Source of the DNA: Sinohyriopsis cumingii
Lineage: Eukaryota > Mollusca > Bivalvia > Unionida > Unionidae
Assembly (NCBI GenBank): GCA_028554795.2
Contig: CM068842.1
Location: forward strand, 28,845,077 to 28,909,076
Direction of reading: 5' to 3'
Length of the DNA: 64,000 nt
Below the pieces are notes generated by a model. It ran no database searches and was not told the DNA's origin. It worked only from the letters and a program-made list of their open reading frames with translations. Positions 1 through 64,000 of this stretch are shown one piece after another (within the stretch, counting starts at the first letter, position 1; every line of letters starts with the position of its first letter). The position numbers and the translations under genes are program-made.

Positions 1-279
1 TTTTCAAACTGATTTTTATTTATTAAATTAAAACATTATAATTCTGATGTCTCATTTTTCTAAGCAAATTGTTATTTCATGCATACAAACAAATAAGTAT
101 ATGTGATAGAATACAGTCATTGTCTTGTAAAAACTGGAAGAGCATGGTTGACTGGAAAATTACCAACAGGTCTCAATGACCTAGACTAGTTGAGGCATGC
201 AGTCTTCAAATAAACCTACTGTAAAAACCATTACATTATTATTAGACTTGTGATGACATTTATGTTCAGAACCCAGAAC

Positions 280-780
280 TTACAGGCTTCTTTCTTTCTC
301 TGAGTGCAGCCTATCCACAAAGTTTAATCTAAATGCTTACTCCAGCACAAAAGTTATTGTGCAAAATTAATTTTCCTCAGAATCACAATGACCTTTCACC
401 TTACAGCCCCAAATCAATAGGCCTCTTCATATCAAAAGTGCAAGACCTCTGGTGAAGATACCTGGTTGAGAAATGAAGTTTATGTACTGTAAACATGTTT
501 CCATTTTTTAGTTACCAACCTTGCCCTTTGACCTTTTGATTTAAGAAAATCAAAGAGTGTACTTTATACTCAACAAAGTTTCATCCAGGACTGTGGTGTA
601 GAACCAAAGTTATTGTGTGAAAATAATATTTCTGCACTCACAGTGACCATGACCTTTGACCTTTTGACTCCAAGATGATAGGCTTCCTCCCTATCCAAAG
701 TGTAAGCCATCCACATAGTTTGGCCCAAGTCTGTGATGAAGAAAATTTTACTGAGTGGAAGCCCTTTGCCTAAAGTAGAA
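280..780. repeat. Diverged interspersed repeat of the 'gtgacctttgacctttt' type
   Basis: Two to three degenerate copies of a roughly 240-base unit recur (compare 385-500 and 625-740: 'ATGACCTTT.ACCTT...CC...AAT.ATAGGC'). This motif is common in marine invertebrate DNA from memory. No coding content supported. Confidence 0.45.
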
Positions 781-2295
781 GCCATTCAGAATGTCTAGCA
801 GTTATTGTACAGAAATGAAAAACAAAGCAGCAAAGGCAAGGATGGACAACAACATCAACCAATGTGTTTTGAGTCACTATTTTGAGTTAACAATGAGAAT
901 TGGTTTCAAACCACAAGCGGAGAACTTATGCAAAGCAGCTGATGCCTACAGCAAATGACAAAAGAACTTGATCATCCTCTGTGCCTTTTTTATGCTTAAA
1001 CTTACTTGGCCCTATAGCAAATTATCATAATGTGCTCCCCCACAGCAGTCTTTAAAGGACTTAACACATCACTGTAGTTATTGTCAGCCAATTAAATAAT
1101 ATAATATGTGTGTTAGGACTCTGTGGTCTTTAACTGTGTAACAGAAAAGAGCAAAAAGCAACAAGTATTGTAAAATTTAAAAAAAATGTATTTCATATTA
1201 ACACAAAGTGAAAATTTAGAAAGGACTAACAGCATTGTGATTTAAAACCCAAATAGTTCTAAAAGTTCTATCACAAGTCCAAATGTATAGAGTTCCAAAT
1301 GAATATAAGTGGTGTTCCAAATAAATTCCAATACTGAATGTGCTGATGTGCCTGTAGTCTTGAATGTGCTAATGCACCAATGCCTGTAATGTGGCAAAGT
1401 GTTAATAGTCTTGATGTAACACAAGAACACAATAAAAAAGGCCATTGAATGAATTCACAAAGATTTCAAAATGATTTAGTCAAAAATGTGTTAATAAGCA
1501 CTTTGTACTTCCAGTGAATAATTTAAATAAATAAATTCACCCAATTAAAAAACTGAACACAACAATAAGACTGATTCCACTTCAGATTTTAAGGTAGGAA
1601 TGAGTAATTTTGAAGTAAACAACATTAATATAAAAAGCCAAGACACAACAAAAGAGCCAGAATGTAGGTCAGTTTCCTTTCTAAAACATTGTTAACAGGA
1701 TCAGTAATCTCTAAATGAAAGACTAAAGTCCTGCACTCAAAACTAACATGTTCACTTCCAACAATAATGATCTGAATAATCATTGAGAAATATGAGCTAT
1801 GTATTACATTGTCTACAAAAATAAATGTCACTAGTCAGGTAGACCATTGACTTGATTTTGGACTAGGGTCAAATACAAAATGCAGAAATATATAACATGT
1901 GAAATTATCATTGTTAATATATGACCACCTGTTTCTCTTATTTGCCACAATGATAATTAGCAGTATAAACTGCCCCAAGGATAGTTTTACATGAGCTATA
2001 AGCTGGACAGTTCACCGTTTATACATGCTACATGTTACAGGCACATAATGAGGTGGTGTTGTTTTATTTTTTTTTCTCGAGGATTAGTGAAAATCTTGCT
2101 TTTTGAAGCACAACCATGTTGAGGGGTTTGGGAATAAAAAAACTGTTTTCAGCATCATACATCCTCACATGGCAGGTATGAGGAAGCTCAGAGCTACCAA
2201 GGGAAAAATGTACACAAGGTAAATATACACATATTTACTTTGTTAGGAGTCACAAAGTCAGTATAATATCCCATTAATGAAACATCATTGCTTAC
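781..2295. other. RUSF1 intron or downstream DNA, no gene seen
   Basis: AT-rich sequence with no exon I can support. It contains an LTR-like segment at about 1,105-1,560, listed separately. Confidence 0.5.
1105..1560. repeat. Segment related to 5.92-6.45 kb, possible solo LTR
   Basis: Shares an ordered series of words with 5,925-6,400: GAAAAGAG..., CAACAAG..TTGTAAA.TTTAA, CACAAAGTGAAAA, then phrases about 'aagtgctgatgtg' and 'cactttgtacttccag'. The two copies are clearly diverged. The second lies where the 3' LTR of the adjacent minus-strand gypsy element should be. Confidence 0.4.
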
Positions 2296-2366
2296 CATAC
2301 TTTTCCTGTTACCAGTGGTATCAAAAACAGGTTACATAAGAGAGCAGCCAAGTTTACTACTGTCTC
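2296..2366 (-). CDS. RUSF1: RUSF1 exon 8, last exon in window
   Basis: Encodes ETVVNLAALLCNLFLIPLVT then GKV plus two bases, a hydrophobic probable membrane segment matching ETLVNLAGLLVSLLMLPLVSG of vertebrates. Acceptor TTTTTCTGTAG, donor GTAAGC. No further exon was recognised in 1-2,295. Confidence 0.93.
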
Positions 2367-5300
2367 CTACAGAAAAATAAATTTTTATATAAATTAATTA
2401 AATCATTCCAAAAGATTTTCCAAAATTGTGTTTCACTGTTATAGTTCAGGATCTCTCCAAAACCTTAAGCAATACACAAATTAAGAATGTCTGCACATAC
2501 ATCTAGTCCACCACCATCACCCCTTCCAAAGCAGGTTGGCTGCCATTGCATGTCTGTTGGAAAAGAACATACCTGTCGATATTTGACATTAGTTTTACAA
2601 AAAATTACATAAATTAGAGGTAATTAAAAAAATACTGATAGGATAACTGTAAAACCATTTGGTCATTGTGCTGGTTGTGCATCATGCTTCACATTTTCAC
2701 ATTTTCTGTGACTATATCATACAGCAACTGTACTTGTATCATTAAGCAACAAGACAGTAGATAATATTACAAATAAAGATGTCAGAGTCAAGATCATTTA
2801 AACCTAAAACTTCAAGTAAGAAAAGAACTAGTAGACTGAAGATGATTATCACTATACCTGGCTACCATCTTTAGCTGAGACATCAGCCATGTTGTTTCTT
2901 CTAGCCTGATGCTGTGTCAGAGCTGCCCTGGTGGCACCACCTGCAACCCCTACAATGGACTGGAGACAAAAAACACAGCAGTCTTAAACAATAATAAATA
3001 TGTAAGAAGACAACAAAGTTTGCATGCATATAGTTATACACACAGATGAGGGTTATGTTTGCTACTGGTAACGGTCAGTACTGACAGATGCTGAGGACAA
3101 GCCAGGTGCTAGACATGGGTGGCAAAGAAATGAGAGAATGGTAGCCATGGCTGACCCCAATTTTTCATAACAATGTAAATGTTTACATTGATAACTGACC
3201 CCAATTATTTTACCAAATTCCCTTTGCCAGTGAAGAAGCTGCCTACCTGAATAAAAATTCTTCAAGCTTGGATGTAGGTCACAGTGGTCTTTCTTAGATA
3301 TTATCATGCTAGATTCCTCAGGATACATACATACCATATATTTGCAAGATCATCCAAGCAACAGTGTCCAAAAACTAACTTAACAAAAAAGATTTTTATA
3401 AGGACTGTATCTACAGCTTGAAAACACAGACACAGTTATATACTTTTAGTACAGTGATATAGTACTGCGTAAGATACAACTTACATCAAACATCACCAAC
3501 CTTAGGGCAACAGAAACCAAAATAAGGATTATATTTTCTTAAAGTGTCATCCTTCCATTTAATTCATATGATCTATTTCTCTGCATGTCTAATACTTGTG
3601 ATGTAAGGAGTCTGGCTAAATACAGGCTCAGAAATTGATGTATAACATGTTATGATATTAAAAAAAAAGATTGGGAATAAAATGAAATATTTAGTCAACC
3701 AAAATCAAATAACTGCAGACTTTTAAACATAAATTTTCAATATAAGATTTTGATAATGTGTTATTACCATTGTTACATTGCTGCAAAATCTTAAATGTTT
3801 GTACATGTAGTGATAAGGAAGAGATAGGGCTTCATAGTGCAATTTGTTAATTTGGATTCACACAAACTTAACAACTGATTCTTTTATTTACACACATGCA
3901 TCATTAAAGTTAGTGTTACCCCTCTGGAGGGGGACACACAGCATCCTGGTAAGGAGATTACACAAAATTTCAACTGTTACCACGCAAGTATCTGCACTGA
4001 GACCAATGGGCTGAAGTGTTCTGGACTTTTGCATGCCCTAAAATCTGTGTTCAGGGTCTTCATGGGTGCTGACTCTTGTTTCAGCCTCTTCTGAAACACC
4101 ACTCCCCAATGACCAGCATCAAAGCAAAAGGTGGTCATGTGATTGAAACTGTGCCCACTGTTAGATTGTCTGCAGGCAGTGGGGATGGTAAGTCAGGAGG
4201 TATGGAGTGGAGAAACTGGGTTTCTTACCTCCCATGTAAATGTGCATACTAGGCTCTCTGGTTGTTGTCTCCTGTCATAAACAGTGCTTAAAATATCCTA
4301 AAGCCTGATGTTTGTGGTCCCTCTCCTTTTAGATCAGACCCCTCCTGTATTTTAGGTGAAGTTCTCATTGAGCTTGTCAAAACAAATCCAATTATTCCTG
4401 AGAAAACTTTGATCACATTGATGAAATGTGGACATTTGTATTCAAATTGTTGAAAGACTAATAAATTATTAAGATATATCCCTATGTATGCAACTTACCC
4501 TTATGTCTACTTATCATAATTCTATTGAAAACTGTAAACTTTGTATAGAAAGTGAAGCATGATACCTATAATTGGTGCTAACCTGACTTTAACATATATG
4601 CAATTCTACCAGCCGCAGGAAAAAATACCACTTTTAAAGCCATTGAATACACATACCATTTTAAAGTTCAAATCAACCACTTTTGAAAATTACAAGATGT
4701 TTTTAAAAAGAGTACAGAAAAAATGTAATTTTTATGTGTTCTATCCATGCATTACAGAAACCAGCCAGAACCAAAATACTAACAACTGAACATGTTCCAG
4801 CAGTCATTGCAACCAGTGCAATGATGTGTGGCTGAGTAATGGGATTAAGACTCACATGTCTACATAAGCTGATAATAGATTACCTTATTACAGTGGGTCA
4901 AATTTTGGATTTGTTTGAGTATTATAAGTACTAAAAGGATCAGATGTAGTCCATGAAGTCCATGAAGTCCATGAAGTCCATGATGGCCTTTGAGTCTTTG
5001 CCTAAAAATCAGCCACCATTTGGTGAAGGCGAGATACAAATTAAGGACAGACAAAATATGATTAGGAAGAAACACTCAAGTCTTCTGATTTTATTGTCTT
5101 GTTTGATTGCTATTTTATTCCTTAAGATGTTTCCATTGCTCATGCTTACACAAGTGTAATGCAACACTGGTTAAACATATTAAGTGGCACTTATGAGCAA
5201 CATCAAAAATGTAAAGAGAAATCACAAAAAGACAAACTTCAGATGCTAATGAACATCAACATTGCTGATCTGTTAAGGATACGTAGATCTAAATGTATTG

Positions 5301-8300
5301 AAAAATGGGAACCAGTCTGGAAATGTGTGAACATAAGATAGGGTATATATGGGTTTGGCTGACTAGGATTGGTTCATACAAGTTATTTTTTAGGAAAAGG
5401 AATCTTTTGAGAGCCTATCCTAGTTGTAATTTAAAAAATATAGAGACATTGTTTTATTTACAGAATTTCAGTCCTTTAACACCCCTGAGATTGGAACAAT
5501 CATTACTGAAATTAGCACCTCACTCTTTGATGTGGAATCGAAAGCACGTTTCAAACACATGTAGGCCCAGAAAATACCATGGTTCATATCCTTTTCTCTA
5601 CAAAGAAGCTGACATCCAGGTTTCATCTATACTGATAAATAAAGGTTTGATCATGAGCACTCAGAAATTTAAAGCTATTGAATTTTTAATATGGTGTATG
5701 CAAAGGTTTACTATGGGAACTAAATTAGTACCATGAGTCATATAGACAGCTACAGCAAAACAGTGACTCCACATATGCAAGTACAATTAACTTTACTATA
5801 AATGCAATCATATGGTTCTATTTGTTGATAACAAGCAAAATGAATATATTTTGTAAATCACATAGTGACCTTTATCAGAATATTAAATGCATATTCAGAT
5901 ATATCAACTGTTGCCAAGAAGGGGGAGGGTACAGTGTGTAGTCTTATGAGTCTATGCTCTTAAAGTAAATAAAAGAAAAGAGTGAGGACAACAAGCTTTG
6001 TAAAGTTTAACAACTAACTTATTTCCCTAGAATACAAAGTGAAAAATAAGAAAAAATAACTTTCAGTACTGTGAATAAAATCCAAAAATAATCCAAGAAT
6101 TAAAGACACAAGTCCTAGTAATAAAAAGTCCTGAATAAAACTCAGTTCAGTCCCAAAGAGATCCAAAATTGAAGGCAATGACGTCTGTTATGGCTTGCAA
6201 AGTGCTGATGTGTCAACAGTCTCTTGTTGAATCAAAGAAATATTATTCCAAGTTAGAATTCAGTATAAATTCCAATGAATGTCTTTATCCAATAATTTTG
6301 TCAGAACACTTTTGTATTTCCAGAGAAAATAATCACTTGAATTAAATAATTTGGAGAAAATGTAATTCAGCCCAAACTGGTCATAACACAATACAACTTA
6401 ACATGCTAGATGTTAAAGAAAGGGGGAATCTCCAAAACCATAACCCTGATCAACATATTTAGTCCTTCTTGTTTACCTGAATAATAACCTCATACAGATA
6501 GAGAATAATGTAACTATTATTATATGTTTAAATATATGAAATAATTTTAAAAGAGTCAATCAGGTCAAGCAGAAATGAACTCAATTTTGGAAAAGATCAA
6601 GCCTAGCATACAATATTACATTACAATAACATGTAATGGAATAAAAAAAATTAAAACTAACAAACAAGCAATTAAATTAAATATACATAACACTTCCCTC
6701 ATAAAGAAAAAGAAAGATTTACACAATAAATCTTTCTTTTTACAATTAGTCAAATATGCATGTAGTAAAAAAAAAGATGAAATCTTATGAATGACACAAA
6801 GTATACATGAAACAATATATTTCCATAAATGTGAAAGTGCATCTGCTATTAAACTGTCTTTTCCCTTGATGTGCCTGATGTCAATATTATATTCATGCAA
6901 TAACAAACTCTATCTTAATAATCTCTGATTTTTGTTTTTCATCTTGCTGATGAAAGTAAGGGGGTTGTGATCACTAAACACCATAATCGAAGAAGGAGCT
7001 GAACTAATGTAAAATTCAAAGTGTTGTAATGACAATATCAAAGCCAAACATTCCTTCATGACTGTGGAATAATGTCTTTGGTGCTTATTTAATTTCTTAG
7101 AAAAACAGCACACTGGATGATCAACACCAATTTTATCTTCTTGAATCAATACTGCTCCCACCCCAACATCACTTGCATCAACAGACAGTTTAAATGATTG
7201 GCTGAATTTTGGAGCTGTAAGGACTGGTGCACTCTTAAGTACGGCCTTTAACTTATCAAAAGCCTCCTGACATTTTTCAGACCAATGAAACTTGGTTTTC
7301 ATGCTTAATACAGTTTTCAAGGGTTCAGCAATTATGGAAAAATTGGAGAGAAAAAATTCCGACAGGATCCAGCCATACCCCAAAATCACATCAGCTGCAT
7401 TTTACTGATAGACACAGGGATTTTGAGATCCGCCTTGACCTTAGCATCTATAGGTTTAACTTGTCCACGCCCCATGATATATCCTAGAAATGTTATGCAA
7501 GGACAGCAAAACTCACTTTTGGATAAATTGTCATAATTGCATCTGTGAGTCTGTCAAAGAATTTATGAATTTTCGCTAAATGATCTTTCCAGGTGTCATT
7601 GTAGGTGACATCATCGATGCAAGCATCACAATTATCTAGATCAGATGTAATCATGTTCATTAAAAATTGAAAAGTATTTGGCAAACCTTTTATCCCAAAT
7701 GGCATCACTTTATATTGATAAAGTCCATCTGAGTCAAGAATGCCGAAATTTTCTTTGCCCTCTTTGTCAGCTGAATTTGCCAAAATCCTTTTAGAAGGTC
7801 AAATTTGGTGACATACCTTGCATTTTCAATTTTATCAATGCAGTCATCAATTCTTGGCAATGGAAATGATTCTGTTTTAGTCACACTGTTCACCTTTCTA
7901 TAATAAGTGCACATAGGAAAGTATTATCTTGTTTCGAAACAAATATACATGGTGAACTCCAGTTACTTTTACTTGGCTCTATGAAATCATTCTCTAGCAA
8001 ATAATTAATTCCTTTCTTCAAGCATTCCTGTTTGAGAGGGTTCATCCTGTATGGGTGTTGTTTCACAGGTGTGGAATTTACTATTTCAAACTCATGGTAG
8101 ATTTTGTTTGTTCTTGTAGGAACATCTAGAAATAAGTGCTCATATTCAAGTAATAACTGTATAAGTTCATTCCTTTCTTGTTGTTCAAATGTTAAAGTTT
8201 CTGGTCCAAATTATTCATAATTTCTGAATTCCACAGATTTGTTACTCCAAAATCAATAGAGACTGCTCGCATTCCTTCACTTAAATGCTCACTAAGTGGG

Positions 8301-11300
8301 ACAGGTACAACTAAATTAACCTGGCTATCTCTCTCAATATACTGGTACTGCTTTAATTTATTTACATCCCAGGAGTACTATTATTATAATTTCACTCATT
8401 CATTTTCTTCTGAACTTGTAAGGGCTGTAATACCTAATCTGAAAAGTTTGAAGAATGAGCAAGAGAGACAGAACTCTTTCACCAGACCCAAAAGTTCTCT
8501 CCACTGTAGTTCTGTCAAACCGTAATTTCACTTTTGACTTGAATTGCTGAATGCCTGATTCAAGCATAATTGGCTGGAAAATTCCAGACATAAAATTTGA
8601 CCCTTTATCAGATTAGACAGATTTTGGAAGGCCAAATAGAGTTTTTAAAAAAACTTTATCAAAGTTTTTACTACTCTATTAGTTTTAATATTCCTCAAAG
8701 GAATTGCCTCTGGGAATCTTGTTGACACACACATTATGGTCAACAAGTATTGGTTACCTGACTTGCTCTTAGGTAAGGGACCAACACAATCTACCATTAT
8801 TCTGCTAAATGGTTCTTCAAATGCAGCAACAAGTTTCAGATGAGCTTTAGGTATCTTCTGATTGGGTTCCCCTACCATTTGACATCATGACAAGATCTGC
8901 AGCATTTACAACTTCACTTTTAGTTTCTGGCCAATAGAAGTGATTCAAGATCTTGTGATAAGTCTTATTAATCCCTAAATGACCAGCCAAAGGAGTTTCA
9001 TTAGCCAGAATAAGAATTTCCTGTCTGTACAATTTTGGAACTACAATCTGATAGTTCACTGACCACTTGTCACCAGCAATTACCTCGGGTGGTCTCCATT
9101 TTCTCATTAGAATCCCATCTTTAATAAAAATACCAACAGGTACTTCTGTGGTTTCATTTTCACTAATGGCCCTTTGAAACAAACAGAATATCTCAGGATC
9201 TTTTTCCTGTTTGACAACAAGTGATTGTCATTTGTCACCCTGATTAGAATAAAGAGAATAAATAGTTAAAAGATGATCACTGTGGTCAATACCTTTTGAT
9301 TGAGCCAAACAAGGAGTGAAAGTGACCTCAACAAAAGCCTGAACAATACATGTGTCAGCTAAAGGAATACTTTTGTGATCAACATCATTCTCAAGAACTT
9401 TCTTTGCCATAGCTCTAGTGACCGCACAAGCTGGGTATAAATCAGGGAATTCTTTTTCAATAGGACCAATTTTCTGATCTAAACAAGGCTTGTCATTTAC
9501 AATTGGATTAACCACACCTTATCTCCAGCTAGGTCATTGCCTAGTAATAAATGAACACCCTCAATGGGTAAAGAAAACACTGTTTTGACTGTCACAAATC
9601 TTCAGATTAACAAGGCCACACTCTACTCCCTGAATAAGAACACTCTCATTAGAAGAAGACTTCTTAGAAAAAGGTAAACTACCTGATAATAAAGACTCTG
9701 AGAAGATCCTGTGTCCTTTAAAATTTTAATAGGGATAGGACTGGCCGAATCACTCATGAGTGATCTAGAACCCTTCAACATGAATGGTTCACACTTCTCC
9801 ATAATAAAATCAGATTGGGGTTTATTAGACCCTACAAATGTATTGCTTTCAATACATGACCATGATCTTCAACCCTTAGAAATAAGAGCATTTGGAATAG
9901 GCCTGTCTTGATTATGTTGCTTATTTTTCAATTTGTAACAATCAGACAAAAATGTGTCCTTTCTTCTTGCAACAGGTACACATAGGAAGAACTAAGGATT
10001 TCTGATCAATCTTATCAGAAACATGATTTGTACAAGTTGTGCCAGATTGAAATTTGGAAGGGCTTGTATTAGGCTTGTAGAATCTGAGTCATGATTTGTT
10101 ATTTTTTTCAAAGTCACAAGCCCTGGGACTGTGCCAGGGCTTGTTGAATTTGAGTCAGGGCTTGTGATTTATATTTCAAATCATCTGGGTCTGTGTATGG
10201 GCTTGTGAATTTTGTAAAGTTGTCAGTCCTGGGCCTGTGAAGGGAAAAAGAAATCTTTGAGCACTGATAATTTTGGGATCTGAACAACACTTGGAACATA
10301 AAAGATCCTGTTTTCTTAGCTCACCTATCATCATGTTGAGGCAGGGATGGTTGGGGTTTGAAACACAGATGTGGTGGGTGCCTGCCTCTGATCTTCTTCA
10401 GTTTTGCCTCCAAAAAGTTAATGTGGAGTACAAACACACATCACATCAGGTCAAGAATGGCAGAGGCACTCAACACACTCACTACTGAACGGTGACCTGC
10501 CCTATTAATGACCTGAACAATTTGGGTTGTTGACTCCCATGTGTTTTTTGGCCAAGATTTTTGCCAGTAGGAAAATCACCAACAAAGCCAAATCCAGAAC
10601 TGCTGTTAATTTTGTGAGTTCAGTATGGTAGGTGTTAGAATGTCTTTTGTACCTGTACAATGCAAATGAAAAGAAAGCCTTAGTATTACCTGGGTCACAA
10701 ATGTGTCCTAACAGCCTATCATAAAACTCTTTGAAATTGGTTGACTGAGGAAGCAGCCAGAAGGATGAAGACTCTTCATCATCACAGATATCAACTGATG
10801 CTTTAACCTTATAGTTATGTGTGGTGGTAATGGGTGGTGGGCATTCCTAAGTGTGGCAACACCCAATATATCTCCTTGACAACAGCTCTTGAACCTCAAC
10901 TCTGTCCTATTCATGGCTAAATCAGATTAAGGCTGTTTCTCAGGATAACTTCACACTCACTGTGAAATCTCCTGTTCACTGTCTCCTTCAGGATAAACCA
11001 TTCCCTGTGGCAATGATCACATGATGCCATTGTCTCCATATAATTCATGGCCAATACCATGCAGTTAAGCAGTGAACTTAGAAAAAGCCAGCTCTGCTAG
11101 ACAATTTTGGCATACTGAGATGGATGGATGGTCAGCCTGGAGAATGGTCAAACTGGTTGCGGGCCATGTGGAAATCAGTCTTGCCAGCTTGGTTATGGTC
11201 ATGCTGTCAGCATGGCAGGATGGTTGGACTTTTCGCTAAAGACTCCATCATGATATGCATCTGGAACTGTCTGCCTGGCTATACAAACAGATCTTCACTA

Positions 11301-14300
11301 AGATCCCTATAATTATAAATAGAGGAAGCCAAATACATGGCTAAGAATGATGAACCCGCCACTAAGATCCCTGCAGTTGAGGCCATGCTTGGATGACTGG
11401 ATGACTGTGATGTCTGCGGATAATATCACACTGTATGCTGGATTCACTGGATCAGAAATACCCTGTGCACCCAGACTTACAGATCCAAAGGCCATGCTTG
11501 GATATGCTGGTGTTGGTGGTGTGGTTTATGCCCACTAGGTTGCCTAAAAATGGAGGGAGGGCACTCTCCCAATGTATCAGATTTATACTTGTATAAAAAA
11601 GTGAAGGAAAAAGCTGTTAAATTTTGGTCAGAATTAAGAAAATGCATCACCATCTCCTATAGCAATTGATGCAGGCGTTGTTTGAGGGCTGGCTTGTCTA
11701 ATTGTGATGGCAAAATAAATATATCTCACTCCCCCAAATCTGAGAAGGTGACAATGGTATTAGGCCGCATATGTTTGACTTTGGGGGGAGGATACCCCAG
11801 TAATGTCCACCACAAAGCTCTAATGGGATTCTGTAATCACGTATATACTTCAAACATCATCTCTGGCCATGCAGGATTTTCTCCTGTTCTCTCTGCCTTT
11901 GGTTGATTTTTGAAGCAGTGTAGACCAAAGTCCTCAGACAATAATGCACTACTGCAAGGGGAAGAAGTACATTTCGCACACATGACATGATCCATGTGTC
12001 TCTTGCCTGGTTTTAAACTTTCTGCATTTGCTGCACTTATTAGACATGTTTAACTGAAACAATAAATAATAGCATAAAATTGATAAATTAACACCTCCTT
12101 GTGTTAATAAATTGCAAAACAAAGCCTGTTATTAACAGAGTGAGCAAACAATAGATAGCATGTTCAATAGTGCGTTTGTACCAGGTTGCCTAAGAAAAAA
12201 ACAATGTCCAAGAAAATAACCCAAAAATTTGCAAAATATAAAAATATAGATATATCACCTGTTTAAGGATGAATATTAACACCAAATAAATCCTAATCCT
12301 GTGGATGGTTAGAATTCATTAAAAATTGAGGTTTGATTGAAGGGAGGTGACATGTACAATATTGCTATTCAGAAATGAAGCTTAAAAACTAGCAACAGCT
12401 AGTGGTTGCAAGGGGAGGTAATGGCAAAGAGTTAATACTCTTTGTCTATATAATATATAGACAGTAAATACAAATATTTGTATTTTACTATGGCTGCATT
12501 CAGGAGGTAAAAGGCTTATATTGTTAATGTTAATTTGATCTGGGAACATATTCAATGAAAAACTGCTTTTTGTCAGTAATAAGGGTAGTCTTTCAAGATA
12601 TGTTTTACTAACACTAAAAACTTTACTGCATACATTTTGAAAACATTGAAATAGATTAATTTTAACATCACAAATAGGATCTACATATATAATGATCAGT
12701 TGTAGTGGTAGGTTAATATCTTGCGACCATTAGAAATTAGAGAAAATAACAATAATAATAAAATAATGTTATTTTTTGAGAGTGAAACATTATAATTTGT
12801 GCTCATTTAATATCAAAACATAATAGACAAACACAACAGATTCATAATATTATCTAAGTCATTGTGACTCTAGCCATGAGTGTTCATAATATCAAAGGCT
12901 GGCCTGTTTGGATATCAAACCAATAAGCCTTGGATTACTAGTCCAATGCTGTACCAACTGAACTACTGGATATCAAACCCATGAGCCTTAGATTACCAAT
13001 CCAATGCTGTACTAACTGAACTACTGGATATCAAACCCATGAGTCTTACATTACCAGTCCAATGCTGTACCAACTGCACTACTGGATATCAAACCCATGA
13101 ACCTTAGATCACCAGTCCAATGATGTACCAACTGAACTACTGGATATCAAACCCATGAACCTTAGATTACCAGTCCAATACTGTACTAACTGAACTACTG
13201 GATATCAAACCCATGAGCCTTACATTACCAGTCCAATGCTGTACTAACTGAACTACTGGATATCAAACCCATGAACCCTTGATTAACAGTCCAATGCTGT
13301 ACCAATTGATGAGCTACTTGACATAAAACTCATGAAACTTAGATTACTAGTCCAATGCTTTACTAATTGAGCTACTAGATATCAAACCCATGAGCCTTAC
13401 ATTACCAGTCCAATGCTGTACCAATTGAACTACTGGATATCAAACCCATGAACCTTTGATTACAAGTCCAATGCTGTACCAATTGATGAGCTACTGGACA
13501 TAAAATCCATGAACCTTAGATTACCAGTCCAATGCTGTACCAATTGAACCACTGGATATCAAACCCATGAACCTTAGATTACCAGTCCAATGCTGTACTA
13601 ACTGAACCACTGGACATCAAACCCATGAGCCTTAGATCCCCATTAGCCTTAGATTACCAGTCCAATACTTTACCAGATGAGCTACTGTGACTCCCTGAAA
13701 TTCTGATCCATACATTCTGACCCCCTAAGATTGAAAGTTTTCAACCTTGAGTGACATCATACAAAGAAATTCCAAACATTTAATACAGATAATATGAAAT
13801 AGGCTTTTAAAATATTATATCAAACATTTAATAATGAAAATATGAAATGGGTTTCTGAAATATTATATCAATGATTAATAAACTTAATTTTTCATGGATG
13901 GCCTCTAAATGAAGTGGTTTCTTGATGTCAAACTATTTGCTATCATGGATATGCTCCCTCTCATATTTGTAAATTATAATAAAATTACATTGTACAATTA
14001 ATTCCATAGAGCGATGCCTCTCTTGATTTCCATACTAAGAAGCATGCAAAAAAAAGTAGGATTGAAGAAAATGAGTGCAATGTCTTGTCTCACATTACCT
14101 TTTTTCTAAGCAAGATAACTTGATGATAATTAAAATGAAATTTACTGTAAAAAATTTACCTTAAAGATGCCAGCTGTGCAAACCATGAAGGTGAAAAATG
14201 GTGGAAAGTTGGGAGCTAGTATCTCTATAAATATGGCTAAATCATTCAGAACATCAGCAAATAACCTGAAAGAGATAAGCAGCATTCAATATTTTACAGT

Positions 14301-17090
14301 ATAATGTGATCAATGCATGAACTGTCAGTCACTGTGACTTATCTGCCACTGCACTAGTTCCAATTTTAAGTATTTCCCCATGATAAGACTGGAGGACAGC
14401 CTAATAAATTTGTCAAAACCAGGACAGTGGGCTTATTATCAAAGATATCCTTAGAAGATACCATATATACTTGTTTGTAAGTCAAGTCAAATTGCAAACA
14501 ACAAAGATCTGATCTGCCATGGCATAATGCACTTGGAGACCATGTTATATGTTATTTGTTCTACTGATTACTCCTATCTGGGTCTGTGCAGTTTGCAGTC
14601 GGACTCAACTTATAAGCAAGTATAGATGGTATTTGCCAACATTTTGGAAAATTTTGGGTGAGTCTATTACTTAAGCATCGGTTTATATTCAGATAAATTC
14701 AAAATATGTACTGCATTGGATAATGTAATGTGGCATGATATTGTAATGATTAATACTGCATATACATGGGATGAAAAACAAAGAAACGGGACCTCCAATG
14801 CACGTATCACTTTGTAAATAAAATTACCCTTTAATGATGTGATACACACAAGGCATGGATCACCAAAAGCATAGAATACTGGCAAGATATACAGTATAAT
14901 AACCTAATGAGGTCTAATTAAGAAGAACCAATATGGAACTGGCAGAAAAAGGAAACAACTAAAATCTTAAGCAAGATGAATATTATATTAACAGCAAGCC
15001 TACATGGCTACATTGACAATTATATAGGGTAATAGCAAACTTAATCCAAAACTAATAAGACAATGTAAGAAAACTGCCAAAATTTGGCAACATAAGGGGG
15101 TTACATGGTAGATTATTGTATCCAGCCTTTTTCAGGAGTGTTTTGCACCATGCTTCTCAGGGGTGTATCCATCCTTCTTTGGGGGATGCCTGTCATAAAT
15201 GTTCTTAGTATATATGTGGTCCTGGGACAATGGGACAACACTCAAGTCCAGAATATAGTGGTCTTGGGACATTGGGACAACATTCAAGCCCAGACTAAGT
15301 TGATCTTGGAATAATACTGAAACCCAGACAATAGTGGTCCTGGGATAATGGCACAACACCTAAATCTAGACTATAGTGGTCTTCGGACATTAGGACAATA
15401 TTCAACTCCAACTATAGTTGTCTTGGAACAACACTCAAGTCCAGACTATAGTGGTCTTGGAACACTGGGACAAAACTCAAGCCCAGACTATAGTAGCCTT
15501 GCGACATTAGGACAATATTCAAGTCCAGACTATAATGGTCTTGGAACATAAGTACAGCACTCAAGTCCTGGGCTATAGTGGTCTTGGGACACTGGGACAA
15601 CAATACAGGATTAACCATAGTATGACACTTTTATTCTTGAACTACATGATAAACTGACATCTTCATCTGAAAATAGAACTTTTCCAGCAAAGACCTGTAA
15701 TACAAATTTACCTACCTCCACCTCTTAGCATCACAGTCCAAGTTGGATCTGGAAAAAAATTCGACCTACAATTGAGTACTGTAGAACAGAAAATTGCATT
15801 AGGCATATGATGATCAAAACATCTGCAGTAAAAGTAAATTTGTGAATATAACAATAATAATAATAATAATAATAATAAGGCTTTATTTATAGAGGCTGAC
15901 TCATTAGTCAAGGTCTATTCTCCCTTTAGGCCCTCTTAAGGAGAGTATAACAATGCACATTATATGAAGATAGCAATAATTGGTGTTTATTTTAACATGT
16001 TTAGTATATACTGGATATATGTTTGTTCCAAGTGAAAATACTATAATTTTCAACTGACACTTAGACATAGAGATGCATTGTATTACTGGTAGACCAGTAC
16101 TGCAGTTATTTGTCCATTGATACATACAATATTACTTTTTGACTGTACATGGTGGTTTCCATCAGTAAGGAATGTACAGAAATTCCCGTGGAAATTTGTT
16201 ATCACTAAAATGATATTAAGATCGTGTTTTCATTAATTAAGGCAAAACAGCTTAACAAATAATTTTTGTTTTAACGAATGGTTGTATCTCTCACAAATTA
16301 ATTGTGAATAATTTTATTACATGCCCATTTAATTGAACATGGCTGATCTGGTGTTCTACAGATGTTCAAGTCTGTAATTTTGTATGATACAACTAAAACT
16401 TCTGTATCATACAAGTATGGTATTACTTTTACCACTTGAAAGATTCAAGAATACTTCATTTGTAAATTCTTGGGAATGATTTATTGCTATACATTTTAAA
16501 CTATTAAAAAATGGCAACACACATTTGTAATTTTAAGAAATGCAGTCACACTGAGTGAAAATGGTGCTCAGTATCATAAGCAATGACAAGGAGTTTATGA
16601 GTATTTGATGGTATCTACCACCGATAAGTTTGTTGAAGTTGACAGAAATTTTTATAAAGAATGTTTGACAATGAGTTCTCAGATGAAGCTGGTGTTTCCA
16701 AATGACACCAAAACAGAATGAGAGAGAGAGTGACCAAGTAATTTGATGCTGAAGCATTCTATTGAAAGTTTAACAAATCCAGACAAAGAAAGATTATTTA
16801 CTCGAGTCATGTCAAGATTCAAGGCATGGTTAGAAATACCTCCAAGTTTGGAGAAAACATTAACCCACTTTAAATAGGCACTTCAATTGGCCCTACTTTG
16901 TTACTTTAATGAAAATTAATGTTTCATACCATGAACCAGATAACCAATAGTTAACATCAGAGCTACTGAGGGACAATTAAGGGACAGTAAATATGGCCTC
17001 AGCATTCATCTTCCAAAGAATTTTCTAATTTCCACAAAGTCCTGATTTCTACACCAATGACCTTAAAATTTTCAAATATATGGTTTGTAG

Positions 17091-17163
<73 letters not shown>

Positions 17164-20100
17164 AGCAAGTTTAAGTGGAGAAACTTTCAATTTGTCTGTT
17201 AATATTACTGAGGAATCATGGTGTATGAAAATGGGTAACTTACTGGTCTAAACTGTGTGTAAGCAGTGAGCTTGCATGGGGCACCAAATAGGAGAAGAGA
17301 AAGGTTACAAAAATCAGACAATGAGCTAAGATGAAAGAAATATCATATGAAAATCCTTCTATATGGCCATAACCTACAATAATTTCTACAAGATGTCTTA
17401 TGTTCTAATGATCGAGGGTGAAGGGCACCAAATGTTTCTTTCACACAGGGCCCCATATTGTCTTGTGCCAGTCCTTCTTGTAAAATATCTTTCATAAAAT
17501 ACAAAATACCTCATTTATATTTTTTAACCTATACAAAGAAAAATTGAAAAGAATGTTTGAATAAAATTTGAATAAACAGGGGATATTTAATAAACACAAA
17601 GCCAGATAAGTACTTTGTTCCGAGTCAGAGAAAAGAACTCCTTTCATATGGCATATTAACATATTATGATCCTGTAATCACATGTTTGAAACATCTCATG
17701 CATGCCAATGTGGAGGCCAAATGGAATGTTGTCAAACATGTTTGGGCCAAATCCAAATTCCAGAAAAAATTTGGATTAAAAAAACCCAAATGCATGTCAT
17801 CTTTTGCTTATTTACTGCATTTACCATATATATTGGACACAATCAAATAAAAATAAAAAAACCTGTTTCAGAACTTAAGGTGAAACTTTTTTCCACCTCA
17901 GTCATATGTCCCAAGACTTAAGAAACAAAATAAATTTGTGTTGAATCTGTGCCCCCCTCCAACTGCACATTGCAAAAAACAAAATGCTTATTTGACAATA
18001 AAATGAAAGAAAAGTAACTCTTTATTGTTATCATTTATTCCTCTTTTTTTCATCATGAGCATTAAAGAATGAAATATATCCATGACCTATGTATATGTAG
18101 TGTATGCATTAATACTGTAGCGTGTATCACTTATGTCCAATAACACAACAGTGTTCAATGATGTGAACATTGAGAAAGAAATAGTGTTTGCTTTTACTCA
18201 AAGGTTTCAGTATGTTATCTGACTGAAAACTGGATTCAGCAAAATCACAAAAGAGAGGGAAATAATCAACCAATTGCATGAAGACATCTGCCATTCACAT
18301 ATGACACTGAGACAGGTGCAAAAAAAATCAAGACTGAGTTATATCCAGGTCAAGCAAATAGAAGCCCAGGTGGTGAATAAACACAACTGGAAGCAATCAG
18401 TAAACTTGGTGTTTGAACTTACCAACAAGATATCGAAAGACAAAGGTTATTTTTATTACAAAGCAAGCCGACCTCGGAAGCCGACTTTAGATACTTTTAA
18501 GCCAAAGGATGTCAATACAAGGGTTATTTTATTACAAAGCAAGCTGACCTTGGATGCCAAGTGTGCCTAATTTTCTTGTGATTTTTTTATTTTTGGATAT
18601 TTTTTTTAAATATATAAAGTCGGCCAACATATGGAAGCTAACTATGGTTCCTTTCCACAGGTATTCACAGGAATTTTGAAAATAAATTGAAACAATGGAA
18701 CAATTTTTAAACTTACGCAATATACTACTTCTTGCATGGACATCAATGACCCAGCATTGCCCAGAATATTTGGAGAATATAAAATCATTTGATGAATTCA
18801 TGAAGGCCAGAAAAGAAGAAGACTATTTTGCTGACAATATGATCATTAATATGGATGAAATTCAAGTGTACTTTGATCTCATTCCTGGATGGACTGTCAA
18901 TAAGATGGGGACTAAAAGTGTGAAAATTAGCATGACTGGTGCAGATTTTTTAAAAATCTGACTTTAGTCCTTGTAGTTTCTGCTTCAGGAGATGTGTTGC
19001 CTGCAGAGATAACTTTTTACAGCACAAGAAAGCTAAAACAATATATTAATGCACTGAAAGAACCAATCATACATGTGCATGAGAAGGGTTGTGTTGATGA
19101 GATGCTGCTGCAGTGGATTAAAGAATTTTATCTCATGTACAGTTTTATATTTCAGTTGGAATGCATTTTCCGATATGTAATTTTTGAATGATTTACAAGG
19201 TGTCCCACAACTTACAACTCAAAGAAAAAACAATGTGTCCCAGAACATAAAGTGCATAAAAAATTACTTTAAAATTTAATTTATGATGTCCTAACAAATA
19301 TGGTGTCCCAACATATATGGTAACTACAATATTAGCATATGTGAATGTGTTAAGTATATGTATTCCCTAGTAGGCTGTGAATCATCCAACAATTTTCAGA
19401 AACAAACATTTTCTGTTTTATCATTACAAAATATTTTCTAATTTGTTAAGTGTCTTTTATGTTTCCTGGCCCTCTCTGATCAAGATCTTGCCCATGTGCT
19501 GTCTTGCCTATTATATTGATATTGTAGCTTGTAAATTGTTGGCTTCATTGTCAACCCTTTTGAATTTTATCAATATACTTTCAAATGTCAGCTTGGTGTG
19601 TGCTTAACTATCCAACTTTAATTACAGCTTTTAGACTGCAACTTGTACAACAATAACCATAAGCATAGCAAATTCATCTACTATAAATTAAGATGTCTGC
19701 CATTTAATTTTCTGCAGGGTATTGCTGCGAGTTTCTTTTGAGCTGAAACATTTTCTTTTTTTTTGTCTCAAGGTAATTAATATTTGTTCCAAACGATATC
19801 ATGGATATAATATGGTGTTATTTTCCAAAAAATCAAGCAAAATATTTTCTCCAACTTTTGACTGATGAAAATTAAACAAAAAAGTGGCAGATTCCTGAGC
19901 CAAAACACTGAATTGTTGGTCCCTAATATAACTGCGATATGTTTAGAAATACTGCACTGCATTCAAAATTTTTGGTGGTGTCAAGCTCTAATGAAATATA
20001 TATATTTTATTCACTCATCAAAATTTAATTTTTATTTAATGATTATGCATATTGGCTAGCTAAAGTGTATAACAGACTCATGTAGCAGATTTCTTACCAT

Positions 20101-23100
20101 AATGTCATCTGCTTATTGTGCATGTTCTGTGGTAAATCATGACATTCACAAAGAAAATACAAATAGTAATATAATTCTCTTTCCTAATTCATTTATAAAT
20201 TGGTGGCTGAATGGTCTAAAGCACTCACCATTATGGATCACTGCCATCTCACCTGTCTGCATGGGTTCAAGTCTCGGGTTCGGCCAATTTGGTTATGTGA
20301 GAAAGCTTGCCAGTAACTTCTCGTGGGTCGGTGGTTCTTTCCAGGGTTTTCCCAGGTTTTTCCTCCACTATTAATACTGGCTGCCATGCATAGTCTATCT
20401 TGTGCTGAAAATGGCATTAAACCCTACAACAACGACAACAACAACTTTCACAATTCAGGAAAATGAAAACATTTAGTTGGAAAATTAATTCCCAAAATTA
20501 TTTTTAGTTCATTGTGGGATTCAAACATGGTCTTCTTGTGTGACATATTGGCATGCTACCACTGTACTGAGTCGACTGACAACATGGTGGATGAAATTCT
20601 TGTGTGACATATTGGCATGCTACCACCATACCAAGCGACTGACAGCATGGTGGATGAAATTCTTGTGTGCCATATTGGCATGCTACCACTGTACCGAGTT
20701 GACTGACAACATGGTGGATGAAATTCTTGTGTGACATATTGGCATGCTACCACTGTACCGAGTTGACTGACAACATGGTGGATGAAATTCTTTACTCGTA
20801 ATGTTATTTATCTCTATTGAAAAATGTTCTTGGATGAAAACACAATTATTGCAAAAGTGAATTATCAAAAATATTTCTTTTGAATAATGCACTAATTCAC
20901 AGATAAGCAGTAAATAAATAAAAAGGTAATTCTACATTAATAATGTCTCCTTCACAACATTTCAAAAAAGGTAGCTCAACATTATTAATGTCTCCTTCAA
21001 TACATATCCTAAAAAAAATAATTCTACATTAATAATGTCTCCTTCAGACATTACCAACATAAGGTAATTCTATATTGATAATGTCTTTCTAGACATCTCC
21101 AACACATGAAATTCTACTGGTATAATGTCTCCTCCTGGACATCTCCTTCACTCTTATAAAAAGTCTAGTACTATCACAGTGTGAATATCATTTCATGTCA
21201 AAATTTCTCAGTGTGATTATCATCATTGGACACATTTCATGTCAAAATTTCTCAGTGTGATTATCATCATTGGACACATTTCATGTCAAAATTTCTCAGG
21301 GTGTTTATCATCACTGGAAACATTTCATGTCAAAATTTCTCAGGGTGTTTATCATCACTGGAAACATTTCATGTCAAAATTTCTCAGTGTGATTATCATC
21401 ACTGGACATGTTTCATGTCAAAATTTCTCAGTGTGATTATCATCAGTGGACACATTTTGTGTCAAAATTTCTCAGTATGATTATCATCACTGGACACATT
21501 TCATATCAAAATACTGCCTTCATATGGAGGAGGGTCATGACATGTGTTACAATATTGTAAACATTTCTGCCAGTATAGTTGTTTTACTGCTGCAAATAAC
21601 ATTCTGCCAATCTGAAAGTGTATTACATCCACAGGTGTGTTAGAATGTAATAGGACTGTTAGTAGAAAATTCTCACCATTTTGTTTCCACAAAACTGGGA
21701 AATTGTAGACTTTTAAAATTTAAACATTTGAGTGAGGAAATAGTTAGCTGTCCTGGAAATAAAAATCAGGTTCCTGAAGAAGATATTTCAAGTATTTAAG
21801 TCAGAGAATCTAATAAATTAGTCTCTATCTACTCAAAACTTAGCTTCCTTGGTGCATTGATCTATTGTGAATGTGGAATTTTCATCAGTTTGTCACTGTG
21901 ACTCTGAAACTTAATACTTTTGCATTCATCCTATTTAAGTATGAAATTCCATTCACAATATACCATATACACTTGAGTATAAACTGAATAATTTAGGAAA
22001 AAGCTTGGAAGAAGAGAGGACAACTTACCCATGGCACAAGCTCTAAACTTAAAACTTTTTCAAGATTTCTTGTTGAATACTGGTATATACTGCTATCAAA
22101 GGACTAATCTGAACCCACAAGACCTCTACTGAAACACCATGTGAAGATGACCATCCATTCAGAAGACATTTCAATAACAAGATTTTTCAATATGATGGGT
22201 CTTATGAATCAGCTTATGTGTAGGTCATGCACTTTTTAAAGTTTTAGCTATTCAGTGGCGGGGGGGCTGGGTTGGCTTATATGTGAACAGGCTTATTCGC
22301 TAGTATAAACAGTACTGAATGTAACTGGTTTCCTTTAAGAGCTAGTTCCTGCACAAGTCCTATAACATCCAAATTGTTATTATTTATGTTAATATGCTGT
22401 TTTGTATGGTTCCTGAATTCTAGGGTGCAAACTGGTCACATATCCCATTATATTGCTAAAGTTAAATCTCAGAATATAATATGTTAAACACTGACATGGA
22501 TTTATGATGACCTATGTCCAGGAACTAACACATAAAATGCTTTTAATGTTATTATAATAAAAGTGTTTACCCCTGAAACCAAGCAAAAAGTATTCTACCA
22601 AGCATCCCTGTTCCATCTGAAAAAGAAAAATTAAAAAAAAAAGAATAAATTGTACATATGGACTACCAAGCATCCCTGTTCCATCTGAAAAAGAAAAAAG
22701 AAGAAAAAAAACAATAAATTGTACATATGGACTACAGAGCTTCAATTTGTTTACCACAAGGTAGAAATCATTGTTTACTGCAGAACTCCCTCATTATGAC
22801 AGTCAATGGTGGCCAATGAATATACCATATTATAGCTAACCAACCTTATAATGAAGTACATTATAATACCATATATACTTGCTGATAAGAAAATTCAACT
22901 GCAAACTGTAAAGAGCCAGATCTGCTGTCGCATAATGCGCCAGAAGATCTGAGTCTGTGCAGTTTGTTAGGAATAATCAGTAGAGCAAACAGCATGGACC
23001 CTAATCTGCTAGCACATCATGCTACAGCTGACCAGTATCTTTGTTGTTTGTAGTTTGACTTGACTTATAAGCAAGTATAGATGGTATCATTTAACACTTA

Positions 23101-26100
23101 ATAAAAATGGGATCCATTACCACTCCCACCTTATAACAGGAAATGTGTTATAATGAAAAGCTTTATTGTGAGGGATTGATGCATTTCCCTCTAAAACTAC
23201 AAAAGTATTGCTCAGAAATAAAAGATTTGAACACTTTATAAAAACTGAATTAGTCTATGATAAATAAAAATGTGTAATCACACATAGAAAGAAATCATGC
23301 AAAGCCTGTTAAGTTTTAGTGATAAATCAAATCTATTTGTGTAGTTCTGTGCACAAGTTAGCCTTATTCATAATGGTTTTATTTGTATAGGTCTAATTAA
23401 CCATTTTATACAAAGGAATCACTACACCAATTTAGGTTTTTTACTTTGATTTCTTTTTTCTGTTGAAAATCAGTACCCTGCACCAGTTTCAAATAGAACC
23501 CATCTTTGGGTAAAATTGGCATAAATACAAATGGTAATAATAACGAATTTCAACTGCGCAAAATAGCCCTAAGACATATATAGCATAAAGAATTTCTTCA
23601 TTACTAATATTATTTCAAAGTAACAAAGATCTTTTTTTTTTTATTATGATTTCCAGGAACCTGATTGGCAAGGTCCTAATGAGTTTCTTTTGGTTGAAAT
23701 CTGTATGAATTCAAAAGGAATCATTCAACCATATTCACTTGACCAGCACTACTTTTTGGACAACTCAGAGAATCATGGGTAAAATAAATTGCAAGGAAAA
23801 AAAGGATGCTATGTTTGTTTACATTGATAATGAGCTCATGTGAACCTAAGATATATGTTTGTGGTTCTGGTTTGGGTTTCATGGGTTTAACACCATCTTT
23901 CAGCACATAATAGGATATACACATGTATATCTGGTGTAGGAAGAACCTGGGAAAATACATGGGAAGAACCACTAACCCAAGGGAAGCTACTGGCAACCTT
24001 TCTCATATAATAAAGTTGGCCAAGTAAAAAACTCGAACCCAAGAGGACATATTTGAAATGTCAGTCATTTGTAAAGGTGAGCACTTTAGACCACTTGGCC
24101 ACCTGGTGCCCTGATATATGATGTGTTATAAAAAAATACTGTCAGTGACAGTAATAAATTCAACATCAAAAGCTTTAAAAATATAAAGCCAAAAGTTCAA
24201 CAATCAAATAATTTAAGTCAATTGCTGACAGAGAGCAAGAGAGAGGCAGGTGTCCTGACATTGTGTTTTTAAACATTTTGACCTAAATTTTAACTTTCAA
24301 AAATACCAAGCATGGTCAGGAGAAATAGCTTCTTAATGAAAGACCAAATCGGTGAATTTCACAATGCATTTAGAAAAATTGCATTCATGTTTTGTTTTAT
24401 AAAATTGTGGCATAAAAGATATTTTAAAAAAAGTGTTTATTCTTGTTAATTGCTATTGCAATTTTAAAAACTTTTCAGTAGCTGAAGTGCAAGCACCTAT
24501 TAAAAATGAAAGCTGCCCTTGTGACTGTGATATGTTGGCCAAAACAATCAGCTGAAACTTGTGTTGTGGCTTCAAAGAGGGGTGTTTAGCATGTTTTTCA
24601 AAGGAAGTACTGATTGATGAACATCTATAAAACAGAAAAGTAAGAACATAACTGGGAAAAACAAAATGTGGAAGACTAGCCCAGTTGTTTCTTTCAAGTA
24701 AAAAGTGGTGTGTGTGTGTGTGTGTTTTGATTTGGATTTTTTTAACGTAGCTTTAACAATTTTTCAGTCATATTGCTACAATGTCTGCAGTGTGACAGTT
24801 TATAGTGATTTCTAGCACTGGGGCATCATGCCGCAGACATATAGCATGATGTCCCACCCAGTCACATTATCCTGACACCAGGCCAATCAGTTCTAACACT
24901 AACCTCATAATGCTGAGCGCCAAGCGAGGCAGCTGTTAGTACCATTTTTGTAAGTCTTTGGTATGACTCGACTGGGGATCAAACCCATTTCCTACCGCAT
25001 CCGAGGCAGATGGTATAACCACTAGGCCACCGAAGCGGTTCAAGAAAAAAGTCAAGTCATGGTTATTTATTCAGCTGGAAGCCTGAAAATGATTCTTCTC
25101 TCTCTCTAACATACATATACATACAGACACATGCATACTTTTAAAGATACTGTTTTGATCAGAAATACATTTGATTAAAAAGTCTGAAATCTGTGTGATC
25201 ACTTGATTTTCTGTTTTCATCACATTACTAATTTTTGACTTTTTAAAAATCAACATTTCTTTCCGTTTTTAGCTTAAAAGAGAACATTCTTTTTTGATCA
25301 CCATCAAAAGCATTCTCCCTTCTCTGTCTTGGAAAACAGTTTCTTGGCAAAATTGTAAAAACTGACTTTTACTTCTGAGCCAACATTTTATTGGCCATTT
25401 ATCTTATAATGACTTTAATTCCCTTTTAAGTTTACATATCAAGCAGATGTAAAGAGTTGAATTACCAATCTTTTACTTACCATATTATGGTGGTGGTCAG
25501 TCATTTTCTTTCATATCTGAGGATAAATATTTGGAATAGGATTGCCAACATTTTACCAACCATGGCAGGATGGCAGCCATTATCTCTTTTAATTCAAGTA
25601 GTAAGTATTCAGATTAGATTACCAACAATCTTAGTCTTGTGTCAGTCAGTTTCTATATGTCAGTTAGTAGCTTTTTTGAGTGGATAACTGACTTTTGGTA
25701 ACTATGTCTTGTGGAGGCTAGTTGCTTTCTTTTATACATTAGGTGGTTATATATATTTTGGGGGTTGGTGGATAAAATTAACTTTAATCGTTTATTACGT
25801 ACCTGCTGTTGTTGCTTTGCAATATCTTTTCCTAATGCTAGTCCCCAGTCCAATCAGATTACTCTCTCCTCCAATTAATAACTTACCAGTTGATGGGACT
25901 GATGCAATATCTTTTCCTAATGCTAGTCCCCAGTCCAATCAGATTACTCCCTCCTCCTATTAATAACTTGCCGGTTGGTGGGACTGATGCAATATCTTTT
26001 CCAAATATTAGTCCCCAGACCAATCAGATTACTCACTCCTCCAATCAATAACTTACCAGTTGATGGGACTGATGCAATATCTTTTCCTAATTCTAGTCCC

Positions 26101-28874
26101 CAGTCCAATCAGATTACTCCCTCCTCCAATTAATAACATGCCGGTTGATGGGACTGATGCAATATCATTTCCTAATGCTAGTCCCCAGTCCAATCAGATT
26201 ACTCCCTCCTCCAATCAATAACTTACCAGTTGATGGGACTGATGCAATATCTTTTCCTAATGTTAGTCCCCAGTCCAATCAGATTACTCCCTCCTCCAAT
26301 TAATAACATGCTGGTTGATGGGACTGATGCAATATCTTTTCCTAATTCTAGTCCCCAGTCCAATCAGATTACTCCCTCATCCAATTAATAACATGCCGGT
26401 TGCTGGGACTGATGCAATATCTTTTCCTTATGTTAGTCCCCAGTCCAATCAGATTACTCCCTCCTCCAATTAATAACTTGCCAGTTGATGGAGCTGATGC
26501 TCTACTGAATGAAAAGCATTTCTAGGAATTCAAGATAAGACCATTTCTTCCATTTAACTGTTGTGTGTTGAAAGAGTTTCTGACAGTCTTCAACAATAAC
26601 AAGATTTTCAAATTAACTTCTGTGGTATACATACTGGATGTCAGCTTGGCACCATTTCATTCATGACAATGTAGACATCATTAAATATCTTTTGGAGAAA
26701 AACCCATGTCATCCAAGAGAGAAGCAACAACAAGATTTTTAGGATAATCATCATGGTATCCATACTGGGTACACCAATGGAACTATTTACATTCAGGATC
26801 AACAAGGTATCATAAGAAATGAAATTGTGAAAACCCCATGCTGATATAGCCATCCATTTGGAGAGGGATAGAGAAAGCAATATTTTTAAAACATGACTTA
26901 CCACTCAAGAGAATCAGCAATAACAAGATTTTCATGATGGATACTGTGATAGAAATATTGGAAATGAATTTGCAGCAGCAACATTTTTATTTAAGACCAA
27001 CTAGTTACCATAAGAAGTCTTCTGATGAAAACTCCATGTTGACATGATGTTCTGTTAAGTAGAGTTGTGAAACAAGATTTGTAAGATGCCCATCATGGTG
27101 GCTATATTGGATTTCAGATCAGCATCATTTTTATTGAGAACCATCTAGACAACATAAGAAGTCTTTTAGAAAAACACCATGTTGATATGTCCATCCAATC
27201 AGGAGAAGTAGCAATAACAAGATTTTCAAGATGGTTGCCATTGTGGCCATATTGGATTACAGGTCAGCACCATTTTCATTTAAGATCAACTAGGCATTAT
27301 AACAAGTATTTCAGTAAAACTCCATGTTGATATGACCATCTGTTCAGGATAATTAGTCATAACAAGATTTTCAAGCTAGCCTCTCTAGCAACCATACTGG
27401 ATACTTAAGCAGCACAATTTTCATTTAGGCCAAAATAGACCATGGGATGAATGTGTGTCAGAGTTTCATGGCAATCTGCCAAGATGTTTGGGATGACTAC
27501 CGATAACAAACTTCTGCTAACAGATGGACAGACAATAGACAATGGAAGATAAACAAGAGACCATCCCATAAGCTCTTCTGGTCTACAACCAGTAGAGCTA
27601 AAAAAAACAAATAAGGTTCCAATATTCTGAAGCAATAGATATCTGGCCATTGAGTTAATTGAAGGTGGGACATCTCACAAGAATATTTGCTAAACTTTTA
27701 AATTTGTTCCCATGTTTTCATTTCCCTATGAATAGCCTTATCCCCTTGGTAGCCTTGGCATGATGGTAATTGTCTCTGGCTGACCAAAATCAAGACCAAT
27801 TTAAGTACATGTACATGTAGGATATAAACAACTATACATTTATGTGCTACTAGGATGATAAATATCAGAGTGAATTGTTTTGTGAAATGTTTTTGTTGAC
27901 AATGGGATATCGATCAAACGAGGACTACCAATTTTGTATATACGCATGTTAGTTGTCTTTACTAAAGGGATTTGATTGATACAGCAATTTTCAAACATAT
28001 GATCTAATATTAATCGAATTCTTGGATTTTTCACATACATGTACATTATTTAACACATTGTGGAGTACACTATACAAATGTAAGTTGTCAATATACCTGT
28101 GTATTTCAGACCAGTTGTCTTTATTTTAATCAAACTTCCATTGCTTTCTTTTTCTTTTTTTTTTCCTGTGTGTAAGCCCAAGTCACTGTAGACAGGTCAA
28201 CAGGTCAAAAAATTCACTTTTATGCAAAATTTCAATTAATTTTGAGCCACCCCCACTTATCTAAACATATACTTATGTGGACAATATTATCTGTGTCCCA
28301 AGGATGTTGAGATAAACAGATAGTACTGTATCATGAAATTGGTGACATTTTTTGAAAATTTGTGACAATATATTAAGATTGGTGATAACTTTTTTAAAGC
28401 CAGCATCAACCCTGAGAGGAGTACATCTGACAAAGTTGTGCATCAACTAATTATTGAATTACAGGTCCCTTACCACTTCATGACATTCACTTTCTATTTT
28501 ATATCAGCTGTTTAATTTTTTTAATCTGAGAGCTGATTTACAAATTTTATCAACCACAGTAGCAGCCAGTCCCTTTTATATTTTACATCAGGCAGAAATA
28601 TTTGGTATGAGTTATGATCTTTATCTGTCATTTGTTATGGTGACAGCCAATCACTCACTTTCATTTACACATCAGATGGTAACAATTCTGTGGGATTACC
28701 AACCTTGCCAAACCATGGTGGCAGACAAATTAAATGTTGGGAATTAGACTACCAACCTTTTACCAGCCAGGTCATGGTGGCAGCCAGGACTGTGGCATTC
28801 TCATTTCCTACTCCAATCCCTTTTAATATACCCTGGGCAGCAAGGGCACCTGTTATGCTGCTGGCAAATGCCTG

Positions 28875-28939
<65 letters not shown>

Positions 28940-31881
28940 CAGCTGTAATATGCATCAATAGATCAGGACTGGTTTGGAATTGGCAAGTTTATAATCAATT
29001 AAACCATATGAGCTCAATTTTGGCCAGTACTTTATAAGATTTATAACTGGGTTTTAAGTGCCGAAGCATCTATGGAAATATGATGGAGTATTATTGGTAC
29101 TCACTAAGTGCCTAAGAGTCTATAAAATATGATGGAGTATTATTGGCACCCATTAAGTGCCAAATAGTCTATGGAAATATGATGAGTATTATTGGTACTC
29201 ACTAAGTGCCTACGAGTCTATGGAAATATGATGAGTATTATTGATACTCACTAAGTGCCTAAGAGTCTATGGAAATACAATGGAGTGTTATTGGTACTCA
29301 CTAAGTGCATAAGAGTCTATGGAAATATGATGAGTATTATTGGTACTCACTAAGTGCCTATGAGTCTATGGAAATATGATGGAGTATTATTGGTACTCAC
29401 TAAGCACCTATGAGTCTATGGAAATATGTATTATTGGTACTCACTAAGTGCCTAGGAGTCTATGGAAATATGATGAGTATTATTGGCACTCACTAAGTGC
29501 CTAAGAGTCTATGGAAATATGATGGAGTATTATTGGTACTCACTAAGTGCCTAGGAGTCTATGGAAATATGATGAGTATTATTGGTACTCACTAAGTGCC
29601 TAGGAGTCTATGGAAATACAATGGAGTATTATTGGTACTCACTAAGTGCCTAGGAGTCTATGGAAATATGATGAGTATTATTGGTACTCTCTAAGTACCT
29701 AAGAGTCTATGGAAATATGATGGAGTAATATTGGTACTCACTAAGTGCCTATGAGTCTATGGAAATATGTATTATTGGTACTCACTAAGTGCCTATGAGT
29801 CTATGAAATATGTATTATTGGTACTCACTAAGTGCCTAGGAGTCTACTGAAATATGATGAGTATTATTGGTACTCACTAAGTGCCTAGGAGTCTATGGAA
29901 ATATGATGAGTATTAATGGTACTCACTAAAGTGCCTAAGAGTCTATGGAAATACAATGAAGTATTATTGGTATTCACTAAGTGCCTAAGAGTCTATGGAA
30001 ATATGATGGAGTATTATTGGTACTCACTAAGTGCCTAAGAGTCTATGGAAATATGATGGAGTATTATTGGTAGTCACTAAATAAAGTTCAAATTCATGTA
30101 TAGGAATATTAAGAAGCTGAAGGTAAATGTCATTTAGTTCAACATCAATAATGATTTTTTTTAAAAATAATAAAATTAAAACTTTCAATTTATACCCTCA
30201 CATTTGATATTCTGCCATTTGACAATTTTATTATTTATGGCAGTCTATGTCCCTTTAGAAATCTAATTTTATGCTGCTATAATCTAACACATCTCATTGC
30301 AAAAACAATCTGATTGCTCAACGTTCAGACATCCTTTAATTTCAGATCAGGCTTCAGATGCTGATGAACAACACTACTTATCTAATGAGTAAGGAGGCCA
30401 TTAATAGAACAACTGCAAGATGGCCAACATCATAACCTGGATTGAAACTTTGCTTTATATGAAATAGTCTGATATCTGAATGAACACACAAGTTAACTTG
30501 ATATGATTCTGTTTTTTGTATTTCCATATTTGAAGAACAGCAACTGCAATGTTGTAAGACAAACAATAGTAATGAAAAAAGAGGACAGTTTTGGGCATGT
30601 GTTAATTTAAGTGAAGATTTGTGGAATTTGAGCCAGGTCTCATGATTTTTTTATTAAATCACCAGCCCTGTGCCTGTGTCAAAAATAATTTCTTTGAGCA
30701 CTGCACCCACTAATGTACAACTTTTTGACTGATAAAACATCAAAATTTGCAGCAGTTAAATCCAAGAAATACTGTCAAATATTTTGATGCCATTGGGAAG
30801 TCAGGACTCTCCATGTTATGTGGAGCTAAAGATAACTACATTTTCCATTTCTCAGCAAAATTTTAAAAGTGCTAGTTAGAATGGGGATAGCAGACTTGTG
30901 TTTGAGGAGCATAGGACTTGTGTTTGAGGAACTGAGGATTTGTATCTGAGGAACTGAGGACTTGTGTCTGAGGAAATGAGGATTTGTATCTGAGGAACTG
31001 AGGACTTTAGTGGTGGTTTTACTATTATATCAATGTTACTAACTCCTAATGCACTGCTAGTTAAACTCAATTTAAGACAGTAAAAGCCACCATCAACATT
31101 CTCATCCTCAAAACTGCTACCCCTCAATTAACCAAACTATAAGCAGAACAAGTGGTCTTTTAAGATAAGTAACTGCTTAATACAGACCTGTTCATTTTTT
31201 CTGAAGTCAATTGAAAATGGTACACAAAATGTTAAAATATGTCATGCCTTGCAATGTTAGGTCAAAAGCTGACGATGGTTCAGTTTTGCAAAAAGAAAAT
31301 ATAGCCAGATGACTTTTTTAAAAACAATCAGAAGTAAAAACCAGTTATTGTTGATGTGGAATAGATAGAATGTACTTGACAATGTGCCTACTATCTTACC
31401 TTGAGAAAAACAAAATGATGACAACATATGCATAAAAGCACATAAAAAATGTATATTCTTGAATATTTTTGCAGTTGTATATAATTAATATTCTTCTTTT
31501 CGATCTTGTATGATTTTTAAGGATTTAACATGTGTAGCAAATGAAAATATTCCTTAAGACATCAAATGTGTCAAAAAGTGTCAACAGCAACAGAGAACCA
31601 TGTCAGTCAACTTTGAAGAATAGTAACACGATTTTATGACACTGGTGTCCAAAGAAAATAATACAAATTTAAGCATTTCTGCCAAAAGATCTATGGCGAC
31701 AAGAAAACTCCAAAAGTTTTAAAAAGAAATTGCTTATGTTGCCACCCTGTATACCTTTTATCATTCTTTATGGTTCGATTATCCTTTATGATACTGACCT
31801 GGATTGTGTCCCAGATCTGGTATTGTGTGTAATCCTTGCTGACACTTTCTGGATAGCCTTGAGGCAGGAACACTGACTGAA

Positions 31882-31921
<40 letters not shown>

Positions 31922-33712
31922 TTAATATTAATAATAATAATAATATTATTATTATTATTAATAAAAATAATAATAATAGTATTGATGATAATACTAAATA
32001 CGATCAAGCATAAAAATTAGATTATGGTGACCTAATTTTGCTTTGGTCATGCTTTGGTCAAGTTACTCAAAGATGCATCCATGTACCAATTTTCTTGTGT
32101 AAGTAAAATAGGGCAAATTATATTGAGGTATCATGAATGAATAGCTGAAATACATGTCATTAAGGCATGAAAGATATGTCACACTGACCTATTTTTGTAT
32201 GGCTGTTACTCTTCCTGAGAAGCATCTACATACATGTACAAATTTTCATGAGTGTTGGTAACTTATGGTCCAAAATATTACTGGTATTTTTAATTAATGG
32301 TTGAAAATACAAAAGTCAAATGTAGGGAATAATACAGACTGCTTAGAGAGATAAGCTGGTCCAAAGTATTCGGTTGCATCACATGATTTTTTGATGTGGT
32401 ACAATACTGTTTTACTTAATTTTTTACCAAGTTTACATTGTCTCAGAATGGAGTAAGTTTTATATATATATATGGATATATACTAGTATCTGATATTTTC
32501 TAATACATGTACTTATAACTAAATCCTGGCCTTGACTGCCCAAGGGCTGAGTTATCTTTCTGCTTTTCAACTCATACCATGGGGTCATTATCATATAACT
32601 GCCGTTAAAAGAAAACATTACGAATGTAACTTAGTTCGCAATGTGTTCTAATTTGCATGTATGTAATAGTGCAGTTTTGTTTTGTTTTACATTTTGTTCA
32701 TTAGATCACGTGTTTTATTGGTCTTCTATCAGAAAACTGTCTGAACTGATCACGTAAAAGTTATTTTGGCTGAATAATAATTTAGTTGAACATGTGGAAA
32801 AGATACATTAATAAGAGAGTACATTACAAAAATCGGAAAAGACCAGACACCAAGTTATATTATAGATCTGTTAGTTATCAACAATTGTGTTGGATTGAAT
32901 TTTTCCTTATCATTCTTCTACAACATGGATATCAGCAATTAATTATGCAAGTTAGGGATATGTGTCATCCGAGACTCAGTTTATAATTTCTGAACAAATA
33001 GTAATTGGAGATGCTCTTTTCGTTAAGTTTCGTACAACAAATTTCTAATTGCTTTTGTAATTTAACATATTTCATATTAGCCCAGAACCTGAGATGGTAG
33101 ACACAATGCGATCTGGTATGGATTTGGTGTGGATTTTGGTGTTTTGTAACACCCGCCATACAGCAGAACTGTTGCAATAAAGTTAACACCTCTTAATTGG
33201 AAACAACCTTGAAGCCCTGGGATACATCTCATAATGGTGTTCACAGTGAGGTCATGGACATTTTATGAGTATGATCTTTAAAAAAAATATATTTTTAACA
33301 AAATATTTTATGATGAAGGGGTAATTACAGTACACAAGATTCAAGAACAGGCTGCAGATTCAGTTACATCTGTAGAACTTTAAAATATGAAACAGCAACT
33401 TTCGAATTGTCCAAATAATATAATAAATTGATACATCTCTGCCATCGATTCTACAAATTTTTCTTGCTCGATAAGTTACTTTTAAAATGGATTAAATGCA
33501 CAATATTGTTCGGATGTTATACTAAAGGGAAAGAAACTGAACAAACACCAAGCCATATGAACCTGGAAAAAGGAAGCTACAGACGTAGATCTTAAATGCT
33601 CATTTGTCACGATTATTCTTTCTTTGTCTGTTAATGATCGCACATAATTTCTCTTTAAATTTGAGCTGCCATATGTCTCCCTTCCAATGCAAACCCGAAA
33701 AGGGACCTGCAT
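2296..33712 (-). CDS. RUSF1: RUS family member 1 (DUF647), N-terminal half, eight exons, runs off left edge
   Basis: Host gene read on the minus strand. Exons in coding order are 33,563-33,712, 31,799-31,876, 28,757-28,871, 22,571-22,616, 15,716-15,748, 14,160-14,265, 2,858-2,959 and 2,296-2,366. All internal junctions are GT-AG and all phases agree, giving about 233 residues. The protein matches my memory of vertebrate RUSF1 (C16orf58) almost block by block: FLPQGYPESV, GIGVGN.NATV.AAT.TWLVKDGTGMLGRI, LFADVLNDLA and GGATRAALT.HQARRNNMADVSAKD. The DUF647 domain starts in exon 2. RUS proteins are conserved in plants and animals; plant RUS1/RUS2 act in UV-B and auxin responses, while the animal role is not established. 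The first ATG is chosen because exon 1 is open from there and ends on a phase-0 donor joining exon 2. Introns are very long and full of mobile DNA. The C-terminal exons must lie left of the window. Confidence 0.93.
2858..2959 (-). CDS. RUSF1: RUSF1 exon 7
   Basis: Thirty-four codons, SIVGVAGGATRAALTQHQAR then RNNMADVSAKDGSQ, the most conserved part of the family. Acceptor GTCTCCAG, donor GTATAG, phase 0 on both sides. Confidence 0.96.
2960..5900. other. RUSF1 intron 6, gene-free part
   Basis: Nothing coding is supported. A short 9-base tandem repeat (catgaagtc, about four copies) lies at 4,948-4,982. Several short open frames between 4,950 and 5,740 match nothing I recognise and have intron-like composition. 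Confidence 0.5.
6820..7390 (-). pseudogene. Gypsy RNase H remnant
   Basis: RT thumb and RNase H words FHWSEKCQEAFDKLK, SVDASDVGVGAVLIQ, YSTVMKECLAL, VFSDHNPLTFI and HIKGKDSLIADALS appear in order, closing the pol region next to the presumed 3' LTR. Fossil. Confidence 0.88.
7490..8240 (-). pseudogene. Gypsy reverse transcriptase remnant
   Basis: Readable Ty3/gypsy RT words in order: TRTNKIYHEFEIVN, HPYRMNPLKQECL, SNWSSPCIFVSK, SFPLPRIDDCID, YVTKFDLLKGFWQI and FGIKGLPNTFQFLMN. Fossil. Confidence 0.88.
8400..9182 (-). pseudogene. Gypsy integrase remnant (HHCC and catalytic core)
   Basis: N-terminal zinc-binding words GHLGINKTYHKILNHFYWP, followed by the core words MVDCVGPLPKSKSGNQYLL and STRFPEAIPLRNI, which are canonical Ty3/gypsy integrase. 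It lies upstream of the RT in transcription order. Fossil, not functional. Confidence 0.85.
9540..9725 (-). pseudogene. Gypsy aspartic protease remnant
   Basis: Part of the Gmr1-like element. The protease motif DTGSSQS is readable, followed by a stretch ending in a LLLGNDLAGDK-type phrase typical of gypsy proteases. Fossil. Confidence 0.6.
10105..10265. repeat. Dispersed repeat family R1, copy 1
   Basis: Phrases 'cttgtgaattt', 'agtcctgggcctgtg' and 'aaatctttgagcactg' recur at about 30,600-30,705 and, inverted, at 34,917-35,025. No coding content. Probably a SINE or MITE fragment of unknown type. Confidence 0.5.
10266..12060. other. RUSF1 intron 6, unresolved repeat debris
   Basis: No gene supported. 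On the minus strand near 12,050 a short reading begins MSNKCSKCRKFKTRQETHG with paired cysteines, which resembles the first protein of some retroelements. It is too short to assign. Confidence 0.35.
12905..13690 (-). repeat. Tandem array of a tRNA-like 58-base unit (about 14 copies)
   Basis: Copies repeat every 58-60 bases. Read on the minus strand each unit has an A-box-like TAGTTCAGTTGGTA, an anticodon-stem-like TTGGACTGGTAATC with loop CTGGTAA (anticodon GGT, threonine-like), and a B-box-like GGGTTTGATATCC. The acceptor stem is missing because units run head to tail. The rightmost unit carries a different 5' end (GGGAGTCACAGTAGCTCA), so the array may have grown from the tRNA head of a SINE. 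These are not tRNA genes. Confidence 0.8.
14160..14265 (-). CDS. RUSF1: RUSF1 exon 6
   Basis: Encodes LFADVLNDLAIFIEILAPNF then PPFFTFMVCTAGIFK; CTCTTTCAG acceptor, GTAAAT donor. The equivalent vertebrate segment is LFADILND.AMFLEIMAP, so the match is close. Confidence 0.95.
14461..14629. mobile_element. MITE with CCATATATACTTG ends, TA target duplication
   Basis: Starts CCATATATACTTG and ends CAAGTATAGATGG, flanked by TA on both sides; 169 bases, non-coding. A longer relative is at 22,869-23,084. Ends resemble those of the pogo element at 17.8 kb. Confidence 0.75.
15215..15612. repeat. 42-base minisatellite, about nine copies
   Basis: Unit is like 'gtggtcttgggacattgggacaacactcaagtccagactata'-type, varying copy to copy. 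Because 42 is divisible by three, spurious open frames arise on both strands; these are not genes. Lies in RUSF1 intron 5. Confidence 0.85.
15716..15748 (-). CDS. RUSF1: RUSF1 exon 5, 33-base microexon
   Basis: Encodes SNLDCDAKRWR when joined in phase to its neighbours, matching the SKLDCNAKQWR stretch of vertebrate RUSF1. Acceptor TTTTTTCCAG, donor GTAGGT. Only 33 bases, so gene finders will tend to miss it. Confidence 0.9.
15850..15879. repeat. AAT microsatellite
   Basis: Run of AAT/ATA trinucleotides within intron 4. Confidence 0.8.
17096..17161. repeat. TA dinucleotide microsatellite, about 32 repeats
   Basis: Uninterrupted (TA)n in RUSF1 intron 4. Confidence 0.97.
17824..19320 (+). mobile_element. 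Pogo/Tigger-type DNA transposon (Tc1/mariner superfamily), decayed
   Basis: Imperfect terminal inverted repeats CCATATATATTGGACAC and GGTGTCCCAACATATATGG, flanked by TA on each side. The right end has extra 'tgtccca' subterminal repeats. Inside on the plus strand lies a pogo-like transposase. At about 1.5 kb it is shorter than an autonomous copy, and the reading frames are interrupted, so it is inactive. Confidence 0.82.
18695..19190 (+). pseudogene. Pogo-like transposase fragment (DDE_1 domain)
   Basis: Readable words INMDEIQVYFDLIPGWTVNK, GTKSVKISMTGADF and, after a frame change near 18,960, VLVVSASGDVLP.EI and IHVHEKGCVDEMLLQWIKE. These match the pogo/Tigger pattern NMDET.VYFD..PG.TV...G.KSV....TGA, containing the first catalytic Asp. 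The downstream part with the remaining acidic residues is truncated. Upstream (18,274-18,570) is a possible remnant of the DNA-binding half, scrambled by a duplicated 'ttattacaaagcaagc' segment. Confidence 0.8.
19321..20200. other. RUSF1 intron 4, nothing recognised
   Basis: AT-rich with only short chance open frames. Confidence 0.5.
20203..20452 (+). mobile_element. tRNA-derived SINE, family A, copy 1
   Basis: Head GGTGGCTGAATGGTCTAAAG with a long-variable-arm (Leu/Ser-like) layout and B box GGGTTCAAGTC. The central part runs 'gtgggtcggtggttctttccagggttttcccaggtttttcctcca', and the tail is 'gcattaaaccctacaacaacgacaacaac'. A second, inverted copy lies at 23,850-24,111. The centre resembles a conserved SINE domain seen in marine invertebrates, from memory. 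Confidence 0.75.
20521..20792. repeat. 64-base minisatellite, about four copies
   Basis: Unit contains 'tgacatattggcatgctaccac' and 'gacaacatggtggatgaaattc'. Periods are 63-64 bases. Overlapping open frames are artefacts of the repeat. Confidence 0.85.
20915..21155. repeat. Degenerate ~60-base repeat, about five copies
   Basis: Phrase 'aattctacattaataatgtctccttca' recurs with drift. Confidence 0.7.
21190..21515. repeat. 44-45-base minisatellite, about seven copies
   Basis: Unit contains 'cagtgtgattatcatcactgg' and 'acatttcatgtcaaaatttct'. Frames of MSKFLS-type repeats are spurious. Confidence 0.88.
21963..22311. mobile_element. Possible third MITE
   Basis: Starts CCATATACACTTGAGTATAAAC after TA and has a loosely complementary end near 22,300 (GCTTATTCGCTAGTATAAAC). 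Weaker than the two clear copies. Confidence 0.35.
22571..22616 (-). CDS. RUSF1: RUSF1 exon 4 (46 bases)
   Basis: Encodes DGTGMLGRILFAWFQG with phase 1 in and phase 0-plus-2 out. Acceptor is TTTTTCAG and donor GTAAAC. A partial tandem copy of the acceptor and first 22 exon bases lies just upstream at 22,663-22,732. Confidence 0.93.
22595..22732 (-). repeat. Tandem duplication covering the exon 4 splice acceptor
   Basis: Two copies of about 70 bases (22,595-22,662 and 22,663-22,732). Each has the polypyrimidine tract, the AG and the first 22 bases of RUSF1 exon 4. The upstream copy in transcription order has an acceptor at 22,685-22,686 but lacks the rest of the exon. Confidence 0.9.
22869..23084. 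mobile_element. MITE, second clear copy
   Basis: Begins CCATATATACTTGCTGATAAG and ends CTTATAAGCAAGTATAGATGG, flanked by TA; 216 bases. Internal phrases (agatctg, gtctgtgcagttt) are shared with the copy at 14.46 kb. Confidence 0.8.
23085..23849. other. RUSF1 intron 3, nothing recognised
   Basis: AT-rich, no coding content supported. Confidence 0.5.
23850..24111 (-). mobile_element. tRNA-derived SINE, family A, copy 2
   Basis: On the minus strand: GGTGGCCAAGTGGTCTAAAG head, B box GGGTTCGAGTT, central 'gttagtggttcttccc' part, tail 'tgctgaaagatggtgttaaaccc'. Same family as 20.2 kb and clearly diverged from it. Confidence 0.75.
24705..25040 (-). mobile_element. tRNA-derived SINE, family B, full length
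   Basis: On the minus strand the head CGGTGGCCTAGTGGTTATAC and B box GGGTTTGATCCCC are tRNA-like. The body ends 'gcagacattgtagcaatatgactgaaaaattgttaaagctacgttaaa' and then a CA run (GT microsatellite at 24,708-24,725). A tail-only copy of the same family lies at about 35,150-35,245. Confidence 0.78.
25041..25800. other. RUSF1 intron 3, nothing recognised
   Basis: No gene supported. It leads into the 85-base array; phrases like 'accaaccttttaccaaccatg' recur loosely around RUSF1 introns. Confidence 0.45.
25819..26500. repeat. 85-base minisatellite, eight copies
   Basis: The word 'gcaatatcttttccta' recurs at exact 85-base steps (25,819; 25,904; 25,989; 26,074; 26,159; 26,244; 26,329; 26,414). 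Copies are well conserved, suggesting recent expansion. Confidence 0.97.
26580..27400. repeat. Diverged ~150-base repeat, about five to six copies
   Basis: Phrases 'aacaataacaagattttcaa', 'gtcagcaccattttcattta', and 'aaaactccatgttgatatgacc' recur in the same order. An isolated relative is at 22,080-22,200. Non-coding. Confidence 0.7.
27651..28756. other. RUSF1 intron 3, nothing recognised
   Basis: AT-rich intron sequence between repeats and exon 3; short open frames only. Confidence 0.5.
28757..28871 (-). CDS. RUSF1: RUSF1 exon 3
   Basis: One hundred and fifteen bases encoding AFASSITGALAAQGILKGIG through to TMTWLVK, with one base left over (phase 1) that completes the Asp of exon 4. The acceptor's upstream tract is a pure AT dinucleotide run instead of a pyrimidine tract. 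Confidence 0.95.
28875..28935. repeat. AT microsatellite abutting the exon 3 acceptor
   Basis: About 30 AT repeats directly before the TTTCAG acceptor of RUSF1 exon 3 on the minus strand. Confidence 0.97.
29050..30085. repeat. 50-base minisatellite, about 21 copies
   Basis: Unit is of the type 'actcactaagtgcctaagag' + 'tctatggaaatatgatggag' + 'tattattggt'. Length variants of 44, 49 and 50 bases differ in the 'atgatggagt' part. There are no spacers, so this is not a CRISPR array. Confidence 0.95.
30600..30705. repeat. Dispersed repeat R1, copy 2
   Basis: Shares 'gtggaatttgagccaggtct', 'caccagccctgtgcctgtg' and 'atttctttgagcactg' with copies at 10.1 and 34.9 kb. Confidence 0.55.
30890..31010. 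repeat. 24-base minisatellite, about five copies
   Basis: Unit 'gacttgtgtctgaggaactgag' with variants. Confidence 0.88.
31799..31876 (-). CDS. RUSF1: RUSF1 exon 2 (start of DUF647)
   Basis: Twenty-six codons, SVFLPQGYPESVSKDYTQYQ then IWDTIQ, flanked by a TTTTCAG acceptor and a GTCAGT donor. Two overlapping acceptors (TCAG TCAG) are four bases apart. The first keeps the frame from exon 1 and is preferred. A long AAT microsatellite begins just upstream of the acceptor. Confidence 0.92.
31880..31985. repeat. AAT-rich microsatellite
   Basis: Imperfect AAT/ATT trinucleotide run directly upstream of the RUSF1 exon 2 acceptor. Open frames of Ile/Asn are artefacts. Confidence 0.95.
33563..33712 (-). 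CDS. RUSF1: RUSF1 coding exon 1
   Basis: Fifty codons starting at the ATG at 33,712. It holds a diverged N-terminal stretch (VCIGRETYGSSNLKR) and ends ASFFQ followed by a GT donor. Phase 0 fits exon 2. This part of the family is poorly conserved, so the assignment rests on phase, position and the conserved FF..VFLPQG junction. Confidence 0.82.
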
Positions 33713-33879
33713 TGTGATTTTCGTGTACGTTGCTACATCAAGTCAGCTAAACGCTTTGAACCGGTTGTAGAGAATGCGCCTATAGAATTCGTATACACTC
33801 TCTTATGTTTATACCTTCTTATTAATGTATTAATAGAATAAAATAGAGACAAACAGTCATACATATAATTATAATGTTA

Positions 33880-34000
33880 TAAAGGATATACAATATATCA
33901 ATTTAAAAAAAAATAAACAATTTTATATAGTGTACTGGCATTAAGGCCATTAGGATACAAAGTATCTAACTTATGAATCCAATAAGTTTCTTTTTATGAG
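33880..34000 (-). mobile_element. GIY-YIG retroelement scrap (Penelope-like candidate)
   Basis: The minus strand around 33,917-33,995 reads KETYWIHKLDTLYPNGLNAS, the signature of the GIY-YIG endonuclease tail found in Penelope-like and related retroelements. The frame is short and isolated, so only a fragment remains. It lies in the 5' flank of RUSF1. Confidence 0.55.
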
Positions 34001-36999
34001 TCTATTCATGTCACCATGCATAATATATATTGGCATGAAAGAAAAATCGAGTAGAGAGTGATTATTGGTGTTAAAGTGCATTGAAATATTAGAGGAAAAC
34101 TGAGGATCTCTATAATTTTCTTCTCAATTTAAAATACTAAAAGCAAAATTGATGATAAAAAGTAAACATAACTGAGCCATTTCAGCCATCAATTTATAAT
34201 TTATAATCTGATTATGATGAAGGGTTATAATCGCTTCAAGGTATTGGCCTTTCGAAACAAACAGGAGTTTCTTTCGTAACACAGTCACCATATTGGCAAG
34301 GTCAAGTCTAAATTTTCAAATAACAGATGTCACCGATCTCTTTAATATTTTTTTTTAATTCCGTAAAGTTTGGAGCTACATCTCTTTGAACACATGCATA
34401 CAATACGCTTTATTTTTATTCTTCCAGTTTATGTTAGAAGCATTAAAACTAGATATTGCAAATATTGGACACGAACGACACCTTTTTTCACCGATATGTA
34501 TGAGGCGCCGTAGTGGAAAAAGCTGGTCCAATGAGAAAGTTGCAGTTGAAATTTCGAGAAATCCAATATAACGTTTTGGATCAAATTACATATCCTTAAA
34601 GGAGACTAGAAATCAAAATTTTCCTTTTACGTATGTAATTCTCTACAGATTTTAATCCGACTGTCATGTTTATAAATTAAATATCGTAAGCGGGTAGTGA
34701 TTTTATTGCATGGAAGATACCACGATTCCGTAAATTGCCGAGTTTTTCTGAGTTTTGATGAGACGACAGATCACGTGGTACCGTGACGCAATACTAGCCA
34801 GTCCTCGAATACAAACATAAACATTGGCGAGCGAGGCAGACGGAAGGAGACCATACTTGGGTTGCACATTCAAAACTTGAATCTGCTGTCTGATATGATA
34901 GTTTATGTACTGTACTGGTCAGTGCTTAAAGAAATTTATTAGGCACAGGCCCCGGACTGGTGACTTAAATAAACTCAAGCCCTGACTGAAATTCCACAAG
35001 CCCGGACAGTTCATACCTGTCAACTCTCAAGCCGGGAGAAAAACCTCCCGATTTTGGGGGTATTTCCTCATCTACAGCCCGATCTCGTAATATCTCAAAA
35101 CCCAACCCCAAACCATTTATAAATAGATATAACGTATGCAATCCACAGTCTAAGCTGCCACACTGCAGACATCGTAGTGATATGACTGAAAAATTGTTAA
35201 AGCTACGTTAAAAATTCAAATCACACGCACACACATCTAAATATGGCAATGGACGAAATAATTAATATCACACAACAATTTTTTTCTTTTTTTCTTCTTC
35301 AGTAAATAGAACGTGAAAATTAAACATTATTCAAGTAAATTTCAGATGTTTTTAAACAACTACAACAGTACTATAGTATAAAAAAAATAAAAGAATAAAA
35401 TTGTCACCAATTAGCTTAAATGAATGATCACTGTGAAATTTTCTCTGCAAACAAAATCGCATCTCCATTTCCGCCGAAGAAACTCGGCCAGTTAACACCT
35501 GACATTCCTCTACCGTATATGTAAAGTTTAATTACCATGATTAAATTACAAGGAATAAAACAAAATATACCATGCAGTATATGTGGCCCTAAAGAACTAA
35601 TTCTGAATAAATATTTTGTTCAGCAAACAGTGTTACATGCATTAAGACTTAAACCTGAAGTCCATGGCATCGTAAGCAACAACAAAATAGGCATCGTTTA
35701 TTTTGGCAATCAATTGCTGGTGCTTACACACACACACACTGTCGAACATGGTTTCTTAGAAGTATGTCCGAAGGGCAGTCCTTTTCACAAGATCAATGCA
35801 AGGATAAGGAGTCTGTTCATTAGCCACACCGCCTTTATTGTTTGCGTACTTAAATTAAAACTTTAGCTATTTTGCAATTTAGCCAGAGCTGACCAGAATA
35901 GGCAAAATGGGCTTGTCCTGGGGGAATAATAAGGCGTATCACATGGAGAAAAGGTACGTCCCATGGGCGCTCGCACATTGGGGCAAGGGGTTGGGGTTGG
36001 GTCACTAGTGTCTCCCCCCCCCCCCAGTTTCTATTGTCAGACATTTAATGTGAAACTTTGACCTCTTTTCTTTTAATCGCTGCTATTTAAACTACCCAAG
36101 GAATAGTTTTATATCAGTTCCAATCATTGCAGATTACCGTTTATACATACATGTATCCAATGATTTTTTTTAAAAATTTGTAATTTTTATAAGATTACTG
36201 AAAATTGTGTTTTCTCGAAACACGACAGGTTTAGAAAATCAAATCTAAATTTCACCTTGGACAGTAGTGATTTGATTTAGATTGTGCCGTGTTAAGGCAT
36301 GTATGTCAACATCTTGAAAATACATTTACTCATTTCACCAGCGCGATCAAAGTTTCCTCAGGCAAACAATTTTTGTTTCGACAAGCCTGACGGGCACCTC
36401 ACTTTGAATACAGGATGGGCCGGAACTAAAACCAGAGGGGCCCAGGGTGTCGGGCTATCAGATTTATTTTTAGCACTGCTGGTGTAAATAAAAGATTTGT
36501 GAATTGATTGTTGCATTTTGTGGTCACTTTCTCGGCCTTCTGCCTATTTTCGTAACTCGCACGTTTAACACTTTTCCCAGGATTTAAAATATTCAACGTT
36601 ATGTCTGGAACTGCGCCAACTTTTAGTCTAGGCCTAGCATTTGCGTATCTTTGAGCTGCCACATTTTTTCAGAACCCCTCTGGTAACAGTCCTTTGAGAA
36701 ATGTAACGAGCACATAGTGCTGTATGGTGTTGCTTTGAAATCGACTCGTTTGTAATAAAGTATTCATTCTTTCATTATGCCTTTATCTTTCGGAAAAGAA
36801 AAAAAAATGTTGTCCACAGGCTTTTCTTAATGTTCTGTTACACCCGTAAGCAACGCAAAACGGTATTGTCTTTTACTCTGGCAACTCTCACTTGGGCTGC
36901 TGGAGTCGCTACTATGACGTCACACCCCGAAAGTAACCGAATAGGCGCGGAAATTTTGCATACGAGGTCACGGAAATTCAGCTCCTAGAAGATAGGCCA
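34001..36999. other. Intergenic DNA upstream of RUSF1
   Basis: CpG is more frequent here than in the gene body. R1 repeat copy 3 (34,917-35,025, inverted), a repeat reading 'ctgtcaactctcaagccggg' (35,028-35,110) and a SINE B tail (35,150-35,245) are visible. Open frames at 34,386-34,571 and 35,537-35,866 match nothing I recognise. Confidence 0.5.
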
Positions 37000-37109
37000 A
37001 TATTTTAATATTGGCATTACGGTCGCAGATGATACTTCATAATAAGGTTTTCTGCTATAGTACTTTTATTATTATTCTATATTTCCATTGGTTTCTGGTC
37101 TCCTTTAAA

Positions 37110-37475
37110 GTTCCATTTTCTAGATCGAGATATTAGATTTTATATGTTGAATTACACAGTGGTGGTTTGAAGTTCTATTTCCTATGTCAACGTTTTACAG
37201 TGTATATTTTGAATTACACAGCGGTGGTTGAAATTTCAATATCATATGTCGAGAGTAGTGAAGTGGAATACCCTAGCGACAAGGGGACTTTAATGTTAAA
37301 CTAGTGGGGTTGTACCCTGGCGACAATGGAAAATTTAACATTAGCGAAAAAAGTTTGTACCCTGGCGACAATGGGAATTTAACATGGGGAATAAATTTTG
37401 GGACTGTTGAGCGGCAAGGGGAATTTAACATGGGGAATATATTTTGGGACTGTTGAGCGACAAGAGGGAAATGGA
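37110..37475. repeat. Left-arm direct repeats of element 1
   Basis: Two copies of a roughly 75-base unit end in 'gaattacacagyggtggttt'. They are followed by two to three copies of 'gtaccctggcgacaatgg' and two of 'gggaatttaacatggggaat' with 'ttttgggactgttgagcg'. Subterminal tandem repeats of this kind are usual in Polinton arms. Confidence 0.7.
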
Positions 37476-37483
37476 GCAGGGTC

Positions 37484-37507
37484 GGGACCCTATTTTAATA
37501 GGGTCCC
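37484..37507. other. Perfect 10-base-arm hairpin
   Basis: GGGACCCTAT and ATAGGGTCCC separated by TTTA. Could form a transcript hairpin or serve as a protein-binding palindrome; role unknown. Confidence 0.85.
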
Positions 37508-37603
37508 TACCTGATGGGTCTATGGAAATGGAACAGGGGAGAGGAATAGAACACACACACAAACACACATATAAAAGAAAAAAAATGGGATAGGCAATTG
37601 AAA

Positions 37604-37651
37604 GTCTATCTCTTTTCGAGAAATGTGGGTGGCCCTGAAAAGGGCCTTTGG
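37604..37651 (-). terminator. Histone-type 3' stem-loop and downstream element (minus-strand gene)
   Basis: On the minus strand: CCAAA, stem-loop GGCCCTTTTCAGGGCC, ACCCA, then about 13 bases later a purine-rich CGAAAAGAGATAGA. The stem-loop and flanks match the metazoan replication-dependent histone mRNA consensus, and the purine block matches the U7 snRNA target. It starts 20 bases after the stop of the 77-residue gene. Confidence 0.9.
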
Positions 37652-37670
37652 GTTTATGTTAATATATCCA

Positions 37671-37904
37671 TTAACATAAGGGGCACCGCACTGGTCTTCT
37701 TCTTGTCCTTAGGCTGCGTCTCACTGTAGGACCGTAAATCAGGACTCTTTTGAGGCATCCTTGTCTTTCTACGTAGATCCTACGTATCCACAGACTGGTG
37801 TCTGTCCTATGGACAACTGTCCAGTTGGATCGGACATACATGGGTATGTCCGTCCGGAACATCATCGTTGACACAAGGGTGGAAGAGTGTACGTCGGTCC
37901 ACAT
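37671..37904 (-). CDS. Small Arg-rich basic protein, 77 residues
   Basis: Open frame from an ATG 47 bases downstream of a TATAAATA box to a stop just before a histone-type stem-loop, so it is bounded by convincing signals at both ends. The C-terminal third is strongly basic (VRRSLRTRRRPVRCPLC) and ends in a CPLC pair of cysteines. I recognise no family. By composition it could bind nucleic acid, perhaps as a condensing or core protein, but that is inference. It is divergent from the coiled-coil gene at 38,124 and shares its promoter region. Confidence 0.6.
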   Translation of the reverse strand: MWTDVHSSTLVSTMMFRTDIPMYVRSNWTVVHRTDTSLWIRRIYVERQGCLKRVLIYGPTVRRSLRTRRRPVRCPLC

Positions 37905-37946
37905 CTTGAGGCGCCGAGAACAGGTGAATCAATGCAGTGAACTGCG

Positions 37947-38080
37947 CTTATTTATAGGTAGAGGAAGGATTGAAACGGATTGAGTTCATTAACCAATCCA
38001 AACACGCGTTACAAAATTCAGTCAGCCATCGTCCAATCGGAAGAGAGCAGTCTGTGACGTCACGTGGTCTATATAGATTC
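37947..38080. promoter_or_regulatory. Divergent promoter of the histone-ended gene pair
   Basis: TATAAA on the minus strand at 37,951-37,956 and TATATAG on the plus strand at 38,070-38,076. Between them are two CCAAT motifs (near 37,992 and 38,034), a palindromic CRE TGACGTCA (38,055-38,062) and an overlapping E-box CACGTG (38,061-38,066). CCAAT pairs with divergent TATA boxes resemble histone gene pair promoters. Confidence 0.8.
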
Positions 38081-38123
38081 GCTAGCGCCTGTGTGCAGTC
38101 AATCTATGCGACAGTTATTCAGC

Positions 38124-38696
38124 ATGACGGAAACTCAGAAAACGATCAGTTGGGGTGCACCAGCAGTGGAGACCGCCCAGGGGAACCCGGACTTACTTTC
38201 AGAAGAGGTAAATTGGGATTTTGTGGATTTTCTTACCTCGCAAGAATTTGTTCCGGAACCTTCGTCTCCTTCATTACCGCACGTGGAGAATTTTAGACAG
38301 AGACAGAAAGAAGAATTGGAGAAATTTATACAACGACAAAAGGAAGCGGAACAAGCTTTTCTCCTACAGCAACAACAGCAAGAAGAAGAGGTAAGAAAAA
38401 AACAAGAAGAAGAAGAAGAAGCAGCAGCAAAGAAACAAGGGTGTGAAAATCAAACGGTCACGGTATTGTTAGACATTTTAGCGGAGTTAAGAAGTCTGAG
38501 ACAAATGTATCAGACTTCTTTATTACGACCGAAGAGAATACGACCTTCCCGAGCTAAACACTCCAACCCTGTGACTAAGCCTACCGTGCCACCCTTAGTG
38601 ATTTCAACCAAATCATCATCATCATCAACAGTAAGCAGTCCAGAAGTAGGCCTCGGCCGTGGCAAAGGCTTAAGGCAGTTAAAGTTGATTGCTTAA
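38124..38696 (+). CDS. Glu/Gln-rich coiled-coil protein, 190 residues, histone-type 3' end
   Basis: Starts at the ATG 48 bases after the TATA box; an upstream in-frame ATG at 38,064 lies before the TATA box and is rejected. Residues 55-105 form a charged coiled coil (RQRQKEELEKFIQRQKEAEQ, then Gln and Glu runs). The C-terminal part is basic and Ser/Pro-rich, ending GLGRGKGLRQLKLIA. I recognise no family. The stop is 22 bases before a histone-type stem-loop, so its mRNA should end without poly(A) and be made mainly in S phase if host factors act on it. It faces away from the Arg-rich gene. Confidence 0.75.
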   Translation: MTETQKTISWGAPAVETAQGNPDLLSEEVNWDFVDFLTSQEFVPEPSSPSLPHVENFRQRQKEELEKFIQRQKEAEQAFLLQQQQQEEEVRKKQEEEEEAAAKKQGCENQTVTVLLDILAELRSLRQMYQTSLLRPKRIRPSRAKHSNPVTKPTVPPLVISTKSSSSSTVSSPEVGLGRGKGLRQLKLIA

Positions 38697-38711
38697 ACTC
38701 ACCCCTGCACC

Positions 38712-38760
38712 AAAAAAGGCCCTTTTCAGGGCCACCCACTTCTCTCGAAAAGAGATAGAC
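38712..38760 (+). terminator. Histone-type 3' stem-loop and downstream element (plus-strand gene)
   Basis: AAAAAA, stem-loop GGCCCTTTTCAGGGCC, ACCCA, then CGAAAAGAGATAGAC about 8 bases on. It is an inverted near-copy of 37,604-37,651, about 60 bases of similarity in all including 'aggcaattgaaagtctatct'. Confidence 0.92.
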
Positions 38761-38888
38761 TTTCAATTGCCAATAACTCAAAAAAAAAAAAACCATTTTA
38801 CCCATATAGTACGTGTCTGTGTATGAGTGCGTGAGTGTACGTTCTTATTTTAAAATCAAAACCCAGACACTTACCTTTTAATACTTAA

Positions 38889-38894
38889 TTTATT
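38889..38894 (-). terminator. Poly(A) signal AATAAA
   Basis: On the minus strand, about 75 bases past the stop of the zinc-knuckle gene. Confidence 0.6.
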
Positions 38895-38968
38895 CTTTTA
38901 TAAATATTAACAATCTAATTCACAACAGAGCACTTTAAAAAGTTCATACACTTCTTCTGTCTCATTGT

Positions 38969-39412
38969 TTAGTCTCTCTGTTTTTTGAATTTCTTCACCG
39001 TCACATTCTTTTCCTCTTCTTCCTCCTCACTTTTTTCCCTTCTTATTTTCTTCTCCTGTTTCTTTTTCTTTACCTGGCTGCTTTCTTCCTCTGAAGAATC
39101 CCTCTCTTCTGAAGAATCCCTCTTTTCTTCTGACTCCTCTTGTTTCTTTTTTGGGCAATCTGGAGACCAATGTCCTTTTTCTTTACAATAATAACAGGTA
39201 TCTTGAGTTTTGTCTTTTCTAGCCCCTTTGTTTCTTTTTTGACGGTCTGGACACTCTGAAGACCAATGCCCTTTCTTCTGACAGATATAGCAAGCATCTT
39301 GACTTTTATCTCGCAAGGAAGGAGAATAGTCCGTCGGCTGGTCTGAAGAGAATTTTCTAATAACCCCTCGCAAAGCTCTGATGAAATGTTCGATTTGTGT
39401 AGTCTCTTCCAT
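38969..39412 (-). CDS. CCHC zinc-knuckle protein, 147 residues
   Basis: Two retroviral-type zinc knuckles, CYICQKKGHWSSEC (residues about 41-54) and CYYCKEKGHWSPDC (about 72-85), each with the C-x2-C-x4-H-x4-C spacing. They are followed by a highly charged Lys/Glu/Ser tail. Such knuckles bind single-stranded nucleic acid, as in Gag nucleocapsids and cellular CNBP-like proteins. The gene is divergent from polB, with TATATAAAAG on the minus strand at 39,464-39,475. Zinc knuckles are not among the standard Polinton genes, so it may be captured from a retroelement or host. Confidence 0.85.
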   Translation of the reverse strand: MEETTQIEHFIRALRGVIRKFSSDQPTDYSPSLRDKSQDACYICQKKGHWSSECPDRQKRNKGARKDKTQDTCYYCKEKGHWSPDCPKKKQEESEEKRDSSEERDSSEEESSQVKKKKQEKKIRREKSEEEEEEKNVTVKKFKKQRD

Positions 39413-39463
39413 CGTTGTGCTCGGTTAGAGGGTGAAATGAATAGTGAAAGGACAAGACACATA

Positions 39464-39498
39464 CCCTTTTATATACGCTGGTCTGCCATGACTATAAA
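39464..39498. promoter_or_regulatory. Divergent TATA pair between zinc-knuckle gene and polB
   Basis: TATATAAAAGGG on the minus strand (39,475 down to 39,464) for the knuckle gene, and TATAAA on the plus strand (39,493-39,498) about 50 bases before the polB ATG. Confidence 0.75.
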
Positions 39499-39546
39499 TT
39501 AGTCCAAGGTGTTTTAACTTTAGTCATTTGACATTTTGCACTCAAG

Positions 39547-42500
39547 ATGAAACGATCCAATTCATTTGAAAAGAAAGAAGAAGAAAGTAAGAGGCAGAAA
39601 CGTGATCTATCGCCTCGTACCAGGGCTGAAGTCTTGGCACAAATTCATGCCAGTGATTTTGAAGAGGACATGAGTGAACCAGAATCCAAACCCTCTAAAC
39701 AAAGTTCACCACCCTTAGTCAACCCTGAAAAGTACTATTCCATTCGAGGGACGGAAAAGCGCTTCTCTAGAAAATTTAGAACCACGGCTTACAAATACAC
39801 GGTGAAGTTTAAAGATTTCAAGGCTGAAGTACCGTTAGAGAAAGCAGAAGGGTTCATCACCGGGCTGTGGAATTCTTTGCTCACCACACTCAAGCGACAA
39901 TGTCAACCCAAAGAAGACGATCGCTTGAGACTTTCCATACAACACGACAGTTTGAAATCCCCTGTTTGGATCGAGTTTAGCACCCCTGCAGAATTGACTG
40001 CTTCCAAAGTCATGGACAAGATTCAACACGTACAACAATCCAATGACCAGTTTGACATCACCGATGGAAAAGCCACACTGGACATGACCCACGTCTCTCC
40101 TCCTCAAGGGACTGGACGCAAAAAGATGTTATTGGTGGACGAGCTTCGCAGCACCAAAACAAGTCTCGTCCAAATTCACAACCCTCAAGACCAGATGTGT
40201 TTAGCCCGTGCCATCGTGGTGGGACGAACCTATGCCAACAAGAACGACACGGTAGAATGGAAAAGAACCTGGAAAACTATTCAACGATCCGACTGAGCCA
40301 AACAACGAAGTGAAGCAGAACTCCTGTTACAACAAGCCGGCCTGTCCACAGATACACCCTGTGGCATTCCCGAGATGCAAACATTGCAAGATATTTTAGC
40401 TCCACGCTACACCTTGAAAGTGCATCCTCAAGAAATGCGTGGGCCTCTGTTGTTTCGAGGGAAAGACTTTAAGGATGGAAAATACATTCACGTCTATCAT
40501 CACGATGACCATTTCGATACCATTACCAGTATCACCGGATTCCTAGGATACGGTTATTACTGTGAGAAATGTGACTATGGCTATAACAATCGAGAGCAAC
40601 ACAAGCATTGTGGCTCGAAGTGCTCAGGATGTTTGGCCTCTCAACCCTGTCTGAGCGAAGGACAAGAACCAGTGCATTGTTCAACTTGTCAGCGCACGTT
40701 TGTCAGCACTACCTGTTACCAACAACATTTGAAGACGCAAGGTTCACAGAAGAAATGTGCTTGTCAACTGCTGAGATTGTGCCGCGCGTGTGGACAAGGC
40801 ATACTTACCAATAATACCAAGGCACACGTATGTCGAGGAAAGAAAAAATGTCACATTTGTCACCACATCGTGGACTTGGAACACCAGTGCTACGTGCAAA
40901 AATACCAACCCCAACCAGAGAAAGTGGATGGACACAAGAATAAAGGCAATTTCATCTTTTTCGATTTCGAATGCATGCAAGAGACTGGCATTCACATTCC
41001 TAATTTCTGCGTGGCTCATCGAGCGTGCGAAAAGTGCATTCAAGAACCTATCGTGAGTCATTGCCCTTACTGCAGCAAGATTCCTGGAGGGCGTGAAAAA
41101 ATCTTTCGCGGACCGAACACGCTAGCCGAGACGTGGAGCCAAGAGGACATCGAACGTTACGGAGATTGTCATCGTCATGCCACGGTGATGGCTCACAATT
41201 TCTCCGGATACGATGGACAGTTTCTTCTCAGATACTATACGGAGCATGGCACCGAACGTCCTAAAGTGACTTTGAACGAAGCCAAAATCATTTTCATGCA
41301 AGTGGGACAAGTACAGTTTAAAGATTCGATAAGCTATTTGGCCATGCCTTTGAGTCGAATGCCTAAAACGTTTGGAATGACAGAAATGGCTAAAGGGTAC
41401 TTTCCTCACTTTTCAATACGAAAGCCAACCAACACGCCGTTCTACCCCATTTGCCTGAGGCTCACTATTACGACCCCGACAAGATGCGTACCGAACAACG
41501 AGAAGCATTCTACGCTTGGTACCAGGCTCACGCCTCAGACCCTTTCGACTTACAGGAAGAAATGCTAAAGTATTGTCGTTCCGACGTGGACATATTACGG
41601 CGTTGCTGTGGAAAATTTCGAGAACTGTTCATGGAACACGGAGGGGTCGATCCTTTGAAAGAAGCTTGCACCATTGCCAAAGCGTGTTCCTTAGTGTACA
41701 GACAACGATTCATGCCTGAAAACACCGTAGCTGTCATCAGTCCTCAAACGACCAACTATGTCAAACGTCAATACTCGGTCAAAGCTCTACGCTGGTTACA
41801 TTACTTGTGCGACAAGGAAGACAAATGGATTCAGCATGCCCGCAACGGAGGGGGCGAAAAGACCATCGGAACGCATTCGGTCGATGGCTGGGACTTAGAA
41901 AACCCCAAGATCGTGTACGAATTTAACGGTTGCTTATTTCACGGATGCCCCGTCTGTTACCCTGATCGCGGCACTAAAAATCAGTTTTTACAACGAACCA
42001 TGGAAGACTTGTACCAGACCACTTGTCAGCGACGCCTAAAGTTAGAACAGGAAGGATACCAAATGATGGAAATGTGGGAACACGAGTACGATCACCGTTT
42101 GAAAATCGATCCCGAGTTTAAACGCTTCGTGGAAAGCTACCAGTTCATGGACCCGCTGAACCCGAGGGATAGTTTGTACGGAGGAAGAACCAATGCCACC
42201 TGTTTGCTGTACCAAGCCAACGAAGAGAAAAGAGAAGAAATGAAATACTTGGACGTGTGTTCGCTGTATCTCTACGTGTGAAAATATTGTCGCTTTTCTG
42301 CAGGGCACCCGCAATTGTTGACGGAACACATCGACCTGAAAAACATTCGACAATACGAAGGTCTGATCAAGTGCAAAGTCTTGCCTCCCACGGACTTGTA
42401 CCATCCCGTGTTACCTCACCGTTGCCAAGGCAAACTGATGTTTCCTTTGTGCCGTACTTGTGCAACCAAGACCAACCTTGTCAGCACACCCAGGAAGAAC

Positions 42501-43570
42501 GGGCCGTGAGGGGGACATGGGTCAGCGTAGAATTGTTCAAACCTCTAGACATGGGATACCAACTGTTAGAAGTGTACGAAATTTGCCACTTTCCCAAGAC
42601 ACAACAATACCACAAGGGTGACCCCACGCAGAAAGGCATTTTCGCAGACTACGTGGATGCCTTTTTGAAACTGAAGCAAGAAGCCAGTGGTTATCCTTCC
42701 TGATGTCACACTCCCGAAGACGAAAAGACATTCAAAGAGAAATACTGGGCACAAGAAGGCATCACTTTAGATCACATCGAGAAAAACGATGGTAGGCGAT
42801 CGTTTGCCAAAGTGATGTTAAATTGCTTGTGGGGTAAAATGGCACAACGACCGTGTTTACCCAAGACGGAATATTTGACAGAACCTTCCCACTACTTCCA
42901 GATGATTCACGACAAAACCAAATTCATGAAACACGTGGACGTCGTTCGCGAGAATTTGATCTTGGTCAATTACGAAGAAGATCTGGACTTTGTACAAGAC
43001 GATCCCTTTGGAAATGTCATCATTGCGGCTTACGTGACAGCTCATGCTCGCTTAAAATTGTACGAAGCTTTAGAACTGTTAGGGGAACGTGTCCTGTACT
43101 TTGACACGGACAGTTGCATTTACATCCATCACCCGAGTCAACAGCACCCTGACATCGAAGGAGACCGTTTAGGAGCCTGGACAGACGAGCATCCCGACGA
43201 CAAGATTCTAAGTTTCGCCAGTGGTGGTCCTAAAAATTACGGCTACGAATACCGGGACAAACAGGGAGAAGTGCACACGACGTGTAAAGTGAAAGGATTG
43301 ACTCTGAATTATCGTACCAGTCGAGTGGTGAACTTTGGGGTATTGAAAGAAGCCTTGCAGTCTAGAGAAGATGAACACTTTAAAGTGACCACCTATCAAC
43401 CCAACAAGATTGTACATTTACCCACTCACCACCTCGTCACTCGGCCCTTAGAAAAAGTCTATCAAATCGTGTACCAGAAACGAGTGCGACTTCCCAATCA
43501 TTTCACCTTACCGTATGGACACGTTGGTATTGGTCTGTATATAAAAAGGAACCCTAGGCAAGATCGATAG
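39547..43570 (+). pseudogene. Protein-primed family B DNA polymerase of element 1 (pPolB)
   Basis: Polinton replication polymerase fossil. Seen in order: a charged N-terminal region, several Cys pairs (CEKC, CSGC, CSTC, CRAC, CHIC), exonuclease motif I (FFDFECMQETG), motif II (GYDGQFLLRYY), motif III (YCRSDVDIL), palm motif A (YLDVCSLYLYV), motif B (KVMLNCLWGKMAQ) and motif C (YFDTDSCIYI). The length of about 1,300 codons fits Polinton pPolB with its N-terminal extension. Catalytic motifs are present but the gene is broken, with several interruptions, and cannot act. Confidence 0.92.
43538..43547 (+). promoter_or_regulatory. TATA box of the BIR gene
   Basis: TATATAAAAA 56 bases before the ATG at 43,603, lying inside the end of the polymerase gene. 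Confidence 0.7.
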
Positions 43571-43602
43571 TTCATTGTGACTACCAAGACCAAGCGAAGA
43601 AG

Positions 43603-44238
43603 ATGAATACTTTCAGAGAAACGCAAAACAAGTTCAGAAAGGCACACTTCAAGTGTGGGGCTTCTGAAGTGGAATGCGATTGTGAGCCTTGCGATGGGAA
43701 CGATGCTATACGCAGTGACCTTAGCGATGCCGTAAAGCATCATGGGAACTTTAGTGTCACTACCCCAATCATGGAAAGTAATGCTGTGCGTGTCAAACCT
43801 GATGGATGCGAAAGTGATGCCGCTCGTCCTCTTGGACACTTTACTGGGTTTCATGGTCAATGTGGATGTTCACCTTCACGTCTACCCCTCTACGGATGTC
43901 ATCCAGCCCTGAGCAAACTCCTGTCCATGTCACCCTACCCTCATCGAAACGAACCTGTGAAAGACGAATATTCGTTCCCTGTACGTTTGTCGGAATACTG
44001 CAACTTTGAAAATCGTTTTCAATCGTTCAAAGGAAGATGGCCTAAGTATCTGGGAGGACCGACCCCCGAAGAATTAGCCAGAGCCGGATTTTTCTACTTG
44101 GGCGAAGGGGATAAAGTCAAGTGCTTCAGTTGCAGTGTGTCACTTCATCACTGGGAACCGCAAGATTCAGCCTACCTGGAACATGCTCGATGGTCTCCGC
44201 GTTGTCATTACTTACCCTCAGTAGGACAATATATTTAA
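43603..44238 (+). CDS. BIR-domain protein (inhibitor-of-apoptosis type), 211 residues
   Basis: The C-terminal 85 residues form one BIR domain: FENRFQSFKGRWP, then LARAGFFYLGEGDKVKCFSC, HHWEPQDSAYLEHARWSPRC and HYL. The zinc ligands Cys-x2-Cys, His and Cys (H-x6-C) are all present with normal spacing. BIR domains bind caspases or IAP-binding motifs and block apoptosis; baculovirus and other large DNA viruses use them against host cell death. There is no RING finger. The first 120 residues are Cys-containing but unrecognised. It has its own TATA box and follows polB. Role as an anti-apoptotic cargo gene is inferred from the domain. Confidence 0.9.
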   Translation: MNTFRETQNKFRKAHFKCGASEVECDCEPCDGNDAIRSDLSDAVKHHGNFSVTTPIMESNAVRVKPDGCESDAARPLGHFTGFHGQCGCSPSRLPLYGCHPALSKLLSMSPYPHRNEPVKDEYSFPVRLSEYCNFENRFQSFKGRWPKYLGGPTPEELARAGFFYLGEGDKVKCFSCSVSLHHWEPQDSAYLEHARWSPRCHYLPSVGQYI

Positions 44239-44691
44239 ATGGATACTTTACAAGAGAACATTCGTGCTTTGCCTGTGGAGTTGAGAGAACGCATTTACCG
44301 AGAGCTGGTCAAAATACAAGTCAAACGTAAAGAACAATTACATCCGTTACGTCACCGGCGTTTCAACCACTGGTACCTGAATGCTATACAAAGACTGATT
44401 CAGTTGAAAGTGTTCCATTGGACAGACATTGATCAACGATCCCCTAGTTTTAAAAAGGATTGGTTTGCTATTGATGATTCTATCTACTACATTGTAAACT
44501 TACTGCATCGAATTCCAGAGGAAGAGTTAACGAATTACCAACATCTTTTACACAATGTCAACTTAGTGAAACAGGAAACTTCTGAACGAATTGTAATGTG
44601 TAAATTAGTAATGAAACGATTTAAATTCGGCACTGAAGTAAAACCATGTCTGTGCAAACGGTACATTTCTTGGGTCAGAAAGAAGATTTAG
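44239..44691 (+). CDS. Tandem paralogue family, member 1 (150 residues)
   Basis: Begins MDTLQENIRALPVELRERIY, a short helical motif reminiscent of F-box-like N-termini, then a basic helix-rich body ending in VRKK. Starts directly after the BIR stop codon. The next gene repeats the first 60 residues almost exactly. Function unknown; no homologue recognised. An F-box-like substrate adaptor role is only a guess. Confidence 0.65.
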   Translation: MDTLQENIRALPVELRERIYRELVKIQVKRKEQLHPLRHRRFNHWYLNAIQRLIQLKVFHWTDIDQRSPSFKKDWFAIDDSIYYIVNLLHRIPEEELTNYQHLLHNVNLVKQETSERIVMCKLVMKRFKFGTEVKPCLCKRYISWVRKKI

Positions 44692-44703
44692 TATGACCTA
44701 TTC

Positions 44704-45190
44704 ATGGATACTTTACAAGAGAACATTGGTGCTTTGCCTGTGGAGTTGAGAGAACGCATTTACCGAGAGCTGGTCAAAATACAAGTCAAACGTAAAGAAC
44801 AGCTGCATCCGTTACGTCACAAGATCTTTAACCACTGGTACCTGAATGGTATAAAAGAACTGATTCGTCAGAAATTGTTTCAGTGGTCAGATCTTATTCA
44901 ATACTTCCAGGCCCCCGATGATCCACGTGTTGATCATTTTAGTTACTTCAATTCACCTAGTGCAACGCATTGAGGAAGACAAGTTAAAGGATTACCAACA
45001 TATTTTACGTGCAATCTACTTAGAGGAAGAGGAAACTTCTAAACAAACTTTGAAGTTTAGGTTACAGTATGCAAGATTTAGATTCCCCACTGGAGAACGA
45101 AGATCTCTGGCCATAAAGTACGTGCATTGCTTCCGAAACAAAGAGACTATAAAAAACAGGAATCCATGCCACGACTTTTATCACATGTGA
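44704..45190 (+). pseudogene. Tandem paralogue family, member 2
   Basis: Repeats the MDTLQENI.ALPVELRERIY start and the HPLRH..FNHWYLN.I block of member 1, then a diverged C-terminal half with the same EED.L.DYQH pattern. The start is nearly identical and the rest has drifted, so it arose by recent local duplication. Broken fossil copy. Confidence 0.6.
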
Positions 45191-45390
45191 TTGAACAGAT
45201 TCCGTGGAAGGAACTCAATGACCATATTCAAACCGTGGATCATTACCATCGATTATTACAAGAACTGTATCCAATCAATTTGGGACGACGCATAGTGTGT
45301 GTCTTAGTGACTTGTTTTCTGGGATTTCGTTTACCAGCCGATTCCTTGTGGACTCTTTACGAACAGTACTTACCACCCCATTTGACATGA
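45160..45390 (+). CDS. Tandem paralogue family, possible member 3 (C-terminal-like)
   Basis: Reads MPRLLSHVIEQIPWKELNDH and HRLLQELYPINLGRRIVCVL, matching the layout of the C-terminal half of member 1 (IPEEEL..YQHLL...ERIVMCKLV). It lacks the conserved MDTLQEN start. Weak but consistent with a third unit. Confidence 0.4.
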   Translation, partial: ESMPRLLSHVIEQIPWKELNDHIQTVDHYHRLLQELYPINLGRRIVCVLVTCFLGFRLPADSLWTLYEQYLPPHLT

Positions 45391-45632
45391 AAGTGGTGCC
45401 TTTAAATGTTCACGAAAGACTCCTTTTGCTCAAAGCCTTGCGTTTTCATCTGGATACTTCTCGACCTCTACGGGAAAAAAAGATTCGTCAACTTTTAGCT
45501 ACCCAAGACGTGTATGACGATGTGTGTGTAGCTTGTGACTTACACCTCCATTGGACATATGTTCGTGACTGGAAAAAGGGGGGTTTTGAGACTTGGACCC
45601 AAGAAGTGGCCCAGTATGCACGAGAGTTGTGA
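45387..45632 (+). CDS. Small hypothetical protein, 81 residues
   Basis: Start chosen at MKVVPLNVHERLLLLKALRF, whose ATG overlaps the preceding stop as ATGA. Helix-rich, no recognised domain, possibly a distant member of the same family (NVHERLLLLKAL resembles LPVELRERIYREL). Confidence 0.45.
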   Translation: MKVVPLNVHERLLLLKALRFHLDTSRPLREKKIRQLLATQDVYDDVCVACDLHLHWTYVRDWKKGGFETWTQEVAQYAREL

Positions 45633-45936
45633 TCCTTCCTTTCAACGTCCAAAGAAAAAAGTTACTTTTCAACCTGTGTTAGTGACAGTGACAGAAGAAC
45701 CCGTCACCGAGAACAATCACTCCATTCAGGACAGGACTGTCGTGGACATGCCTGAAAGGCCCTTTCGGGAGGAAACTTGTGTGACCTTACCCCCTGTTGA
45801 TCTGGTCAGAACATTACCCAAAACATGTTGTACAGACACTTGTTTGTATTCCACGTTGATGGTTTTGGTGTGTTTTTTATTGCTGTACATAACAATTTGG
45901 CTTTTATGTATTTTTGTCATTCGTGTTCATGTTTAA
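45616..45936 (+). CDS. Single-pass membrane protein with Cys-rich neck, 106 residues
   Basis: From MHESCDPSFQRPKKKVTFQP to a C-terminal hydrophobic segment of about 26 residues (STLMVLVCFLLLYITIWLLC...), preceded by a CCTDTC cluster. Tail-anchored or type II topology is likely, with the N-terminal 75 residues in the cytosol. The start overlaps the upstream gene by 17 bases. Poly(A) signal at 45,944-45,949. Family unknown. Confidence 0.65.
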   Translation: MHESCDPSFQRPKKKVTFQPVLVTVTEEPVTENNHSIQDRTVVDMPERPFREETCVTLPPVDLVRTLPKTCCTDTCLYSTLMVLVCFLLLYITIWLLCIFVIRVHV

Positions 45937-45943
45937 AACATTC

Positions 45944-45949
45944 AATAAA
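45944..45949 (+). terminator. Poly(A) signal AATAAA
   Basis: Eight bases past the stop of the membrane protein gene. Confidence 0.65.
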
Positions 45950-45965
45950 CGTGTTCTGAAAAAAG

Positions 45966-45973
45966 TATATAAA
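45966..45973 (+). promoter_or_regulatory. TATA box of the packaging ATPase
   Basis: TATATAAA, 54 bases before the ATPase ATG. Confidence 0.75.
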
Positions 45974-46019
45974 CTCTTGTCTGGTCTGTTTTCGTGTCAC
46001 AAGTGACATTCCTGACACT

Positions 46020-46748
46020 ATGGCTACCTCTGCTGTCTCTGCTCCCTCTTCCTCCACTGTCAAAGTCATCGACGAACATTTAGATCGTGTCAGTTGGGAG
46101 TTTTTGTATCTTCGCCATCCCTTTAACATGCTCATTGCTGGACCTAGCGGATCAGGCAAAACCGAATTCGTCAAACGTTTGATCAAACATAAACATCATT
46201 TGATCGATCGACCACCTCAGCGGATCGTGTGGTGTTACAAAGAGTGGCAATCGGCGTACAGCCTCTTGCGAGAAAGTCAAGGCAATTCCATCGTGTTTGT
46301 GGAAGGCATTCCTAAAGAAGACGACGGCATCGTCTCTGACTCCCGTCAAACCCATTTGGTCATTTTCGACGACATGTTAGGAGAAGACGAAGAAGAAATT
46401 AAACTGTGGTTCACGCGCAAAGGGCATCATCGTAATGCCAGTGTTGTTTACATCACCCAAAATTTGTTTCAACAAAGTAAAGCCCATCGCACCATCAGTC
46501 TCAATGCACATTACGTGGTCTTGTTTAAAAGCCCTCGAGATAAATCGCAAGTGCAAGTCTTAGCCAAACAGTTAGGGACGCCTTGGCTGACTCAGGCGTA
46601 CGACGATGGCACTCAAACTCCACACGCCTATTTACTTGTCGATTTGAAACCTACGACCCCCGATGATTTGCGATTTCGTACCCACTTGTTTCACCACTGG
46701 GACCAAGACGGAGGGCCTGTCCTGTACACGTCTCCGTCCTCGACTTAA
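46020..46748 (+). CDS. FtsK/HerA-type genome-packaging ATPase of element 1
   Basis: 242 residues, the normal length for Polinton ATPases. Walker A is GPSGSGKT (residues about 40-47), Walker B is LVIFDD (about 114-119), and a conserved ITQN sensor follows at about 142-145. In adenovirus-like and NCLDV relatives (A32 family) it pumps DNA into the capsid. Own TATA box. Open throughout. Confidence 0.92.
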   Translation: MATSAVSAPSSSTVKVIDEHLDRVSWEFLYLRHPFNMLIAGPSGSGKTEFVKRLIKHKHHLIDRPPQRIVWCYKEWQSAYSLLRESQGNSIVFVEGIPKEDDGIVSDSRQTHLVIFDDMLGEDEEEIKLWFTRKGHHRNASVVYITQNLFQQSKAHRTISLNAHYVVLFKSPRDKSQVQVLAKQLGTPWLTQAYDDGTQTPHAYLLVDLKPTTPDDLRFRTHLFHHWDQDGGPVLYTSPSST

Positions 46749-46768
46749 CTTCATTCCACAAAAAAATC

Positions 46769-46777
46769 TATAAAAAG
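46769..46777 (+). promoter_or_regulatory. TATA box
   Basis: TATAAAAAG about 37 bases before the ATG at 46,814. Confidence 0.65.
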
Positions 46778-46813
46778 CTCAGACCCTTTTCGTCTGTCTC
46801 ACACAACCTCAAC

Positions 46814-47378
46814 ATGACGTCCCTTCAGTCGCATCTTCCCGTCAAATTGATTCGTGCTTTGTATGGCATCAGTCGAGACAAAAATCCACAAACACGAGCT
46901 CGTGTCTTAGAAGCTAGTCTCAAAGAAGTCTTACGATGGTTCACGGTGACTGCACGTCAATTACTACAAGGGATCATTCAGATTCCTCATCAAACCCAAA
47001 CGCTTTTTTGATCGAAACAAAGTCGCTTTGACCCAACTGGCCGATCCTCGCATCGACACTCAAACCAAAAAACAAATCATTTTGAAACCTGGAGGGAGCG
47101 GTACTCTAGGAGGGGTCATCATTCGCTCTCTCTTAAGATGGGATCCTAATGCCCCCAAAGTTCTCCCCAAGAAAAAAGTCAAACGAAGCTCCAAGAAGAA
47201 GAAAAAGACCAGGTCCCCAAGGAGACCCGTGTCTCCAAGAACTTCTCCAGTCGCGGGACCCTCCTCTTACCAGACACCACCCCGGATAAAGAAGGAAAGC
47301 CCCCAGAAAAAGAAGCAGAGAAATAGTCCCCAGAAAAAGAAAAGTCCACAAAAAACTAGTCGCAAGAGAGGCACTTAG
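46814..47378 (+). pseudogene. Polinton small basic virion-type gene
   Basis: Contains the pattern seen in a small conserved Polinton protein: a helical basic part (LADPRIDTQTKKQIILK) followed by a Gly-rich hydrophobic stretch (PGGSGTLGGVIIRSLL), then a long Lys/Ser/Pro tail with KKKKKTRSPRRPVSPRTSP. Likely DNA-binding virion component by analogy with adenovirus core proteins (inference). Broken. Confidence 0.5.
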
Positions 47379-47465
47379 GCCAGGACGCAACCTTACAGTC
47401 GCAAACCACGACCAGCAACGGCGGTAACCGCGTCTCCGGTAGCCTCAGGTTCATTCACTTCCCCG

Positions 47466-48275
47466 TTGATGTCACCAAGAACTGAAGAGTACTTGGAGAC
47501 GTTGATCACACCAAGAACTTCTCCGTTGATGACCCCAAAATCTTCTCCAGCGGCTGGACCCTCCAATTTAGTGGCAGTGGCTGCTGCTCACAAAGTACCT
47601 GCTCCCAAAATCAAAGTCCAAGAAAGATCGGGCATGTTACAAAGTTTACTGGATTTGTCCAAGCAAGAACTGACTCAATTTAGCCCGTTACGTACCCCTG
47701 CACGACGTGTCATGCCTGTCCTGAAGTTAATACGACGTAAAGACAATCAATGGCAACGCGTACCAGTAAAAAAAAGGTCTGTGACCAAGTAGGGTATCAG
47801 TGTTTTGGTGCTCCTGAAGATTCAAAGATGTCACCCTCCAGAAAACATCCCTCTTCTAAACAACCCCAAGGAAAGAAAAGGAAAGGACTGCCACCACGTT
47901 TAGTCAAACATGGGGACATGTTATCTGTCCTGTCCAAAGCTTCTCCACCCCTACGAAAAAAACTCATTTAAACGGCTTCCAAAGAGGTCATCGATACCGT
48001 GTGCGAATGTTGTTTGAACGTCTTGAAAGGCACCATCCCTTTGTCCAAACACCAGAAACAATGATTAGGCAAACATCGTCACGTTCTTCGCCAAATGGTT
48101 CAAAAGAAAATCCCCCTTCGCCAAAAAAAGAAGATGTTTTTCCAACGTGGAGGAATTTTATCCCTCTTGTTAGGCCCCTTACTGAAAGGAGTCTTGGGAA
48201 CCATGTTGGGAGGACTGATGGGAGCAAGACAAAAAGGCCCTCTGGAGTCCCAAGATCTCAGAATCGACCCCTGAC
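47466..48275 (+). pseudogene. Second small basic/hydrophobic Polinton gene region
   Basis: Contains Ser/Pro/Lys-rich tracts (SPRTEEYLETLITPRTSP), then words VCECCLNVLKGTIPL, QMVQKKIPLRQKKK and the hydrophobic tail RGGILSLLLGPLLKGVLGTM, the same plan as the gene at 46.8 kb and common in Polintons. Probably a membrane-active or core virion protein. Broken. Confidence 0.5.
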
Positions 48276-48387
48276 ATCCCATGGAAGGACGAAAACTAGC
48301 TTTAGTGCCTTACAAACGATGGATGGATACCATCGTTGGCAAGAAAAACGCACCCCGCATTTACCTCCCAATCCCCATTTGAGCGAA

Positions 48388-48906
48388 ATGTCCCAGTTAC
48401 AACACGAATTGCAGTCCTTAATGGATCGCGAAGATTTGTCCGAAACAGAAAAATCGCAAAAGTACAGTCAACTCTTGCAACGACTGCAACTCTTTCACCA
48501 GAAAGCTTTAGACGAAACAGCGCTACCCACTCTGAAAGATTTTAAGACCTTGATGAAAAGTCCACCACCATCACCAGTACCACCACCACTACCAGTGACC
48601 AAGACAGAAAAAGGAGAAGAAGAAGAAGGGTTTCAAACTCCACCAGAAAAAGTACGCAAGTTAACAACACCACCTACCTCCAGAATTGGATGGATTAAAA
48701 AGATGATGACCACCCCTTCTTCATCACAAGAGAAAAAGAAAGTGAAGACAGAAGTGAAGACAGAAGTGAAACAAGAACCGATATCTCCTGTTCCGACATC
48801 CTCCTCTTCGACACCTATTGCCGGTCGCACACGCAAAGCATTGAAATCCAAGAAAGTACCCCAAGAGAAAAAGAGTAGCATCTTCCAAGAGTGGGTGCCA
48901 TATTAA
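48388..48906 (+). CDS. Coiled-coil Polinton protein (PX-like), 172 residues
   Basis: Start chosen at MSQLQHELQSLMDREDLSET, since upstream codons lack the pattern. This N-terminal segment with K..YSQLLQRL is a recurrent Polinton protein motif. Followed by Pro-rich and Lys/Thr-rich tracts, repeats of KTEVKTEVKQE, and a final IFQEWVPY. Likely a virion or assembly factor, function unproven. Confidence 0.6.
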   Translation: MSQLQHELQSLMDREDLSETEKSQKYSQLLQRLQLFHQKALDETALPTLKDFKTLMKSPPPSPVPPPLPVTKTEKGEEEEGFQTPPEKVRKLTTPPTSRIGWIKKMMTTPSSSQEKKKVKTEVKTEVKQEPISPVPTSSSSTPIAGRTRKALKSKKVPQEKKSSIFQEWVPY

Positions 48907-48920
48907 CACACAAACACAAA

Positions 48921-50030
48921 ATGGAAAAAGTGTTAGCCAGCATTTACTACGATCCCTCGCATCCTGCAGGTTACACAGGAGTTCAAAAGTTGTATCGTGC
49001 TGCCAAAACTCGACTGAAAAGTCTCCGTTTACCTCAAGTGCAACGATGGTTACAAGAACAAGCTACTTACACTTTACACAAACTCATTCGACGCAAGTTT
49101 TCCAGAAGTCGCACCCGAGTGGAAGGCATCGATCATCAATGGCAAGCCGATTTAGCCGATGTCTCTCATTTGGCCAGCTACAATCGTGGCTACAAATATT
49201 TGTTTTGTGTCATCGACGTCTTTTCCAAATTTGCCTGGGTCGTACCCTTGACTTCCAAATCGAGCAGCGAGTTAGTGCGAGCTCTGCAACGAGTGTTGAA
49301 ACAAAGCGGTCGTCACCCTCTTCGATGGCAAACGGACAAAGGCACCGAATTTCTGAACCAAGCGTTCCAAAAAGAATTAAAGAAACGTGACATTCATCTT
49401 TTTACCACCGAGAATCCCGAAACTAAAGCCAGCATCGTGGAACGTTTTCAACGCACTTTGAAAGAACGCATGTGGAAATATTTTACGCATCACCACACTC
49501 TGAAGTACATCGACATCTTACCGCACCTGGTGCAAGCGTACAACCAATCTTACCATCGAAGCATCGGACGTGCCCCGCAAGAAGTGACTCCCGAGAACGA
49601 AGTGATGGTGTTTGAGCGCCTGTTTTGTACGTCCCCGACGAGGGCTGTCCCCAAGAAAAGTGGAGTGTTGGCCGTAGGAGATTGGGTGCGCATTGGCAAA
49701 ACCAAACGCACTTTCGACAAAGGTTACTTACCGAACTGGACGACCGAATTGTTTCGTGTCACTGGACGAGTGCATGGTCGTGATCCTGCCGTCTATAAAT
49801 TGGAAGACATGAACGGATAAGTGCTCAAAGGAACGTTTTTCTTACCCGAGTTACAACGTGTCACCAAAAAAGAAGACGACGTGTACGACATCGAAAGCAT
49901 TCTCGAACGCAGAAGCCGTAAAGTGGGCCAACGACGTGTCAAAGAAGTCAAAGTACGTTGGAAAGGATATCCACCCAGTTTTGATTCTTGGATCGACGCT
50001 TCGCAAGTCATCGACTATAAAAAGAAGTGA
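48921..50030 (+). pseudogene. Polinton integrase with C-terminal chromodomain
   Basis: Retroviral-type DDE integrase that would insert the linear element genome. Starts MEKVLASIYYDPSHPAGYTG. Catalytic residues are visible in QADLADVSH (Asp), WQTDKGTEF (Asp) and ASIVERFQRTLKER (Glu). The downstream chromodomain reads YDIESILERR and VKVRWKGYPPSFDSWIDASQ, which in related elements guides insertion toward modified chromatin. The core is open; the whole gene counts as broken. Confidence 0.9.
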
Positions 50031-50449
50031 CCATCATACCCTTTCACACAGACGCAGCTACGTCGACCACTCCTTCACCCAGTTCTTCTCTGCAAGATTT
50101 ACAGAAACAACACTTGTGCGTGTGGTGTGGAGAACGTGTGCCTAAAACGCAAATCGTCTTTTTCTGCCAAATCTTCGTGGTGTATTGTGTCATCGGTGCA
50201 GCCATCGCCAATTTGAGTTTGCAACAAGGAGACAAACAATTGTGGACCATTTTATTGAGCAACTGCATCGGTTACCTGCTTCCTAATCCCTCCCTGAAAT
50301 TCTCCTCGAACGGGAACCGTGGGAACCTTGTGTCCAGTGCCAGTGCCAGTCACCACTCCAACAACAACAACAATAACCCCATTTTGGGCGGAGACACGCC
50401 TCTGACGTCCAGTAACCCCTCGGACAGCCACAGAACTCTGGAATTATGA
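50027..50449 (+). CDS. Polinton conserved membrane protein with CxxC head
   Basis: 140 residues. CVWCGE at about 31-36, then one or two membrane segments (VFFCQIFVVYCVIGAAIANL and LWTILLSNCIGYLLPNPSLK), then a Ser/Asn-rich tail with an Asn run. The LL..CIGYLLP block recurs in many Polintons from memory. Probably a virion or host-membrane protein. Confidence 0.7.
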   Translation: MTIIPFHTDAATSTTPSPSSSLQDLQKQHLCVWCGERVPKTQIVFFCQIFVVYCVIGAAIANLSLQQGDKQLWTILLSNCIGYLLPNPSLKFSSNGNRGNLVSSASASHHSNNNNNNPILGGDTPLTSSNPSDSHRTLEL

Positions 50450-51376
50450 GTCACCAAAACCAATTTTACTTAACCTTACCCAATGAAGTTCCATGGAGGT
50501 GTTTCCCAATAACACGTTGTGCTGTTACACGACCAAATTACCTCAGGCCATCCCATTAGATCACGAAGCCCATTGGGAAGTGGCTTTGGTAGAAATCATT
50601 CATCCGACTAAAGTCCTCAATGTCCTTCCCAATCAAAATTTTTTTTCAGTGGATGTTCATGACGAGCAAATGCAACAGTACTTGAATACCCACCTCAAAT
50701 ATGATAACAAAATATATAACCCAGAAACTTAAAAGACGACCTATCGCTTGATCATTCCCCCAGGCTATTATTTTAGTGGTCAACATTTGGTCAGCACCAT
50801 TACCTCCAGGTTTAATGTTGTGTTTCTGGAAGCTTTGGAGAGTGTCAGAAAAAGTGTCACCCTGGAGTACACAAAGCAGCTCGTCGCTTCCTGATGAAAT
50901 TTCCTGAGGGGCACAAAATGTTGTCTTTCTTATTTTGTCGTGAATTGTTTGACATGTTGGGCGGGGACATTGACATGAGGATGGCCATGAAGAAGAAAAA
51001 CGAATTGCCAGTCATTTCCGACAACGATTCTTTTAGCAAGTTATTTCGTGCCCCAGTAGAAATGAACCAAGGACTGAATTTGATCTTTGTATACTCCGAT
51101 ATGGTAGAGTATAACGTGGTGGGACACACCTCCGTACCGTTACTGCGTGTCATTCCTTTCAAAGTGGATTCTGCCACGCTCGCTGACGAGGAAGGTGGAA
51201 ACACTTATCACGTCCACCACGAATTTGTACATCCTCATTATTTACCCGTCAGCAAATCTTATTTGGACACGGTCAACATTGTTATAAAAGGAGATCTGGG
51301 ACAAAATATTCCATTCACCAAAGGAAAAGTCACGGTGAAACTCCATTTTCGAAAACGGTTCTCTCCCGACTCGTAA
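50447..51376 (+). pseudogene. Minor capsid (penton-type) protein of element 1
   Basis: Starts MSHQNQFYLTLPNEVP and includes VFPNNTLCCYTTKLPQAIPL and WEVALVEIIHPT, the usual N-terminal pattern of the Polinton minor capsid single jelly-roll protein, then FVYSDMVEYNVVGHTSVPLL and VKLHFRKR at the C-terminus. It would occupy capsid vertices. Fossil with a few breaks. Confidence 0.8.
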
Positions 51377-51379
51377 GTC

Positions 51380-51715
51380 ATGTATCCAGTGTACCGAGGG
51401 GTTGCTCGACAGCGAGGACACGGTTTAGGTGATATGTTAAAATCAGCCTTTCGTTCGGTGGCCCCAGTCTTGAAATCGATGGTGACACGCGGATTGCACG
51501 CCTTGAAAGATGCAGCATTGACACACGGCAAAGAATTTCTCCAAAATGTCATCATCGACAAACAAAACGCCAAAGAAGCCTTCTTGAGGGCAAGCAAAAA
51601 TGTCTTATTGCAAACGGGCAAATACCTTTTAGGCCGACGAGAAACTCCTATAAATACCCTGCACGCTACCGAGTCAGGCATTCCACAGCAAGGACAAGGT
51701 AGAAAGAGACAATAA
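51380..51715 (+). CDS. Minor virion protein, Gly/Arg N-terminus, 111 residues
   Basis: MYPVYRGVARQRGHGLGDML then amphipathic helices with AFRSVAPVLKSMVTRGLHAL. The RQRGHGLG start followed by an amphipathic helix is a common Polinton protein placed between minor and major capsid genes and may correspond to adenovirus pVI (inference). A GRR-rich tail could carry a protease site. Confidence 0.6.
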   Translation: MYPVYRGVARQRGHGLGDMLKSAFRSVAPVLKSMVTRGLHALKDAALTHGKEFLQNVIIDKQNAKEAFLRASKNVLLQTGKYLLGRRETPINTLHATESGIPQQGQGRKRQ

Positions 51716-51820
51716 AGAAAACACCCTTTCACCAGACTTGTCACGTCTAAAGCTAGAAAGACAAAGAAAAGAAAAACCGTCCGAGACTTAGACGTTTTCG
51801 ATTATTGAGAAACAGAAAAA

Positions 51821-53127
51821 ATGATGCACCGAGAGTCTTGCGCCTGTTCCAAGTCGGAACTGGATCTGTTTGCCATGCCACCCACTATGATGACCATGCA
51901 AGAATTCCAATGGGTGGAATTTCACCCTGTCTCCTCTTTGACGTATTCCGCTCCCATCGAGTTTGAAATCAAAGGACAGCCCGAAGATTACATCGATATG
52001 AACATCAGTTACTTGTACCTGAAAGTCAAAGTTCTTGATAAAACAGGAGGTGTTATAGATGACGAGCCAGTAGCTCCCGTCAACAATTTCATGCATTCCT
52101 TGTTTAGCGGAGTGGACTTGTACTTGATTAACAAACTAGTCAGTAGCAGCATGGATACTTACCCTTATCGAGCGTACCTGGAAAATCTCTTGACGTACGG
52201 AATAGACGCCAAGAACACTCATCTCAATGCTTGCGTGTTATGGGAAGCTGATGATACAGGCGAGTTTGACAAATTGGAAATTGATACAAAAAAAGACTAC
52301 AATCAGGGATTTGTAGAACGAAGAGACAAAATCAAAAATGGTCAGAGTTTAGAACTGATGGATCGTTTGCATTTGGACATGTGGCTGCCAGAAAAGTATT
52401 TGCTGAACGGGGTGAATGTTCGCCTGAGACTGAATCGTAGGAGCGCCGCTTTCCATTTTGTGGCTGATAGTGACAATTACAAAACCATCATCCAAGAAGC
52501 CAGACTCTACATACGTCGTGTGGAAGTGTTACCTAAAGTGGGAAACGACATTAGTCAGACGTTGAGCAGAACGAACGCCAAGTATCCCATACGACGCGTG
52601 GAAGTGAAAACCTTCACCATTCCTGCTGGACAGCGATCCATGATCGAAGATCATCTGTTCCAAGGGCAGTTACCGAAACGTTTAATCCTTGGTATGGTCG
52701 AGAATAGAACCTTCAACGGATACCACGATCAAAATCCCTTTGAGTTTAAACATTACAAAGTGTCCAAGATTGAAGTCAGTCGCGATGGCAAGACCTTGTG
52801 TACCCGACCTTTCGAACCTGACTTTGAGAAGAAGAATTACTTGAGGTCGTACTTGTCCCTGTACGAAGCCACGGGACAGTTAGGAACCAACACCACTCAC
52901 GGCATTACATACGACGATTATGCAGGAGCCTATGCCTTGTGGGCTTTTGATTTTACTCCAGACCAAGCCCCTACGAGGGACATTTCCACCCTATAAAATC
53001 CGGTCAGATTCGTGTGGAACTTCAGTTTGCAGAAGCTCTAACTGAGACGGTGAACGTCATCCTGTATGCAGAATTTGACAATGCCATAGAAATCAACAGT
53101 TTAAGAGAAGTCATTCTAGATTATTAG
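51821..53127 (+). pseudogene. Major capsid protein (double jelly-roll) of element 1
   Basis: About 430 codons, normal for the Polinton MCP. It starts MMHRESCACSKSELDLFAMP. Conserved words are VEFHPVSSLTYSAPIEFEI, DMNISYLYLKVKV, GVDLYLINKLVSSSMDTYPY, RAYLENLLTYG, YPIRRVEVKTFTIPAG and FDFTPDQAP. It forms the hexon-like shell. Nearly whole, with about one break. Confidence 0.92.
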
Positions 53128-53132
53128 AAGCT

Positions 53133-53642
53133 ATGGAAGACTGGTATCCCTCTTTACCTAGTGGAGAAACTTTGGAGATGGAATGTGAGGAGACTGTGGA
53201 AGAAGAAGAAGAATCCCAAGACAAAGACGAAGAAGTTATCATGATGAAGTCGAGATGGCCAGAACAAGAAGCCCATTTAGTCTCTTGTTTTGCCAAACAC
53301 TTGGTCGAAAAAATGACGGAATTGATCAAGAAAGATTGCTATGGATGTCAAAACGATCATCCCAGTCAAATTCAACACGATAAATGCCTGATGCTGAGTC
53401 AAGAAGAAAAATTGGACCAGTATCTGGACGAAGCTTGGAGTCTCATCTCGGACGAAGTCGTGTTGCATCAGTGGTATAAAGACTTGCGTGAACATTCTTG
53501 TCCACCATTAACCACTCAAGAGATTCATCGTATCGAAGCTCTCCTGAATCAGAGTGGGGAGACGAAGCTAAACGCCTTTTACTTGTCAGACATTTTCAAG
53601 CAAAAAGTCAGGATCGAATTGATCACTTATTATTACCTGTGA
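53133..53642 (+). CDS. Conserved Polinton Cys/His protein, 169 residues
   Basis: Acidic N-terminus with a Glu run, then LIKKDCYGCQNDHPSQIQHD with C-x2-C, DHPSQ and H, followed by DKCLM and EAWSLISDEVVL. The CYGCQNDHPSQ..H..CL block is widespread in Polintons from memory and looks zinc-binding. Overlaps the protease start as TGATG. Function unknown. Confidence 0.72.
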   Translation: MEDWYPSLPSGETLEMECEETVEEEEESQDKDEEVIMMKSRWPEQEAHLVSCFAKHLVEKMTELIKKDCYGCQNDHPSQIQHDKCLMLSQEEKLDQYLDEAWSLISDEVVLHQWYKDLREHSCPPLTTQEIHRIEALLNQSGETKLNAFYLSDIFKQKVRIELITYYYL

Positions 53643-54226
53643 TGAAAAAAAAACCACACAAATCAACGGATACCTGGGAACTTTATTATCTTTTGAACCA
53701 CAGCTCGTACACGGCTTCTTGGAATCCTGTCGTCTGTGCTAAAGATGAACTCCCTCATCGCAAACCTCAAGACCATCAAGCTTATGTGATCAACACGGAC
53801 GACAGTCATCTCCCAGGAACCCACTGGGTAGCCGTCTACTTTCCTCAAGAAGGATGTGTGGAATATTTCGATTCGTATGGATTGCCCCCTTTGGAAGACG
53901 ATATCATTGACTTTATGAGAAGAAATGCTCAGACCACCCGATTCAATAATGTGAAATTACAAGGCACAGATTCCTTGGTGTGTGGACAATATTGTGTGTA
54001 TTTTCTGCATCATCGCAGCCTGGGCTATTCCTTAGAACATTTAGTGACTCATTTTGATTCTCGTTCTTCTTCTAGAAACGATGTGAAAATAGATCGATGG
54101 TTTTGTGACCATTATGCTTATCTTTTGTCTCAAGCTAGGAAACGTAGTGTCCATCAATGGCCTAATGACTTCCAACAGTGGAAATCACAATTTCATTCAC
54201 AACGTTGTCAGCCTTGTCCAAAATAA
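53642..54226 (+). CDS. Adenain-like (Ulp1-type) cysteine protease of element 1
   Basis: 194 residues from MKKKPHKSTDTWELYYLLNH. Catalytic His in GTHWVAVYF, acidic partner in VEYFDSYGLPPL, and the Gln/Cys motif in SLVCGQYCVYFLHH. In the family it matures virion proteins. Open frame with all catalytic residues visible. Start overlaps the upstream stop. Confidence 0.92.
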   Translation: MKKKPHKSTDTWELYYLLNHSSYTASWNPVVCAKDELPHRKPQDHQAYVINTDDSHLPGTHWVAVYFPQEGCVEYFDSYGLPPLEDDIIDFMRRNAQTTRFNNVKLQGTDSLVCGQYCVYFLHHRSLGYSLEHLVTHFDSRSSSRNDVKIDRWFCDHYAYLLSQARKRSVHQWPNDFQQWKSQFHSQRCQPCPK

Positions 54227-54334
54227 TGAGTTAGTTGAAAAAAATGTTTGTCATTAGAAAAAAATGTTTGATGTTATATTGTTGGATTATTGTTAAAAAA
54301 TCTTAGAGTTGTTTGTTAGTGTTAAGTGATTTTG

Positions 54335-54340
54335 AATAAA
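54335..54340 (+). terminator. Poly(A) signal AATAAA
   Basis: About 110 bases past the protease stop, closing the rightmost gene of element 1. Confidence 0.6.
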
Positions 54341-54370
54341 AAAAATGTTGTGTTTTGAAGAAAAAATGCC

Positions 54371-56116
54371 TTTGTCCTTTGTTTGGCTATAAGAATGTTG
54401 ATTCGTGCTCTTTGACTTCTTACTATCGCTCTCATGACACTCATTGAACGGTCCGACTCGAAAACCGTGTGGGGATGTTTTCCTTCACGTCCGCGCTTTG
54501 ACTTTAAAAACCGGGGCAGTTTTCAGTCTAACCATCATCATTCATTCATCATTCATTGATGATGATCATCATCCATCATTGATTCATCATTGAGCTGCAG
54601 CGCACGCTCCTTTACTAGCGAAAAAAAGAAACAACAAAAATACAAGATCAAGAGGAAAGAAGACTATCTATAACAAGAATAAACAGAAGAAAAGAAAGAA
54701 AAACAATATTTACATCAACTGGAAGACCAAAAACATCAAACGGAACCGAAGCTGACCCATAAAACAGAAACCATAGCAGGAAAACAGAGCAGCAGCATAG
54801 GAACAAAGGGATTCCATAGCGGCGTGCGCGGTAAGCACGCTAAACTGCCACACCACCAACAATAAGGTAGGGGGTTTATTTAAGCCAAACTAAACCTACG
54901 GGTAACATTGTGCCTTATAAAACCATTAAATAATCGAATTCTGAATACATTTTTCTGAACATAGTAACTAATAACTACTAATACTCGAATAAATAATCCT
55001 AACCCCCACCCCTAATTTTACCTAACCCAACTTTTTCCCTGACTAATTTTAATAACTCCCGACCACAAACGGACTAATGCAGGCCCAAAACAGGAGCTAG
55101 GAACCACACTAGCAATTCCTGGTTGAGATCCTTGAGACAACTTGTTGTCAAAAGATTTCTCATCAAGGGCAGCAAACGACTAAGTAATTCCCTTTTTTTT
55201 TCTTTCTTCTTTCTTTCTTGTTTCCTTTATACCTTTTAATAATACTAGACAGTTTCCTCTTTAATAATAACCAAACTACAACTGATTTACTATTTAATAA
55301 TACATCAAACTAATCAGCAATTACCTAATTAAACTAAACTATCTAATTCATACACCAAATTCAAGTTTGAATATTAATTTCATGGTTTTACACATATAAA
55401 CAACCACGGGCGGTACAACGCGAGTATCAAATTACTGAAACAACGCATTCCACTCCACTCGCAGACCGCCAGAATCTAACTAAACTAAACACTCGACGAC
55501 CAATAGAAATCATCGTCTCAAACCGATATAGAAGACCACTTCTCCGCTAAATTAAAAAGCGCAAGCACTACATTAATCAAAAGCAAGTGCAGCTTACCCC
55601 GCTCAAACAAATCCGCGACCTAGTCTCCAATCAAACACAACCTAGCATCGCCCACTTCGGGTGATTAGTTAATTCCGCCAGTAAGATATATCGGAATCAC
55701 TACATTAACCACAAAAGAAGAAATAACCCCACGCACATAGAAAAATAAATAAATAAATAAATAAAATAAATAAATTAATAATAATAATAAACAAATATAT
55801 AACTAAAAACCAGAAACATTAAAATACAATAAATAATTATAAACAGAATGATATAATAACAAGAGAACAACAAACAAGCAATAAATAAAAATAAATTCTC
55901 ACATAAAATAAAAATAAACGGAAAAAAGGGGGAAACACAAAACAACATAAAATGGCCACTAAAATAAATAAAATAAGACTTGATGACCAAAAAAGACAGG
56001 AAAGAACAAAACAAATTAGGAGAAAACGAAAAATGGATAAAGCTATAGATCAAATAAATAAAAGCGCAGACATCAGTCAAACGCAGGTACAGCAGCAGAG
56101 GGGGCGAATCGGACAT
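54371..56116. other. Gene-free stretch between the two virus-like elements
   Basis: Contains a simple-repeat palindromic patch (catcattcattcatc... around 54,530-54,595), an A-rich segment, an AAAT run at 55,740-55,775, and little else. A stretch 'gcgcggtaagcacgctaaac' near 54,825 looks superficially tRNA-like but does not fold as one. No gene or terminal repeat recognised. Confidence 0.5.
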
Positions 56117-56119
56117 TTT

Positions 56120-56288
56120 GTCCAATCGTTATTTTGCTTAATTATTACTTTCTGCACTCAACGATCTAGTGTCGTCAGCGCCTGGTAAAAAAAAAACGAC
56201 GACGTCGTTGGGGGATCGTCCAATCGTCATTTGGTTTAATTAACACCTTCTGCGCGTCGATCCCCAGCGTCGTCAGCGTCCGGTAAAC
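56120..56288. repeat. Direct repeat pair, period 98 bases
   Basis: Copies at 56,120-56,190 and 56,218-56,288 share 'gtccaatcgt', 'tttaattaa', 'ttctgcrc' and 'cgtcgtcagcgyc..ggtaaa'. Rich in CGTCG words. Lies in the arm beside the ATPase stop. Confidence 0.8.
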
Positions 56289-56350
56289 ACATCGACGACC
56301 GCGTCGATGTCATCGCCCCCCCTGCTGCTTACAATGAAAATTATTTACAA

Positions 56351-57025
56351 CTAACCGAATATTTGGTCAAGTCCGATACGATATCGTGTCCGAGGGTCAT
56401 GTAAATTTATCGTTACGAATCCATGTGGGGTCGACTGAGCATGACTAAAAAAGTTTCGAAAAACATTAAAGTCCATGTCACCGCCGCACCATGTCTGCCA
56501 AATATTTCGTAGCGTGTGTGTATCAACGCCGTTGAATACAGCAAGAATATTACAGTTGTCTCTGATTACTTTTGGAATCTGAGTGTATCGTTGAGTGACA
56601 TATATCACGTCAGTGTTTTTATGCCTGCCTCTGGAAAATATCCTAGCTGGGTTTTTTTGATTGTCTAACATAACATCATCGTACACGACTAGATTGTTAA
56701 CGTCGCCATCAATATCATCAATACCTGGTGCATCATTGATATCTGTAATAAACTCAATAACATTTTTTTTAGCGATCGCTGATGCATTCTCGTTGAAATC
56801 TTTCAACACCTCGTAGCATCGTTGATCATCTACGCTAGGAGCAACCAAATACAACTTATCCCACTTCATCCATCTCATTATTAAATTGAGTAACAATTGC
56901 GTCTTGCCGGATCCAGATGGTCCGATGATAATCATCCGGATCGAGTTTGGTAACGCTGCAACATGCTTAACTGGTTCTCTTGTTTTAGTCGCCGAAAAAT
57001 CAATTATATTCATATCTCTATACAT
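56351..57025 (-). CDS. FtsK/HerA-type packaging ATPase of element 2
   Basis: About 220-224 residues. Start is the ATG at 57,025 or, equally likely, 57,013 (MNIIDFSATKTREPV). Walker A IIGPSGSGKTQ, Walker B NLVVYDD, sensor IYVTQRY. It belongs to the same superfamily as the element 1 ATPase (A32-like) but is only distantly similar. Divergent from the zinc-ribbon gene with just five bases between the two ATGs. Open throughout. Confidence 0.9.
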   Translation of the reverse strand: MYRDMNIIDFSATKTREPVKHVAALPNSIRMIIIGPSGSGKTQLLLNLIMRWMKWDKLYLVAPSVDDQRCYEVLKDFNENASAIAKKNVIEFITDINDAPGIDDIDGDVNNLVVYDDVMLDNQKNPARIFSRGRHKNTDVIYVTQRYTQIPKVIRDNCNILAVFNGVDTHTLRNIWQTWCGGDMDFNVFRNFFSHAQSTPHGFVTINLHDPRTRYRIGLDQIFG

Positions 57026-57030
57026 AAATT

Positions 57031-57195
57031 ATGGATCTATATTGTGTGAAGTGTAGAGTACGTACTGGCACAAATGATATGACAACCGCTACAACAAGAA
57101 ATAACAGATCGGCCCTTACTGGTAAGTGTGCACAATGCGGTACAAAGAAATTTAGATTTATTTCTATTAAACCCGGGGATGTTTTAAAAAAAAGC
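57031..57195 (+). CDS. Zinc-ribbon domain (DUF5679-like), start of the PLA2 gene region
   Basis: MDLYCVKCRVRTGTNDMTTA, then LTGKCAQCGTKKFRFI: two CxxC pairs about 30 residues apart. This matches the DUF5679 pattern that I recall directly before a phospholipase A2 domain in virus-like elements. Possibly a nucleic-acid-binding or structural head of a virion protein. Confidence 0.75.
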
Positions 57196-57199
57196 GAGG

Positions 57200-57554
57200 A
57201 GGTGATATTGCAGCCAGGTTATCAAAACTCCCCGGAACCCCGTGGGCAAAGTATCCAGGAGAAAAGCACCTCCCAGGATATAGCTACTGTGGCCCTGGAA
57301 CACGATTAGATATCAGACTCGATGATCAAAATCAGCCCAAACCCGGTGAGTATCCAATAAACGCTATCGATAAGGCGTGTCATGCTCATGATGTTGCTTA
57401 CAAAAGTAGCGATCTGCAACAGCGTCATATCGCGGACGTAAAATTAATTCACGCGTTAAATGCTATTCCTGATAAATCCGTCAAAGAAAAATTGGCTTCA
57501 TGGTTGGTAAAATCGGCTATGAAAGGTAAATTAATGATGGGCGCCGGTAATTAA
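57200..57554 (+). pseudogene. Parvovirus VP1u-type phospholipase A2 domain
   Basis: Calcium loop YCGPGTRLD, catalytic helix DKACHAHDVAY with the His-Asp pair, then RHIADVKLIHAL, and a C-terminal ASWLVKSAMKGK helix as in parvovirus VP1 unique regions. In parvoviruses this enzyme, carried on a minor capsid protein, cuts endosomal membranes during entry. It follows the zinc ribbon, so together they mark a minor virion protein. Fossil status: probably broken once. Confidence 0.85.
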
Positions 57555-57561
57555 TAACAAC

Positions 57562-58506
57562 ATGGAATCCATCTATTATTCTCCGAGAGGATACTGGAAG
57601 GGGAAGGCCGCAATTGGTAAGCTTGCAAGCGCTGCAAAGGTAACAAAGGCCACTGCGGCTAATTGGTTATCCAAACAGGCTATATGGCAAATTTATCTAC
57701 CACCGCCTAAACAAATTAACTTCTCGCGCTTTGATGTCAGTGTACCTAATGAAGTTCATCAGGCTGATATACTATTTTTGCCGCATGACAATGGTTACAA
57801 ATACGCGCTAACCGTAGTTGATGTTGCGAGTCGATACAAACAAGCGGAGCCGTTAAAAACAAAGTCAGCAACTGAAGTAGCCGCTGCGTTTGAAAGAATT
57901 TATCAAAGAGGTCCTCTGCGCTGGCCAAATCTATTACAAGTTGATCCCGGTAGTGAATTTCGCGGCGCTGTTTTATCAACGCTGAAACATCATAGCGTCG
58001 CGATACGACGAGGTCATACTGCGCTACATCGTGATCAGGCAATTGTTGAACGATTCAATCGGACTCTTGCTGAACGGTTATTTGGATATCAATACGCGAA
58101 GGAATTCATCCAAGAAAAACGATCTCGTGAATGGGTTAAAAGGTTGCCAGGCGTAATTGCAGCGTTAAATAACGAGATTACCCGAGCAATCAACATGAAG
58201 CCCAGCGACGCGATTAAATACGAGTATATACCCGGAAAATCAAAAATAAATAGCGTTTCCAAGCCGATTCTCGGCAATGTCACCGTGAGATATCTATATG
58301 AACCAGGAGAGCTTGAAGGCGGTAAAAAAAGAGCTACTGATCCTATTTGGAGTGTTACCACACATAACATATCAACGATAACACGATCAACTGGTAGACC
58401 ATCGATCTACAGACTGGATTCAACTGCTCCTCAGCGCGGATTTACACGCGAGCAACTACAAGTGATACCTGACGATACTCAATTACCCCCGCGTGGTCTT
58501 AACTAG
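57562..58506 (+). CDS. DDE integrase of element 2, 314 residues
   Basis: Starts MESIYYSPRGYWKGKAAIGK. Catalytic residues lie in HQADILFLPHD (Asp), QVDPGSEFRG (Asp) and QAIVERFNRTLAERLF (Glu). C-terminal words VRYLYEPGELEGGKKRATDP are characteristic of an integrase type I recall from cnidarian and arbuscular-mycorrhizal-fungus genomes. Clearly different from the element 1 integrase and without a chromodomain. Tail-to-tail overlap of eight bases with the replication gene. Open throughout. Confidence 0.88.
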   Translation: MESIYYSPRGYWKGKAAIGKLASAAKVTKATAANWLSKQAIWQIYLPPPKQINFSRFDVSVPNEVHQADILFLPHDNGYKYALTVVDVASRYKQAEPLKTKSATEVAAAFERIYQRGPLRWPNLLQVDPGSEFRGAVLSTLKHHSVAIRRGHTALHRDQAIVERFNRTLAERLFGYQYAKEFIQEKRSREWVKRLPGVIAALNNEITRAINMKPSDAIKYEYIPGKSKINSVSKPILGNVTVRYLYEPGELEGGKKRATDPIWSVTTHNISTITRSTGRPSIYRLDSTAPQRGFTREQLQVIPDDTQLPPRGLN

Positions 58507-61500
58507 CGCCGTTGCGTCTATTGCACTCAAGACAGGTCAACCTCACATTGTTTTTAACATGACCGAGACTGTTATCGATTCTGTCCACGGTAAATTGGCG
58601 AGCGTCTTTATCCGAATAACGCCAGCGCATTACACAATTACAACTCGCGCAGTGATTATTCTGTTGTTGTCGTAACGCAATTATTAATTCGGCATCAATA
58701 TCAAAACGCCGCTGTTTTTTTTTATCCTGTTGGCGGTAACCCGAGAGTTTTCTATCAATGACTCTTGCATCGATGGTGACTTTGTCGCCGGCTTCGTCAC
58801 TGGCTTCGTCAATAACAATTCTTCGAAGCTGATTTATCCTTCGTACTCGGGACACTGCAAGATAGACTAGATTCGACCATTCGATGCGATTATCAACTAT
58901 CCAAACAATTGTGTCCGTGATGGTTAGTCCCTGCGAGGAATGTATTGTTGTTGCGTATCCTAGCGTCCACGGGGATTTATCAGCACGTAGCGCGTCCTCG
59001 ACGACGCTGATATCAACGAGCACGATATCATTCAGCACGAGAATTTGTTTTTCTGTCCGGCCTGGAATTTCAACTTCAATGTTCTGCCGCCGTGTGTCCG
59101 CGGGTCTATAACATAACGGCACTGGGCGCGTTGGAAACTTTTCCTTATGCAACGTAAACAACTTTCGCTGAAGTGTGTCTCTGACTATCTTTCTACTCGC
59201 TACAATCAAATCATTTGGTCTCCATGTTTCCCAGAATTCATTTAACGGCGTTTCCGGAATCACCTCGCGGATTATTTCACACTGAATTCTATCCGGCTGT
59301 AATCTGATTAATTTTTTAACCTCGCGCAGTTGTTCATCAAGTGCCCGGTAATCAGTATCGGTTTCTTCATAATAGTCCACAAAACCCTTTAACCAATCAT
59401 GTGGGCCCTCGCCGACAAATGGTGGTGGTTGACCATGGTCGCCACACATGATCACCGCTGTATTCGCGAGCAGCAACCAATCAAGAAACATTTGTAAAAC
59501 ATCTAACGAAACAGTACATATTTCGTCCCAGATGATAACCTCAGGAATAAATTTTTCACCCATTCGATCAGGAGTCCACTCGCCGCCGCTGTATCGAAAA
59601 AAGCTGTGATAAGTAACGGCGTCAACATTTCGTTGTTTTATTTCTCGCGCTAGTCTATGGGTCGGTGTAAGCACGATTATACTTGCCCGCGTTCGAAATA
59701 ATTCAATTGCCCGAGTCGTCTTTCCTGACCCGCCACAGCCGCTTAAATAAACCGTCTTGTGTCTACAAATTGGATCAGAACACGGTGGTGCATTAGACCA
59801 TTCTGATAATTTATCACCGCGTAAGTAGTCGTTCTCAACGGTGACATCTGCTGACGGGGAATAATCGCGTCGTATTTCATTTTTAATTCTCCATGTACCC
59901 CAACTCTCGTCCGGACTAGTAAACTCGGCTACGTTTTTCTTGTACTTTACGTCTATATAAAATGAATCAACGGCTACTCTAACCGCGGTGTCAGGAAATC
60001 TATTTATCATCGAGAATAAATTAATAGCGGCATAACCCAGCATAGACGCCCTCAAATGCGGGTATGCCGGGCTGTCTCCATCGCTGTAGGTAACAACTGT
60101 ACCCAACCTTGTTCCATTGGACAAGAAAGCTGTTTTGCAGTTCACGTATCTATTTTTCGCCACTGCGTCCTTGATTACGAAATCATATTCTGCGTCATCT
60201 ATAATCAGCCGTGAGCAATATCGTTTGTAATCGCAGTTTTTTCCACCTTGTGTAAACTTACCAATTATTCTTCTACCGAGATCTTTTGCCTCGCGGTTTC
60301 GTTGGTTGAATATCCTCCTGGACCATTCGATGATATATTCCTCGTCGGCATCAATGTTTTTTCTGGACTCGTCAATTATACTGTCTAGACGCTCCGGTTC
60401 TGGTAACCAGACTTCAGTCTGCGCCCGGTATGATATAATCGCGTCACTGACAATCAACGAAACTAGCATGCTACAATCAATCATATACCGTAGCAGCGCT
60501 ATTGGCAGCCACTTCTTTTCAGCCATGTGTCTACCGATCCAAATATAGCAACAGCGATGGAGTCCTGCCGCGAATTCAAATGATACTATGCGAGCGAATC
60601 CGGTTAAATCAAAATCAGGCAGTGGTCCATTAATAGCAACACGAGTCATTTCATGTCTGGGGTGTCCAAATCTTTTGAAATACTCAGCGGTGGATCCATA
60701 CCTGCTGGATAACAGGCAACCATATCAACCGAGATCATAGCGTCGCGGCTGTATTCAGTGTTCCATAGTCCACCGTGATAGTATTCCAAACAACTGGATT
60801 GTACATCCGGCAGAAATTCCTTGCGCGTTGGTCTCCACGCATTTTTCCTTGCTGCAACATGAGCTACAACCGATGGAATCGTAAAACAATTTGTTAGCAG
60901 TTGTTCATCATGCTCTTCAAATTCCATGGCGGTTTTTTTCATCCTGTTGTGAAATGCTTCAGTACGATATAATTCGCCGTTTGGTCTTACAAACTGATCA
61001 AAGGTATCCGCATCGTTTTCAGCGCTGCGAAGTAACCACACTGATACAGGGTCGTTTTTACACAAGTAGGCAATAGCATCAAATAGTTTCCTCTCCGCGA
61101 GAAAACCGTCCTTGGAGAATTGTTCTCCCAGGAATTCTTCGGGTATATACTTTACTGTTCTATCCCGTGGAAATATTGTGATCGCGGGCGTCCATGCGTG
61201 TTCGTTATGATCAATAATTTTGATTGGGGCTCCCTTCGATTTATACTTCGATTCGTATAATACTTCACCGGTTATCGTTGTAACGGTTATTGGAAATCTC
61301 AGCGATGTTTCTAATCTCGCTATGTCGCTGATGGTTGCTCCACGCTCTTTTACGGTTAGTTCCCACTGGTTGATTTTGCTACGTCGTAAATCAGTCAATT
61401 TGTTTCCTCGACATGCATTTGTAAAATGCTCTATTATTCGTTCTGCTACACAATTTATCCCAGTTGACTGTTTCATCGGTTTCAGTTTTCCGATATCAGG

Positions 61501-61968
61501 TTTCTTATTTAACGGGTATATTCCATAAACAACTGCTGTTTCAGGATACGCTCGTTCATAGTATGGTTTGTCAATTCCGGTTAACAACCCCGGCTTGGAG
61601 TCGCGGCTGACAGTGACTGTTTTCTTGTCGCTGAGAACTGGTTCAAATTTATCACGCATGATCCAATCGCCTGATTCCACCCGGACAATGAATTTTACTC
61701 TGAATAAATACCTTTTACCGTCAAGTTGTGATATTATCGTTGCTGCGCGGTTGTCGTTCATGGTAGCATCAACAATGCCATCAATTTGAAATGTTGACCA
61801 ACTGTGAGATGCGCCATCACGCTTGAATTCATTGATACAATCGCGTATTTTACTCAACAGGGTTTTATCGTTTATTAACGCTTTTGGTGTGTCCTTGAGG
61901 ACTCTATCGAGATTGAACTTAATATTTTTCCGGGGTTTAATTGCTGCCAATCTCTCGAACTCATCCAT
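58499..61968 (-). pseudogene. Large replication gene: polymerase-like region, SF1 helicase, C-terminal HNH
   Basis: Read on the minus strand. The N-terminal part (MDEFERLAAIKPRKNIKFNL...) carries NCVAERIIEHFTNA and a VDMVACYPAG word resembling palm motif A of family B polymerases. Further on are IGKFTQGGK, LRASMLGYAAINLFSM and VAVDSFYID, which could be motif B and C equivalents. Then comes a superfamily 1 helicase: Walker A SGCGGSGKTTRAIEL, VIIWDE, VIMCGDHGQPPP and the late motif TIHSSQGLT. At the C-terminus an HNH nuclease reads CASCNCVMRW, FTVDRIDNSLGH and RLTCLECNRRNG. Long readable stretches; about one break. Confidence 0.8.
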
Positions 61969-62007
61969 ATAATTAAAACAAGTATTTAAATGAAAGAATA
62001 TAGTATA

Positions 62008-62331
62008 ATGAATCACTGCAAATGGTTGATGATTGGGTCGACAACCCCGTGCAATAAATCATGTAGAGGTGAATTCTGCGGGTATCATTTACAAAGCGTT
62101 CGTAATGGTTCTCTTGGCCCCCTCCCGTGCTTGGTTTGCCACGTCGGTGTAAGAGGAAAATCGCAGTTGTGTATCAATTGTGGCGGAAAGCGATACAGGG
62201 AACTAAAACGCTATTATGACAAGCGAATTAAAAACGCCGTCATTGACCCCACCGCCGACTTCGTCATCAAAACCCCCCAAGACTACGTTGAAAGATTCAT
62301 AATTAAACCAAATAATAAATTAGACAAGTAG
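62008..62331 (+). CDS. Small Cys-rich zinc protein, about 107 residues
   Basis: MNHCKWLMIGSTTPCNKSCR, then CGYH, CLVCHVGVRGKSQLCINCG and a basic C-terminal KRYRELKRYYDKRIK. At least eight cysteines in paired spacing suggest one or two zinc sites. A longer start at 61,990 is possible. Divergent from the replication gene with only about 40 bases between ATGs. No family recognised. Confidence 0.65.
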   Translation: MNHCKWLMIGSTTPCNKSCRGEFCGYHLQSVRNGSLGPLPCLVCHVGVRGKSQLCINCGGKRYRELKRYYDKRIKNAVIDPTADFVIKTPQDYVERFIIKPNNKLDK

Positions 62332-62344
62332 TATTATTATACAA

Positions 62345-62875
62345 ATGGACCAAGAATTTCAGCCGCACCCCCTGCTCGTCAATTACGAGGCATCTCGCGA
62401 CGGTATTGTTAGAAACCGCAGACTGAAGAAGCCGGTTGGATGGAAAAACAATCACGGGTATTTAATGTTTACTGCTGGAGGGAAAAAATATCTCTGTCAC
62501 AGAATCATCTATGAATGTTTCCACGGATTGATCAAAGATAGTCTCGTTATTGATCACATTGATTCTAATTATCAAAATAACAGACTGTGTAATCTGCAAG
62601 CCATCTCTCAGAGTGAAAATAGTAAAAAAGGCCAAACTGGTAAATACTCAAAGAAAGCAAAACCCGTAAAGTCATTTGATACAACAACTCACGAGGGAAA
62701 AATATTTCAGTCGATGAATGAGGCAGGAAAATATTTTGACATTTGTATCGCCTCAATACAATTTGTTGCAGAACGAATATATCAAACAGCGATCTCAAAA
62801 AAGACGGGTCATAGAATTCGATTTTCATATATAACATCAAAGGGAGATAACTCGTTTTGTGATAGCGTCGCATGA
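62345..62875 (+). CDS. NUMOD4/HNH endonuclease with NUMOD1-like tail, 176 residues
   Basis: NUMOD4-like start (NYEASRDGIVRNRRLKKPVG), HNH core (LCHRIIYECFHGLI, VIDHIDSNYQNNRLCNLQAI) with His, Asp-His and Asn, then a DNA-binding repeat region with FQSMNEAGKYFDIC typical of NUMOD1. Such proteins are phage and giant-virus style homing or host-takeover nucleases, unusual beside an animal integrating element. Starts 14 bases after the Cys-rich gene. Confidence 0.88.
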   Translation: MDQEFQPHPLLVNYEASRDGIVRNRRLKKPVGWKNNHGYLMFTAGGKKYLCHRIIYECFHGLIKDSLVIDHIDSNYQNNRLCNLQAISQSENSKKGQTGKYSKKAKPVKSFDTTTHEGKIFQSMNEAGKYFDICIASIQFVAERIYQTAISKKTGHRIRFSYITSKGDNSFCDSVA

Positions 62876-62879
62876 CAAG

Positions 62880-62935
62880 AGTTACGTCCCTTGAAGTCCA
62901 ATTAATGTTGCGTCCCTTGAAGTCCAATTAATGTT
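62880..62935. repeat. 26-base direct repeat, two copies
   Basis: 'cgtcccttgaagtccaatta' plus 'atgtt' twice in tandem, immediately after the endonuclease stop. Confidence 0.9.
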
Positions 62936-62978
62936 GCGATTAATTAATCATTTTACGATGAAAACTAATGAAATACAC

Positions 62979-62994
62979 GCTGTTATCTAACAGC
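62979..62994. other. Short perfect hairpin
   Basis: GCTGTTA-TC-TAACAGC, followed by a T run; possible transcription-end hairpin. Confidence 0.6.
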
Positions 62995-63172
62995 TGTATT
63001 CTTTTTTTTAATGTTTTATTTGAGTATTTGGTTTCATTTAAATGCCGTGAAACACCATTAATAAGTATTTAAGGATTCAAACGATTCAAGGGAATTCAAA
63101 TTAACACACACCTTGTGACTGACGCCGCTGTATTAGTCACTTTATATATAAGATGACTCGTTATAAGCCTGG

Positions 63173-63301
63173 GGCTTTCGAAAGCCAATTCAACTAATCA
63201 AAACTAACCCACGCTCTTGACCCGGGCGTGTGGTTGTCTTTTGTTCACAATCATGCAACCGGGTTAATTTAATTGGGTTGCTTTTGATTGGTTGAATTGG
63301 C
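63173..63301. repeat. Inverted repeat with ~28-base arms, plus adjoining palindrome
   Basis: Palindrome GGCTTTCGAAAGCC (63,173-63,186) leads into arm 63,184-63,211 (GCCAATTCAACTAATCAAAA...), complementary with few mismatches to 63,274-63,301 (...TTTTGATTGGTTGAATTGGC). A TATATATAAG word lies just before at 63,141-63,151. Could be a hairpin origin, a packaging signal or a solo palindromic end. Confidence 0.8.
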
Positions 63302-63398
63302 CGTAGAGTTCCGCCCCGTCGTTTTATGTTTGTGCTGTCTTGTGTCGTCCCATCATCCATCAATCATTTCATCCTTAATTAAGTACATGTAGTGATGT

Positions 63399-63477
63399 CC
63401 CCCAAGCATATCTTCTGGGCGGTCTACGATGACGTTTGTCACCCTAGGCCTCCCTCCCGGAGATGTATGCTTTGGGG
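63399..63477. repeat. Imperfect inverted repeat (hairpin)
   Basis: CCCCCAAGCATATCTTCTGG pairs imperfectly with CCGGAGATGTATGCTTTGGGG about 35 bases away. Confidence 0.75.
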
Positions 63478-63514
63478 TTCCAAGATGTGAATGTCCTTAA
63501 TTAAGTATATGTAT

Positions 63515-63688
63515 ATGCCTGTAATCTGCCACAACACTCGAGTGGAGATCTACGGCATTGTACTGTCCATGTATGCCTGTAATCTGCCACAACACTCGAG
63601 TGGAGATTTACGGCATTGTACTGTCCATGTATGCCTGCAATCTGCCACAACACTCGAGTGGAGATCTACGGCATTGTACTGTCCATAC
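63515..63688. repeat. 58-base tandem repeat, three copies
   Basis: Unit 'atgcctgtaatctgccacaa' + 'cactcgagtggagatctacg' + 'gcattgtactgtccatgt', nearly identical copies, each with the palindrome ACTCGAGT. Lies just upstream of the last open frame. Confidence 0.95.
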
Positions 63689-63749
63689 AAAAAACGGGGT
63701 CAAAAATGGCCCCAATAATTTTATTAAAATTTTTGATATTAGAAATAAG

Positions 63750-64000
63750 ATGTTTTATAAGAATATGGATTCCCAAGACATCAATAATATATTAACTGAG
63801 ATTTCAAAATTAAAAAATCAAGGAATTGAATTATCTGATGGTCTCGACAGTGAAAAAATATTATCCGATTATGAGATTATTAACGAACAGTCGAAACGGG
63901 GGCGTTTTACCCTGGCCCGCGAGTATTTTTTTATAAAACGATTACAACATACGATTAATGAGAACCTGTACCACAATGACGCAAATGCATTCATTGGACT
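63750..64000 (+). CDS. Start of an unknown gene, cut by the window end
   Basis: Open for 83 codons to the edge: MFYKNMDSQDINNILTEISK, then LKNQGIELSDGL, FTLAREYFFIKRLQHTINEN. The second Met (63,765) could also be the start. Helical and charged, no family recognised. A/T-rich leader directly before the ATG. Probably the next gene of element 2. Confidence 0.6.
   Translation, partial: MFYKNMDSQDINNILTEISKLKNQGIELSDGLDSEKILSDYEIINEQSKRGRFTLAREYFFIKRLQHTINENLYHNDANAFIG

Follow-up and report, generated by a model that had tools for sequence, protein, structure and literature searches.

To our knowledge, use of the histone stem-loop is considered all but restricted to replication-dependent histone mRNAs, and we know of no earlier non-histone viral gene set that runs through the histone 3' end pathway. 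Polintons (Mavericks), the other system with which the present locus has to be compared, encode a double jelly-roll major capsid protein and produce a 6-bp target duplication. In the accessible part of PMC11071296, the definition of adintoviruses includes a PolB with an N-terminal OTU-like domain, and abundant Mavericks in clams are on record in the accessible part of PMC8905726, whose repeat table gives 7091 and 6453 Maverick entries in two columns.

The locus described here shares features with both systems. A sequence-only reading of the 64-kb window (the whole stretch of DNA that was analysed) had claimed that both genes of a divergent pair end in a stem-loop followed by ACCCA, and this is borne out by a pattern scan and by the scores of the Rfam model RF00032 (Histone3; gathering score 34 bits). 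The 16-nt GGCCCTTTTCAGGGCC followed by ACCCA stands at 37631-37646 (minus strand) and 38718-38733 (plus strand), and full-length RF00032 matches that score above gathering lie at 37606-37651 (minus strand, 42.5 bits, E 3.2e-09) and 38713-38758 (plus strand, 38.4 bits, E 1e-07). These two sites are the sole gathering-level Rfam matches within the window, and in a permissive Rfam scan of 34000-64000 both stem-loops were joined by no more than three snoRNA-type matches, all of them sub-threshold. When up to 3 mismatches are allowed, a 19-base pattern is found at exactly two places in the window, which are again the two stem-loops, and dinucleotide shuffles contain the stem-loop pattern at a mean of 0.03 per window. 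The distance of 20-22 bases between stop and stem that had been claimed for both genes holds for the right one, where the stem starts 21 bases past the stop codon ending at 38696, and not for the left one, where it starts 24 bases past the stop codon 37671-37673. The CGAAAAGAGATAGA block starts 12 bases past the stem on the left and right sides alike, and both tails lie within a 60-base inverted repeat (37590-37649 / 38715-38774, 95% identical). The features of the window copy are as follows.

37254..37655, no strand: left terminal region, with the probable terminus AGTAGTG... and tandem repeats of about 45 bp
37606..37620, minus strand: histone-downstream-element-like block of the left gene (CTCGAAAAGAGATAG), from the sequence
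37631..37646, minus strand: left gene's histone-type 3' stem-loop (RF00032, 42.5 bits)
37671..37904, minus strand: left gene, an ORF of 77 aa, basic by eye, mean dN/dS 0.128
37905..38105, no strand: divergent promoter region, with what we take to be TATA-like motifs for both genes and two CCAAT motifs
38106..38696, plus strand: right gene of 196 aa, or 190 aa from the conserved start at 38124; by eye coiled-coil-like; mean dN/dS 0.368
38718..38733, plus strand: right gene's histone-type 3' stem-loop (RF00032, 38.4 bits), present in all 20 of the copies chosen by protein similarity
38744..38758, plus strand: histone-downstream-element-like block of the right gene, GAAAAGA in 20 of 21 copies including the window
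38969..39412, minus strand: CCHC zinc-knuckle gene without stem-loop, AATAAA 75 nt past its stop
40375..43570, plus strand: DNA polymerase B, with several broken frames here, PF03175 in the first two of three pieces
43603..44238, plus strand: BIR-domain (inhibitor-of-apoptosis-like) gene within the Polinton, PF00653 E 9.4e-23
46020..46748, plus strand: A32-like packaging ATPase, PF04665 E 5.7e-08, over the cut-off
48921..49820, plus strand: rve integrase, PF00665 E 1.7e-14
51821..52996, plus strand: presumably a major-capsid-like protein, no family match
53642..54226, plus strand: adenain-like protease, PF00770 E 0.0099, a weak match below the cut-off
54474..54496, plus strand: box GATGTTTTCCTTCACGTCCGCGC, one mismatch to the box before host H2B, the promoter-like box of the lost gene X

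That the pair is part of a Polinton, as had also been claimed, is upheld by its copies in the host genome (2.905 Gb, 1138 contigs searched), in which the pair runs on into the CCHC gene, PolB and later genes. Seven of the first eight GGCYCTTTTCAGRGCCACCC loci (L005 and L006 among them being one copy) match the window over the pair and beyond it towards 39-40 kb; the remaining one, L003, represents a right end. In nine of the 12 ten-kb regions taken from the GGCYCTTTTCAGRGCCACCC list (L009-L017), the alignment starts at the left tail, reaches about 43 kb and has 88.7-93.0% identity, L010 with a gap of about 300 bp, and the remaining three are two rearranged copies (L018 and L019) and another right end (L020). 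The rearranged L018 carries two right-type ends 400 bp apart that face outward, 4824(-)/5223(+), and L019 has three stem-loops, at 3718(-), 4955(-) and 6405(+).

The alignments of L002 and L017 begin at window position 37254 (AGTAGT...), and L016 contains two copies facing each other, with the ends CCCCATATACTACT and AGTAGTATAAGGGG; position 37254 is therefore very probably the left terminus of the element, with the pair inside it. Terminal inverted repeats starting with AG are represented by this probable terminus, by the facing termini of L016 and by a tail common to both ends: the inner edge of the left terminal region carries the stem-loop tail of the left gene, and that tail (37580-37655) is 97% identical over 76 nt to the gene-B tail of L020 (4389-4464). 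The core genes of Polintons are present as PolB (PF03175), rve integrase (PF00665) and A32 ATPase (PF04665), the adenain match being weak. The PolB pieces gave no OTU match in Pfam (E <= 0.1), the protein of 51821..52996 gave no capsid match in the family search, and the search of PDB sequences with it returned nothing useful. The similarity of the window copy to L016 stops at 54536, right after the promoter-like box, and gene X is lost; no TIR pair was found within the window because the right end of this copy is lost. The G+C content is about 33% in the host and about 44% in the element. Between 44239 and 45095 the window holds a 150-aa ORF followed by a second copy of it that is 76% identical. 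A second, different Polinton-like element occupies 56351-62875, with an A32-like ATPase, a helicase (AAA_19 match) and, by eye, integrase-like and PolB-like ORFs; it has no histone-type stem-loop or box.

The fuller copy L016 contains three further small genes, X, A and B, which are arranged in tandem and have been lost from the window copy.

L016 970-1338: gene X, 122 aa, followed by the stem-loop AGCCCTTTTCAGGGCT (RF00032 29.4 bits, sub-threshold)
L016 1828-2112: gene A, 94 aa, followed by the stem-loop AGCCCTTTTCAGGGCT (RF00032 31.6 bits, sub-threshold)
L016 2599-3207: gene B, 202 aa, followed by the stem-loop GACCCTTTTCAGGGCC with one A-C mismatch (RF00032 26.2 bits, sub-threshold)

The three RF00032 matches are full-length though below the 34-bit cut-off, and each of these stem-loops is then followed by (A/C)GAAAAGA. 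All three genes are complete in one copy read, L016; in L020 the A and B tails stand in the same order, with a whole gene B of 189 aa and the tail only of gene A. The signal that had been claimed for two genes is thus present on both of them, and as a count the claim fell short, since the fuller copy has five: shortly past the stop, the left and right genes, X, A and B each carry a 16-nt stem-loop with an AC-rich flank and a GAAAAG block, all sense-oriented. The five genes sit at the two ends of the element, the divergent pair on the left and the tandem genes X, A and B on the right.

The copy number of these signals is high. GGCYCTTTTCAGRGCCACCC, of the GGCYC type, has 6778 + 7038 = 13,816 exact matches in the host genome and AGCCCTTTTCAGGGCTACCC, of the AGCCC...GGGCT type, has 19,306, the reversed control giving 0 in both cases. 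The hybrid AGCCC...GGGCC, in which the outer pair is an A-C mismatch, has 154 matches, so that the paired forms predominate (G-C 13,816, A-U 19,306, A-C 154), with G-C and A-U stems standing on different genes, i.e., as an exchange between related tails and not within one gene. The exact stem-loop followed by GAAAAGA 6-12 nt past ACCC is found at 12,934 places, compared with 13,816 when the block is not required and the stem-loop pattern is slightly wider. Over the first 9.9 Mb of contig 1, a same-strand AGCCC stem-loop lies 12-20 kb downstream of 51 of the 80 GGCYC stem-loops; the control placements gave 8 (upstream, same strand), 4 (downstream, other strand) and 8 (upstream, other strand). 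Adjacent same-strand AGCCC pairs closer than 3 kb number 36 in the same stretch, with a spacing of 768-886 in 35 of them and 1365 in the other; opposite-strand pairs that close are absent. This placement and spacing make X and A regular constituents of the element. As to gene B, six GGCYC stem-loops lie at the expected place after an AGCCC one in these 9.9 Mb, and its protein gave 14,155 first-look candidates in the genome, of which 150 were scored. Pattern matches follow each other regularly at C8:55958479-56331427 (about 93 kb) and C2:88.77-89.39 Mb (about 10.9 kb), and this regular spacing points to large tandem duplications.

Conservation was followed in 20 copies (L054-L073) obtained from matches to the right-gene protein (150 scored of 29,275 first-look candidates) and hand-picked to spread over contigs. 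The right stem-loop is present in all 20, and with the window included the exact 16-mer is found in 17 of 21 tails, six standard pairs in 20 of 21, and GAAAAGA, with GAAAAG 13 nt past the stem, also in 20 of 21. Two of the 20 copies, L056 and L072, lack the left stem-loop and the other 18 have it; among the 19 left tails that this gives with the window, the exact sequence stands in 13, six pairs are kept in 14 and GAAAAG lies 13 nt past the stem in 18. Across the copies the spacer between stop and stem changes in length by insertions, and the stem and block stay constant. Pairwise column identity in the right tail is 0.977 for the stem-loop, 0.981 for the next five bases, 0.854 for the gap and 0.953 for the downstream block; the corresponding values for the left tail are 0.948, 0.77, 0.707 and 0.827, i.e., the left tail is looser than the right. 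Pairwise comparison of the 21 copies (210 pairs) gives a mean dN of 0.081 and a mean dS of 0.632 (ratio 0.128) for the left ORF; for the right ORF, whose divergence is biased downwards because it was used for the choice of copies, the means are 0.023 and 0.063 (ratio 0.368). Synonymous sites in L054-L073 have thus diverged ten times as much in the left gene (0.63) as in the right gene (0.06) of the same copies, which mosaic copies or the choice by the right protein could explain. A stop in the window's frame occurs in 3 of 21 left ORFs and 5 of 21 right ORFs, and left ORFs of at least 75 aa are found in 14 of 21 copies; the copies are therefore a mix of intact and decaying genes.

None of the five proteins (left, right, X, A and B) matches a histone family or has a convincing match in Pfam or PHROGs, and the left and right proteins have no convincing match among PDB sequences. 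By eye, the left protein is small and basic, and the other four are helical or coiled-coil-like. In IMG/VR there was no confirmed relative of the right gene, the capsid-like gene, the PolB piece or the integrase, and no match to the stem-loop pattern.

The sequence-only reading had identified the signal as that of replication-dependent histone genes and proposed a comparison with the histone 3' ends of this species, which supports the identification: the stem, loop and downstream element match. An H4 query has 114 matches in the host genome, those on one contig being mostly about 8.3 kb apart, and one histone repeat has the order H4-H2B-H2A-H1-H3 in one direction. Every gene in the three repeats read ends with GGCCCTTTT(T/C/A)AGGGCC, or GGTCCTTTTCAGGACC in H1, and then (A/C)GAAAAG(A/G). 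The stem of the window element is that of host H2B, and element and host tails share GAAAAG and a second block like TCAATTTTGCC, most clearly with H2A. The alignment score between the host H2B tail and each of the five element tails was reached by 0 of 500 shuffles, and that of the H2A tail by 0 of 500 for the left, right and A tails, 2 for X and 6 for B; for the H4, H1 and H3 tails the likeness is uneven, their scores being reached by 0 to 117 of 500 shuffles. A scan for stem-loops with six pairs over 212.5 kb returned histone ends and element tails only.

The likeness extends to the upstream regions. A 23-nt box, GATGTTTTCCATCACGTCCGCGC, a motif that was chosen after being seen, precedes X, A and B in L016 with 3, 1 and 0 mismatches (a second box before B has 2), stands in L020 before A with 0 mismatches and twice before B with 1 each, and is found in the window with 1 mismatch at the site of the lost gene X. 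In the host, it lies upstream of the ATG of H2B (85-107 nt, 0 mismatches) and of H1 (83-105 nt, 1 mismatch), and reversed between H2B and H2A with 4 mismatches; dinucleotide shuffles contained it 0 times at up to 3 mismatches. The upstream regions of host H4 and gene A have a 21-mer, TTTCTTTTAGGTCCGCGCGTT, in common. When the whole histone repeat is compared by BLAST, at E up to 0.05, with L016, L020 and the window, the matches are the boxes and the tails with the stem-loops, and none of them lies in window 1-36000 or 54601-64000. The upstream region of the left pair has TATA-like and CCAAT motifs and no GATGTTTTCCATCACGTCCGCGC box. The U7 model RF00066 and the SLBP model PF15247 found no match in the host genome, where their controls were equally silent. 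The best pattern match for a U7 gene, L074, was rejected as a candidate: it reads like a decayed gene-A tail of L020 and has no strong 3' hairpin.

We consider it probable that these observations reflect a high-copy Polinton family that has histone-gene signals on its five end genes and expresses them by the SLBP/U7 route. In this mechanism host SLBP would bind the element stem-loop, the U7 snRNP would pair with the purine block (CTCGAAAAGAGATA / CTAGAAAAGAAATA), and the pre-mRNA would be cut between the two, giving mRNAs without a poly(A) tail that would be made and kept mainly in S phase. Accessory products, probably early or host-manipulating ones, would then appear when the cell replicates its DNA, and the core genes (PolB, integrase, capsid, protease) would use ordinary ends. 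The element would probably benefit by timing its early or host-manipulating proteins to S phase and by doing without poly(A).

Among the other explanations, the one that survives best, unlikely as it is, holds that the tails are relics: host histone 3' flanks that were captured together with regulatory DNA, were spread by the copy number of the element and have no part in RNA processing, the genes themselves being polyadenylated or silent. The tails and boxes are indeed host-like in sequence and part of the copies have broken genes. AATAAA or ATTAAA is found downstream of 9 of 20 left genes, about 90-190 nt from the anchor used, and a poly(A) fallback for the left genes is possible on this basis. 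A survey of such hexamers up to 400 nt past 17 window ORFs, which is weak evidence, found AATAAA at the CCHC gene, a 125-aa ORF, a 160-aa ORF and the protease, and ATTAAA 172 nt past the stop of the left gene. Relics would, however, hardly be expected to keep stem, loop, flank and block at near-fixed spacing on five separate genes, nor to show paired forms of the outer pair that far outnumber the A-C hybrid, nor a left stem-loop at 0.948 pairwise identity beside a gene with a mean dS of 0.63.

It is much less probable that the hairpins are DNA or protein-binding sites (an origin, a packaging or a recombination signal) that resemble histone ends by convergence. Such a role would suit their clustering at the two ends of the element, the position of the outermost ones at the inner edge of the terminal repeats and the 60-nt inverted repeat in the window. 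It fits poorly with hairpins that, in the copies read, are sense-oriented past stops and accompanied by a downstream element and a host-like extended block, with the X and A hairpins lying outside the terminal repeats, and with a promoter box shared with host histones. Still more remote is a decoy in which abundant histone-ended transcripts titrate host SLBP or U7, for which one can cite the 33,122 exact stem-loops of both element types as compared with 114 H4 matches in the assembly; the left ORF is under purifying selection, which means that the proteins matter. Finally, the suggestion that the pair belongs to the host, as decayed histone genes beside the element, to which its divergent layout with histone ends, similar to the divergent H2A-H2B pairs of other animals, could give rise, is refuted by the copies, because pair and downstream Polinton genes recur jointly (7 of 8 first loci, 9 of 12 fetched regions), the probable left terminus lies outside the pair, there is no histone similarity, and the host histones are in a tandem repeat elsewhere.

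The signal was probably taken from a host, the direction of transfer being suggested by the fact that the histone 3' signal is ubiquitous in animals, and possibly long ago, since the left copies differ at a dS of 0.63. We lean, with less assurance, towards the view that the element took over a whole host histone programme, i.e., the promoter box (on three genes), the stem-loop with the U7 target (on five), S-phase expression and non-poly(A) ends. This would be a new viral expression strategy, by which polyadenylation is avoided and S-phase timing, and perhaps access to the histone locus body, is gained in one step. The tens of thousands of stem-loops are a natural set for the study of SLBP and U7 specificity. 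They also call for caution: the stem-loops of the element outnumber those of the host histone genes in the assembly many times over, and histone stem-loop searches of such host genomes would be swamped by them.

Our literature searches, which chiefly covered freely accessible papers, returned no report of histone 3' ends on virus or transposon genes. In their accessible parts, PMC11071296 makes no mention of stem-loop or polyadenylation, and PMC11071308 makes no mention of histone, stem-loop or polyadenylation. The accessible part of PMC11071296 does describe a viral histone-like gene, the 'Histoid' of adomaviruses; there it is the protein that is histone-like, whereas here it is the regulatory ends only, and both are cases of a virus with a histone tie. 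With Polintons/Mavericks and adintoviruses, the present element shares PolB, rve integrase, A32 ATPase, a weak adenain-like match and terminal repeats that end with AG, and it differs from them in having end genes with histone-type 3' ends and a histone promoter box. With the replication-dependent histone genes of metazoans, it shares the stem-loop soon past the stop, the AC-rich flank and GAAAAG at about 13 nt, and with host H2B and H1 also the box upstream of X, A and B, but its proteins match no histone family and its genes belong to a high-copy virus-like element. We file it as a Polinton (Maverick / adintovirus-like) with a putative new expression strategy, which would work like a histone gene set without being one.
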